From Cenococcum geophilum 1.58 (taxonomy: Eukaryota; Ascomycota; Dothideomycetes; Gloniales; Gloniaceae), in contig KV748197.1 of assembly GCA_001692895.1 (NCBI GenBank), forward strand, positions 2,175,813 to 2,239,812: 64,000 nt of DNA. Reading direction: 5' to 3'. The translations under genes and the position numbers were made by a program. Each line of letters starts with the position of its first letter. Within the stretch, counting starts at the first letter, position 1. Shown piece after piece: positions 1-64,000 of this stretch. The notes beneath the pieces were generated by a model. It was given only the letters and a program-made list of their open reading frames with translations, searched no databases and was not told the origin of the DNA.

Positions 1-1801
1 ACCCTTAGGTTATGCTTTTTAAGCTAGGGTATTTTAAGAATTACTAGTATAGAGGGTAATAACTTTATAATGTAAAAGAGTATAGATTCTATATAGTGGC
101 TAATTATTATTATTATTATTATAAAGTAGTAGGTAATAAACCTAGATAGGAGTCTATTAGTAAGGCGGAGTAGTTTTAAAACTAGGGGTCTTTTTATTAT
201 AATATTATGCTTTTTTATAAGTAAGTCTTTATCTATAAACACTAGTGCTATACTACTAATATTAATAAGGCTTATTATTTTAATAAAAACTTATAGGAGT
301 AGGTTATAGAGTAAAAAAAGGTAGGTTTAAATATGGCATTTCTATCGCTATTTACTATTTTAAGGTTAAGTAGTAGCTAGCTTAAAATAAGGTTTAACTA
401 ATCTAGTAGTATAAATTTAATCCTTTTATCCTCCTCCCCGTATAGTTTTAACCCTTAAAGGCGACTTAATTTAAGGGTTAGCCTTTTAATAGCTAAATTA
501 TAGGGCTTAGCTGGTAGCTATAGTCTTAGCTAGTATATCCTAATATATTAGTCTCTAACGGTATATATATACTAGAGGGTACTTTACTAATAATATAGCC
601 AGTTTTATAATTAGTAGTAGCATAAAGCACTTATTTATAGTTTGCGTATAAGACTATTAGCTAAGGCTATATTAGGGAAGGGAATTATAGGAGTAGGTTT
701 TTATATCTAAACCTACGTTCTTATCTATAGCTACCACCTTGGTTACTATCCCCTTTATTAAAGAATCCGCCGCGGCTAAAAGGGGGTTAGCGTAGTAGTA
801 TTAGAAGGGGATTTAGGTTCTTTTAGGGGTTATAAGTATCTTTTTAGTAGCTAGGTTAACCACACGCTATATAAAGTCTATTACCCATATAATATCTTTA
901 AACGTTATTAGGGAGACTATTATTACCATTATTAAACTTAACGGTGTTAAAGTTTATTAGGTTATTTTATAGTAATATAGGTTAATAGCTGCTAGCGGTA
1001 CTTAGCTTAGCGGTATTTAGCCTAGTATAGTAGGTATAGTTCTATAGGTTATAAGCAAATATATTTGTCTACTTACTCTAGCCTTTATAGTTAGCATTAC
1101 TAATCTTATAGCTAAGGGTAAGGGCTAGGTCCTTTATTTTAGAGGAAATATTCTTTTTAAATAGATCTACTTTTTATTCCTTAGTTTTATTTACTTTAAT
1201 TATTAACTTATTAAGCTTTACTTTTTAGGATTAGTAGTTATACTTACCCTAGCTTAAGGTATTTAGCTTATTTTTAGCTGCTTATATTATATTTATAGTC
1301 TTATAGTACTTCCTTATATATATAAACATAGACTTTTAGTTGGAGAAGGTTTATTTACTTAAGTTGTTTAGGTGTATACGTAGCATATTAAGGCTATACT
1401 TAATATAGTTATAAGCCTTATTTATTAGCATGTCTAATATATAAAGGACTTCGTCTATTAGGGTCTTAAAGCCCCTTATATCCCTCTAAAAAATGGCTTA
1501 GATCTTTATTTCCTATATTAATTTATTTTTTTTACTTTTTAGTTAGTAATCCCTTGCCATTAAATAGGGTTAGATCTTTTACTTTATACTTTTTTTTATA
1601 GGGCTTAGTTAGAAAAGGAGAGCTAGTAGTGGTATTTTTATCGGCAATAATCTAGGTAAGTATAGTAATCTAAAGGCTTAGACATTATATAGTCTAAATA
1701 TTTATAAAGGCTTGCTGTTTATATTATTATATATATAGTTTAAGCATCTTAAAAGAGTTAATTCTATACTAAGTTTCTTTAAGTTAAAACTTTACGGTTT
1801 A
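1..1801. other. RIP-type sequence, no gene recognised
   Basis: This stretch is dominated by TA dinucleotides and TAA/TAG triplets and has no long open frame on either strand. It flanks the gypsy-like element that begins at 1,802, so it is part of whatever that element inserted into. I could not identify a reverse transcriptase, integrase or transposase motif in it. A short open frame at 24-242 (minus) has low-complexity, hydrophobic content typical of AT-rich DNA and is not supported as a gene. Confidence 0.5.
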
Positions 1802-2221
1802 TATAACAGAGCCTTATAGTAAGAACTACGGTGGACTTATTAATGGGCTAGGTATATAGGTATTGCCGGAAGTTAACAACGTAATAACAACTAGTGGAGT
1901 AGTTGCCTAATAGATTAACTTCAATTATATTCTAAGAATTACTACAAGGAAGGAACTATCTAGGTAGGGACTAAGGGTCCTTAAATATACAACTATACTC
2001 CTATAAAATCCTCCTTATACGTAATATACGTATTATATATAAGGTACGTAAGTTCCCTTTATTCCTCGCGTTCCTTATATAGCATCTTATATAACCTTAG
2101 CTACTATTCCTTATTACATAGTTCTACGGGTTCTATTTTAGACCGTACTTATATTAACTAACTAGCTTTTTCTAACTCCTCTCTAAGTAGTTATAATATT
2201 GTACTTAAAGCGTCCGTAACA
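1802..2221 (-). repeat. 3' LTR of gypsy-like copy 1
   Basis: This is a 420-bp direct repeat, paired with 13,484-13,903. It lies at the left because the element reads on the minus strand. The LTR termini are short inverted repeats of the TGTTACGG/CCGTAACA type. The same LTR family bounds the copy at 39,431-47,345. Confidence 0.88.
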
Positions 2222-5200
2222 CTATCTCCTTTCTCTCTATCTTCGTCCTTAAAGATACCTAGTATCTCTAAGTTATTTACTAGAGGTATAATATCCGTCT
2301 AATTAATTTGGTTAATATCGTTACTTATAATACCTAAAGTCTCTTCTTCTTTACACGCGCAACGTCGTGCTTATACCATTGCCGTAATATTATCTCTTAG
2401 TGAGATAATACCATCTCTATATTCTCGTTATTCGAAAGAGGGGTTAATTTACGTTATATTGGCGAGTCCTTTATCTTAACAACCCTCTTCTTATTTAGAG
2501 TACACTAAAGTAAACGTTTAATTATCTTATAATATTTACTCTACTTCTAACGCTAAATATACGTGTCTTATAACTCTTAATAGTCTCTAAGTTCCCTAAG
2601 TAATTTATTATAGGGTTTTATATTTAATCCGCTGCTATAAAGCTTAATAGTAACCTAGCGTAGGCCTTTATAGAGCTTAAGCATTCTTAGAATGCGGAAT
2701 AGAAGGCCCTAAATACTTATATTGCGGCGTCTACCCATCTACTTTGTCTTAAAAAAGTTCGGAAGAAGGTCCGTTTTAAGGAGTAGAAACTTATAGAATA
2801 AGGTTTATAGAAACTTAGTAATAAAAGAACGGATTCTCTTCTAATAGAGGAGAAAACAACTCTAAGTAGTTCGGCAGTCGCTCTTCCTAGGTCCCCCTTA
2901 AGTAACTTATTCTTTAGCGATTCCTCTTTATTAATATTGCCTAACCTTTTCTCTTCTAATACTTCTATACCTTTCCTATAGCGTTTTTTAGGTTCTCTAG
3001 TAGTTCCTAGGTAGTCTCGTTATAGCCTATCTACTTTACTTTATACTATATTTTATTGTCTATATCCTTATAACTAACAATCTTTAAAACTTACTATTTG
3101 TCTTCTTTTTGTCCTCTATATATATCTACTTTATAAACCAGTAGCTTAACATTCCTATATACTGGCTCTAGTATTATAATATACTGTATAGAGTAGATCT
3201 TTATCCTAGCTAGTAGGTTTAACTTAAATATAACTAGTAAAATTTTCTATATAATTTTAAAAGGTCCTAGTCTGATATAGTTTAACTTCTTGCTTAGTTA
3301 TTAACTCTTGAAATTTTTATATAGTAGCCACACTTTATCTCCCTCCTTAAGATCTGGTCCCTTAGATCTCTTAGCATTATAGTACTTTTTCATCCTTTAC
3401 TGTACTACCTTAGCTGTTTCTATAAGGTCTATATAAAGATTTATTAAACTTTTTATTCTTTATTTAGCTATACTACTTATCTTTTTTATTTATTATGGCA
3501 ATAATAAGGTCCTTAGCTTATATCCATAATTCGCCTTAAATAGTAATATACCTATTCCTTCTTATAGTGTTATATTATATATAAACTATATAATTAGTAA
3601 TAGCGATACCTAATTATTCTATATATAATTAATATAATGCCTTAGATACTATTCTAGTATTTAATTTAATCTTTCCGTTTAACCGTCTGTCTATAGATAA
3701 TATGCAATAGAAGTTACTGCTTAAACTCCTTACTCTACTAAAAATACTTCCTAAAATACTACTATAAATCTTAAATCTCTATCCGATATAATCTTACTTA
3801 GTACTCTATATCTTATAAACACTTCTTTAATATAGATTTTAGTAATATCTTTCGTTAATATTTCTTCTATATATGCTATAAAGTATCCCCACTTTATAAG
3901 CTTGTCTATTATTACTAAGATTACGTTATAATCTTATCTGGTAATAGGGTCTCTTAACTTTAGTAACTTAATAATAAAGTCCTATAATATAACCTCTTAT
4001 AGTCTCTCTAGTGTTTTAACAGGTTGTAGCTCTCTATATAGCTTATACCTTATCGATTTATTCCTTTAGAAATCTAGATATTCTTTTATAACTTACCTAG
4101 CTAGTTCCCAGATTCTATTAATAATATATTCCTCTTAAAGTCTTAATACTAAGCCTGTAGCTCCGTTGTGTCCTTAAGTTAGTTCTTTATAAAATAACTT
4201 AATAAACTCCTTTATAATAGCTCTCGGTACATACATCGCTTCTTAATTTTTATACTACTTTAAGTCTGGATCCTCTGTTTATATATTTAGGATCTTTTAT
4301 ATCTAATTACTCTCTAGTAATTTATAGATCTGTTTTTCTTATATTGCTATAATTTTTAGATAATTATACCTAATTAATCTATCTGTATCTTTTCGCAATA
4401 AAGCCCCTAATAGCTTTTTATTGTTTTATAGTTTAGTCTTTCTGCTTAAAGCGTCTGCTCGTGTATTCTCTATACCCTTAGTATGCTAAATCTTGAAATA
4501 GTATTCCGCAAGCATCTCCGCCTATTTAACCTATCTATAATTAAGTTCTTTTATTATTAAGAACCCCATTAGGTTCTTATAATCTATCTTAACTATAAAT
4601 AGTTTCTTTATACCTTACAAGAATAATCTCTATTCCCTTAGTGCTGTAACTATACCTAACAACTCCTTATTATAGATATTATAGTTTAGTTCCGGCGGTG
4701 TTATCTTCCGACTATAATATACCACTAGGTGCTATCTATCTTTATATTTCTATAGGAAGCACGCTTCTAGTATATAGTCTAATATATTTATTTTAACTAC
4801 TGTCTCTAACTATAGCTAATAGATTTTAAGAACTGGCTCCTAGGTAAACAACTGCTTAACTTTTTTAAACAGTTCCTTTTATTCCTCTCTCTATACCTAT
4901 AGTTTTTCCTTCTTTATTAATCTTATAAGTGGCTTAATATCCTTTAACTATTAAGCTATAAACCTTCTGCAGTAGTTATAGAACCCTAAAAATGACCTTA
5001 ACTGTGTTACATTTTCTAGTTCTTGCTAATTTACTATGGCCTCGATCTTTTTTAGATCTATACTAAGTTGGCCTAGTTTAATGATAAATCTAACGAAATC
5101 TGTCTTCCTGGTAAAGAATTCGTATTTCTTAATTGCTACTGGCATCTATTCTTCTTATAGTCTCTTTAAGACCTATTTAACGTATTCTCCATATTCTTCC

Positions 5201-6527
5201 TTACTTATTAAGTAAATAATAATATTGTTAAGGTATGCCATAATAAATTCATCTAAGTATTCCCTTAATATATTGTTAATACGCTTCTAAAACATTGCTA
5301 GTATATTTATAAGCCCGAATTGTATAACTAGTGGTTTATATAGTCCTTCCTTTAACCTAAAGGCTGCCTTTTATTTGTCGCCTTCCTTAATCCTAATNTA
5401 ATAGTANNCCNATCTTAGATCTATCTTTNTAAANATTTNCGCATTNCNNATCCTATNTTAAATTTCGCTAATTAAGGGTAAAGGATACCTATCCTTCCTA
5501 GTAATGCTGTTTAACTGTCTATAGTTAATATACAGCCTAAGTTTTCCATTCTTCTTTAGTACGAATAGTACTAAATATCCTGCTAATAACTGCGATAGTC
5601 TAATATATCCTTTTTAAAGATTTTCCTAAACAAACTCCTTAAGTGCTTATAACTCTTTTTCTATTAACTTGTAAGTTAGGTAGAACCTTAAACTTATTTC
5701 TAGTTCTAGCTCTATTTTATAGTCCTATGCTATATAATCTAACAGCTTTTCACTTTCTAGTGACTATAGCTTCTTGCTATACTTATAGTATCTCTTTAGT
5801 ATATAGCTTAATCCTTAATTGGTTTCCTTATATATTGCTCCAACTTAGTACCATACTAACTTAGTTTATTATCGTATCTTACGTTATTATATATCTTTAA
5901 TATCGACCTAACCTATAACCTAATTAATCTTTGGATTATATTCTTGTAACTAAGGCATTCCTAATACTGCCTTATTATTCCCTAATGGTAATATATTAAA
6001 AGATATCTCGATTTATCTCCCTTTAATAGTTATCTAAATTAGTCCTATTTTAAGATTAATAATGCCTCCTCCGTAGGCTATCGGATCTTCTAAAATTGTT
6101 ACTAATAGATAAGGGTGCTCCTTTTGCCTATGTAGTAGCCCCATCCTTTTAACTGCTATTAGTAAGATGTAGTTTCGTATTACTTTACTATCTACTAACA
6201 CTTTAAACTATTAATCTTGCCAATTAACTCTTAGGTTCAGGTATTGTCCTTAAATTCCTTTAAGGGTCTAAGGCTCTACTACTAGCTCCCTCTAGTCCTA
6301 TAGGCCTTTACTTTTCCTAACTATTAGCTGCTTAATCCTGTTATACTTAGCTTACTCTTTAGCCAATACCTAGTTCGCTTTTTGTCTTTAATATACTATA
6401 GATAGGTATTCTCTAGATATTCCCACTATTATCGTCCATTTAAGCATTCTTCTATAAGGAATCTTCCTAGTTAAAGTATTAAATTTCCTTCCTCTTAGAC
6501 TTCTACTGGATGCCAGCCGTATATATA

Positions 6528-9500
6528 ATAATAATTCATTGCTTAACGTCCGATTCGGATCCCTATTGGGCCCACGCGGACTACTCCTTATTTACATATA
6601 GGGAGAAAACTCTATTTACGAAAAATGAGAAAACCCCGTAATCTATCTCCCCGCCTTTTGGGACTTGCCTACTTAACGCCTATAAGTTGCCTGTGGTGCT
6701 CTACTACCTTACTATTTAACCTCCTTGGGAACCACTACTGCCGTAATAAGCCTACGGACGCGCTAGTATTATAAACTTTTACTCTACTACTGTAGAGTTA
6801 CTAGGGGGCACCTGCTGCTTGCCCCCTTGCCTTTTATTACTATTTCCCTTATAACCTAGAACTAATTTAGTATATTTTAACTAATAAGCCACTAGGTAAC
6901 CGCCTTAAGGCCTTTTTATATTAAGAGCAGTGTATTATAGTTCTCTATGCTAGCTGCTAAGAGCATTATTTCTTAATTGGTACGTAGGGGGCATAGCAGT
7001 ATTACATGTTTTGGTGTCTGTCTTAGCTAGCTATATTTATATCTTGGGCTACCTACTAGAACACCCACCTAGTAAAGCCAATCTTTTAGTCCTATTATTC
7101 CTGTTCTTAAGAGTGTTACTATTATATTTTCTGCCTTTATTAGGCCTTCTTAGAGCCCTTAGGTATTTACCCCCTATAGCGTTAACCATGCTATAGTTTA
7201 GGTTCGTCTTGCCTGAGTTAGCCTTTATACCTTTAACTCCTATTTACCTCTTTAGCGTTAGTCTAACTAGTATTATATTGCGGTAGATGGTTTCCTAGCG
7301 TTTTTACGTGTTCTACTTTAGCTCCTTTCTTTATCTTACTATTGTCTTTACTAACCTCTTGCGTGTTTTCCTTCCTCCTCTATATAGGCCTGGGCCCTAA
7401 AGTAATACTATTCTTCTTCTACTTTCTTTACCTGTTTCTCTAATATCTCTTCCTAACTTTAGGGTTATTGGTTTGTTCTTCTATGGGGCACCTTAGGGTC
7501 CCTCTATAGTTTACTTAGGCGTGTCTTAATATACTTTATAACATTAGAGTTATGTTTATTTTACGTCCTTTATATTACAGCGGCTTTAATATATAACTAT
7601 AGGGGGGGAATATTAGATTCCTTCTTAAGCAGTGCTGTGGCCGTTTGCTTGTACCCGCCTATAATACTCTAAAGGTAGGCTATTTAGACCTTTTAAAGTG
7701 GTTTAAGGAGTGATTTTGGGGGGCCCTTTTTAGTTTCTCTAATGGCCTAAATACTAGATCTATATATTATGGTTAGCCGGACGACTGCTGTATATAGTAG
7801 GCGTAACCTCTAGAAGTATAGACCCTATATAGAATTAATAATCCTAGATAAAGCGATGAACTGTGCTTGGCCTTTATAGGCTGTTTATACCGTATATGCG
7901 CTCTACTAAAGCTTGCTATTTACCTATACTCCTAGTACCCTTAGGCCCTGAACTAGTTAACCTCTAAAGCCTTAAATGTGAATTATATGCTAGAGATCTG
8001 CAGATTAGTTACGTTTTCTTATAAAATAGATTAGTTGGTATTTCTCTGGTAAGAATTAGACTCTATAACGTCTTGCCTATTCTATATAAGTGTTATAGGC
8101 TTTCTTTAGTGTTCTGCAATTCTTTGCGGCTATTAGCCCGTATATAATTAGGTTTGTATTATTAACGAAGCCTATTCCCTGGGTCGCCCCTTCTTTAAAG
8201 GAGTTAAGTAGGTTGCTTATAAAGAAAAGGAAGAGTATAGGCGAGATGGGTAATCCTTATAGTATTCCTATTGTAACTGTAATAGGGGGGCTCTGGTATC
8301 CGCTAAAGACTAGTAATATTTCTTTCTAGCCTGTAAATCCTTAGACAAATTATATAATCTATTCTAAGAAGCCCTTTACCCTAAGGATATATAGGAGACG
8401 CTTGTGGGGTATATTGTCGTAGGCACTACTAATATTTAGGCTAAGCATTAATACTATAAAGTCCTTTCGTATCGCCCATGTAGATTTAATAGTGGCAGCG
8501 AGTAGCGTAAGTGCTGATAGTGTTGAGCGGTTCTTTCTTGCCCCTATTTGGCTTTATGGTAGTAGGGCGTGTTCCTCTATCGTGTCTACTATGCGTTCCG
8601 CTATTACCCTTTTTAAGATCTTGCTAAGGGTGTTTTCTAAGGCAATAGAGCGGTAGCTTTTTGGGATTAAGTAATCTGCTTTACCTTCTTTTTGTAGGAC
8701 AACCATTGTTATAAATCTTCCGAGTTGCGGGTAGTAGCCTATAGTAAAGTATGCTCTAGCTATATCTGTAAGCTAAGGTGCTATAAGTAGCCTATAGGTT
8801 TTTAGGCAGGTAATTATATATTAGCTAGTAATATAGTAAAGTTTAATATACCTGCTTATCTAGGCCTCTACCCTAGTTTTCTAGTGCTTTGGTCCCAAAC
8901 TATAAGTAATTAGCTGCCACTACTAATTGCGGGGAATTTCACTAGTTCTTTTAGATATCTTATAACGGTATTACCTAAGTACCAGTCTACCCCCTAGTAG
9001 TCTATATAAGAGTTTCCTCCTAGAGTTAGTACGCTTTTGCACGGCTTAGGAGCCTTCTATAGCCTCTAGTTTTATACCTTCTTTATTATTTCCGCTGGCG
9101 CGGGTATAAGCTGCCGTTTTTAGGGGTCGTAACTCGTATCTTTACGCCTACTAACGTAATCCTATAGAGGCGTTATAGCTATATCCTATAATATAGTTAG
9201 GTACACCTTCTATGGACGAGGCTAAGCCACTACCTCTCCCGCCTAAGTAACTCCTATTTACTCCTTAAGTATATCTTACCAGCAAGCCGCCCTAGAGGCG
9301 AATGGTTCCGTCTATTAATATACTAACACGCGTATCCGTTCTTTTAAGCTACGTAGTAGTCTCTTTAGCTAGGGTATAATCCTACCTACCTACTAGGTGC
9401 ACTAAAGGTTAGAGCCTAGTTAAGGGATAAGGTCCTTAGAGCTAGTAGTGGCTACTATATACTACGCTTTATAGAAAGCCAGTAGTAATATAGGGGCGCA

Positions 9501-10582
9501 ATACCCTATATACTACTAGTTCCCGTTTTACATTACCTATAAAAGTCTCCTTATAATAGGCCGACCGTGTCTTGTAAGAGGGGGGCCGTAGAGATTAGGT
9601 CCCGCACTAGGCAACCTACTCTTCCCCCTCCTACTAACTAAGCTTATATCCCCCCTTTTTATAAGCTAGCCTATATCTCTAACTATTAAGTCCTTGTCTA
9701 ACTGGCCTATATTTCCCCTACAGCCTCCCCTATATATATGCATTAGGTTACGTGCACTATACCTATTAAGACCCTTCTATAAGTCGCCTTATATATATAT
9801 ACATTAGGTTACGTATACTACGCCTATTAAGACCCTCCTATAAGTCGCCTATAAGTCAACCGTGAGTTAACCGTAAGTTAACTATAAGTCGAACGCTATA
9901 GGGCCGTTAAAGCTGTGTATTTCCGCTGCCTAGAGCTTTACCTATGTTTCTACCTCGTTAAGCCGTCTAGTCGCCGTCCGGTCGCCGTTACGTTGCCGTT
10001 ACGTTGCCGGCGCGTCGCCGTCGTCTAGGTCGCGCGCACTACGCCTATTAAGACCCTCTTTTAAGTTACCTAGGTGTACTAGATACCAGATAGGCCCTTA
10101 TAGAGGGGCCTTAATAAGTTTTATATAAAATATCTGCGATACGTTAACCTTAATAAGTTCTTATAAAAAGAGGTTCCCCATACCCTTGCCGTATCCTCTT
10201 GGTTTTAGAGCTAGTATAAGCCTAAAGGTGTCCTATCGTACGCCTAGGGCGCGTTTACGTTAACTAGCTAAATAAGGCCAGTTTTAGGCCTGGCTGCGAG
10301 CTAGGTAGTTATACGTTAGGCGGTTTTTATATCCCAGTTTCCCTTAATAGCCCCTCTAAATGGTATAGTAGGAGCCCTAAGCAGGGGTAGTAGGACTCCT
10401 GGTGTTATTAAGGGCGATATACGCGTCGTAGGCTTAACACCACAGAGTCGCAACACTAGCGCGCTGCGCGCGCTGCGACGGCTCTCCTCCATTGCCTCTA
10501 CACTTAGCTATTATAAGGAATGATTTCCCGATGATGTTTCCACCCGCGGCGACGTGGACGCGTGCAGTAGGGCTTTACGGGC
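6528..10582 (-). mobile_element. Tad1-type LINE (non-LTR retrotransposon), degraded
   Basis: The insert is flanked by a perfect 15-bp duplication, CCAGCCGTATATATA, at 6,513-6,527 and 10,583-10,597. At the matching place the second copy of the host gypsy element reads straight through, so the boundaries are firm. On the minus strand the region near 8,200-8,260 reads like the LINE reverse-transcriptase box G-x-P-Q-G-S-P-x-S-P-I-L-F-L-F-F-I-S-N-L-L. The region near 8,140-8,190 reads like the FVDDTNLIIYG catalytic box, with N codons where D is expected. A GC-rich 5' end near 10,440-10,500 could hold the start of a first frame (ATG at about 10,490). At about 4.06 kb it is shorter than complete Tad-like elements known to me, so part of the coding region may be missing. 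Many in-frame stops of RIP type show that it is dead. Confidence 0.85.
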
Positions 10583-13483
10583 CCAGCCGTATATATACTT
10601 AGCATTCCTATACTATTATTTATCTATTATTTAGTATATCCTTATAGGGTATTTCTAATTCTTTTTTTTGGATTCTTATATATCTTGTATATATCGTCTA
10701 TATATGCAATCTATAATAGTATATAGTGTGTTAGGTGCTTTAGGTTAACTCTTAGCTCGTCTTTATCCTTAAGTTTAAACCTTTATTATACTAATCTAAA
10801 CGTTATAACTTTATTTATAGGTACTAAGACGCGTCTTTTGCTTCTTTAGTCCTCTAATTATTCCTCTAAATCCTTCAATATTATAATTAAGGCTCCCTTA
10901 ATATAATTTATTACTTTTTCCGTAATTAGGTGGTCTTAGATAACTTTTTCGTCTAACTATATATAGAAATCTTCCTACTTATTATTATGTCGTTATCTAT
11001 ACCACTTTTAATACAGCTGCTAGAGTGTATACGGTCTATCCATAAGGAAGTATCTTCTTATTGCTGCGTTATAACAGCCTTTTATATATCGTTCTTCGAA
11101 CCTAGTAGAAATCCCTAAATCCTCTTTATTTTCCAGTTTAGTAAGCCACTTAGCTCTTAATATGCCTATTTTAGGTCTATTAGTAATTTTTTATATAGGT
11201 ACTCTATTCCTTATACAACCTAGTGTACTAAATCTCGTATCTAGTTTCTTTTCTTACTATGCGATAATTCTTGCCCTAAACTTGTCCATAGTTTCTTGTT
11301 ATTTACGTTTTATAATTAAATCCTTAAAGTTCTCTTACTTCTTAATTGCTGTATTGATTTTTTAATCTTTAGTTAGAACATCTTATTTAACTAGTAAGTC
11401 TTCTAGGTCTATATATCTATCTCCTAATCTAACTACTATTTATATTGCAGATTCTCTAATCTATAAAGAAGCCCCTTGCCTCTTACTTATGGGTGTCCTA
11501 ATTTATACTCCAAATTCTTAATTCCTTAGATTCTTTAATCCTAAGCTTGCTTCTAACTTAAGCTTAGCTCTAGCCTTAGTCTAACTAGGCTTTACTAGTG
11601 TTCTCGTCTTATCTTAAGAGTCTTAGATCTTACTTATCTTATCTTAAGAGTCTTAGATCTTACTTATCTTATCTTAAGAGTCTTATACTGTTAGGAACAC
11701 TTGTCCCGAGCTTATTTATATATTCTTAAACTAAGCTACTACCCTGCTCTATCGGTTTACGTCTATTATAGGTCCTTAAGCATACCTTATCTCTTTTTAA
11801 GAATCTTAGTCGTCTCTTATCTCGTCTTAAGAATCTTAAGCCTTTAGCCTTTTGCCTTTATTAAGTGGTAAGCTAGCACTAATAGTCGTCTGCTTGCTTA
11901 ATCGTCTCTAAATATTACTCCTTCCGTCTTATAAAGCGATGGATGCCGTATCCAATAGTATTATAATACCCGTTACTGAACCTTGCTCTATAGCGGTCTT
12001 AGTCTCTACTTCTATTACGTTATTAAGGTTTAAATACCCCTAGTTGGTTCCTTTACTGTCCTTATCGCTATTAATTAATAAGTACTCTAACTCTATTGTT
12101 ATTATTACTAATTATTATCCGCATATCGCTATAATATCTTAATTTAGCTTATAGAGTCGATCTTATTCTTTATCTAACTCTTTAGTTCCTTTAAGTCCTC
12201 TTAACTCTAGCTCTTATGGCCAATAGCTTATACTATACTTAGCGTCTTTATAAATTTAGTATACGTTGTTATAATAAAACGCAAAACTTCTAATTAAACA
12301 CTCTTTTGTTCCTCGTACTATACTATTATCCCTTTATATGTATATATTATATACTACTAGTCTAGTTCCCTTTACTACGTAGTAACTTTAACTACTTCTA
12401 TAGTCTCTAGCGAAATAACCCTGTTTTCTGCAATTTATATAAGCTCTATCTTTAAACTATTACTTTTACTATAGAGTCCGCTTAAACATCTTCTGCTACT
12501 AAGATCCTTGGTTTAGCCTATACTCCTTAATCCTATAATTACTTAATCCTTAACCTCTAAGTTTCTATAGTTTCTTACTTTATCTCTTATAGGTTTCTCT
12601 AGTACTACTTAGGTCTATTAGCTCTGCGCCATACTATAGTTTCTAACTTAGCTTTAGTCGTTACGTGCTTTACGTCTTATATAACTATAGAACTCTATCC
12701 TAGCCTCTCTTAGCCTGTTCCCTTTAGAAGATCCTATTATTAATCTTAATCGCTTAATCTATTAATTCCCTTAGGGTATCCACATCTTTTATCAGAATAA
12801 TTACGTCCTAGACTTTAGCCTTAAGTCCCTATTTATACTGTGCTATAAGCGCCTTATTGTTCCATTTAACCTATATAGCAAGTATTTAAAACTACGTTAT
12901 ATACTCTATTACTAAAGTTCGCTATATTAGGTCCTAAAGCTTTTTCTTTACTATAGTTGTTACTTCTAGGTCCCTAAATATCTGTATTAATTATTCCGCG
13001 AATCCTGCCTAGCTAAAAAACACAAATCGTACCTCTTAATTAGTAGTAGTTATTCCATTAATCTATATTTCCGTTAAGTAGGGTTTAAACTATTTAAGTG
13101 CCCGTCCTAATAAGAATAGTCCTGCATAGGCTATTTAATCCATTATTGTGGCTAACTTAGCCCCTTCTTATATGACTTTAAAATGCATTTACGTTAGGAA
13201 TCCTTTAAGCTTTAATCTCTCCCCTAAGAATTGTTTAATTAAAGGTAACTTAACCTTTGCTGCTCCAATCCCATTAAGTCTTTCTTTAAGTATTTGGTTG
13301 TTCTTGTTTAACCTATTAACGATTTCCTATAACTGCCCAACCGTAACTAGTTGTAAGTCAGTATCTTGTATACTTGTATCTCCACTTAACCTTAACGTAG
13401 TTGCTGCCGTTAACAGCGTTATGGTAGCTGCTTTTAGTAGTATATTGTTTAACTTCTTAAAACTATAACTATAGTAGTGATTA

Positions 13484-13903
13484 TATAACGGAGCCTTGTA
13501 GCAAGAACTACGGTAGACTCGTTAATAGGCTAGGTATATAGGTATTACTAGAAGTTAATAACGTAATAATAACTAGTGGAGTGGTTGCCCAACAGATTAA
13601 CTCTAATTGTATTCTAAAAATTACTATAAGGAAGGAACTATCTAGGTAGGAACTGAGGGTCCTTAAATACATAACTATACTCCTATAAAATCCTCCTTAT
13701 ACGTAATATACGTGTTATATATAAGGTATATAAGTTTCCTTCATTCCTCGCGTTCCTTATATAGCATCTTATATAACCTTGGCTACTATTCCTTGTCACA
13801 TAGTTCCACGGGTTCCATCCTAGACCGTGCTTATATTAACTAACTAGCTTCTTTCGACTCCTCTTTAAGTAGTCGTAATATTGTACTTAAAGCGTCCGTA
13901 ACA
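13484..13903 (-). repeat. 5' LTR of gypsy-like copy 1
   Basis: Partner of 1,802-2,221 and of the same length. The internal region begins to its left on the minus strand, where a primer-binding site would lie. I could not assign the primer tRNA. Confidence 0.88.
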
Positions 13904-16288
13904 GTTCGGCCTTTATTATAAACGGCTTAGAGACTACTCTTAATGCTAGTTAGGAAAGTTATATATATACAGAAGTACTAGAAGGTTCCTACTACGTTAA
14001 AGTCCTTAGGGTACTCTAGGCTACTCCTAATTACCCAGGCAATATAGGCATAGGAGGTATTAAAAAGGTAGGTAAGTGCTTTACGTATATTCGCTAATAG
14101 GGTATTATTTATATTATAGCCGCCCATTTTAAGGGATCTGTATAAGGTAATTAAAGTCTATAAGGCTGGCTGTAGTACTAAGATTGTTTATAATTATACT
14201 AGGGTTATCTAGAACTATAGTATAGTGTTATTAATTACGCTAGGTTGTAATTACACTAGGAAAATAAAGATAATAGATTAGGAAAAAATAAAGGTTATAA
14301 TGGGGCGTAATTAGGGATACTACAAACTGTTATAGTGCTGTAATAAAGTAGACTAAATAACTACATTGTGGTATAAAGAGGAGGAGAAGGTAAAAGGGGG
14401 TATTGTATATAAATAGTAGGGCCAGCTACTAAGGCCCTAGTAGTAGGCTAGCTAATAGTAGAAAACAGTATAAGACAGTATAAGATAGTATAAAATAGTA
14501 TACGTTAGGTTAGTGCCGTAATACTATTCCGGTTTATTATGGTTTTTACTTTTAAGGTCTAAGTTATAGATAGTCTATAGCCTATTTTATCCTAAAGTGC
14601 GCCTATAAGCTCTTATTATGGTTTCTAATAGGTTTTTAGCTAGTTCCTATATATTATCTTTTAGACTATATCCTTTCTAATATACTTAATACTTTATAGT
14701 TCTATTTTCGTCTTCTATTTAGCCTAAAATAGCCTTAATATACTATTATTCTAATTCGGGTATATCTATAAAATAAGGTATAAGCTATTATCTCCTACTA
14801 ACTATATCTAGTATATATTTTCTAAGAGGGATATATAGAATATATTATAGACATTCTCATTCTCTAGCAATTTAAGCTAATATGCCTATATATTGATTAC
14901 CCTTATGACCTTAAAGGGTTTAAAGTTCTTATAATTTAGCTTTTTCTTAGGTCTACTTCTCCGTATATACTTCCCCGTCAGCTATATATAGTCTCCTTCC
15001 TTAAATTCTATAGGTTTATAACCTATATTATAGTATTTTACTTAGAATTCTTAAGCCTTAACTAAAGATTGCCTTAATTTATTGTATATCATCTTTAATT
15101 TATTAGCCAATTCTTTAGTATACTTTATTACACTACCTCTATAGGCTTCTTTTAGACCTTTACCTCTAAATAGCGTTTTAGCCTTATTTGCCTAAAATGG
15201 GGTTATTTTTTTTTTTTTTTTTTTTATATCCGTTGTATTATACTACGTACAATACTGCGCATGCAGCCTTTAGGCTATGGCGCTATAGTTCTATATACAT
15301 GAATCCTTTCTAGGCAGCTTAACATGTACTAGTAGCTATGTCCTAGTAGTATGGGGTTATTTCTATAAAGGCATAGATTAAGTCATTATAAGTAAACTCC
15401 GCTATAGTAAGGAGACTAGCCTAGTTTATCTATTTAAAGTTATAGAATACCTTAAGGTACTACTCTATAGTTTAATTTTACCTTTCTATCTACCTATCTA
15501 TTTAAGGGTGGAACGTAGTAAATAAGTTTTGCTTAATTCCTAAATAGAAGCATAGTAAAGACCAAAATTTAAAGGTTAAAATTAGTTTTTAGTCTAATAT
15601 AATAGACTATAGGACTCTATATAGTCTAATTACCTCTTTTATAAGTAGGTTCGCTAGACCTTAAGCCTTTAAGTCCCCTCTTATAGGGATATAGTAGGCC
15701 ATTTTTATAAATTAGTCTACTATTACTAGAACTACGTTATACTAAATACCTATATACTCGCTTAAAGGTAGTTCCGTAATAAAATTAAGTATAATATTTT
15801 CCTAGGGGCCTTTTAGGACTAGTAGGAGGTATAGTACCCTATACGGTTAGTATCTTAACGGCTTAATCTAGCTATAGGTATAGCAGCCTTAGATCTAATC
15901 TTTAATATATTATCTTACTTCTAGCTAATAGTACTAACGTTAAACTAGTTCTAACGTTTTTGTTATACCAAAATATTCTACTACCTTACTATTATAGTAA
16001 CGCTATATTACCTTAAGCCGTAGTCTCCTACTTAGGATATACAGCCTTCTTTAATGGCGGAGTATACCGTTATTATCCTTCTAATCTTTTAGCTAAATTA
16101 GGACGGTGTAATTACTCTAACTCTAACTATCTTATTAGCTCTCTTTCTCCTTTATTTTATCTAATTACGCCTAAATCTTTTAGGTTATTAAATCGGTAGA
16201 TAAGGCTTCCTTTACCTTTTTTAGGAGTACGTTTTTTAGTATATATACCGTTTTGGACTCTTTTAGTAAAGTTTTAATTTATTAGTAT
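13904..16288 (-). mobile_element. Ty3/gypsy integrase-region fragment, fossil
   Basis: On the minus strand the stretch around 15,660-15,800 reads like a gypsy integrase core (pattern DFITELP..., then LVIVD, then MAYYIPIRGDL). Around 14,950-15,050 lies the usual C-terminal integrase stretch (GDKVYL-like followed by KNI-like). The fragment is cut by the element at 16,289 and by a SINE-like insert at 15,209. No reverse transcriptase belonging to it was found to the right of 22,265, and no LTRs were found. The part at 13,904-14,540 carries no motif I recognise. It is broken, with many breaks, and is older than its two inserts. Confidence 0.65.
15209..15350 (-). mobile_element. SINE-like retroposon, about 142 bp
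   Basis: A run of Ts starts the insert on the plus strand, so the minus strand has a poly(A) tail of about 17. It is flanked by a perfect 12-bp duplication, ATGGGGTTATTT, at 15,197-15,208 and 15,351-15,362. The host integrase reading resumes across the site when the insert is ignored. The body has no coding capacity. Box A/box B-like stretches of a tRNA-derived promoter can be imagined on the minus strand, but I do not regard them as proven. The insert is less RIP-altered than its surroundings, consistent with a younger or too-short target. Confidence 0.7.
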
Positions 16289-16515
16289 TGTTAGCGACTT
16301 AGTCAATCGAGATATAAGTACGGCAAAATGGTCGCGCAAGCCTGTACAATTGGATTGTCTATAAACGAGAATCTAAAGCTAAAGAAAGGAAAGGAGAAGA
16401 AGGGGAGCGCCGCTTAAAGCTATATACGATCTTCGCGTCACATGACCGCAATATACAGCAATCTGTGGTAACTTGCCGGTGTGTAGTTCTACTAAGTTTT
16501 GCTAGTGCTATAATA
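16289..16515 (-). repeat. 3' LTR of second gypsy family
   Basis: A 227-bp repeat beginning TGTTAGCGACTTAG and ending TAGTGCTATAATA, against CAGTGCCGTAACA in its partner. It lies beside the polypurine tract. Confidence 0.88.
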
Positions 16516-16593
16516 TTACCCCCCCCTCTAAAAAAAGCCTACCCTTAGGCTTTGCCGCTAAAAGTCTTAGTAAGAGAATCTAACTAATTAGAT

Positions 16594-16616
16594 AACTTTA
16601 ACCGCCGGTTAAAGTT
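16594..16616. repeat. 23-bp perfect palindrome, copy 1
   Basis: Two 11-bp arms, AACTTTAACCG and CGGTTAAAGTT, surround a single C. It sits just inside the 3' LTR of the second gypsy family. Similar flanks (GAATCTAACTAATTAGAT before, AGATATCTTA after) recur at the other copies (22,831 and 48,555). A hairpin or protein-binding role is possible but unproven. Confidence 0.75.
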
Positions 16617-19600
16617 TCTAGATATCTTAACACCTTATATAACTAAGAAATTTCTAAGGCGTTTTTGTCCTTATATTCTTCTGGTAGCTTATTATCTTTA
16701 TTATACTAGCATTCTATCNACTTATCTAGGTACTTTAGNGGTCNNGGTTTNTTAGGGTAACAGCTATAAAACTTCTAAAGCTTATAGGGGCTACCTATAA
16801 AGTTCTATATAGGGTATTAAGTAGGGTCTAGGTTATATCCTTTCTAACTAATACAATACTTTAACGTTCCCTTTATAAGTTTATAGGCTAGTATTTCTTT
16901 AATTTCCTATTTATTATTGTTAACTTAAATTAGTAGGGGGGGTTTATTCTTTTGTCCGGGTAGTAGGTTATTTATAGCTTTTTATAGCTTATTTAGTAAG
17001 AAGATAGGGTAAACTTTAATTAAGTTTAGGAGCTTAACCTTATACGAGTTACCTACTTTATTAAGAATCTTATATAGTTCTGCCATCTTATAGTCTAACT
17101 TACGGCTAGGCCATTCTATTTTCTAGTTCTTTATTATAACCTAGATTATATTACCTATAGTAAAGTTAGGCTCACGCCTATACTTATTTACCTACTATTT
17201 TATTAATTTCTAGGCCTTTTTTAGGTTTATACAGGCTACTTTTTAGGCTTCTTCTAAGCGCTTAGCGTACTACTAGGCTTTCTTATAAAATAGTTTTTTG
17301 CGTATAGTCTGGGGCCCTTTTAGTCTTTCCTAGTTAAAGCTTATATAGGGTAGGTAACCTATTTCTAGTTAAATAGGGGCAAATCTGGTAGAGTCATAGG
17401 GTAGGGTCGCTTGGGCGTAGTCTATTAAAGGTAATAGTTTAACCTAGTTATTTTAGAAGTAGTTAATAAAAGGCCGGAGTCTTTAGTCCAAGTATTAATT
17501 TATAATCTCTGTTTAACTATCTATCTAGGGGTAATATACTATAGAAAGCTTTAGCTTAATACCTAGGATCTAGGTAAACTTATTTTAAAAGGCTAATATA
17601 AACTACGGCCCGCGGTTAGATATAATAGTGTTTAGTAGTCCGTAAATTCAGTAGACGTAGTAGATATATAGTTAGGCTGCCTCTTTAGTATTAATATTTT
17701 TATAATAGGGAATTAAGAACAGGCGCTTGCTAAAGCGGTTAACTAGGATTATAACTATATTATATCCGTCACGGTTTAGAGGCAGCTTATAAAAGTCTAT
17801 AGAGATATATTACTAGGGGCGGTCGGGTATTAGAAGGGGTTTTAATAGTCCTAGGGTCTTATCTCGTAGGATTATAGACCTATAGCAGTTGTTATAGTTC
17901 TATATATAGCGGTTAATATCTATAACTATTCTAGGCCAGTAGTAGCGGTTACTAATAATTCTGTAGGTCTTATTCTTTCTAAGGTAGGCCATAGAGACCT
18001 AGGTATATACTTTAGCAATAAGCTAAGTCTATAAGTTCTGTTTCTTTACCACTACTAGCCGTTCCTAATACTTAAGTAATCCATTTTTAAGGGACTATGG
18101 GCTAGTAAAATTCTTTACCTTTTTACGGTACTCCTATAAAGAAGGGGCCGTATAGTTTATCTACAGTAATTTATTAATTAAGTTAAGTCCTAAAGGGTTA
18201 ATAGGATATATCTCGGCGCCTAAGAGGTCTATACTTAGTTCTGCCTATATTTAGGGGTTAAGGTGCTCTGGTTATAGTAGCATTTAGGTCTATAATAAGA
18301 TCTTTACAGCCGTATAGTTACCTAGGTCTTATTTACGCCTAGTAAGAGCATTCGCATAATTCGCAGTGCCTAGTCTATATATAATTAAGAAGTTAAATTA
18401 AGATAGGATATCCGCCTAGCGTGCCTACCAGGCTATAAGGGCCTTAGTTATTATAAAGTATTCTAGGGCCTTATAATTTAACACTACTTTAATAGGTTTA
18501 GGAGTCCCCTCTAGCTATATACGCTAGTGCTAAAAGCTAAAGATAATAGCCAGCATTTCTTTATTATGGATATAGTAGTTTAGTTTAGCATCTATTATAG
18601 TCTTTAAATAGTATATAATAGGGTGCTATTCTCCGTCCGGTTACTTCTGGGAAAAATACCGGCTATTACGCCGTTTAAGGCATTAGTTTCTAGCATTAAG
18701 GGCCGTTCTAGGTTAAAGTAGGTAAGTAGGGGGGCTAATACTAGCCGTTTTTTAAGCTTATTAAAGGCCTATATATACATAGCGTTAAAGTAAAAGGGCT
18801 GGTCTTTCCTAGTAAGGCGGTTAAGAGGCCAGGCGATTCTACTGTAGTTCTTAATAAAGTATTAGTAGAAGTTACAGAAACCTAAAAATAATTACACCCC
18901 TTTTATAGTCTAAGGGGGCGTCCACTAGTTAATTACGGTTATTTTTTCTAGGTCGGCCTTAATTCCATTTATACTAATAATAAAACCTAGGTACTTTATA
19001 CGCTTAATATTAAATTCTAACTTCTTAATATTAGCCTAGAGGCCAGCTTTGCGGAGCTATTATAGGACTTTATAGACGTACTCCTTATATTTTAGTTTAT
19101 TCTCCAAATAAATTATAATATTATCTAAATAGGCTATATAAAAGTCGTTAAGGTAGTTAAAGAGTATATTATTTATATACCGCTAGTACGTAGCTAGTCC
19201 GTTAGTTAGTCTAAAAGAAAGTACCTTATATTTATACGTCCCGTAATAGGTCTAGAATATAGTAAGATTCTTAAACCTAGGGTCTATCCTAATTTAGTAA
19301 AAGGCCTGGCGGATATTAAGCTTTATAAAAACCTTAGCTCTACTTATTTAGGTAAGAGTCTTATTAAGTAAGGGTAGCGGGTAGCGGTCCTTGCGGGTTA
19401 TATTATTTAGCTTATAGTAGTTAATGCAGAAGCGCAGTCCTCTATTTAGCTTTTTAATAAAGAGAATAGGTAAGTTAAAAGGGGCTTAGCTAGGCTTAAT
19501 AAAGCCCTTATTTAGGTTATTAATAAGGTACTACTTTATAGCCTATAATTTAGTAATAAACTATAGGTAGAGAGGGCTAAAGCTAAGGGTGCTTCCCTTA

Positions 19601-22038
19601 TCTTGCTTAATTTTAATCTTATAGTTATATAGTTAGTGGGGTAAAAGCATATTAAACGCTACCTTAGAGAATATATCCTTAAATTTCCGGTGTTAATTGG
19701 GCAGTTTTTACTCCACTAGTTCTTTATCTATAAGCCCGCTTTTCTATCTACTAAGCTTACTTTTCTTTTCCTTAATTATTTAGTTAATTTTATATAGGCT
19801 AGTTATAAAGGTAATGGTATTAGGCTAAACTAGGTTCTAGTAGAATTCTATAGCGCTAATATAGCAGATATTAACTAGTGGGAGGTCCGTAGGTTTCTTT
19901 AGCGTCTATTAGGCCGTAGTTTGCGGTATAGGGTTTATAGTCTTCCTTAGCTTACGTTCTATTTTCCATAAGTTATTCTTCCTATTTATTAGTTTAGTAT
20001 AGCGTCCAATATCCCTAGCTTTTCTTTATAGCTTTATAGGGTTCTCTATAAGGAACTTAGCTAGGTTATTACTAACTTCCTAGGTCTTTAGTGTGGGTGG
20101 CATAATATAGGTAGTCTAGGGGCGGCGTAGTATACGGATCCATTGCAGGTTAAGCTGTACGTCCTTCTTAAAGGCCTAGTCTTTGCGCATAGTATTAGCC
20201 TAGTAAATAGTATTAATCTAGGGCCGTATAAGGTTTTCTATTATAATACTAATTTTTTTTATAAAGGAAGGGGTTAGGGGTAGAGTTTCGGGCTAGATAA
20301 GCTGTCTACTCCGTACTTTAAGCTGCAAGCCTAAATAGGCTAGCTATTTTTTTCTTAAGATTATATCGTGGCTTCCTAAGTCTATAATAAGAAAGGGGAC
20401 ATTATACTACCTTTATCTATTAACGTGGAGGTAGATCTATAAAATAGTTATAATAGGTAGCCCTATTTGTCCGTTATAACCGCAAATAGGGATTAGTTTA
20501 GGTAGTTCTTTAAGGGGTATATTTAAAAAGTTAGCTAGTTTTACAGCGCACTTTATATTAATTAAGGTAAAGGCATTTACTCCTAAGTTAGCTAAAGCAA
20601 AGGTTAAAACTTAATATCTATTACGAAATAAAGTATAAGGGATAGTGCAGCTTTTTCTACTAACTAGCCAACCTAGATTAATATGTGACATATCAATCCC
20701 TTTTAACCCTAGAGAAAAATCTTCTTCTAGGGTTCCTCTTTTTCTAGCTCTATACTATCCTCCTAAATTAATAGGACCTCGTTTATCCTTATCTTTATTA
20801 GGCAGTTTCTTATAGGGTGGCCTATTTAACCGTATAAGAAGTAAGCTTCTTAATTACTAAGGGCCTATATATAGGGGTCGCTATATATAGGCCGGGTGTA
20901 TACTAGGCCCGTAGTAGGGGTAGCTGCGCAGCTAGCTACCAAGTTAGCTATAGGAGTTGCCGATTATGCTAGGGCACTACGGGCCGTACTTATAGTACTT
21001 GCGGCCTAGTTTATAAGGTTTCTAGTTTTTAGCCAGTTAGCGCGTGCCTTAATTTAATAAAGGCCTTAGTTAATAGCTAGGCAATAGTCTATAAGTTCCT
21101 TTAATGTCTATACTATAGTATAAGCTAGTAATACGGCCCGCTATAGGTTTAGGGTAAGCTTATTAAAGAGGTTTAGTAGTAGGTCTTCCTAGGGGATCTA
21201 GGCCTATCTGGCTAGGTATAGAAAGCGGGTTTAGAAGGCCGAAAAGGTCTCCATTATTTTTATATTTAGGCTTTTATAGCTAAGGCGGGCGTTTTATACT
21301 TTAAAAGGGTCCTTATAAATAGAAGATAAATATTTAATTATTTCTTCTTTAGAGATAAAGGGGTCTGCTAAGTCTTTAGTATATTACGGGCGTAAATACA
21401 TCTAGGTATCTCCGCTAGTACGGCCAAAGATATAGGCCATTCTAGCTCGGGCGTTAGGGAAGTGGTCTATATTAACTTTAAGCTTATCCTATAATTAAAG
21501 CTTTTAATTATTAAATATAGGGTCGGTTCTATCTGTAAGTAGTAGGGGGTCCGCAACCTTTGCTGACCGCTTTAGTACTATATAGGCCTTAGTAGATCTA
21601 CTAAGGCGCTAGGATAGGGCCTAAAGGACTATAGTAAGTCTTTAGTTATTTAATAATGACTTATTATTAGATATAGGGGTATCTCTAGCTTTAAGCAGCT
21701 CTCATAATTATTTAATTTTAGTATTAGTAGCTATAAGCTCCGCCTAGGGGGTTAAAATATTAATTATTTCTTTATCTAAAGTATTTAAGGGTCCTGTAGC
21801 TACTTTACCTACTACTATAGTTTGTAATATAGTGGTAGGGGTATTAGGTAATTCTAGATAATTTCTTTAGGGGTTCTAGTCTGTGTATATCTTATAGGTC
21901 CTTTTCTTAGGGTTTTATTCTTTTCTTTTAGGTTCTGTCCTTATAGTCCTAGTAATATCCTTAGGGTCCTGTTTTATATTCTTATAGATATATTTAAGTT
22001 CCTTCTTAGGAAAAAAGAGTAGAGTGAGCTTTAGATAA

Positions 22039-22265
22039 TATTAGCGACTTAGTTAATCGAGACATAAGTACAGCAAAATGGTCGCGCAAGCCTATACAAT
22101 TGGATTGTCTATAAACGAGAATCTAAAGCTAAAGAAAGGAAAGGAGAAGAAGGGAAGCGCCGCTTAAAGCTATATACGATCTTCGCGTCACATGACCGCA
22201 ATATACGGCAATCTGTAGCAACTTGCCGGTACGTAGTTCTGCCAAGTTCTGCCAGTGCCGTAACA
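22039..22265 (-). repeat. 5' LTR of second gypsy family
   Basis: Partner of 16,289-16,515. It ends CAGTGCCGTAACA and is followed by the target duplication AGTAT. Confidence 0.88.
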
Positions 22266-23936
22266 AGTATCCTATATAAGCTATACTCTAATATAACCTA
22301 GTTATACTAGTAATCTATAGGCGACTTATAAGCGACTTATAAATAAGGTTATAGTATATACTAGTAATAAAGCTTAATTTAAAAAGCACCCTTTCTAGAC
22401 CTAGTCCGTTACTCTATACTAGCTTAATAGATTATTTATATTAGAAAATAGGCCTGTTTATAACTAGGGTTTATAACCTACTAGTGACCTACTAGTAGTA
22501 ACCTATACTAACAACTTATATACTATATAGATAATGCGTAAGGCTAAAGTATAGATTAGTAGCGGATTTAATAGGTATATAGCCTTATTGTTTATAAATC
22601 TGGCTATATATAAATAACCTATAACCTACTCGCAAGGTATTAGCGACCTACCTATATAAGCGAGCTTTAGAATACTTCTAATAGTCTACTAAATTTAGGT
22701 AATAACGTTAAGCTATAGGCTCTAGGCGTTAAATAGACCAGTTAGGATTTTCTATCCTAGGGATAGAAAATTGCTATTAGCTTAGTTAAATATAGGGAAG
22801 TCTTAGTAAGGCAAATCTGACTAATTAGATAACTTTAACCGCCGGTTAAAGTTCCTTAATATCTTTGCGCCGCGCATATATACTACCCATCTCTCTATAC
22901 ATAAAATTAAAACACTTTTTCCCCTCTAAATTTTTTCCTTACTAAGGTTTTTTATAAGGTTTTATTAAGGCTTAAGTATATAAAGGATTAGGGACGACCC
23001 TTTTTAAAAGGGGGGGCATTATTAGGTAAAACCTAAGTAGATAGTTATATAGCCGTAAGGTATAGGCGACCCTGGGGCAACCTAGGGGTAACTCGCCTAT
23101 AAGGCATGTGCTCTACACGTGCCTAGGGAAAACTCTTCCTACCTCGCATATAGACTCCTCCTTTTCCCTTAAGGATTCGTCTCTGTCTATATAATATACC
23201 CTATTATTCCATTATTAGACTCCCTATCTACATCCTCACCTTATAAATAAATAATCTACTAAATTAGAAGCTATTTAAAGCTTTTAAAGTTATAATTAAG
23301 TTTAAGTAATTACTATTCTAGATACTCCTTAATTATTAACTAATTTAACTTAAGAGGAGGCCTCTCTTTAAGCTTGCTAGTAGATCTATCTATATTATAA
23401 TTGTCTTATAAATAATCTAAAGATATATACCTTTAGCTTTACTTCTTATAAAGCTAGTAGTAAAAAAAAAATTTAATAAATCCTTTTAAGATAATATCCT
23501 TATCCTACTTTTATATTAGTAAGGTTTTTTATTTAATAGCCTTTAGCTTCTTTATTAAAGCTTTATATTAAATATATTACTTACTATAAATCTTAAACTT
23601 ATTAAAATCTTTTATATTATTAGTAGGTACGCCTAATTATAAAGAAAATACCTACTATATTATAATTAAAGACGTTAAAAAGTTAATATAGATAAAGGTA
23701 AATAGTAATAGTAGTAGGAGCATATTTAGAGCCCCTAAATTCTATAGCAACTACTTATATCTTAGGTAGTTAAGTTATTATAAAAGCATCTAATTAGCTT
23801 CCTTATACGCTTTAACAACTTACCGCTTCTTCCTCCTTAGCCTCCCCCTTAAATTAAGTATAGATCTAGCGCTCTAAGCGCTCTATAGCCTTAAATCTAC
23901 GCTACGCCAGCTGTAAAATTACCGGATCTACAGCCA
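22266..23936. other. RIP-type sequence with an LTR-like candidate, no gene recognised
   Basis: This is AT-rich sequence with no long open frame. A G-run preceded by purines at 23,004-23,016 resembles a polypurine tract. It is followed by about 250 bp with TATA-like and C-rich stretches that could be an LTR, but no partner repeat was found, so it stays a candidate. The two palindrome modules near 22,747 and 22,831 lie here. The base composition changes abruptly near 23,930, where the balanced island begins. Confidence 0.4.
22747..22853. repeat. Two-palindrome module
   Basis: The first palindrome (22,747-22,771) has arms ATTTTCTATCC and GGATAGAAAAT. The second (22,831-22,853) has the 11-bp arms AACTTTAACCG and CGGTTAAAGTT. 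The same pair, with similar spacing, recurs near 48,441-48,577. Confidence 0.7.
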
Positions 23937-24115
23937 ATGCAGAGAGGCGCCGGTCTAAATAGGTCACTGATTAGCAGGAAGATTAACGGAGAACAGCTGC
24001 CCCCTTATCTCGACGTTGGGTTTATTGGTCGGTTTGAAGTCAACTGTGCCATACCACAACAAAACTTGCCCATGTATGTCGTCTTCCACATCGTATTCCG
24101 TAATTCGTTTGAGGT

Positions 24116-24291
24116 GGTTTTAATGAATATCTCGTATTGCACCTAGAATTGATTATTACAAAGATGAAGAAGGAAGAGAGGTTCTGAAAGGAACACTTGT
24201 TAACTAGATACACGGAGGCTGAAGCGATCTCGGGGCGATGTCGTAACGGGCGAGGGTGAGTTAGTTAGGGGAACGATGCACAGCATTAGGA
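24116..24291. repeat. Dispersed repeat, partial copy of the 32,124-32,421 repeat
   Basis: The stretch from AATGAATATCTCGTATTGCA to GGACCGTAATA matches the right half of the solo-LTR-like repeat at 32,124-32,421. The shared parts include AAGATGAAGAAGG, GGCGATG/GGCGATGCACAGCAT and the GGACCGTAA end. The left half is not found here. It lies just downstream of the membrane-protein pseudogene and shows no heavy RIP. Confidence 0.6.
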
Positions 24292-24311
24292 CCGTAATAT
24301 CGTTCAACCGC

Positions 24312-25670
24312 TTAGATATGAGGGAGTAAAGATGTCCACTGGACATCCTGAAAAACTTTGCTCGGTAATGAGGTCATGCTGCTTAGCGCAATAATAATTA
24401 GCCTAAGACGTGCCATGGCATACAAAGTTGCTGGGATTAAGAACATTAGGTAATGAGGCCACCGCATCTTGTACGCTCTCCCGGATTTAAGGCTAGGTTT
24501 TGTATACCCTTCTTGGTAGCATATCGCCATCTCAGTTGAGCCGTATACGCACAGTAAGCCCCAGACACTCAATCTGCTTGATCGCCAAAGTATTTTCTCC
24601 TATTTAGTGGCAAAGTTGAAGTTCTAGCCTAGTAAATGGATAGAAGCGAATATTGCGGTGCCAATGCCGAGTAAGGTATGCTGTTAAAGGTTGGCTTGTG
24701 GATTACGATTGTCGGGAATTCGCGATAGAGGTCGCGTTTGCAATCCTATGTAGCATATCCAGTATAGTGCGTGCCGACTCCATTTGCTTGACATGTACAC
24801 TTTCGGCTCGACGAAATCCAAGGGTGTGTCCAAGAAGGGGTCATTGGCGGCTTCTCCACCTTCGCGCAGGATGTTGACGGTTGTGGAGCTGGTGTAAAGG
24901 ATAGTTGGTGTGCGTACATCGAGTGGCTTGTACTACTAGAAGCCCAGCGTCGTTAATGATGAGCATACCAGTGCAACAGCCGATAATTCGAAAGGTGTCA
25001 CTGGAAGGTGTTTAATGGCACGACCGATCGTCTGCACTACGACCCACCCGGCCTGGAAGAAGGCTAGGCACTTGGTCACGCCATCCGCTTTACTCTTGTC
25101 CCAGATCTCCTCGCATGTGATGTTAGGAAGCTGCACATATTTCCTTTGGACGAGATAGTGAAGCTGTCTGGCGGTGAGAGGGAAAGGTTGAGAATGCGAA
25201 GGCTGGAGCACAAAGCCGCCACTGTCGGCGTAGAAGGCATGATATATAGTCCATTCCTCTTTCGTGCAGCCTGAGGCCCTGAAATTATCCACGGATTGCT
25301 TAGCGGATGCATACTAGCCGCAAGCAAATAGCATTGGCAATTCCGGTGCAAGTACCCCCAGTGTCAACCAGCGCAGCTTCCGCCAGAAAATGACCATATA
25401 AGTGTCGGTTCTCGTAGGTACGTTGAGGTGGAGCATCGTCCATAGGTAGAGGGACGAAGCCGAAACGCAGCTCCAAACGATGTCTAATGTCCCTCTTTGA
25501 TTTGGTGATGACTGCCAACTGAGTCTATTAGGAGGCACTGCGGTGGTTGAATTTGGTCGCAGAGACCTGCTGAAGTTATAATCCATGGGTGGCGGGACTT
25601 TTCTTGGAGGCACTATGAGAATAGTTGAGACTGTAAGCCGAAGTAGCCTGGAACTGTCAGCTATAAACAT
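24312..25670 (-). pseudogene. Fungal integral membrane protein pseudogene (five in-frame stops)
   Basis: One continuous minus-strand frame of 453 codons, with no frameshift. I recognise the family as a common Pezizomycotina multi-pass membrane protein of unknown function. The clues are RGTLDIVWSC and VFWRKLRW-like stretches near residues 65-105, HAFYADSGGFVLQP, EIWDKSKAD, then KPLDVRTP, TPLDFVEP, and the C-terminal EGYTKPSL...YKMRWPHYLMFLIPATLY ending in LLPHI. Five stops interrupt it: TAG at 25,314-25,316, TAG at 24,936-24,938, TAA at 24,684-24,686, TAG at 24,624-24,626 and TAG at 24,600-24,602. Each fits a CAG/CAA to TAG/TAA or TGG to TAG change, the transitions RIP makes. The start at 25,670 is the first ATG of the frame and is uncertain. 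The gene is probably dead, and the lack of indels suggests recent loss. Confidence 0.82.
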
Positions 25671-26865
25671 TCTATAACCGGAATTAGTAGAGCTCCAAAT
25701 CTTGTAAGGCTAAAGAACAGAGCTCGTTTTTGGATCACCCTTTCCAACGTCCGATGCGAGATAGGTGAGCACTTCTGTAAGGATACTAAACTTTTTATTT
25801 TTATTTTTATTTATTTTTATTTTTGGAGAATCTACTTATTGGTCAAACCGAGATTGAATGGTGGTGATAGACGGTTGGATATTGTTACAAAGGAAACGCC
25901 TCATGCAGACTATCCGTCGGCGGCGAAAAGAGGGTGTAAGAACAATGACAAAGTGGACACAATCTCCGAACAACCACAATGCAATTGGATTTTTTCTGTA
26001 GCACAGTGAGGCTACTGCCTGCGAGTCTCATGGGCGCGTAGTCTCGAAGGGTGGGCCGTCAATTAGGAGCCGAGACTTTTAGGCGCCACAGCTCTAAAGC
26101 TGCCAACAAGGCTGAGATATCAACGTCTGGGCGAAAAGGTTGCACCCGGTGTTTCGGCTCGATGTTTCAAAAGTGCTCTAAGCGTTTTAAATCTTATCGA
26201 TGCAGGAACGAGATACCATACCATTGGGTGATGTGTCCGCCAATTATCCGGGAGATAGTGCTTAGCGCGCGCGTACTGTACCATAGTAAGGCACTAGCTG
26301 AGTAAAGGGGCCTAAAAGTGGCGTGGTGGTAACATGTTGGCATTCGGAAGGCTATTTGTAATGGCGTTCTAGGCGAAGTTGGGAAGCATACAGATGTTAG
26401 GATCTAGGTTTATAAGAGTAATTGCTTTCGTCGTGCGCCTGAAGTTTTTCGCAAGGTGTTCGCATGCCTGTTGACCGGTATCCAAAGTTCTACTATTGAG
26501 GTAGAAATGTTGTGGTGAGGATGGAAGGGAAGGACGTGGGAAAGCCCCGTTTGATAGCGTTTGTTAGGGTGGGATTGACCGGGGTCCATCTCAGCGAGAC
26601 TGCTTAGCTACTGTAGCTGCACACACAGTAATAAGGGAGTTGAGGGCCCGGGGCGAAGGGCGCCTGGGGCGAAACTTCTTAAGTTCTCGTTTTTTTTTGG
26701 CGCTTGGGCCAGCTAAAGCACTTATGTAGTAGTAGCATTGCGGGATAAGGAGGCTGCCTCGTACCTCATTCGGTAGAAAGTAGCTCTGAGATAACCTCAA
26801 GTGCAGCCAAATATCTTCCACCTCCCTAGATTATCTAACTGCATACGTAAATCTGGGTTGTAGTG
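25671..26865. other. Intergenic stretch of the balanced island
   Basis: This lies between the 5' ends of two divergently placed genes, the membrane-protein pseudogene on minus and the mpaB-like gene on plus, so both promoters would be here. A low-complexity T/A run lies at 25,791-25,824. Open frames at 26,051-26,305 (plus) and 26,591-26,821 (minus) show no family I recognise and I do not call them genes. Confidence 0.5.
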
Positions 26866-26952
26866 ATGCTCAATATTATCGCAAGATGGCAAGCCTGCAT
26901 CGTGTCCGGCGTCCTCTTGTATCTCGCCCTGGTCTGATCTCAACGATATTGG

Positions 26953-27127
26953 TGTCGAACGGTCGCCTACTGCCTACCTGGTGGCAATTTGTCGTCGTCA
27001 GCTTTGTCGTCAGCCTGTGACTCATGTCTACCTTTTTGCCACCTACCTCATGTATATATAGTCACTTTTCTTCGTAGATCAATAATCACACAAGTCCTCA
27101 TTTTCGGACCTTATTTTCAGGTCGACA
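26953..27127 (+). repeat. 5' LTR of copia-like element
   Basis: It begins TGTCGAACGGTCGCC and ends TTTTCAGGTCGACA. A TATATATAG box near 27,053-27,061 may be the core promoter. It matches the 3' LTR at 172 of 175 positions by eye. Confidence 0.92.
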
Positions 27128-27138
27128 GTTATGAGCCC
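27128..27138 (+). promoter_or_regulatory. Primer-binding site for initiator tRNA-Met half molecule
   Basis: GTTATGAGCCC directly follows the 5' LTR. It is the complement of GGGCTCATAAC, the anticodon stem-loop of initiator tRNA-Met, with CAU as the anticodon. Priming from an internally cut initiator tRNA is known for copia and Ty5-type elements and supports placing this element with Ty1/copia. Confidence 0.8.
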
Positions 27139-27299
27139 GGGGTTGTTTCCTATGCACCAATTATTCTTTTAATCAGCTGTTCCTACAGGCTCGTATCCGG
27201 GTACTACTCTTATACTCGTGAATACTTCCAAATCAATACCAAACGACTTCCTTCGATTAGTTATAACAGACGATTCCCACAGTACCACAAGCTTGTAGA

Positions 27300-27540
27300 G
27301 GCTAGACATGAGGCAGGGACGAGCCAGATACGAGGCAAGGAGCCAGACACGAGGCAGGGCCCAGGGGCCAGACACGAGGCAGGTGCTAGATGGACGATTA
27401 CTAAACAGCAGGGAAGGATCTAGGCACCACTAGTACGACTTAGTTGGATGCTAGATGGACGATTGCTGAATAGTATGGTAGGATCTAGGCACTACTACGG
27501 CTTAGTTAGATACTAGATGGACAGTTACTAAATGACATTC
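27300..27540 (+). repeat. Degenerate tandem repeats inside the LTR element
   Basis: The first part (27,306-27,383) repeats a unit close to AGCCAGACACGAGGCAGG. The second part holds two and a half units of 62-65 bp, starting at 27,384, 27,449 and 27,511, each opening with CTAGATGGAC. The following 250 bp are shared with the TIR element at 51,493-53,146, which also carries minisatellites. Confidence 0.75.
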
Positions 27541-29446
27541 GATTGAGGAAACGAACACCAGAACGATTCGATCAGTCGATTGATCGAATCAAACCAGAGA
27601 CTTGATATCGGCCCGTTGCCGAATCAAATCAAACCAAACCAGAGCCTCGATATCGGCCCATTGCCGAATCAAATCGAATCAAATCAAATTAAGGCCTCCT
27701 AGGGAGGTACAACAGACGTCAATCGTTCGAGCGCACAGCCAGCGAATAAGGAACGATTCGGTTAATTGATCGATCGAATTAAGTTAAAAAGAATTATTTT
27801 GAACCACTTAAAAGAACCTACGTGTCTTAACTCCTTCTAAGCAAGCTTCTGCTATTGGTTCGCTTAGGTGCACGTGATTAAGTTAAATCTAACTTTTAGA
27901 CAACTGTCTACCCTGCAAGACTCTATTATCATTCTCATTAAAATATACAAATATCCAACACGCAGACGTTAGATACACGCGACAGAAGAAGCAGCAAGTA
28001 TTACTAACGCAATGGCTCCATCAGCTGTCCCGTTCGAGCCGTTCTACACGGCGTTAAAGAATCTACGTCACAAAGTACACAAACACACCACAACCTCAGT
28101 CAACCTCACCCTACCCATTCGACCGTCAGACCTCTCCACGGATTCGAACCCTTACCTAGATGGCGCCATAGGCATGCTAAGCGACTCGACAGCTTTCCTA
28201 TATAACAACGATGCTCCGTGGGCCGTAAGAGTAGCGGAGGTCAAAAGGGGTGTCGATTGAGTCGATGCCAAAGTGGACGAGGTCAAGACACAAGTTGATG
28301 AGGTCAAGACACAAGTTGATGAGGTCAAGACACAAGTTGATGAGGTTAAGACGCAAATAAGGTCACTGGATAAACGTCTTACAACACAGGTTAACGACGT
28401 TAAGTTACAAATAATGTTAATAGAAATGCAAATAAACAACGTTAGGATAAGCCTTTGTAACCAGACGGAAGGCCTTCGTAACCATACGGCAGTTCAGCTA
28501 AACTCCCTACGGAAGTGGCTCGACGATCTAATTGAACCTATCTCAGCGCCTATTTAGGATAAAGGCTCCTAGAAATATACCGTGGCTAAGGGCTTTCCTA
28601 GCAGAGTTAAGGACTTCTAGAAGCTTATTTTAGACCCTACTACCCTAATAAAGCTCGCAAAACATTACTTAGTATAAGGCTAGGACCGATGGAAGAGAGC
28701 TACTTTAAGGGATACTGATGTTACCTGCTACATGGACTTAAAGGATGCAGTTACCGCGCATCCCTACAAGTGCCTGATGGCTCTGGCTATGAAATGGGGC
28801 CTACAGTACAGCGTCCTTAAACGCCCAAGAACATCTCCATAACACTAAGGCCTAGGAAAACGCAAGGTAGAGACAGATAATGGGTTAAGACGAGTTAGGG
28901 CACGAGAGGACTAGGGTAGCAATTCTACAACAGGATCAGAATCAACCTCTTCACAAGATATTAACAACCAACGGTCTCAGCCGAGTAGAGTAGTATCGGT
29001 ACAGGTACGGGTACCTGCTCGTACAGAGGGACGATATGGGGATCTTCTAGAACGAATACTAGCGGCAGCTGATAGACAGGAAAGACAAAGAGATAAGGTT
29101 AAAGACCCTTATTATAGTGATCGGATTAAGTGGAGAATTAAGTCACCTATAACTACTGAACGACGGAGGAATCGTATGCGTTATTAGGACGGTCGATCGG
29201 TCCATACCTCTAAACTTAATGGACGACATCAGGATCACGACTCAAGGAAACGCAGCCCTAGGAAAGAGCCTAGTCGATCGGTCTCTAGCGATAACCCTTA
29301 TGGATTATATACTAGTGAGGAGTTTCGACTTCGTCGACCACTCTCTAGACTACTCTCTAGTGGGGAGCTTTAGCGGAGGAAAGGCGATGGAAATTGATGC
29401 AATCGTTAACTTAACACCACGCTAAGACTGGTGATACAGCTTCGAC

Positions 29447-30634
29447 CAGTGTGTCCAACAGTCAGCTAGCTGCGAGCTTCAGCTTTTATAGCTGACTGAC
29501 TGCGTCAATTGGACCGCTCGCTGTCCGCTGACTGTAAGGTAAGGTACGCTGACTGTCACGCTGTCAGCTAGCTGTCCCAATTAGGAAAGTGATATAGACT
29601 TTATGGTGTTTCGTTGCAGATTTTTAGCAGCACCTCTCTATATACAAATATTAACGTTGCCCGATTAAATCCAACCCCAATTTACCCAATATAGTATTCA
29701 AATATAGCTAAATTCGTCCTGCGCACCCATAGAGGTTTAAAAAGGTAGAACGTTTGGTGGTGACGTCAGTGGCAAGGTTAAAAAGAAGGCATTAGTAAGG
29801 GCTCCGGAGGCTTTATTTCTATATTAAATTCGATTAAATACGAAGCTCTATTAAATGTATCTTACCAAACTGGCTTTTCTGCCTCTATAAGTAAAGCACC
29901 TAGTCTTTAAGCCAGATGGCAGAGCTTACACAGCCAGAGCCTTTTTTGCCCAAAGAACCGTCCTAAAAAAGGTCTACTCTATGCTTCTATATTAGTAATA
30001 TAGGAGCTTTGCTTATTAATAACCCAGTATCCGTATTTGCCAGTAAGCTTACCGTATATTATTAAGTAGAGATTATCCTAATTAATAGGAAAGATACAGC
30101 TATAGTTCCGATTTGCTAGAGGAGGCTCTCGCGATGCGGAATTATCTTAATTGCCCAATTTGGTATTATCGTTAATTAAAAGGGGGGAGGAAGCAGTTAA
30201 TTTATAAATCCTATGCGGTGCGAAAGGAGTTAAATAAGGAAGAAGTAGAGGAGGAAGCAGACGAAGAAGCTCTACTGCCTAGCTAACACGTGAAATGTAA
30301 TATACGTTACATTTTATATAGGTAACAAAGTGGTAAGCTTTAGCATAGGTTTCGGCGCGCAATAGAGATATTAGGGAAAATGCTTTATTTACTACGGCTA
30401 AGCGAGAGATTCCCATTGCTTAGTGTATAATTAACCAACCAGATTATCCGAATATCCTTAACTTCTACTAAAGCTTCAACTTACCACCAAATCTTACCGC
30501 CAAGACAGCGAGCTGTCAGCTAGCTGCAGTCTTATAGCTGACTGACTGTCACAACTCAGTCAGCCAGCTGACTGCTTACATTAGCAGCCTCTTGGCAGCG
30601 AAGCTGACAGCGTCGCTGACTCTTGGACACACTG
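29447..30634. mobile_element. Non-autonomous hAT-like element (family 1), 1,188 bp
   Basis: The termini are CAGTGTGTCCAA and TTGGACACACTG, and both ends carry AGTCAGC-type subterminal repeats (CTGACTG and its complement many times). A perfect 8-bp target duplication, GCTTCGAC, lies at 29,439-29,446 and 30,635-30,642. Eight-base duplications and CAGTG-like ends are typical of hAT. No transposase frame is present, so it would depend on a transposase encoded elsewhere. It lies inside the copia-like element and is therefore the youngest of the three layers at this locus. Confidence 0.88.
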
Positions 30635-30671
30635 GCTTCGACCTGCGAGCAAGCTCAAAGCTGGGGGGGTG

Positions 30672-30846
30672 TGTTGAACGGTCGCCTACTGCCTACCTGG
30701 TGGCAATTTGTCGTCGTCAGCTTTGTCGTCAGCCTGTGACTTATGTCTACCTTTTTGCCACCTACCTCATGTATATATAGTCACTTTTCTTCGTAGATCA
30801 ATAATCACACGAGTCCTCATTTTCGGACCTTATTTTCAGGTCGACA
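30672..30846 (+). repeat. 3' LTR of copia-like element
   Basis: Begins TGTTGAACGGTCGCC and ends AGGTCGACA. The G-run at 30,662-30,669 just before it, within AAGCTGGGGGGGTG, is the polypurine tract. Confidence 0.92.
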
Positions 30847-32123
30847 ATTGGCGTAGAGATGCTGTGCGACACAAGTTTCCAACAAGAGCCTTATATCGCT
30901 CCATGACTCTAGATGATGCCTTTGCCATACAATCTCGACTAGCTGTGGTTGAATTTCCAACAATATTCTCTGGCTCTGTGTTCTTTGCGCTTTTTAAGGT
31001 ATGTCGCTAGTCTCATTGGCCTTTAGCGCAGGAGGCTGAATGCCAATAGACATATGGGATCCCCTTGATCTTACGCCTCCTTATCGCAACTGGACAACTT
31101 GTGAACGAGGATACTGCTTCCAAGCGAGCGGCGGACACTGGTGTTATTTTGACGGAAGTGGTCTTATACCACCCATCCTCGCCTCGAGCCATCGACGGTA
31201 TTGCTCGTATGAACTATCTCCATGGATGGTATCGAAAAAGCGGCAAAATTTCCGATGAAGACATGCTTTATACGCTCAGTCTCTTCGTGCTGGAGCCTAT
31301 TCGATGGACGCAACGTTTTGAGTGGCGGGAACCTGCAGAGGTCGAACGTTGTGCCATGGGAGCGTACTGGCGCTTCATGGGCGACGCCATAGAAATCCCT
31401 TACACTGTACTTAAATCTTATAAGTCTGGATGGACCGATGGACTGCACTTCCTTAATAAGCTTAAGGCGTGGAGTCTGGCCTACGAGGCCGAGCATATGC
31501 TACCTGCTGAGACGAACAAGGCAGTGGCTAAAGGAACAATTAATATTGCTCTGTATATTCTGCCCAAATGGCTCCATGCTGCAGGTCTTGATTTCGTGTC
31601 AAGTCTGCTCGAGCCAAGGTTACGAAAAGCGATGAAGTACTAGACCCCTATTGCTGCAGCCTACAGACATCTGCTGACGTCCACAGGTTCAATGATCCTT
31701 CATGGTTTGCGGTCTCAGCTGTCAACATAGTCATGAGCATACGGAAGATCCTTCTGCGGTACCTCTTCCTTCCTCGCCCATACTTTCTCCGGAAACGCTG
31801 GTTCAGCGAAGAAGCAAATGCAAACGGTCGCTTCAATGCTGACCATTACATCTCGCATCCCTGGTATATCAAACCGACTCTTTTTGAGAGATGGAGCCTG
31901 AAGTCTTTGCTTCTCCGACTCGCTGGTGGAGCAATTCCTGGAGATGATGGCGACAAATACATGCCGCAGGGTTATATTATCTCAGAAATCGGGCCCGAAG
32001 CTCTGCGCGGGAAAGGCGAATCAGACATGCAGGTCACACGGGAGAAACTAGTGAATGAGAAGAAGATTGGTTGCCCATTCAGTGGTTGGTAGATGAGAAC
32101 ACAGATGAGGATGTTGTTGTAAG

Positions 32124-32421
32124 TGTTACGGAATCGCTGCAAGCATCGTGATAAGCTCGATTCGCACTTACCAGCGCTTTTATCCTTGACCGCTGCTAAC
32201 GGCCACGTTTACGTTGTAGGGATACTTTCTAAGTGAGAGCGTTTCAATGAATATTTCGCATTGTACCTAAAATAATAATATTGCGAAGATAAAGAAGGAA
32301 AAGAGACACTCGTAAACTAAATACATGGAGCCGAGGCGGTCTCGGAGCGGTATCGAAACCAAGGGAATGCATAGCATCAAAACTAAATAAGGGGGCGATG
32401 CACAGCATCAGGACCGTAACA
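32124..32421. repeat. Solo-LTR-like repeat
   Basis: This 298-bp stretch begins TGTTACGGAATCG and ends AGGACCGTAACA, so its ends are inverted copies of each other as in LTRs. Its right half recurs at 24,116-24,291. The flanking pentamers (GTAAG and GCTTG) do not match, so a simple solo LTR with intact target duplication is not proven. It begins 31 bp after the stop codon of the mpaB-like gene and may overlap its 3' end. Confidence 0.55.
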
Positions 32422-33149
32422 GCTTGTACGAGTTACTCCAGCTTTTTACACCCCATACCAAGTAATCTGCTATTAAAAGTTTTACCTGATATTCTATTGC
32501 CTACTACTAGGACTAAGTCCTTTTAGTAAGTCTTTTATTACCAAGTATTCTGTTACTAAGGGGGGTTTTTTTTAAGTATTCTATTACTAACTATTCTACT
32601 ACTAACTGTTCTATTTATTTCACCTACTATATTTTACCGCTTTAACTATCTGCCTTTATTACGATATTTCGGTGATAACTGTAAGCCACGTACTAAACAA
32701 CCCAATTCGTTGTCCTAAGTCATGGGAAACAGTTTCGAACCTAGGCAGAACATCTCAGTTTATATACGGAGGATATTAACGATATTTCTCATACTAAGCG
32801 CTTCTACTCATTTATCGCCTGAACTGTTTCATGCCCCACGATATCACATTCATGTAGCATTGCGCTTCCAATTCTCTTCTCCATTTCTACAATATCGATG
32901 GCGATTAAGCTTACGGCTGAAACAGTTCGGTGACGCCAATCATGCCAATGAACCCTGGCGAAGGAAGAATCAGAGCATATATTTGCCATCGGCTCTGTCC
33001 AGTCTGCGTCTGCTTACCGATGCAAAAATGACGAAATCCGTGACGATGTGCTTTGTCATGTTGGTTCGAAGGCCTATTGCCTCCTTGAAATCCTCTTAGA
33101 AGAACTTGATGTGACAAGAAATCCGAGACGAAATGCCATAGTGTTGATT
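32422..33149. other. Intergenic stretch, no gene recognised
   Basis: The first 250 bp are T- and A-rich with repeats of TATTCTATTACTAA-like words. The rest has open frames on both strands (plus 32,722-33,099; minus 32,911-33,117) without a recognisable family. Three related words (GGAAACAGTTTCGAAC, GAACTGTTTCATG, CTGAAACAGTTCGG) form a loose inverted repeat at about 32,725-32,930. Confidence 0.45.
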
Positions 33150-33157
33150 CTGGAATT

Positions 33158-34168
33158 CAGTGCTTTTATCAGTATTCAATATCAGTATGAGGCCGTATTG
33201 ATATTGATATTGAATAGTAATTCAATACTGAAAAGATATTGAATATTGAATATAGTACAGTCTTAGCATAGTGCTTTAATTGAACGCTCCACGCCCCTGG
33301 GCTCTCGTAGAGCTTCAAAATAGCTGCTCTCTCGCGACTGCCCTCTCATCACTATCGTCACCTTCGTGATCCTTGGCGTGGTGTAGCAGATGTCGGCTGC
33401 TCTCTAGATTCTGCCAAGAGCTCAGAAGCCTCTCGTACTACATTCGTCGCCATAAGCCTCCCCCCGGCGGTAATATTACTTTGTAGCCAGCTCTTTAAGT
33501 ACTCCGTACGTTCAATATTCGTACTCCCCAATAATATGCGGTCCCATGAGATTGTTCACCGTGTACCTGAAAAGACTCGCTCAGCCTCTGCCGACATTGA
33601 CGGTATCAGTCATGGGTAGTCGGCTCTGCAAGTTGGATCAAGCCACTACTGCAGCGCTGTGCCAAGAAGAAGTAGCTAACCTGCGCCTTTTACGAGGCGA
33701 CTTAGGGGTGGTGTATTTGGTGTAAAGTCGCTCGACGCGTCGTCGTCGCCAAAGTGGGTAAACTAATCAGAATTAAGCTCAGAAATGGCAGAGGAGGAAG
33801 TATCATCGTCCTTAATTATAATGGTAGATAAGGGAGGCATGGCGTTAATTAAAGGGTGGGTGTATGGGGGGTGTAAAAATCGTCAAAATTAAATGATGTT
33901 GTGCGCGATGTCTTGTATGATCTAATTTAATGCTTGGTAATTTTTACTTTCTATAGGTTTACCTAATAAATCTAAAATGCGCACGTATTATAAAGAGGCC
34001 CGAGAGTCACTTACTAATACATCTGCCTTATTTTTACCACCTCAACTCTAAAAAATTCAATATTCAACATCTTTCAGTATTGAACATATCGTATTGATAT
34101 TGATATTGAACGTTCAATATTCAATATTCAATATCGCTAATCAATACCGAATACTGATAAAAGCACTG
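33158..34168. mobile_element. Non-autonomous hAT-like element (family 2), 1,011 bp
   Basis: The ends read CAGTGCTTTTATCAGTATTC on the left and its near-complement GATAAAAGCACTG on the right. A perfect 8-bp duplication, CTGGAATT, lies at 33,150-33,157 and 34,169-34,176. The subterminal 100 bp at both ends are dense in TTCAATATTGAATATTGAT-like words, which would form long hairpins. No transposase frame is seen. Its ends differ from those of the hAT-like element at 29,447, so two families are present. It lies between the mpaB-like locus and the 3' end of the leucine gene. Confidence 0.88.
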
Positions 34169-34445
34169 CTGGAATTTAAAGAGGCCGAGACGCCCTGGCT
34201 TGGTTCATTATTGGCAAAGTAAGGCTGAGGCCATTGCGGTTGAAGCTGAAAATTTTATATGCAAAGTGATGTATCAAGTGGTGAAATCATGGTTCGAGGG
34301 AGAATAGAATACTCACTGACGGTCCTTTTCGGGACAGACATAAGAGAACTGATGATGTGATGTCTGTTTATTGATGTCGACCAACTAACTAGCGGGGAGA
34401 CCACTTTTCTGGTGTTCGAACGACAGGAACCTGGCTCGATATCAA

Positions 34446-36713
34446 CTAACTGATCCCGAGGCATCCGTCTAGTCGGTCAGCTATCGAGCTTGCTGCACTA
34501 AGCAATGCCATGAGAGACGCTTGGACGACATCTTCGTGGATACCGACCCCCCACACCTTTTGTTGCTCATTGCCATTCGTGGTGCATTCTATGTAGGTTG
34601 CGGCTTTGACTTCCTTTCCTTCTCCAATAGCGTGTTCCTTGTAATCCGCAACATCGAGAACAATTCCTAGAGATAGGTTTAATGCATTCGCTAGAGAGGA
34701 GATAGCACCGTTTCCGACACCTGTAAGATGATGTTCTTGACCATTAATAGCAATAACGCCCTTGAACATACGTTTCGGGTTCTCTGATGACTGGGTCTGG
34801 CCAGGCATAGGTGCCGGCGATGTGGAGCGATCGGCCGAAATATCATAGTCGAGTAGCTCGAATCGCGGAGTCGATCGTAAATGATAACTGTCTTCAAAGA
34901 GATGGATAATCTCTGTCGGCTTCAACTCGCGTGAAAGACGATCAGCTTCTTTTTGAACTATTTTGGAGAAGGCTATTTGTAAACCACGTGGAAGGTCGAG
35001 ATGAAGATTGCGAAGGATAATCCAGGCAGCACCTCCCTTTCCAGATTGAGAGTTGACTCGAATAATCGCCTCATAGGTGCGCCCGATATCGAATGGGTCG
35101 AGCGGGAGGTATGGGAGTTGCCAAAGATCTTCGATTTTTGCCTTAGATAATTCACGAGCTGCGAATCCTTTCTTGATGGCGTCCTGATGCGACCCGCTGA
35201 AGGCGCAAACGACTAGTTGGCCGCCTGCCAGAACATCATTAGAAAGGACACAGATAAAAAGTTTAGCACCTCGAAGTGAAGGATCGCTTACCATAAGGGG
35301 CACGGGGATGCACCGGTATCTTATTGCTCTTCTCTACGAGATCGATGACTTTGTTGATTTCTGACTGAAGGCAAAGGTCAAATCAGTATACAGTTCTCCA
35401 GAGTGGATTTATCTCCAGTTTTACTTACGAAGTCGATCCCCGGGTGAATGCCCTGCGTATAAAGGTTTAGCGCAAGAACGACAAGATCCGCATTGCCCGT
35501 TCTCTCTCCGTTGCCAAACAGTGTGCCTTCAACGCGATCTGCCTAAGATGGGGGATAAAGTCAGTATCGCATTCAACAAGCCGGATTTGTACGCACCCCT
35601 GCCATTTGGGCTAGTTCAGCAGCTGCTACAGCACACCCACCTAAAGACAAGTGATAAGATTAGTATGCCGTGCTGTCCAGCGGTTATCACAGGGCTTACG
35701 ATCGTTGTGCGGGTGAAGAGACACACAAATCTTCTCCCGTTCCGAGATGTTCGTACAAAAGTACTCAATCTGGTCCGCATATATATTTGGAGGTCCGACC
35801 TCGACTGTCGCGGGAAGGTTGAAGATGATGCGATTCTGGATGCTGGGCTCCCAAGCGGCCTTGACAGCTTCGCACACCTCCAGAACGAAGTCCAGATCTA
35901 AATACAAGAGGTAGAGTCAGTACACAGTTATCCAGCGTGGGATTTTTCTTTGATTTACGTACTAGAATCCGAGAAGGTCTCAGGCGAGAATTCAAACGCC
36001 CACTCTGTGCCCGCGGAGGTTAAGTCATCCTTGGTCAAGCTGCGCACTAGCTTCGTGCATTCGACCGCCAACGCTTTCGTCTGCTCGTTAGTCATATTAA
36101 ACACGATCTGCTGAAAGCATGGCGACGTAGCAATATATAGATGGAGAATCGCTTTCTTCGAACCCTTAAGAGAGTTGACGGTACGACGAATAAGTTCAGG
36201 GCGACACGGCGTAAGAACTTGGATCCAAACGTCGTCAGGTATGGCACCTGGTGTTTCAACGAGCCGCCGCACGAAATTATAATCGGTGTCGCTCGCAGAT
36301 GGGAAGGAGACTTCGATTTCTTTGTAGCCCTGGTTTGGAATAGTTAATAGCCCGTCAGAGAGAGTTGCGGAACAGGTGAATATTTAGGGATCATGTTGAC
36401 CTACCAAATCTACCAGCATCCTAAAGTATGTCCATTTTTGGTCGCTGTCCATTGGATCTACCAGAGATTGGTTTCCCTGGATGATTATCAGCAAAGAACG
36501 TTTCGTTCCAGAAGGTCACTCGCATCGCGCAAATCAGTGGACAACCACCTCGGAGGCTTCTGTATTGACTTGGAAGGCCATTGGCGGTTTGGCAAGGAGA
36601 TGGGTGGAAACGGACGATATTTTGTGGAACTGAGGCAAAGGTAAAATCAGCATGACAGTGATATTCTGCAAGGTGGTGGTTTGGTTTACGTACGGGTCCT
36701 GGAGCATAGGCAT
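34446..36713 (-). CDS. leuA: 2-isopropylmalate synthase, nine exons, apparently intact
   Basis: It catalyses the first committed step of leucine synthesis: acetyl-CoA plus 2-oxoisovalerate gives 2-isopropylmalate. Exons on minus, in order: 36,713-36,694; 36,629-36,524; 36,476-36,405; 36,329-35,963; 35,897-35,700; 35,640-35,597; 35,542-35,429; 35,364-35,292; 35,224-34,446. They give 590 codons plus stop with no internal stop. Introns are 47-75 bp. Intron 2 (36,477-36,523) has a GC donor (GCGAGT) and AG acceptor; the others are GT..AG. The protein starts MPMLQDPSTKYRPF and has DLRDGNQ at 39-45 (catalytic and metal site), LHPHNDRG with metal-ligand histidines at 250 and 252, and GNGERTGN. The C-terminal regulatory domain, site of leucine feedback, spans about 453-590. 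The short N-terminus shows no clear mitochondrial presequence. It is the only clearly functional gene here. Confidence 0.95.
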
Positions 36714-36790
36714 CTTGGGGGTGAGATTGGAGAGAAATAAGACAAGAGGTGTGTTCGGAATAGTACATGAGTACCTGTGAGAGGAGTGAA

Positions 36791-36796
36791 GAGTCA
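36791..36796 (-). promoter_or_regulatory. Candidate GCN4/CPC1 site upstream of the leucine gene
   Basis: On the gene's strand this reads ATGACTC, about 80 bp before the start codon. TGACTC is the core bound by Gcn4-type activators of general amino acid control, which regulate leucine genes in fungi. A single short match, so modest weight. Confidence 0.45.
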
Positions 36797-36927
36797 TACG
36801 ATGGATTGTGGTGCCCGTGGTTGTTGTAGTGCGGAAATTCTTAGCTTGCCCCGCCTCGCCCCGCTCCGCCCGACAAACACCACCTTCTCCCCAGATATAT
36901 GACGAGCTTCAATCCATGATATCACTG

Positions 36928-36939
36928 CCGCAATTGCGG
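36928..36939. promoter_or_regulatory. Perfect CCG-N6-CGG palindrome upstream of the leucine gene
   Basis: CCGCAATTGCGG lies about 215 bp before the start codon. Everted CCG/CGG triplets are the type of site bound by Zn2Cys6 regulators. Leu3 prefers a four-base spacer, and here it is six, so the binding protein is open. Confidence 0.35.
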
Positions 36940-39430
36940 TGAAAGAAGCATGTATGGCAGTTCAAACGATAGTACCATCATATTATTTTGTTGTCGCTGA
37001 CATCCGGTTGAGTATTGTTGCAGTCTGGAGGTCAGCCCACCTTGACGAACGCGAAACTGTGACCGGTGTTGTGGTTACAGGTCGGCTAGACCACGCTAAA
37101 AGGTCGGCCTACCATAAGCGCTAATGCACAATCCCTGCACGGGGCAGCCTCAACTCAAAATACAAAGTCATGTGGTCAACTGAGCCTAAATCGCTTATCC
37201 TACCACANAACTTACCTCTTAATTAAAATTAACTATTATAAATAACTAGTTATAATATATTTAGAATATATTTAATAACGTGGTATACGGGGTTTTGCAC
37301 GAGCCCTGGGTTTTACACGATTTGAACATCAAAATTCGCCAAAATGCCGATTTGGTCGCAAATAACTAGTAAAAACCATCACAAATCACTGCATCGTTAG
37401 TAAGAAGTCTCGAAGCAATAAATATATATTTATAAGTCTATCTAAAGTCAATTTCTGGTGTTTTAGGGCTCAATTGGCTGGTGAATTTGGCCCCAATTAC
37501 TATTAATTAGCTCGGCCTCCTTATCTAAGGACTTATTGTCGGTTATATCGTTATCCTCCTGGTCTTCCTAGAGGTCATCTAGCAGATCCGGTAGATCCGA
37601 TGTCTTCTTAGCTGCATCTTAAAGTTGCTTAATAACGACTTAACCTGCGGCCCATGTAGAAGAAGACTCTTCTGCCTACTTCTGGAGCGTCTTAGCCGTT
37701 AATTAATGCGACTGCCATTGATTAGCCGCTCTAATAGCCGCTAATTAGGTCTTAGTAGTGTTCTTCTAGCAAGCAATCTTAGCGGCAATATCTAAGGCCT
37801 TCTTCGCCTTCTTCGCTACCTTTACCGCGCCCCCTGCCTCTCTATTATAAAGCGTAAATAGCTTCTTTGCATTAGCGGCAAGCCTTTAAGCTTCCTTCCT
37901 AGCCTCCACCTATTCTCTTTCAAGTGTAATTACTATTTAACGCTTTTCTGTAGCTCGTCTCTAGCAATCTTAGCTTCTTCTTTAGCCCTTACGGCAGCTT
38001 CCCTAGTAGCAGTAAGTTCCTAAGCCGCCGCTAGTATAAGAACTCTTTAGAGAGTACTATCCGCTTCCGCTTCTTCCTTTCCCGTCTTTTATTAGTATAT
38101 TACCGCAGCTCCTTATTTTCCACCTATAGCAACTTAAGATTATCCTCTAAAGATTATAGGTGCTATATTAGCGAATTAATATAGGCCTCTATCGCCTCTA
38201 GAGTTGTTTTTAGATAAAGGATTATTTACTAGTAACGAGATCTAGCATAGGCGCTATTAAGAGGGGGAGGATATAGAGGTGATAATAGAATCGTCGCCTT
38301 AGCTAAGTAAGGTAGAGTAGATGGCCGAGCAGAGCAGCGTGTAAGGGGTTAATTTAGGTTATAGGGGAGGAGGCCTACTACCTTAAAGGCGCTTTTTATT
38401 AAAGTTTTGGTATAAATTTGCGGCTAAATCTCGCTAAGAATCTTTATAAAATAGCCTTTATTTATACTAGTAATACTATAAGCTATATATTCGTTAACTT
38501 TAGTAGAGTATACGCGCTTAAGAGGTAAAAATATAATAAGATCTAGCGGCTAGAGTAGGTGCGTTAAATATAGAGGCAGGTATATAGGTATAATCTTATA
38601 GTTCTAGCAGTACTTAATAAAGTTAACGTTAATATAGCTGCTATAGCTATCTATTACTAGTAGTTAATAGCTAATTAATTTACTATTTCTTTCTTCTTCT
38701 ACTGCCTTTGCTACTGCCCTCTCCTATACCTTAGTTCGCTAGGTATAGTACTTAAAGTACCTTAGCCACTTTAGTCTGATTTCTTAATTTAACCAGCCGT
38801 TCTTACTAAGGCCAATTAAACAGTCGCCAAGAGCTTCGCGAGTATTCTCCTATATTCCCTTACTATATATATAGCCTTTAAAGACAATAAAAGGTGGTAT
38901 AGTTATCCCCCCTATGCCAATACAATTAATCTATAAGACCCACTCCATAAAGCCGTTAACGGTCTTAAAATTAATGGCCTTACCTTATAATATTATAACC
39001 TTGGCGCTATATATATAGCCTATTAAGGTGCCAGTCTTATCCATATTCTAGGTATTATTATCTTTAATATTATACTAGGTTTTAGCATTAGAGTAGTTAG
39101 TAAAGAACTTCCTAATAAGGGCGGGACTATTATTAGCAATAGCTCGTTCTTGGTTAATTAACCATATATAGTAGATTTAAAGCTTATCTTATTATTTTAG
39201 AAAGTAACTAACCTAGCTCTTACCTAGTGGTTAAATCTTAAAGTACTAAGGGAGGTAGGAGTGTTCGCGGTATAGGATAATAGCGGCTATTATCCGGATT
39301 ATATAGATTTGATATAGAAATTTAGCATTAGTAAGATATATATAGTGTTAAATAATTGCAGCTTCGCTAGCTGGTGTAATATAATATTAGTTAACGTAAG
39401 TAACTTAATAAGGTTAGTGTTTACCTTAGA

Positions 39431-39853
39431 TATTACGGACGCTTTAAGTACGATGTTACGACTACTTGGGGAAGGGTCGGAAGAAGCTAGTTAGTTAATT
39501 TAGGCACGGTCTAGGATAGAGCCGGTAGAGCTATGTGACGAGGAATAGTAGCTAAGATTATATGACGTTATACGCAGTATACGCAGTATACAAAGGAAAC
39601 GTACGTATAATATATATAATACGTATATTACGTACAAGAAGGATTTTATAGGAGTACGGTTATGTATTTAAGGACCCTTAGTCCCTACCTAGATAGTTCC
39701 TTCCTTATAGTGATTCTTAGAATACAATTAGAGTTAATCTATTAGGCAACCACTCCACTAGTTATTATTACGTTGTTAACTTTAACTTACTTTACCTATA
39801 CACCTAGCCTAATAACGAGCCCACCGTAGTACCTGCTATAAGGTTCCGTTATA
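39431..39853 (+). repeat. 5' LTR of gypsy-like copy 2
   Basis: A 423-bp repeat beginning TATTACGGACGCTTTAAG and ending GGTTCCGTTATA. It is the same LTR family as 1,802-2,221 read in the other direction. Confidence 0.9.
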
Positions 39854-42800
39854 TAATTACTACCTAGTTATAGTAACAAGTATAGAAAGTCGAACAATAT
39901 GCCACTAAAAGCAGCCACTATAACGCTATTGACGGCGGCAACTACTTTAAGGTTAGAAGGTGATACTAGTATAGCAGATACTAACTTATAGCAACCTATA
40001 ACGGTCGGATAGTTATAAGCAATAGTTAACTAGTTAACGGAAAATAATATAGCACTTAAAAATAGGGTTAATAGGATTGGAGCAGCAAAGGTTAAGTTAC
40101 TATTAATTAAAAGATTCTTAGGAGAAAGATTAAAGCTTAAAGGATTCCTTATATAAATACATTTTAAGGTTGCGTAAGAGGGAGTAAAGCTAGTAATACC
40201 TATAGATCAAATAGCGTACGCAGGGTTATTCTTAATAGGAAGGGCACTTAAATAGTTTAAGCCTTACCTTATAGAGATATAAGTAAACGGAATAACAACC
40301 ACTAACTAAGAGGTACGATTTATGTTTTTAAACTGGAATAGATTTATAGAATAACTTACACAAATATTTAGGGACCTGGAGGTAACAGCTACGGCGGAAA
40401 GAAAACTCCAAAATATTACGCAGCGAACCTTAGCAATTGAGTACACTACGCAGTTTTAAACGCTAGCGATATAAGTTAAGTGGAATAATAGGGCGCTTAT
40501 AGCACAGTATAAGTAAGGACTTAAGGCTAAAGTCTAGGACGTAATTATTCTAATGGAAGATACAGACACCCTAAGGGAGTTAATAGATTAAGCGATAAAG
40601 ATTAATAATAGGATCTACCAAAGGGAACAGACTAAGAGAGGTTAGGATAGAGTTCTATAGTTATATAAGGCGTAGAGTACGTATTAACTAAAGCTAAGTT
40701 AAAAACTATAGTATGGCGCAGAGCTAATAGACCTAAGTGGTACTAAAGAAGCCTATAAGAGATAGAGTAAGAAACCGTAGAAACCTAGAGGTTAAGGATC
40801 TAGTAATTATAGGACTAAGAAGCAGAGGCTAAACCAAAGATCTTAGTAGCAGAAGACGTTTAGGCGGACTCTATAGCAAAGTTAATGGTTTAAAGATAGA
40901 GCTTGCATAAATTGCGGAAAATAAGGTTACTTCGCAAGGGATTATAAAGATAGTTAGAGTTACTATGTAATAAAGGGGATAAGACTAACGGCAGAAGATA
41001 TATACGTATAGAGGGACGATAGTATACTACAAGGAATAAAAGAGTGTTTAATTAGGAGTTTTGCGTTTTGTTATAATAACGTATACTAAATTTATAAAGA
41101 CGCTAAGTATAGCGTAAGCTATTGGCTATAGGAGCTAAAATCTATAGTATATAGAGGGACTAACAAACTAGTTTGCAGATCGGACATTAAGGACGATAAA
41201 TTTAACGTAGGCGAAACATTCTATAACGATAAGGCAATAAAGGCAGCTTACTAGAAGTATATAGACCTCGGAGATGTTATATAAAAGGCAGAGGATAATT
41301 CCACTATAGAATAGGGAATATTAGTAGGGATCAAGACCCTACTAGACACGATATCTATCACTTCGCGAGACGTAAGAGAAGTAGGATAGCGAACTACTTT
41401 GGCACTTAATAAAGGCAAGAAGCTAAAGGCTTAAGATTCTTAAGATAAGATAAGAGATAACTAAGATTCTTAAAACAAGATAAGGTATACCTAAGGACCT
41501 ATAACGGATAGAAACTGATGGAGTAGGGCAGTAGCTTAATTTAAGGACATACAAATGAGCTTAGGATAGAGTTTCCTACAGGCATAAGACTCTTAAGATA
41601 AAATAAGAACACCTAAGCCTAGTTGGACTAAGGTAGGAGTAAGGCTTAAGTTAGAAGCAAGCTTAGGATTAAAGAATCTAAGGGACTAAGAATTCGGAGT
41701 ATAAATACAAACACCCTTAAGTAAGAAGCAGGGGGCTTCTTTATAGATTAGAGAATCTATAGTATAAACAGCAACTAGACTAGGAGACAGATATATAGAC
41801 CCAGAGGACTTACTAGGAGAACGCAGTGTTCGACCTAAAGATCGAAATGTTAATACTAAGATTAAGAAGTAAGAAGACTTTAAGGATTTAAGCGTAAGGC
41901 GCAAACTAAAAGAAACCATAGAAGAGTTTAGGCAAAGAATTATTGTATAGTAAGAATAGAAACTAGATAAGAGATCTAGTATACTAGGACGTATAAGGGA
42001 CAGAGTACCTATACGGAGAATTACTAATAGGCCTAGAATAGGCATACTAAGAGCTAAGTGGCTTACTGAACTGGAAAACAAAGAGGATTTAGGGATTTTA
42101 ACCAGATTCAAAGAATAATATACTAAAGGCTGTTATAACACAGCAATAAGGAGATACTTCTTTACGGACAAGCCGTATATACTTAAGCAGCTATGCTAAA
42201 AGTAGTATAGGCAAAGGCATAATGATAAGTGGGAAGATTTCTATATGTAATTGGATAAAAAAGTTATCTAAGACCACCCAATTATAGAGAAGGCTATGAG
42301 CCATATTAAAGGAGCCTTAATTATAACGTTAAAAGATCTAGAGGAGTAATTAGAGGACTAGAGAAGCGAGAGGCAAATTATAGTACCTGCGAATAAAGTT
42401 GCGACGCTTAGATTAACACGAGAAAGGTTTAAACTTAAGGATAAAGACGAGCCAAGAGTTAACCTAAGACATTAAGCACATTATATATTGGTATAGATTG
42501 CGTATATAGATAATGCGTATAATATATATAGAGCACTAAAGAATAAAAACCGAAAGTACCCAGTGAGGATATATTGGTTGTTAGATAAGGCGAAATACCG
42601 AAACACTAAGTATATATATAGTTGACACCCAGTAGAAGTACAAGCCTAAGAAGACTTAATACTTTAGCTAGGAAGATTCTTTACGAAAAAATACCTAGAC
42701 GGATAATAGTAGTGGGAATGCCTAGAGAATATGTATCTATAGTATATAGAAGATAAAAAGTAAACTAAGTATTAGCTAAAGTTAGACTAAGTATAAACAG

Positions 42801-45800
42801 GATTAAGTAGCTAACAGTTGGGAAAAGTAGAAGCCTATAGAACTAGAGGGAGCTAGTAGTAGAGCCTTAGACCCTTAAAGGAATTTAAGGACAACACCTA
42901 AATTTACAAGTTAAATAGTAAGATTAACAGTTTAAAGTATTAATAAATAGTGGAGTAATAAGGAACCACATCTTACTAGCAGTAGTTAAAAGAATGGGAT
43001 TACTACACAGGAAGAAGGAGCACCCTTACCTATTAGTGATAATTTTAGGAGATCTAATAGCCTATAGAGGAGGCATTATCAATCTTAAAACAGGACCTAT
43101 TTAGTTAACTATTAAAGGGAGATAAATCGAGATGTCTTTTAATATATTACTATTAGGAAATAATAAGGCAGTACTAGGAATGCCTTAGTTACAGAAATAT
43201 AATTTAAAGATTAATTAGGTTATAGGTCAGGTTAATATTAGGGATACTTAACGCCGTAAGATATAATAATAAGCTAAGTTAGTATAGTACTAAGTAGGAG
43301 CAACCTATAAAGAAACGGAAAAAGGACTAAGTTATATACTAAAGAGATATTATAAGTATGGTAAGAAACTATAGTCACTAAAGAGTAAGAAGCTATTAGA
43401 GTATATAGTATAGGACTATAAAATAGAATTAGAACTAGAAATAAGTCTAAGGTTCTTTCTAATCTATAAGCTTACCGAAGAAGAAGGTAGAGTATTAAAA
43501 GAGTTTATCTAGGAAAATCTACGAAAGGGATATATTAGGCTATCGTAGTTATTAGCGGGTTATCTAGTATTATTTGTACTAAAGAAGAATAGCAAACTAA
43601 GGCTATGTATCGACTATAGATAGTTAAACAGCATCACTAGGAAGGATAGGTATCCTTTACCCTTAATTAGCGAAATCTAAGACAGAATAGGTAACGCGCA
43701 AATCTTTACAAAGATAGATCTAAGATAGGCGTACCATTAGATTAGGATTAAGGAAGGCGACAAATAGAAGGCAGCCTTTAGGTTAAAGGAAGGACTATAT
43801 AAACCATTAGTTATATAATTCGGGCTTATAAACGCACTAGTAACGTTTTAGAAGCGTATTAACAATATATTAGAAGAATACTTAGATAAATTTGTTATAG
43901 TATACCTTAATAATATTATTATCTACTTAATAACTAAGGAAGAATACGGGGAACACGTTAAATAGATCTTAAAGAGACTATAGAAAGAATAGATGCTAGT
44001 AGCAATTAAAAAATACAAGTTCTTTACTAGGAAGACCGATTTTATTAGATTTATTATTAAACTAGACCAACTTAGTATAGATCTAAAGAAGATTAAGGCT
44101 ATAGTAAATTGGTAAGAACTAGAGAACATTACGTAGTTAAGATTGTTTTTAGGGTTTTGCAATTACTGCAGGAGGTTTATAGCGCAGTAGTTAAAGGATA
44201 TTAAACCATTTACGCGACTAACGAAGAAAGAAGAACTATAGGTATGGGGAAAGGAATAGTAAGAGCTATTTAAGAAAGTTAAAGAGTTGTTTACCTAGGA
44301 GCTAGTTCTTAAGATCTATTAACTAGGTCTAGAGACGGTTATAGAAATAGATATATTAGACTATATACTAGGGGTATACTTTATATAGAGATATTAAGAT
44401 GGATGGCACCTAGTGGCATACTATAGTCGAAAGATAACACCACTAGAGTTAAACTATGATATTTACAATAAGGAGTTATTAGGTATAGTTGCAGTACTAA
44501 AGGAATAGAGAGCGTTCTTATAAGGCATAGAGAAACTATTTATAGTTAAGATGGATTATAAGAACCTAATAGGATTCCTAATGATAAAGGAACTTAACTA
44601 AAAATAGGTTAGATAGGTAGAGATGCTTATAGAATACTATTTTAAGATTTAGTATACTAAGGGTACAGATAACACGCGAGTAGATGCTCTAAGTTATAAA
44701 GCTAAACTATAAAGCGATAAAAAGCCATTAGGGGCTTTACTGCGAAAAGATATAGACGGATTAATTAGGTATAATTATCTAAAGGTTATAGTAACTTAAG
44801 AAGAACTAGATAGAGTTTATAAGTTACTAAAAAGCTTTTAGGTATAAAGAATTCTAAAAGCATAGCTAGAAGATCTATAGATGGATATATACGAAAATTA
44901 AAAAGCGAAGTATATCCTAAAAAGCATAGCAGAATAATTTATAGAAGATTTTTATAAGGGAATAACTTAAGGATATAATAGAGCTACGGGCTTAGTGTTA
45001 AGACTCTAAGAGGAGTATATTATTAATAGAATCTAGGGCTTAGCACAAAAAGTTATAAAGAAATATCTAGATTGCTAAAGAAATAAACTAATAAGGCATA
45101 AGCTATATAGAGGGCTATAACCTATTAAGATACTAGAGAGACTATAGGAGGTTATATTATAGGACTTTATTATTAAGTTACTAAAGTTAAGAGATCCTAT
45201 TACCGGATAAGAGCATAACGCGATCTTAGTAATAGTAGACAAGCTTATAAAGTAGGGATACTTTATAGTATATACAAAAGAAATCTTAGCGGAAGATATT
45301 ACTAGAATCTATGTTAAAGAAGTATTTATAAGATATAAAGTACTAAGTAAGATTATATCGGATAGAGATCTAAGATTTATAGTAGCATTTTAGGAGGTAT
45401 TCTTAGCGGAATAAGGAGTTAGAGTAGCAACTTTTACCGTATATTATCCGCAGACAGATAGTTAAACGGAAAGATTAAATTAGACACTAGAGCAGTATCT
45501 AAGACACTATATTAATTATATATAGAATAATTAGGTATCGCTATTACTAATTATATAGTTTATATATAATGCAACACCTTAAGAAGAAATAGGCATATTA
45601 CTATTTAAGGCAAATTACGGATATAAGCTAAGAATATTATTATTACTAAGATAAGTAAAGAAAATAAGTAGTATAGCTAAAGAAAGAATAAAGACGTTAA
45701 TAAATCTTTATGTAGACCTTATAGAATTAGTAAAGAGAGTACAAGAAAGAATAAAAAAGTACTATAATACTAAGAGATCTAAGGAACCAGATCTTAAGGA

Positions 45801-46922
45801 GGGAGATAAAGTATAGCTACTATATAAAAATTTTAAGAGTTAACAACTAAGTAAGAAGTTGGACTATATTAGACTAAGACCTTTTAAAATTACATAAAGG
45901 ATTTTACCGGTTACGTTTAAGTTAAACCTACTAGCTAAAATAAAGATCTACCCTATATAGTATATTGTAATACTAGAGCCAGTATATAGGAATATTAAGC
46001 CACTAGTTTACAAAGCAGATATATATAAAGGACGAGAAGAAGACGAATAGTAAGTTTTAAAGATCGTTAGTTATAAGGATGTTAACAATAAAATATAGTA
46101 CAAGGTTAAGTAAATAGGCTACACTAAGACTACCTAGGAGCTACTAAGGAATTTAAAGAACGCTATAGGAAAGGTATAGGAGTATCGGAAGAGATTAGGT
46201 CAGGCAGTATTAATAAAGAAGGATTGCTAAAAAATAAGTCACCTAAGGGGGACCTAAGAAGAGCAGTTACCAAACTACTTAGATCTATTTCCTTCTTAGC
46301 TAGAAAAGGATTAGTCCTTTTGTTACTAAGTTCCTACAGACCCTATTTTATAAGTTTCTACTCCTTAGAACGCACCTTTTTATAAACCTTTTTAAGACGA
46401 AGTAACCGAGCGGACGCCGCGATATGGGCTTTAAGAGCCTTTTACTCTATATTATAAGAACGTTCCAACTTAGCAAAAGCCTAAGATAGTTTACTATCTA
46501 GCTGCATAGCAGTAGATTAAATATAAAACCCTAAGATAAATCAATTAGGGGACTAGAAAACTATTAAGAGTAATAAATTACGTATATTTAGCATTAAAAA
46601 CAAAGCGAACGTCACAAAACGAACAAATATTTGCTTTAGTGCACTCTAAACAAAAGGACGGTTATTATAAAGATAGGTTCGCCAACGCAATATAAACCAA
46701 CCCCTCTTTTAAGCAACAAGAATATAGAGATAGTATAATCTCACTAAGAGACAATATCGCAGCAATAGTACGAGCACGACATCGCGCTTATAAGGAAGAA
46801 ACCGCTTTAGGTATAATAAGCAATAATATTAACCAAATTAATTAGACGGATATTACACCTCTAGTAAACAACTTAAAGATATTAGGAATCTTTAAGGATA
46901 AAGATAAAAAGGAGGGAGATAG

Positions 46923-47345
46923 TATTACGGACGTTTTAAGTACAATGTTATAACTACTTAGGGAAGAGTTAGAAGAAGCTAGTTAGTTAATTTAAGCATA
47001 GTCTAGGATAGAGCCGGTAGAGCTATATAATAAGGAATAATAGCTAAGATTACATAATATTATACGCAGTATACGCAGTATACGAAGGAAACGTACGTAT
47101 AATATGTATAATACATATATTACGTATAAGAAGGATTTTATAGGAGTACGGTTGTGTATTTAAGAACCCTTAGTCCCTACCTAGATAGTTCCTTCCTTAT
47201 AGTGATTCTTAGAATACAATTAGAGTTAATCTGTTGGGCAACCACTCTACTAGTTATTATTACGTTGTTAACTTTAACTTGCTTTACCTACACACCTAGC
47301 CTAATAACGAGCCTACCATAGTACCTGCTATAAGGTTCCGTTACA
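46923..47345 (+). repeat. 3' LTR of gypsy-like copy 2
   Basis: Partner of 39,431-39,853. It ends GGTTCCGTTACA and is followed by the target duplication TTAGA. Confidence 0.9.
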
Positions 47346-47670
47346 TTAGAGATATCTATAAAAAGTAAAGGGATTAACTATATAGGCATTTACGTAGGCT
47401 TCTTAGCTGCGATAGAGGCCGCTAGTTTGCTAGGCCGCTAAAGCAGCTTATAGACGGTCTTCTGTATCTAGTGCACAAGGTTTAAAGGGCATAGTTATTA
47501 TTTAGTAATAGATTTTATAGAGGTAAGGTGTGGAAAAGTAGATTAAAAAGTTAATGTTTAAAGCTTAGTGGCAGTATTCTACTTTAGGAAATCAATTAGC
47601 CTAAAAAGGGAGGCGGTTTACTAGCTTATATAAAACTTAGGGCTTATGCAAAACCCTATATACCACATTA

Positions 47671-49204
47671 TATATTCTAATTTAAAATACTTCTTTTTCG
47701 TAATAATTAAAAAAAAATTTTTAAGCTATAAAATAGTATATTAGAGTTAAATATAGCTATAAAAGTAAATTAAGTTCCTAATATATTTTAATTTAGTTTT
47801 AATTTAGTTTTAAATATATTTTAATCTATTTTTAAATATATATAATTTATAGTTCTTTTTATTACATTTATAAATAAAAAATTTTAAGCTCTTTAGGTAC
47901 TAAATAAAAGTTATATTTATTATATTAATTTAAAAAGTATAAATATATATTCTTAAGCTAATAATATTAGTTCTTTTAAATATAAAAGGTAAAAAATATT
48001 ATAAATGTTGGTTATATAAGGTGATATCACATAGCTACGGTTCGTAGATAGTATAATAATTATTGTTCTGTTTTGATTCTAAAGAAAGGGGTAAGGAACT
48101 TAAGGTTCCTCACTACGCTAGTGCCGCGGCGGTACGTGACGGTAATATGCCGTATATAACGGTAACTTACCATATATAATAGCAATTTGCCTTATATAGT
48201 AACCCCTTACCTTTATTTCTAACACTAGCAACTCTTCTTTTATAGTCGCTATCTATATATATATACCACTTAACTAGCATAACGAATATTAATCCTCCCC
48301 GCTTACTATTGCTATTATAATATAAGTCTTGCTGTCCTAAAATTTGCCTTTTAGCATATAGTGCTTTCTTACTTAGGAGTTGTAGGTAGGTATCTTATTC
48401 GGAGGGCCGCTAAGGCGCTAGTAGTAAGCGAGCTAATAGCGATTTTCTATCCCAGGGATGGAAAATCCTAATTAACTAGGTTAAGTTAGGGTCTATAAAA
48501 TGTTATACTCCCCCCTTTAAAAAAGTTTTAGTAAGAGAATCTAACTAATTAGATAACTTTAACCGCTGGTTAAAGTTCCTAGATATCTTAAGACCTTATA
48601 TAACTAATAGAATCTTATTGTTAGGGAAGACGCAGCCGGATTTGGAGGTTCCTACCCCCCGTTTTAGGAGGCTGTTTCTCCTCGCTTAGACCCATATCTA
48701 TTACCGCTTTTATAACGTACTAAGCGTACTAAGGGCGGCAGGGTCTCCCTTACCTACTAAACCTAGAAGCGCGCGTATAGCCCTATAACACACCTCTCAA
48801 AGCTCCCTAAACGTCCCTTAATGGCTATTTAAAAAGCTATAAACATCCGCTGCCTACCTAATCTAGTTTCTACCTTCGTCCTTATCCTCTGCCAAAAGCA
48901 CTACCCTTACCCGACGAAACCTCCCTTCTATACTACGCTCCTTTAACCCTTTTCCCACAGTAGCTATGTATGTATTTTCCCTTACTATTATATCGTTTAC
49001 TTCTAATACTCAATTTCTAGGTTTCTACTTATGGGGTTTTTTAGCCCTATCCCGCTCTTAAGAACGCCTGTCTCTTATAGAGCCTTTTTTAGCGTTCCTA
49101 TTAATAGCAGTCACTCTTAAGCTAGCTTCTACGTATAGGTAACTAGCAGCTACTAAAGTACTAAAACACCACGCGTTTAACCACTATGCCCTCTTAAAGT
49201 AAGA
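47671..49204. other. AT-rich spacer with palindrome module, no gene recognised
   Basis: The first 330 bp are almost only A and T. From about 48,005 base composition is more mixed. The stretch 48,410-48,605 carries both palindromes described at 22,747. It resembles the inner 3' end of the second gypsy family (C-run at 48,520-48,526, then TTAGTAAGAGAATCTAACTA). It is probably a leftover of a related element, perhaps with an LTR at about 48,007-48,512, but no partner LTR was found. Confidence 0.45.
48441..48577. repeat. Two-palindrome module, second copy
   Basis: The first palindrome, at 48,441-48,467, has arms GATTTTCTATCC and GGATGGAAAATC. The second, at 48,555-48,577, has arms AACTTTAACCG and TGGTTAAAGTT, one base changed from the other copies by a C to T. 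Confidence 0.7.
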
Positions 49205-49703
49205 AATGGTAAAATATAGATTTAGCCTCTAGCTTAGACCTTAAATTAGGTAAGCCGTCTTATTCTAAGCTAGCTTTAGACTTAGATTTAAGCTCTAACT
49301 CTAGAGCTAGGGAAGACGCCAAGTCTAAGGGGGAATATTTGCGGCAGAGGATTGCGTATTATAAGGGTTAAGGAAGAGCAAAGTTAAAACGGAAGCCCTA
49401 GTCTACTTCTTTTATTAAGCGTAAGTTCCGAAATTAGGAAAAGTTCGTTTATATTTAGACTAAGATTTACCTTATAATACTAATAATTTATATTTAGGTT
49501 CTGCCTAAAAGTTAAGTCTAACCCAACTAAGGCCCTTTATTAGTGTGTGGCCGATACATTTAAAACATACCTTAAATGGCGCGTAAAGAATTCTTAAATT
49601 AAGAAGGAAAGCGCGATTAAGGCGTACTAGAGACAAATTCTATGCAAATTTATAGATATAGTAAGCTACAGTATAAACAATGGCGTAGAACTTAATATAT
49701 AAG

Positions 49704-49972
49704 TGTCGGTACCAATTTAATGGTATAAGTGAGTCGTGTCTAGGGGCACGAAATACGTATAGTCGTATGCTTATTTAGACGGTGGTGACTGTCGATTATA
49801 TAAAGCAGACTACGTGGTCTATATACTAATACACCTCCCCCCTAATTAGTCAGTGCTTTATAAGTGCACCAGACGCGTAAGCGAGTGGTTGGTGCACTGA
49901 ACGCGTAAACGCGTACCTAGTGTACCAAACGCGTAAGCACGCGTTTGGTACAACAGGTGCTATAATTATACA
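49704..49972 (-). repeat. 3' LTR of copia element
   Basis: A 269-bp repeat containing three variants of a GCACCAGACGCGTAAGCGAG-like unit (near 49,864-49,950). It is at the left because the element reads on minus. Confidence 0.87.
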
Positions 49973-50231
49973 CTGGCAGTACTTAAAAAATAAAACCACC
50001 TATATACAGCCTCCGTAATTGCTTTAATAAAACTATAGAACATAAAGGAAAATACATAGGAAATCTCCCTAAGGTGCCGTTTAGGCTGCCTTCCAAACGG
50101 TGCCCTAAGCTAGCCGTAAGTTCTACTTACGGTCCGTAAAATAAACCATACGGCCTTTTAACGGGCAGTAGATAAGCCATAAGTTAGATTTTAAGGGCCA
50201 CTAAGGCGCTAGTGCTAAGCGAACTAATAGC

Positions 50232-50258
50232 GATTTTCTATCCCGGGGATGGAAAATC
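50232..50258. repeat. Palindrome inside copia element
   Basis: Arms GATTTTCTATCC and GGATGGAAAATC around a CGG centre, with the left flank GCGCTAGTGCTAAGCGAACT shared with 48,420. It lies between two near-copies of a word, CATACGGCCTTTTAACGGGC (50,146) and CGTACGGCCTTTTAACGGGC (50,367). A local duplication or small insertion therefore occurred here. Confidence 0.65.
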
Positions 50259-51850
50259 GTGATTGGTTAATTTAACCACCCTATAAAATTCGGCAGGTTA
50301 CGTAAGTCCACCAAGTTCTACTGTAGCTTTCTACCATTTTCCACCTGTACCGTATAACGAGCCGTACGGCCTTTTAACGGGCCGTAGACATACCGTAGGT
50401 GCTCCGTTAGTCCCGTTCTACCTATTCTATAACTTTTAGGTTAAGCTTATTCGTGTTAATTAAGGTTTTAAGGGCTTAACACGGCTTTGCCTTAGTTATA
50501 GCGTCCGCTAGGTTATCTCCGCTACTAATCTATTTAACCTCCGTAATCTTACGTCGTTCGTAGGCCTAACGTAAGCACATTAGGTTAACTATAAGCCTCT
50601 TCTTTTATATCGTACCTAGTTTAACTAGGCAGTTATAAAGGGACTTTAAATTAGTGTATAAAACTAGGGGTAACTACTCCAGTTATAGAATCTTCTAGAC
50701 CGTTAATTTAATTATAGCTGCTATATTAAATCTATAAGCTAGTGCATATAGTTTAGAAGCTAGTACACTACGGGTTACTTATTTACACTTAATTAAAGAC
50801 TAGTATAGTATATTTGCGTCCTAATTATAGTCCGTAAGTACAATTATAAAGCCAATTTATAATAATAGGTCTTTGTTATTAGTAAAGGAGGCGTCCGTAA
50901 ATACTAGTAGGCTAAGGGAATTTAGGTCTAGTGGTATAAAAGTAAGTCCCCTTGCTGCATTATTAATTTACTACTAAATGCGCTTATTAAGCTGCTTAAT
51001 ATTTTCTTTTTGTAGATCTACTACCTAGGCCGTAAAGGATAAGTCATAGGCAGATTTGGGTTGGCAGACTATAGTAATATAGGCGCCTCTTACACGCTAT
51101 ACAGCGTATTAGTCCTTTATATTTACGGTTTTATGGGTCTCTCTATGGGAACTAGTAAAGTCCGTAGGCTTTACTATAACGAGCTTTAGTTTTTAAGCTT
51201 AGCGTTCCTAAGTTAGCTTAATTAGGTTGCCCTTTTATATAATTAGGCCTCCATTAAACTTAATTGGATTCTACTTAGTTAACTGCTCTTGCGGCTTTAC
51301 TAGGAACTTGGCCTTTTATAGTTTAATTTCTTTAGCGTCTGTAAAGGTCTAGTCTGCTAGGAATAGGGTATCGTCTATTTAAAGTCTAACAATACTAAGG
51401 CCGTTTAATGGGCTATATAGGAGGCAGGGGTTATAGGTCGACTGTTCCATTTTAAGCTTACTAACGTGATGCTAGTGGTACGTCTTAAACTACGTCAGGA
51501 AAACGGGAGGGTGGTAGGGGCTAGCTAGGGGCTAGCCCGGGGCTGGCCCGGGGTCATTTTAGCTGGATCCGCTGATCTGCTCATGTACACTTATTTACGC
51601 TAGCCCGGGGCTAGCCCGGGGCCATATTAGCAACATTAGCACATTTTATACGTTTTATATATTTTATATAATATTTCCTATAGCTGCAATATGTATAATT
51701 ATAATAAAATTCAAAATTCAAAATTCAAAAATTCAAAATTTAAAATTAATAGTAGCTATAAGGGATATCTCTCGCAGAGTCTCCAAATCGTCAATTGGCG
51801 GCGTTCCCGATGATCCGCCGGCCATGTACTGATTTCCTAACTAGGCCTAG

Positions 51851-52080
51851 TGCCTGTCCTNCCTGTCCTGCCTGTCCTGCCTGTCCTACCTGTCCTACCT
51901 GTCCTATCTATCCTACCTGTCCTACCTATCCTACCTGTCCTACCTGTCCTACCTGTCCTACCTGTCCTACCTGTCCTACCTGTCCTACCTGTCCTACCTG
52001 TCCTACCTGTCCTACCTGTCCTACCTGTCCTACCTGTCCTACCTGTCCTACCTGTCCTACCTGTCTTACCTGTCCTACCG
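51851..52080 (+). repeat. 10-bp minisatellite, about 23 units
   Basis: The unit CCTACCTGTC is repeated head to tail with few changes. It produces artificial Cys-Pro-Thr or Val-Leu-Pro frames that are not genes. One N lies at 51,861. Confidence 0.95.
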
Positions 52081-52420
52081 TCTGACCGTCCTACTTGTTT
52101 GTGCCTACCTGTCTGTGCCTGCCGGTCGTGCCTACTTGTCTATGCCTACCTGTCTGTATCTGTAATTCGGGGGAGAGGTCGGCCCGATCGAAGGCTCTGC
52201 TTGATTTGATTGCGATTAATTATATTGATTCGAATCGTTCTCTCTGGGCGTTCGCTGGCTATACGTTTGAACGGTGGTTGTCTGGGGTGCCTCCCTAAGA
52301 GGCCTNGATTCGATTTGATTTGGTAATGGGATGATATCGAGGCTCTAGTTCGATTCGATCGATCGATTGAATTGATCGTGGTGTTTGCTAGCTGGTCGTT
52401 TAAACGATTATCGTCTGGCT

Positions 52421-52640
52421 CTGGCGGCGGTCGTTTGGTTCTGGCGACGGTCGTTTGGTTCTGGCGACGGTCGTTTGGTTCTGGCGACGGTCGTTTGGTT
52501 CTGGCGACGGTCGTCTGGTTCTGGCGACGGTCGTCTGGTTCTGGCGGCGGTCGTCTGGTTCTGGCGACGGTCGTCTGGTTCTGGCGACGGTCGTCTGGTT
52601 CTGGCGACGGTCGTCTGGTTCTGGCGACGGTTGTCTGGTT
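52421..52640 (+). repeat. 20-bp minisatellite, 11 exact-length units
   Basis: The unit CTGGCGACGGTCGTCTGGTT (T for C at position 15 in the first units) runs without spacers or length change. Open frames in all directions through it are by-products. Confidence 0.96.
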
Positions 52641-55600
52641 CTGGTCACAGTCCTCTAGCTACCGTTCTGGTGCCTCCCTAAGTAGGGAGGATGTAAGGAA
52701 GGAAGGAAGGGTAAAGGTGGCATTTAGGTGTACAAGGGGTATGCAAAGGTACGTGTAGAGGCTGTCGGGAATATAGCGGGGACCCGATGGTACTTCGGAC
52801 GATTTAGATGATAAGGAAAATTAAAGTCCTGCTAGGAGCCTGCTAGGAAGCCTGCTAGGAGCCTGCCCGGAGGCCTTTAGGATTTTAATACCCTAATAGC
52901 AATAAATATAATAATAGTAATAATATTTATTTTATAGCTATAAGCTAGCATAGTGCTAGCGTATAGCTCTAAGGCTTAGCTAATATGGCTAAAAGCTAGC
53001 CCTAGGCTAGGGGGGGTCAGCTAATATGGCTAAAAGCTGGCCCCGGGCTAGGGGGGGTTGGCTAATATGGCGGAAAGCTAGCCCCGGGCCCTAAAAACAC
53101 TTTTAGCGAAACCAAATTTCCTGCGCCACTTCCCGTTTTCCTGACGTAGTAGTTTCCAGCTTCTGGTACTCTATAAAGAGATTTTATAACCCATAAAATT
53201 ATTCCTAGTTATAGGTTAAGCTTACGGGGTAGTTATATAAAGATATCCCTACTTAGGTAGATATTAAACTATACGTAGGCTTATAAGATATCCCGTAAGT
53301 ATAGGGCTATGGGTTTAGTTTACTGTAGTCCCGGCGCAAGTATAAGTATAATTTATTAGCTAACTCGTTAAATTATAGGCGATTGTGTAAAGACTAAGTC
53401 CTTTCCCTTATCGTTATAAGCTTATATAATAAGCCTTAATTTCTTAAAGGCTTTATTAGTACTAGGGTGCTTAATCTTATTAATAAAGCGTAAGTTAAAT
53501 ATACGGACGCCTTGCGGAACGTCTTTCTCTATTATAACCGCAAAGACACCCTTTTTAAGTAGTCCATTAATCTCTTTACGTCGTAAGTCCGTAAACGGGG
53601 TTTCCTATACTAGAACTGATATATCTATAGGCGGAGATTGCCTTACGGATATTCCTATGGAGGTTAGGTAATTTTTTATTACGGTATTCTTAGTTATGGG
53701 GTGCTTTTAGGGGCGTCCTCAACCACGCTTTACAGTAGGTTTAGTAGGTTTAGTGGGTTTCTAGGGGACTTTTAAGGTAGGCAAGGGTGCTTCTAGTTTG
53801 TCTAATTCGGCGGATGCTTTTAGTTCGTCTAGTTCAACGGGTGCTTCCAGTTCGTCTAGTTCGACGGGTGCTTCCAGTTCGTCTAGTTTGACGTCATAGG
53901 TATTTTCGGGCCGAAAGTAGGGTTTTACGGACGTGCTTCTAAAGCTGGTTGGCTTACTAGGAAGCTATACGCAGCACGTCTCGTTTTCTATGGCTAGTAG
54001 ACAATAAGGTCCATTCTAACTGCCGCTTTTATGCTATACGAGGACTTTAGAGTTAAGCGAGAGGTCGTGTACTAGGGTTGTATTAGATCCGTTGCGGTGG
54101 TGCAGGGCGTTATTAATAGCTTACTTGGCCCGTAGCTTAACTATTTTAGTTATTGCCTTCCGTATTGCAGCTGCTTATTTTGTAATAGACGGGGCAGGAG
54201 GGCCTAGGTTGCTTATCCTTAGGTAGGCTCCGTAAACCAAGAGGGTGGGTACTAGTCCGTTAGGGCTAGTGGTGTTATTAACAGCTTTTACGGCTATCTG
54301 TAAAGCTAGTTCCTTTTAAATGTCCTTATACTTATCCGTAATAATCTAGTAAGCTTTCCGTAAGGCTAGGTAAGCTCGCTTAATAAGCCTAACGGACTAG
54401 TACGCCTTAACTAAAACAGCTTTTGTTAATATAGCTATAGCCGTAGTATACTGCTAAAATTCCTTATTAATAAAGTTCCTACTGGCGTCGTGGGTAATAT
54501 ACTACGGAGGTCCAGTATATATTGATCTAGCAGGTCCGTAAAATATCCTAAGTATATTTTATAGATATATTTTACAACTAACGGGCGGCTTAATAGCGGG
54601 TTACCTCGTCGATTATATATAATACTAGACTGCCGTTAATGTATATAATGTCCACGTATACTAAGTAGTTAAAGTTAAGGTCCTTATAAAGGGTAAACTT
54701 AAATCGGCCTAGGGAACGTCCGTATTTCTAGCAGAAGAAGCAGTATTTAGTTAAGTAGTTAATTGCCTTCCTATTAACGTCGTTATGTCTAGAGCGTTTA
54801 AGGACTCTATATAGCTTTTCGGCTAACAGGTAGCCAAAACGGCGGTATAGGCGGTAGATCTTAGTACTGGTAAGGTAGCATAGGTTATAGTTAAAAGATT
54901 CCTAAATATAGGTCTATAAAGTCTCTCCCTATATAAGGAACGGGTGTCCAAATCGTTGTATAATTGGTAGGGTAATATACTTACTTTCTAGGGTAGTTAC
55001 GGGGCCAATTAGGGTATCCGTAACATTATTGTAGTACACCTATAACCTATCTATATCTGCAAGACAGAGTAGGAAGGGGGTGTCCACTTTTACTACGTGG
55101 AAGTTAACTAGGCCAATTAGAGTCTTAACTTTAACTAATCTAATTAATGCGGTTAAGCCGATGCCGAATTAGACGTTTACGGCCCCAGTTTGCGTAATAT
55201 TAATATCCGTATTATTATTTGTGGTGGTCCTATATATAAGGTATTATCCATAGCCTGCGGTAGACTTCTTAGAGGCACCTATGTCGATTATAACACCGTA
55301 GAATTCCTTAGGGGTATAGCGTTCTATGGTAATATATGCAAATAGGTCCTGCTTATAATCTATAATATTTATAACAGGGGTGCTTACGGGATGGTTTTTG
55401 GGCGTAAGTAAGTGTGTAAAGGAGCGGTCGGCTAATACGGTTATAATATTAAAGGCTTAGCTGTCCATAAAAGGTCTAAAAGTGGTTAGGAACGTCTCTA
55501 AGGTCTCTTATTCCTAAGCGTCTAAGTTAAAGTCAATTATAAGGGCTTCTATTAACTTATTAGGGGGCTTTTCTACTTTCTCTTCTTCGTATTCCAAAAT

Positions 55601-57647
55601 AAACTAGTTAATATAGCTATTAAGTCTCTTCCTGGACTTATTACGTTCTTCCCGGGTATACCTTATAGACTAACATCCTTCTTTACCGCACATGAAGCAC
55701 TTCTAGCTGGTTTATCTGCGGGGGTATGTTTTTATACGGGGGTTACTACGGGGGTTATGGGTAGGACTTAGTCGGTACGGGTACTACTAGCGGTAGCGGC
55801 GGTCCGTAAAGTAGACGTCTAAGTCTATTTATGGATATTGAATATCCGTAATAAAGGCTTAAGTGCTGCCTAGTGGGTTTAAGACTTTATATGTTGTAAT
55901 AGAGGAGTATAGATCATTAATAAGGCCAGCTAAGGTATCTATAGGCTTGTAGTAGGCGTACTTATAGGGCTCTACTTCCTGGCAGGCCGTAATAAGTTTA
56001 TTATATAGGAAGTCGTCCGTTTAAAGCTTAATATTAAGACCGTGCTATAAGTAGCGGAGGTCTTTAATAAGGATTTACAGGCACTCTATAGTCAATTTTT
56101 TAGTATTCTTGTCCATTACGGTCCGTAGCTTAGTCGCATTCCATTAGGTAAGGATATTACGCTTATATTCCGGTCCTTTAAAGTAGTTGCATGTAGCTTC
56201 GTATAGCTTATTAAAAGGAACACCAAGGGGGTTACTCTTAAGGTTAGTGTAATAGTGGTTAAGTGCTAGGCCGCGCAGTATAGTAAAGTAGGCTTAGCTA
56301 AACTCCTATTTAGAAATATCAGCCTTCTAGCAGAGGTCTGTAAAGATGGTCAGTTTAAAGTTAAAGTTGTCGTTTTCACCGCTGTACTTGGATTCGTCGG
56401 TGTAGAGCTTAGCTAGGTTAGCTAGCTCCTTACCATAGGTCTTTACTTAGGTAGTTTGCGGGTCTATAGCTTGCGGATTTATAGGTTGCGGATATATGGG
56501 TTGCGGATATATAGGTTGCGGATCTGTAGTTTAAACAACGGGAGGGATTTAGTCCGTATTTTAGTTCGCGGGGGTATTATAGTCTGTAATTTGGGTTACG
56601 GGGGTATTACGGTCCGTAATATAAGTACTAGGTGTACTTTAGCCAGTAAAATCAATTCTAAAACTGCTTGGGTTTGTAGGACAAATTTAGTTAAGAGGGT
56701 TAGGTATAAGGCCAACGATTATATTAAGTTTGGAAGAAGTAAAGAGTTCCTTAGTAGTGTTATACTCGTCTAGGATTTCTTCCTTAGTCCATTCCATTTG
56801 GTCCTCCTTATATATTATATTATATAAGGACCGTGCGACAGTAACCCGTTTGTTCCTTTTAACCCATACGCCTTAGTTACGTAAAAGGGTCCGTAGGTTA
56901 CGGATAGTAGTGGGGTTGCATTCCTTAAAGATAGCTTCCGTAAAGTCCGCAAAGTCTTCCTAGTATTGCTCCCATAGGTCGACGTTTATAAGCTTAAAGT
57001 ATTCATACTTAAGGATTTTAAATTTAATATAGTTGTTGACGTTATCTATAGACGTAACGTCAACTCCTTGTCTCCACTTCTTTTAACCTTTATTAACCTG
57101 CTTACTAATGTCTGCCATACTATATAGTGTAGTGTGGTGTATAGCGGGTGGAAGAGGTCTTGTAAGGGTCCGTAAAATTGGTTGACGGGCCCGTAACGGT
57201 TTGTAGAAGGGTAAGGGGGTCTCTATAGGGTCTTAATAGGTCCGTAGTGGTTCGCAGGAGGGTAAGAGGTCTCCGTAACGGTCCGTAAAAGTAATTAACG
57301 GGTCCGTAACGGTTCGTAAAAGGGTAAGGGGTCTCCATAAGGGGTCAGAGAGGAGGCCGGGGTATTTTAGTAGGGTATGGTGGTTGCGTTCTTGGTGTAA
57401 TCGTGTTCTTAATATGGTCGCGTTAACTACTGGTACAGTGGTCAATATCTCTAATTAAGGTAGAGCGTAAACGTCTTCCAAAACCAGGGTAGATTTAAGG
57501 TAATTCTAGGTAAGGTGGAGCGTCAGACGTCTTCCAAATCTAGAGTACTTTAATTCTCTTTAACTAAAATAGGGGCTTGCAAGGTAGAGCGTTGGACGTC
57601 TTCTAAGCAAGTGCGTATCTCCTAATCTGTGCGCGCTCACTAATTAG

Positions 57648-57918
57648 TGTTGGTACCAATTTAATGGTATAAGTGAGTTGTGTCTAGGGGTACGAAATAC
57701 GTATAGTATCGTATGCTTATTTAGATAGTGGTGACTGTCGATTATATAAAGCAGACTACGTGGTCTATATACTAATGTACCTCCCCCCTAATTAGTTAGT
57801 GCTTTATAAGTGCACCAGACGCGTAAGCGAGTGGTTAGTGCACTGAACGCGTAAACGCGTACCTGGTGTACCGAACGCGTAAGCACGCGTTTGGTATAAC
57901 AGGTGCTGTAATTATACA
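57648..57918 (-). repeat. 5' LTR of copia element
   Basis: Partner of 49,704-49,972. It is two bases longer and has the same internal ACGCGTAAGC-type units. Confidence 0.87.
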
Positions 57919-59940
57919 ATAAGATATAGGGCGATCTTTAACCTTTAAAAAAAAAAACTTGGCTAATTTGTTATAGTGGATTTTAACCTACTTAACGCTA
58001 ATATACGAGCTGGATACGTCGGAGAAAGAAAAGTATATAATGTATATGCAAGACTTATATGCAATTATTGATGCCTATTAGATAATGGACGCGAAGCCTT
58101 ACTATAGTTGTTTTTAAGTATAAATAGGAGCAATCCTCCTCCTTTCTAGTGCCACGGCAATAAGACCCTAAGCTCTTATTAAAAGTTTAAGCGCAAGAGG
58201 CTCTAATAAAGCGCTTTATAAATATATTATAATCCTAAAAGTTCGCGATATAAAAAACTTTAATTAAACCACGACTGTCGCCCTCGTAAGTCTTATATAT
58301 ATTAAGAATTCTAGAGGTATAGGCAGATAGTATATAGCGACGCCGATTAAAGACGGCGTAAATGGCGCTAATAGACCTGTAGTAAGAGGTTTATTTTCCG
58401 TCTTAAAAGCATCCTAGCTTTTTATATTCTATCCCATTTTATAAGCCTTATTATTACGGATAATATATTTTAACGCCATTATACTTTGCTAGAAGAGATT
58501 TTTAAACTTAAAATCCTAGCAAATAAAGAGAGTTTTAAAGTAAAGTTTAAGAAGCAGATGGAGGAATAACCTATCTTTTAAGATATTAAGATAATGGCTG
58601 GTTATAGGGGAGTATCAGACACTAAAGCATTCCCTTACTAGAAATGCCGCGATTACTATATATAGTTAGGCCAAGTGGCCAGGTTTAAATAATCGCTTAA
58701 ACTTTACTAGCTGTAACGAGCGTCTAGAAGGAAATTAAATAGTAAGTATCTGATTTAATATAAGTATATTTATTAACTAACCTTTCTAGCTACCCTTACT
58801 TTAGAAGAGCGAAATTAGATAATAGGTTATTACGGTAATACCTACTAATGGTTTTATTTACCTAATTTAATTAAGCGCGATTTCTAGTTAATCTACTTTA
58901 GGATTCTATTATAGGACAACCTTATCTAATATGCCGCACGGATAGGGATTTTAAGGGACGAGCGGGCCCCTATAGGTCTAACTGACAAGCAGAAGCTTAA
59001 ATTTTAGTTAGAACTTAATTAACACCCTAATATTTTATAGCTTTGCGAGAAACGAGAGCGATATAAGCGAAAGATTAGGAGCTAAGGATATCACCCTATT
59101 AACGCCGCAAAGGGAATGAAACTATATAACCGTTATAACAAAGCTAGATATAAACTTTATAGTATTATAAATGTCCTACGCAAACAAAAAGAGGACTAGG
59201 TTATTCTCGATTTTTATAACGCCATTAACAATTACGATATTAAAAGATAGCTTAGTGGTAGCATTAGGACGGATATTCCCACCCGTTTAGCTATATAGTA
59301 TAAATTTTATAAACATGCTACTATTGCTAAACTGCTATCTTAGCCGCTAAATAAGCTTAAAGAAGGGCACGCTATAAAACTCCGTATAAAGTTTATCCGT
59401 AATCTCGTTAAGTATTATAATTAATAAGAGAGCCGGCAGAATGGGATCCTAAGTAAGGCTATTAGACTTTAACTTAGGTCTAAAGTAGACTAAAGTATAG
59501 TAGGCGTAAAAAGAGGTGTAAGTGACACTAATACTAGTACCTATTAATAGGTAAAGCGGCAGAAAGAATATATTAGCTTAGACTCGCCTTTCTAAAAAAA
59601 CCTAGATAAGACGTAGAGCGCGGTCCTAATTAAGGAAGAGGGTGTTAAGATAATATAGCTACCGCATCCTATAATGTTTACTAATCTTATTTACCTTATC
59701 TATATTAGTAATAACTAACTCTTAACGCTAAGGCAGACCCACCTATTTATGAAGAAGGATATACTATAGAAGTATCTTAATAATTATATTATAGAAGAAG
59801 TGTTTAGGTAGAGGTTCCACTATAAGTATCCTTATTATTTAGAGTGGATTAAAGGACTTAAGCATTTTAAAAATTACGCAGCCCTTATGTATAGCGTATG
59901 GCATCCAATTAAGAGGTACTGCTAGGTAAGTCGCCTTACT

Positions 59941-62900
59941 TATACGAAAATCCTATGCTGACCCTCTAGTACTAATAGAAAGGCATATAACTGGTAAATT
60001 TAGAACTATATATTTCTTATATATGGGACCTTTTCCTAGTTATTTCTCACTTATCTTATTATTCTTTGCTACTTTTTATTTCATTTTAATCTATTATTAT
60101 CCAATCCTATTTTAGTATTTAGTAGAATAGATACAATAATTAGGATTTTGTAATTCGTCTAGGGGGCAAGGGGTAATAGGTAAGGGTGAAGGTGAGGGTA
60201 AGGTAAAGGATGAGATAAAGGGTGGGGTGAGGGGTAAGAGGTAAGGGGTAAGGGGTAAGGTAAGGGGAGGCTGATAGGAGATGGATAATATAGTTGCTAT
60301 ATAATATTTAACGGATCGACTATAGACGAGATATATATTTGAATTTCTTAGATTAACCTAAATAATATAATGACTTCCTACCTAAGCCGATCTCCTAAGC
60401 TATGTATCTTTACTTATATATAATGCTCGCACCTTTTACAACGAAGTATATAAGGGTAATTAGGGTCGGATAGATAACTGCTGTCCTTAATGTAATATGT
60501 AAACTCGGCTCTATAACTAATATTACAATAGGTCCTAGTCGTGTAGAGGGTATTAAGATAGTTATTAATATTTTTGCTTTTGCGCTTAGCCGCGATATAC
60601 CTTGCCTTGGCGGATTAAAGCAGTAATTCTATTTATTATAGCTGAGATTAGACAGCTTAAAGTTTTAGTATAAAATTTTCCTCTATGTCCTTAGATGCGG
60701 TAATCGCTGTCTATATAATGCCAATAGCGAAATTGCTTATAACGTCTAGCTTTATAAAGTCCCTAAGTTTAATAAGCTCTTTAATATGCTTAGCCGCTGT
60801 TAAGGTGATTATATTATATAATGCTAAGTCGCCTATTAGGCTAAAGATATCCTTAATAATATTAGGAAACCTATCTGCGGACCAGCTAGTTCCTAGAATA
60901 TATTAGATTTTTATATTCGCAAGCTCTTTTAGCTGTAGTATATTGTAGTAATTAGTAATTGCATTAATATAGACGTGACGAAGTGTAATATAGGCCGTTA
61001 TTAGCCGTATTATTGTGTCTTTATTATCGCCACCGCTATTGTCTAGTTTAGATGGCGATAAGGTATTGGCGTTGTTAATATTAGATCCTTGCTCCTCCTT
61101 GCTATTCTTATAGTCCCTCTTATATATAAATTAGATCATTTTTTTAACGGTACCGGAATCGAACTCATTAATATTTATAATGTTAGTCGCCGCCTCCTAC
61201 CCGTTAGTTAGTTAGTTAGGGTTAATTTTACTAGATATTTAGTTAGCTTTTACCTAAAAGCCTCTATTATAGGTAGCTGTAAGTATAGGAGATTAGGTGC
61301 ATATAATTGCTTTACAGACTTTAAACTCTAGCCCCTAGCATATAAGTTTTAAGTTGCTATATTTCTTGCTATTTATAAGCTGCGCTAAGCCGAACGGAAT
61401 ACTCTTAGATAGTATATTTCTCTAGTTTTGACTACGTCTTAAGTAATGTTTAAGGGAGTAATTTAGTATTAAACAGGACGATTAAGAATAAGAACTCTGC
61501 TTTATTAAACGTGGCTTTAGAGCCTCTATATATATATTAAGAAGTCATTATTAGCTTTATCTAATCTGCGACGGATTTAGCTGGTTAGTTAGAGCTTTAA
61601 ACGTCAGTCGCTTAATTAAGGACTAGTATAACTTCTAAAGTTCTAGGAAGGGTAAGTAGCGGGGTATATAGCGGCCGCAGCGCCTAGAAGTAGTTAGTGG
61701 TTATATAATAGAGGCTTAGTTAGAGGACGTGTTCCCGTAGCTTAGGTTGGGGCTCTGCACTCCTCTAAGCCATATTAAATAAAGTTAAATAGTATTATAT
61801 TCCTGCGTACCAGCCCGCCAATTATACTATTCTACTTTTTTCTTAACCATATACTAATACAGCCCGTACGATTACCTAGCTTGTAAGATTAGCCATACTT
61901 ATATAGTTCACAAAAATTAAGCATCGGGTTTTAAAAGACTACTTCTATATAGCCTTTCTATCTTTATTACAAAAGAAGTATATTTATACTAGGTATTTTG
62001 GCAAGGCCGGGAGAAGAGAGCGTAGAGAGGGGGGTTTAATTTTAGTAGGGGTTGTAAGTATAGGCGAACGTAAAGGTATAAGGGCTTTGGGCTTAGTTAT
62101 AGAATAATAGCAAATCGCTGGACCATTATATAAGCCGCACGAGATTTTATATTCTTTAAACAAAATCAAGCAATTTAAGCAGCGTAGTTCCTCTATATAA
62201 ACTCAACTATTCCCTATACGGAAGTACTAAAGCTATCGCAAGCATTAGGGTAGTAAAGTACGCCAATCTAACTAAAAAGGGAGACGCAGCAGTCTAGTTG
62301 GCATTATTAAGTTTCTTTACCTCTTTATTTAATTGTTCTAAAGCTTCCTTTTTACCTTCTATAAACTATATATTACCGGAAAAGCAATTAGACCTCATTA
62401 ATATTCTATTATAATTAATTTCCGCTATAACTAATCTACCACTATAGTAATATAGCACGACCGAAGTTATTTAAATAATTATATTATATATCGGACCTAC
62501 AGCCCGGCGAATATTAGGTTAAGTATACAGAATGCCGATAATCTTATAAATCTTTAAGATATTAGGGACCTGCTACTTATAATATAGGTAATTACTTACT
62601 TTTACTTTACGTAAATCGCCTTCTTCCTATCCTATAAAGGTAATATCTCGTTTTTTATCCTCCTCGGAAATCTCTTTTCCTAACTTTAAAACCTAATAGG
62701 CTAACTTTTAGCTTCTATTAGACGTATCTATCACAACAATAGGTACCTAAAAGTAGCGATTAGATTACTAAAGATATAGAAGGGGCGGGTTACATACTGC
62801 TTGCCTTAGTAGGTAAGTTATCGCCAGTTTTTAGAGGTTATTAGAGGCCTTTGGAGGTCTATAGAGGTCTTAGAGGCCTATTTATATATTAATTAGTAAA

Positions 62901-64000
62901 ACCCTAGCAGAGGCAGTGCATGCGTATTAGCAAGGTTAAATTGCATAGTAGTTCTTACTGGAGTAATAAGGAAGTGCGTAGATTTAAGTTAGGCTGTAAA
63001 TGGTATGGAATGCATAAAGGCAGGCCTAAATGCGACTTACTAGACAGCATAAACATAAGAAGACGCCTATTCCAGCCTTGCTATAGGTAGTAAAAAATCA
63101 GTAAAGGGTAAGACTAAGTATGCTTATAGAATATAGGAGGCTAACCTATTACAAGTAAAGAAGCCTAGCTTAGCCGGCTATAAGTATAATTGCGTAGCAT
63201 AGGGGGAGGTATAAATTAGTACGCCATAATTATACGTAGAAATGCGAAAACGTTATATAATAGCCTTCGCTATACTATTTATAGAAGGAATAGTTGCTAG
63301 CGGAGAGATATATTCTTCTTTAAATTAATCCCTAAAGCCTTAATCCCGGCAACTATATCCTCCCTATATACGTCCTTATACGCATCCCTATCTTTATTCT
63401 AGTCCTCTTCTATACTATACCTTATATTGCGATTTCTATTATCCTATATCTTACGCTCTATCTATTACAGGATTTCTTTTTTACTATTTATCTTCTTAAC
63501 TACACCCAAAAATGTAAGAACTTTATAATAATTCCCTTAGTAAATAAATTCCCTAAAGAAGGTTTTCTAACTGTGGTATTGGTAATAGGCTAAAGTATAG
63601 CGGATAGCTAGTAGCACTAACAAGGCGGGGGTATAGTAGACTTTAATTCTAAAAATATAGGGAGTAAGAAGAAAGTGAAATAGGAGAAATTAATGCTATT
63701 TAAAATGAGAATTAATAATCTAGTAGCCGAATAGTAGGTTTTCCCAGATATGTAATATACACTACGGATATTCTATACGGTTAAACTATATCTTAAAACC
63801 TAGAGCATATAAACCCTCTTCTATATTACTCTTTTCTAAGTTGCTAGGAGACCCCTCTAGCAACTTTAACTATTTAACCTTTAATTTTACCGCGTTTATA
63901 TCTTCCATAATTTGCTCCCTACCTTATATTAGCCCTACTGCTTTTAATGGAGTATATAACTGCTTTTTAATCCTACTAATACGAAAATGTATTAGGACTT
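59941..64000. other. RIP-type tail, no gene recognised
   Basis: The stretch 60,165-60,275 is a purine-rich run of GGGTAAGG-like words. From 60,400 to the end the sequence is RIP-type. The minus strand gives broken but protein-like text at about 61,300-61,560 (KTYMLGARV near 61,340) and 62,330-62,700 (DITFIG, YNRILMRSNCF). One or two old minus-strand genes may lie here, but I recognise no family. The short open frames at 60,685-60,906 and 61,984-62,169 are not supported as genes. Confidence 0.4.

Follow-up and report, generated by a model that had tools for sequence, protein, structure and literature searches.

A nested pair of mobile-element insertions in an mpaB-like gene of Cenococcum geophilum

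What interrupts an mpaB-like gene of Cenococcum geophilum 1.58, and whether the interruption is what ended the gene, was investigated in a window of 64,000 nucleotides of contig KV748197.1 (all positions below are those of the window). A sequence-only reading had described three layers, a gene holding an LTR element that in turn holds a hAT element, and this nest was recovered with exact boundaries almost to the letter. The explanation that we hold with high confidence is that a gene of mpaB/Lcp type was split by a non-autonomous LTR element, itself entered by a non-autonomous hAT element. Given a genome so rich in mobile elements, the double insertion is real but ordinary.

Two insertions, one inside the other

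The inserted layers comprise the following features.

26948-26952, no strand: target-site duplication ATTGG, 5′ copy (sequence comparison)
26953-30846, + strand: whole LTR element, with two 175-bp LTRs, 3 differences between them and the 5-bp duplication ATTGG
26953-27127, + strand: 5′ LTR, 175 bp (LTR comparison)
27128-27140, + strand: primer-binding site GTTATGAGCCCGG, which pairs with positions 26-38 (13 nt) of a tRNA-Met (cat) gene
27128-29438, + strand: LTR-element interior before the hAT element (ORF fragments)
29439-29446, no strand: target-site duplication GCTTCGAC, left copy (sequence)
29447-30634, no strand: non-autonomous hAT-type element, 1188 bp, with terminal inverted repeats CAGTGTGTCCAA[C/G]AGTCAGC
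30635-30642, no strand: target-site duplication GCTTCGAC, right copy (sequence)
30643-30671, + strand: end of the interior, a G-run resembling a polypurine tract before the 3′ LTR (sequence)
30672-30846, + strand: 3′ LTR of 175 bp that holds the TATA-like TATATATA, 30772-30779 (sequence, LTR comparison)
30847-30851, no strand: target-site duplication ATTGG, 3′ copy (sequence comparison)

As had been claimed, the host gene is split directly after its TGG codon (26950-26952), with the reading frame picked up again at 30852. The outer insert has the marks of an LTR retrotransposon, namely a near-identical LTR pair that starts with TG and ends with CA and a short direct duplication outside it; both the ATTGG copies and the difference of 3 in 175 LTR sites agree with the earlier description. 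The inner insert has short terminal inverted repeats as in hAT elements, with ends reading CAGTGTGTCCAA...TTGGACACACTG and 21-nt arms with 95% complementarity, each arm having one outer base that is part of the duplication. The sequence GCTTCGAC occurs just twice on the plus strand of the window, both times flanking this element, and the 8-bp duplication typical of hAT was also exact in three of five other copies examined and not in the remaining two. All three relatives of the LTR element examined (on contigs C14, C90 and C58) have a single GCTTYRAC-like site and no hAT element there; it was the hAT element that entered the LTR element and not the reverse. No transposase was found in the 1188-bp copy, inside which no ORF of 80 or more residues wholly lies, and six fragments from three longer relatives gave no Pfam match. 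A hAT transposase from elsewhere would have mobilised the element into GCTTCGAC just before the 3′ LTR, most likely later than the arrival of the LTR element at the host gene.

All the inserted sequences are dispersed, with at least 49 genome matches for the hAT family (own copy included; 40 of 401 candidates scored), at least 40 for the LTR (own copies included; 40 of 206 scored) and at least 80 for the interior (own copy included; 40 of 375 scored). That both layers belong to dispersed families, and that the genome is very repetitive, could raise the suspicion that the assembly joined repeats artificially, but the two independent and exact target-duplication pairs, of 5 and 8 bp, and outer flanks that have no second match in the genome (26600-26952 has one match, itself, and the other flank likewise) make such an artefact extremely improbable.

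The host gene and its possible first lesion

The features of the gene are given below.

26866-26952, + strand: probable exon 1, first part, with ATG at 26866, a hydrophobic stretch, a TGA and five further codons to the TGG at 26950-26952
26935-26937, + strand: in-frame stop TGA before the insertion, the next open frame beginning at 26938
30852-31000, + strand: remainder of exon 1 (30852-30998 against the paralogue scores 65, reached by 0 of 300 shuffles)
31001-31049, + strand: intron 1, GTATGT...ATAG (by inspection; matched in the paralogue by an intron at this codon, its phase differing by one base)
31050-31635, + strand: exon 2 (31050-31634 against the paralogue scores 496, reached by 0 of 300 shuffles)
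31636-31685, + strand: intron 2, GTACTA...CTGAC...CACAG (by inspection; place and phase shared with an intron of the paralogue)
31686-32092, + strand: exon 3, with stop TAG at 32090-32092 (31688-32089 against the paralogue scores 210, reached by 0 of 300 shuffles)

The exons downstream of the split were said to be open, and they are, over 49, 195 and 134 codons with the two short introns placed by inspection; for 378 open codons in a random frame of the same base composition, p is about 8e-9. The open frame of exon 2 ends at a TAG (31641-31643), which might be taken for a second stop; this reading was rejected, since the TAG lies inside intron 2 and that intron matches the paralogue's in place and phase. 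The paralogue, on contig C9, is intact, with 417 residues in seven exons as read by inspection. The expectation that the sequences on both sides of the split would align to one protein was borne out strongly after the split, where all three exon pieces beat all 300 shuffles, but not before it, where the scores of the 23- and 5-residue pieces were reached by 195 and 219 of 300 shuffles, respectively.

The missing alignment and the stop codon within these pieces would fit a coding region that was 5′-truncated or began differently, with exon 1 partly misread and the sequence before 26952 outside the gene; a short intron ending at CGTAG after the split is one example of a different start. This is unlikely, however, since the 5-bp duplication shows that both sides were joined before the insertion, the frame continues upstream, and the hydrophobic stretch is positioned as in the paralogue (hydropathy of 1.77 across 19 residues, compared with 1.60 within the first 50 residues of the paralogue). 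An in-frame intron would moreover be about 39 nt by inspection, against 64-92 nt for the six introns of the paralogue. The duplication and the frame suggest that the N-terminal piece is contiguous with the downstream exons, and the LTR retrotransposon would then have integrated at ATTGG within the first coding exon of a single-copy gene of mpaB/Lcp type.

The insertion had been held to be what killed the gene. This is called into question by the TGA at 26935-26937, which sits upstream of the insertion in the same frame, so that the LTR element was perhaps not the first lesion. The gene may already have been dead, through this TGA or through lost expression, when the element entered it as a young pseudogene, and we regard this as a serious possibility, though not the favoured one. 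The frame with the TGA runs through the insertion site and the C9 paralogue could have made the window copy dispensable; against this stand the complete lack of stops in the 378 codons that follow the split, from which a pseudogene, if already dead, would have been young, and the putative coding status of the TGA-bearing region itself. Prior death fits the same anatomy and disputes only the cause of the loss. Whichever lesion came first, the gene would now be unable to yield a full-length product.

The mpaB-like identity of the host was upheld through the paralogue, whose sole Pfam match is PF09995 (residues 113-290, E 0.0023). At 18.5 bits this is below the curated cut-off of 23, and the gene is therefore called mpaB-like and not filed as a family member; 'oxygenase' is likewise only the name of the Pfam family. 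Exon 2 aligns to residues 89-283 of the paralogue and corresponds to most of this MPAB_Lcp_cat match. The window exons themselves had no Pfam match, and the four places listed in a PF09995 scan of the genome include neither the window gene nor the paralogue. Sequence searches of the PDB gave no match for exon 2 or the paralogue, and a search of bacterial and archaeal genomes sensitive to close relatives of exon 2 gave 57 pattern stretches, none confirmed. The structure model of exon 2 is helical, with a mean pLDDT of 46 from a 5-row alignment, too low for use.

Proposed source and age of the LTR element

Without the hAT element the interior measures 2340 bp, a length that could not hold a full pol gene. 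Pfam detected no reverse transcriptase or integrase, and hence not the integrase and RVT_2 of Ty1/Copia, in the ORFs scanned, namely four on the plus strand of the interior and one of 173 residues from the C58 copy. One interior ORF fragment is coiled-coil-like and has a 21-bp repeat (28271-28356). The C14 copy is flanked by a 5-bp duplication of its own, CGAAT. Five loci with a common 5′ leader (C6:1559391, C7, C8, C13 and C19) have LTR pairs spanning 1.2 to 2.6 kb end to end, and these LTRs resemble the window LTR partly, chiefly at positions 88-153.

The primer-binding site points to the machinery that may have moved the element. The matching tRNA-Met (cat) gene is on contig C3 (tRNA-Met by ARAGORN) and the matched segment is the anticodon arm, from the sequence of which we take this tRNA to be the initiator. 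Over 13 nt the site thus agrees with priming of Ty1/Copia type by a short segment or half of the presumed initiator tRNA-Met. Priming by initiator tRNA-Met and the use of short segments are described in PMC8515867, and half-tRNA priming for copia in PMC5371799. The genome has 164 occurrences of the string of LTR end and primer site, the window's included, and none of its reversed control. One occurrence, on contig C6, lies 3.3 kb upstream of a PF07727 reverse-transcriptase match on the same strand, in a Copia element with a 1560-residue open frame between 230-bp repeats that are 99.6% identical. One primer-site locus, on C1, did not provide a pol-bearing relative, being AT-rich (33% G+C) with no ORF of more than 80 residues past the primer site. 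The window element is filed as Copia-dependent in mechanism and not as a Copia member; it would be a short non-autonomous LTR retrotransposon moved in trans by the Ty1/Copia-type machinery of the same genome.

The divergence of the LTRs had been read as a date of insertion, and this did not stand. All three differences in the window pair are C:G-to-T:A, and they give no clock. A years estimate was rejected, as all 23 differences in three LTR pairs (3/175, 4/175 and 16/169) are transitions. That the insertion is recent is plausible, and other isolates might, as had been suggested, keep the gene whole.

Possible residual function, meaning and known relatives

The 3′ LTR might also leave the gene partly working, through a transcript promoted from it and an N-terminally shortened protein from the in-frame ATG at 30903. 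The TATA-like box, the exon frames open past 30903 and the coverage by exon 2 of most of the paralogue's PF09995 residues are consistent with this, but an out-of-frame ATG at 30859, whose frame is closed by a TGA that overlaps the 30903 ATG, would normally impede initiation, and we consider it improbable. Such a protein would keep exon 2, presumably the catalytic part, and lose the hydrophobic N-terminus. Slightly less probable still is a re-wired gene, which in this isolate alone would yield an LTR-promoted oxygenase, translated from ATG 30903 and lacking the membrane-anchor-like N-terminus, other isolates keeping the anchored form.

The main value of the nested insertion is as a clean marker, since the self-only outer flanks and exact boundaries allow presence or absence to be scored in population data. 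Resequencing of 16 European and 304 worldwide isolates of C. geophilum is reported in PMC11799279. If polymorphic, it is a worked example of transposon-caused gene loss in a symbiotic fungus; if not, it is one among many expected events in such a repetitive genome, about 81% of which is repeats according to the figure for C. geophilum in PMC11799279.

Compared with known systems, the paralogue, at 417 residues, is close in length to the 427 given in PMC4708987 for P. roqueforti MpaB from the mycophenolic acid cluster, a protein whose function that paper left open; unlike members of MPAB_Lcp_cat it matches under the curated cut-off, and the likeness is one of Pfam match and length. The inner element is like the hAT superfamily in having many copies, a duplication of 8 bp and short terminal inverted repeats that begin with CAGTG, and unlike it in having 1188 bp without transposase, the pieces of its longer relatives being without Pfam match. 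TRIM, LARD and TR-GAG are names for types of non-autonomous LTR element, and the relatives on C14 and C58 resemble these, with an LTR-to-LTR length of 2.6-2.7 kb, short LTRs and small ORF fragments; the window element is without a specific Pfam gag match, so the label TR-GAG is unsupported. From Ty1/Copia it differs in that no reverse transcriptase or integrase was found and in an interior of 2340 bp, less than the 1560-codon frame of the C6 element, to whose LTR the window LTR is similar only at chance-length words. It shares the 5-bp duplication and short TG...CA LTRs with Ty1/Copia of Hemivirus type (Drosophila copia), its primer site adjoins the LTR and pairs with the anticodon arm of tRNA-Met as in half-tRNA Ty1/Copia, and the identical primer site is found in the C6 Copia, an element with an open frame.

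The split gene and its paralogue

The pieces of the split mpaB-like gene were each aligned separately, with 300 shuffles per piece, to the protein of the intact paralogue at C9:1996025-1997724. This paralogue has seven exons and 417 residues (splice sites by inspection). In Pfam it matches PF09995 MPAB_Lcp_cat and no other family, at 18.5 bits (E 0.0023) against a cut-off of 23.

Alignment of window pieces to the paralogue protein
26866-26934: score 20, reached by 195/300 shuffles
26938-26952: score 17, reached by 219/300 shuffles
30852-30998: score 65, reached by 0/300 shuffles
31050-31634: score 496, reached by 0/300 shuffles
31688-32089: score 210, reached by 0/300 shuffles

On these alignments the gene downstream of the split is secure, because all three post-split pieces outscore 300/300 shuffles. 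The sequence-only reading took what precedes 26,952 and follows 30,852 to be one protein; this holds for the post-split part, which aligns to the paralogue, whereas the pre-split pieces score within the shuffles. The place of the upstream piece in the gene rests on the ATTGG duplication, on frame continuity and on an ATG with a hydrophobic stretch. Positions 26952 and 30852 were once adjacent, because ATTGG is duplicated; the exon 1 frame extends upstream of the split for five codons and, past a TGA, the same frame holds the ATG and hydrophobic stretch, positioned as in the paralogue. Genome-wide searches covered 177,193,698 bases in 162 contigs (window, C22:2175813-2239812). By DNA each flank of the nest matched itself only, and two protein searches found, among the matches listed, the split gene and the paralogue only. 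By eye, the ATG at 30859, out of frame with the gene and downstream of a TATA-like box in the 3′ LTR, starts a short reading frame (30859-30905); the TGA that closes it overlaps the ATG at 30903, which is in frame (ATGA).

The nest sits within a gene-bearing island (24000-37500) with AT-rich flanks on either side (1-22000, 40000-50000 and 54000-64000). G+C is 41-50% in the island, where, minus the inserted elements, TpA/ApT is 0.70-1.01 and (CpA+TpG)/(ApC+GpT) 1.11-1.42. The flanks have 33-36% G+C and indices of 1.65-1.79 and 0.38-0.51, which we take to be a repeat-induced-mutation-like (RIP-like) signature, and the LTR element is intermediate (1.25 and 0.82). Downstream of the split gene, at a distance of about 2.4 kb, lie pieces of a gene resembling 2-isopropylmalate synthase (34446-36383):
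34446-35333, minus strand, IPMS_D2 and LeuA_dimer
35955-36383, minus strand, HMGL-like

Tandem arrays occupy 51853-52644 (a 9-bp unit in 27.6 copies and a 20-bp unit in 11.7), and 52251-52370 matches interior repeats of the LTR element at 74-81%.

Age of the insertion and cause of the loss

The inserted elements are:
26953-27127, 5′ LTR, 175 bp, starting TGT and ending ACA
29447-30634, hAT element, 21-nt arms 95% complementary, a GCTTCGAC copy at each side
30672-30846, 3′ LTR, 175 bp, starting TGT and ending ACA

The two LTRs differ at three sites, with ATTGG at both outer edges. Six other LTR rows from five elements hold C at site 4 (6/6), C at site 71 (5/6) and G at site 140 (6/6), so all three differences read as C-to-T or G-to-A changes, each in one LTR of the pair. 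All differences within the LTR pairs of the window, C14 and C58 elements are transitions (23/23), and they look like hypermutation or deamination rather than a clock. A young insertion age, with no figure in years, is likely because the LTR differences are few and the exons open. The recent loss proposed from the sequence alone is plausible on these same two points, but with transitions throughout, LTR divergence does not time it. A TGA at 26935-26937, overlooked in that reading, is in frame upstream of the insertion and may be older or younger than it, so that the LTR element is only a possible cause of the loss.

The nested hAT element

All three related LTR elements examined (C14, C90 and C58) have the hAT site uninterrupted, with a single GCTTTAAC or GCTTTGAC. 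The closest hAT copy, on C95, is 1188 bp long with 29 differences, 28/29 of them transitions, and its own 8-bp duplication. Copies on C1 and C28 also have exact 8-bp duplications; those examined on C19 and C15 have none. A copy on C36 (L060) has both ends in common with the window copy and is longer by about 2.0 kb in its middle. In one on C94 (L061), followed as far as a middle-right part that it shares with the window copy, about 2.5 kb separates this part from the shared left end. The extra DNA in both starts after about position 443 of the window copy. Given these longer relatives, the 1188-bp form looks like an internal-deletion derivative, with the C36 and C94 copies as candidate source forms. 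Six frame pieces from longer relatives of this sort gave no Pfam match, so any transposase is putative; some minus-strand pieces, likewise without Pfam match, are transposase-like by eye.

The LTR element compared with Copia

Immediately 3′ of the 5′ LTR lies the primer-binding site GTTATGAGCCCGG, the complement of which is identical over 13 nt to positions 26-38 of a tRNA-Met gene (anticodon cat) called by ARAGORN on C3; the pattern that located this gene had one other match in the genome, with no tRNA there. The site pairs with the anticodon arm and not the 3′ end of the tRNA. PMC8515867 describes a group of Copia-type elements primed by a short segment of initiator tRNA-Met, and PMC5371799 describes the priming of Drosophila copia by a half-tRNA.

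The genome holds 164 occurrences of ACA plus the primer site, 81 forward and 83 reverse, against 0 for the reversed pattern used as control. By eye and non-exhaustively, 100 listed places of the 164 were compared with 150 scored places, of 910 candidates, for the reverse transcriptase profile PF07727. Among the matches listed, at least two primer sites lie 3.3-3.4 kb upstream of a same-strand reverse transcriptase. That at C6:1527653 has an open frame of 1560 residues without stop, in a stretch bounded by 230-bp repeats 99.6% alike, and that at C3:2307014 has a match containing stops. Four ORFs of the window element's interior were profile-scanned, two without match and two with weak sub-cut-off matches among those listed; in the C58 copy, an ORF of 173 residues gave weak coiled-coil-type matches. 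Relatives span 2.7 kb (C14) and 2.6 kb (C58) from LTR to LTR.

Two further LTR pairs, L040 (C6:1557500-1567000) and L041 (C7:2747500-2755500), measure about 1.2 kb end to end with LTRs of about 195 bp, 96% alike. They share with the window element the primer site and parts of the 5′ leader and LTR (positions 91-153), and make up a related non-autonomous family that is shorter still.

No such locus was named in the titles and abstract openings of the papers listed by a search on nested LTR/hAT disruption, which leaves absence from print unproven. The anatomy of the nest is real and unusually clean, and the insertion belongs to a familiar class of event, in a genome rich in such elements. Copia proper has pol, and the window element falls outside it for missing pol; it appears to work like a Copia-dependent passenger instead, because it shares the Copia-type primer site and no pol was found in the ORFs scanned.
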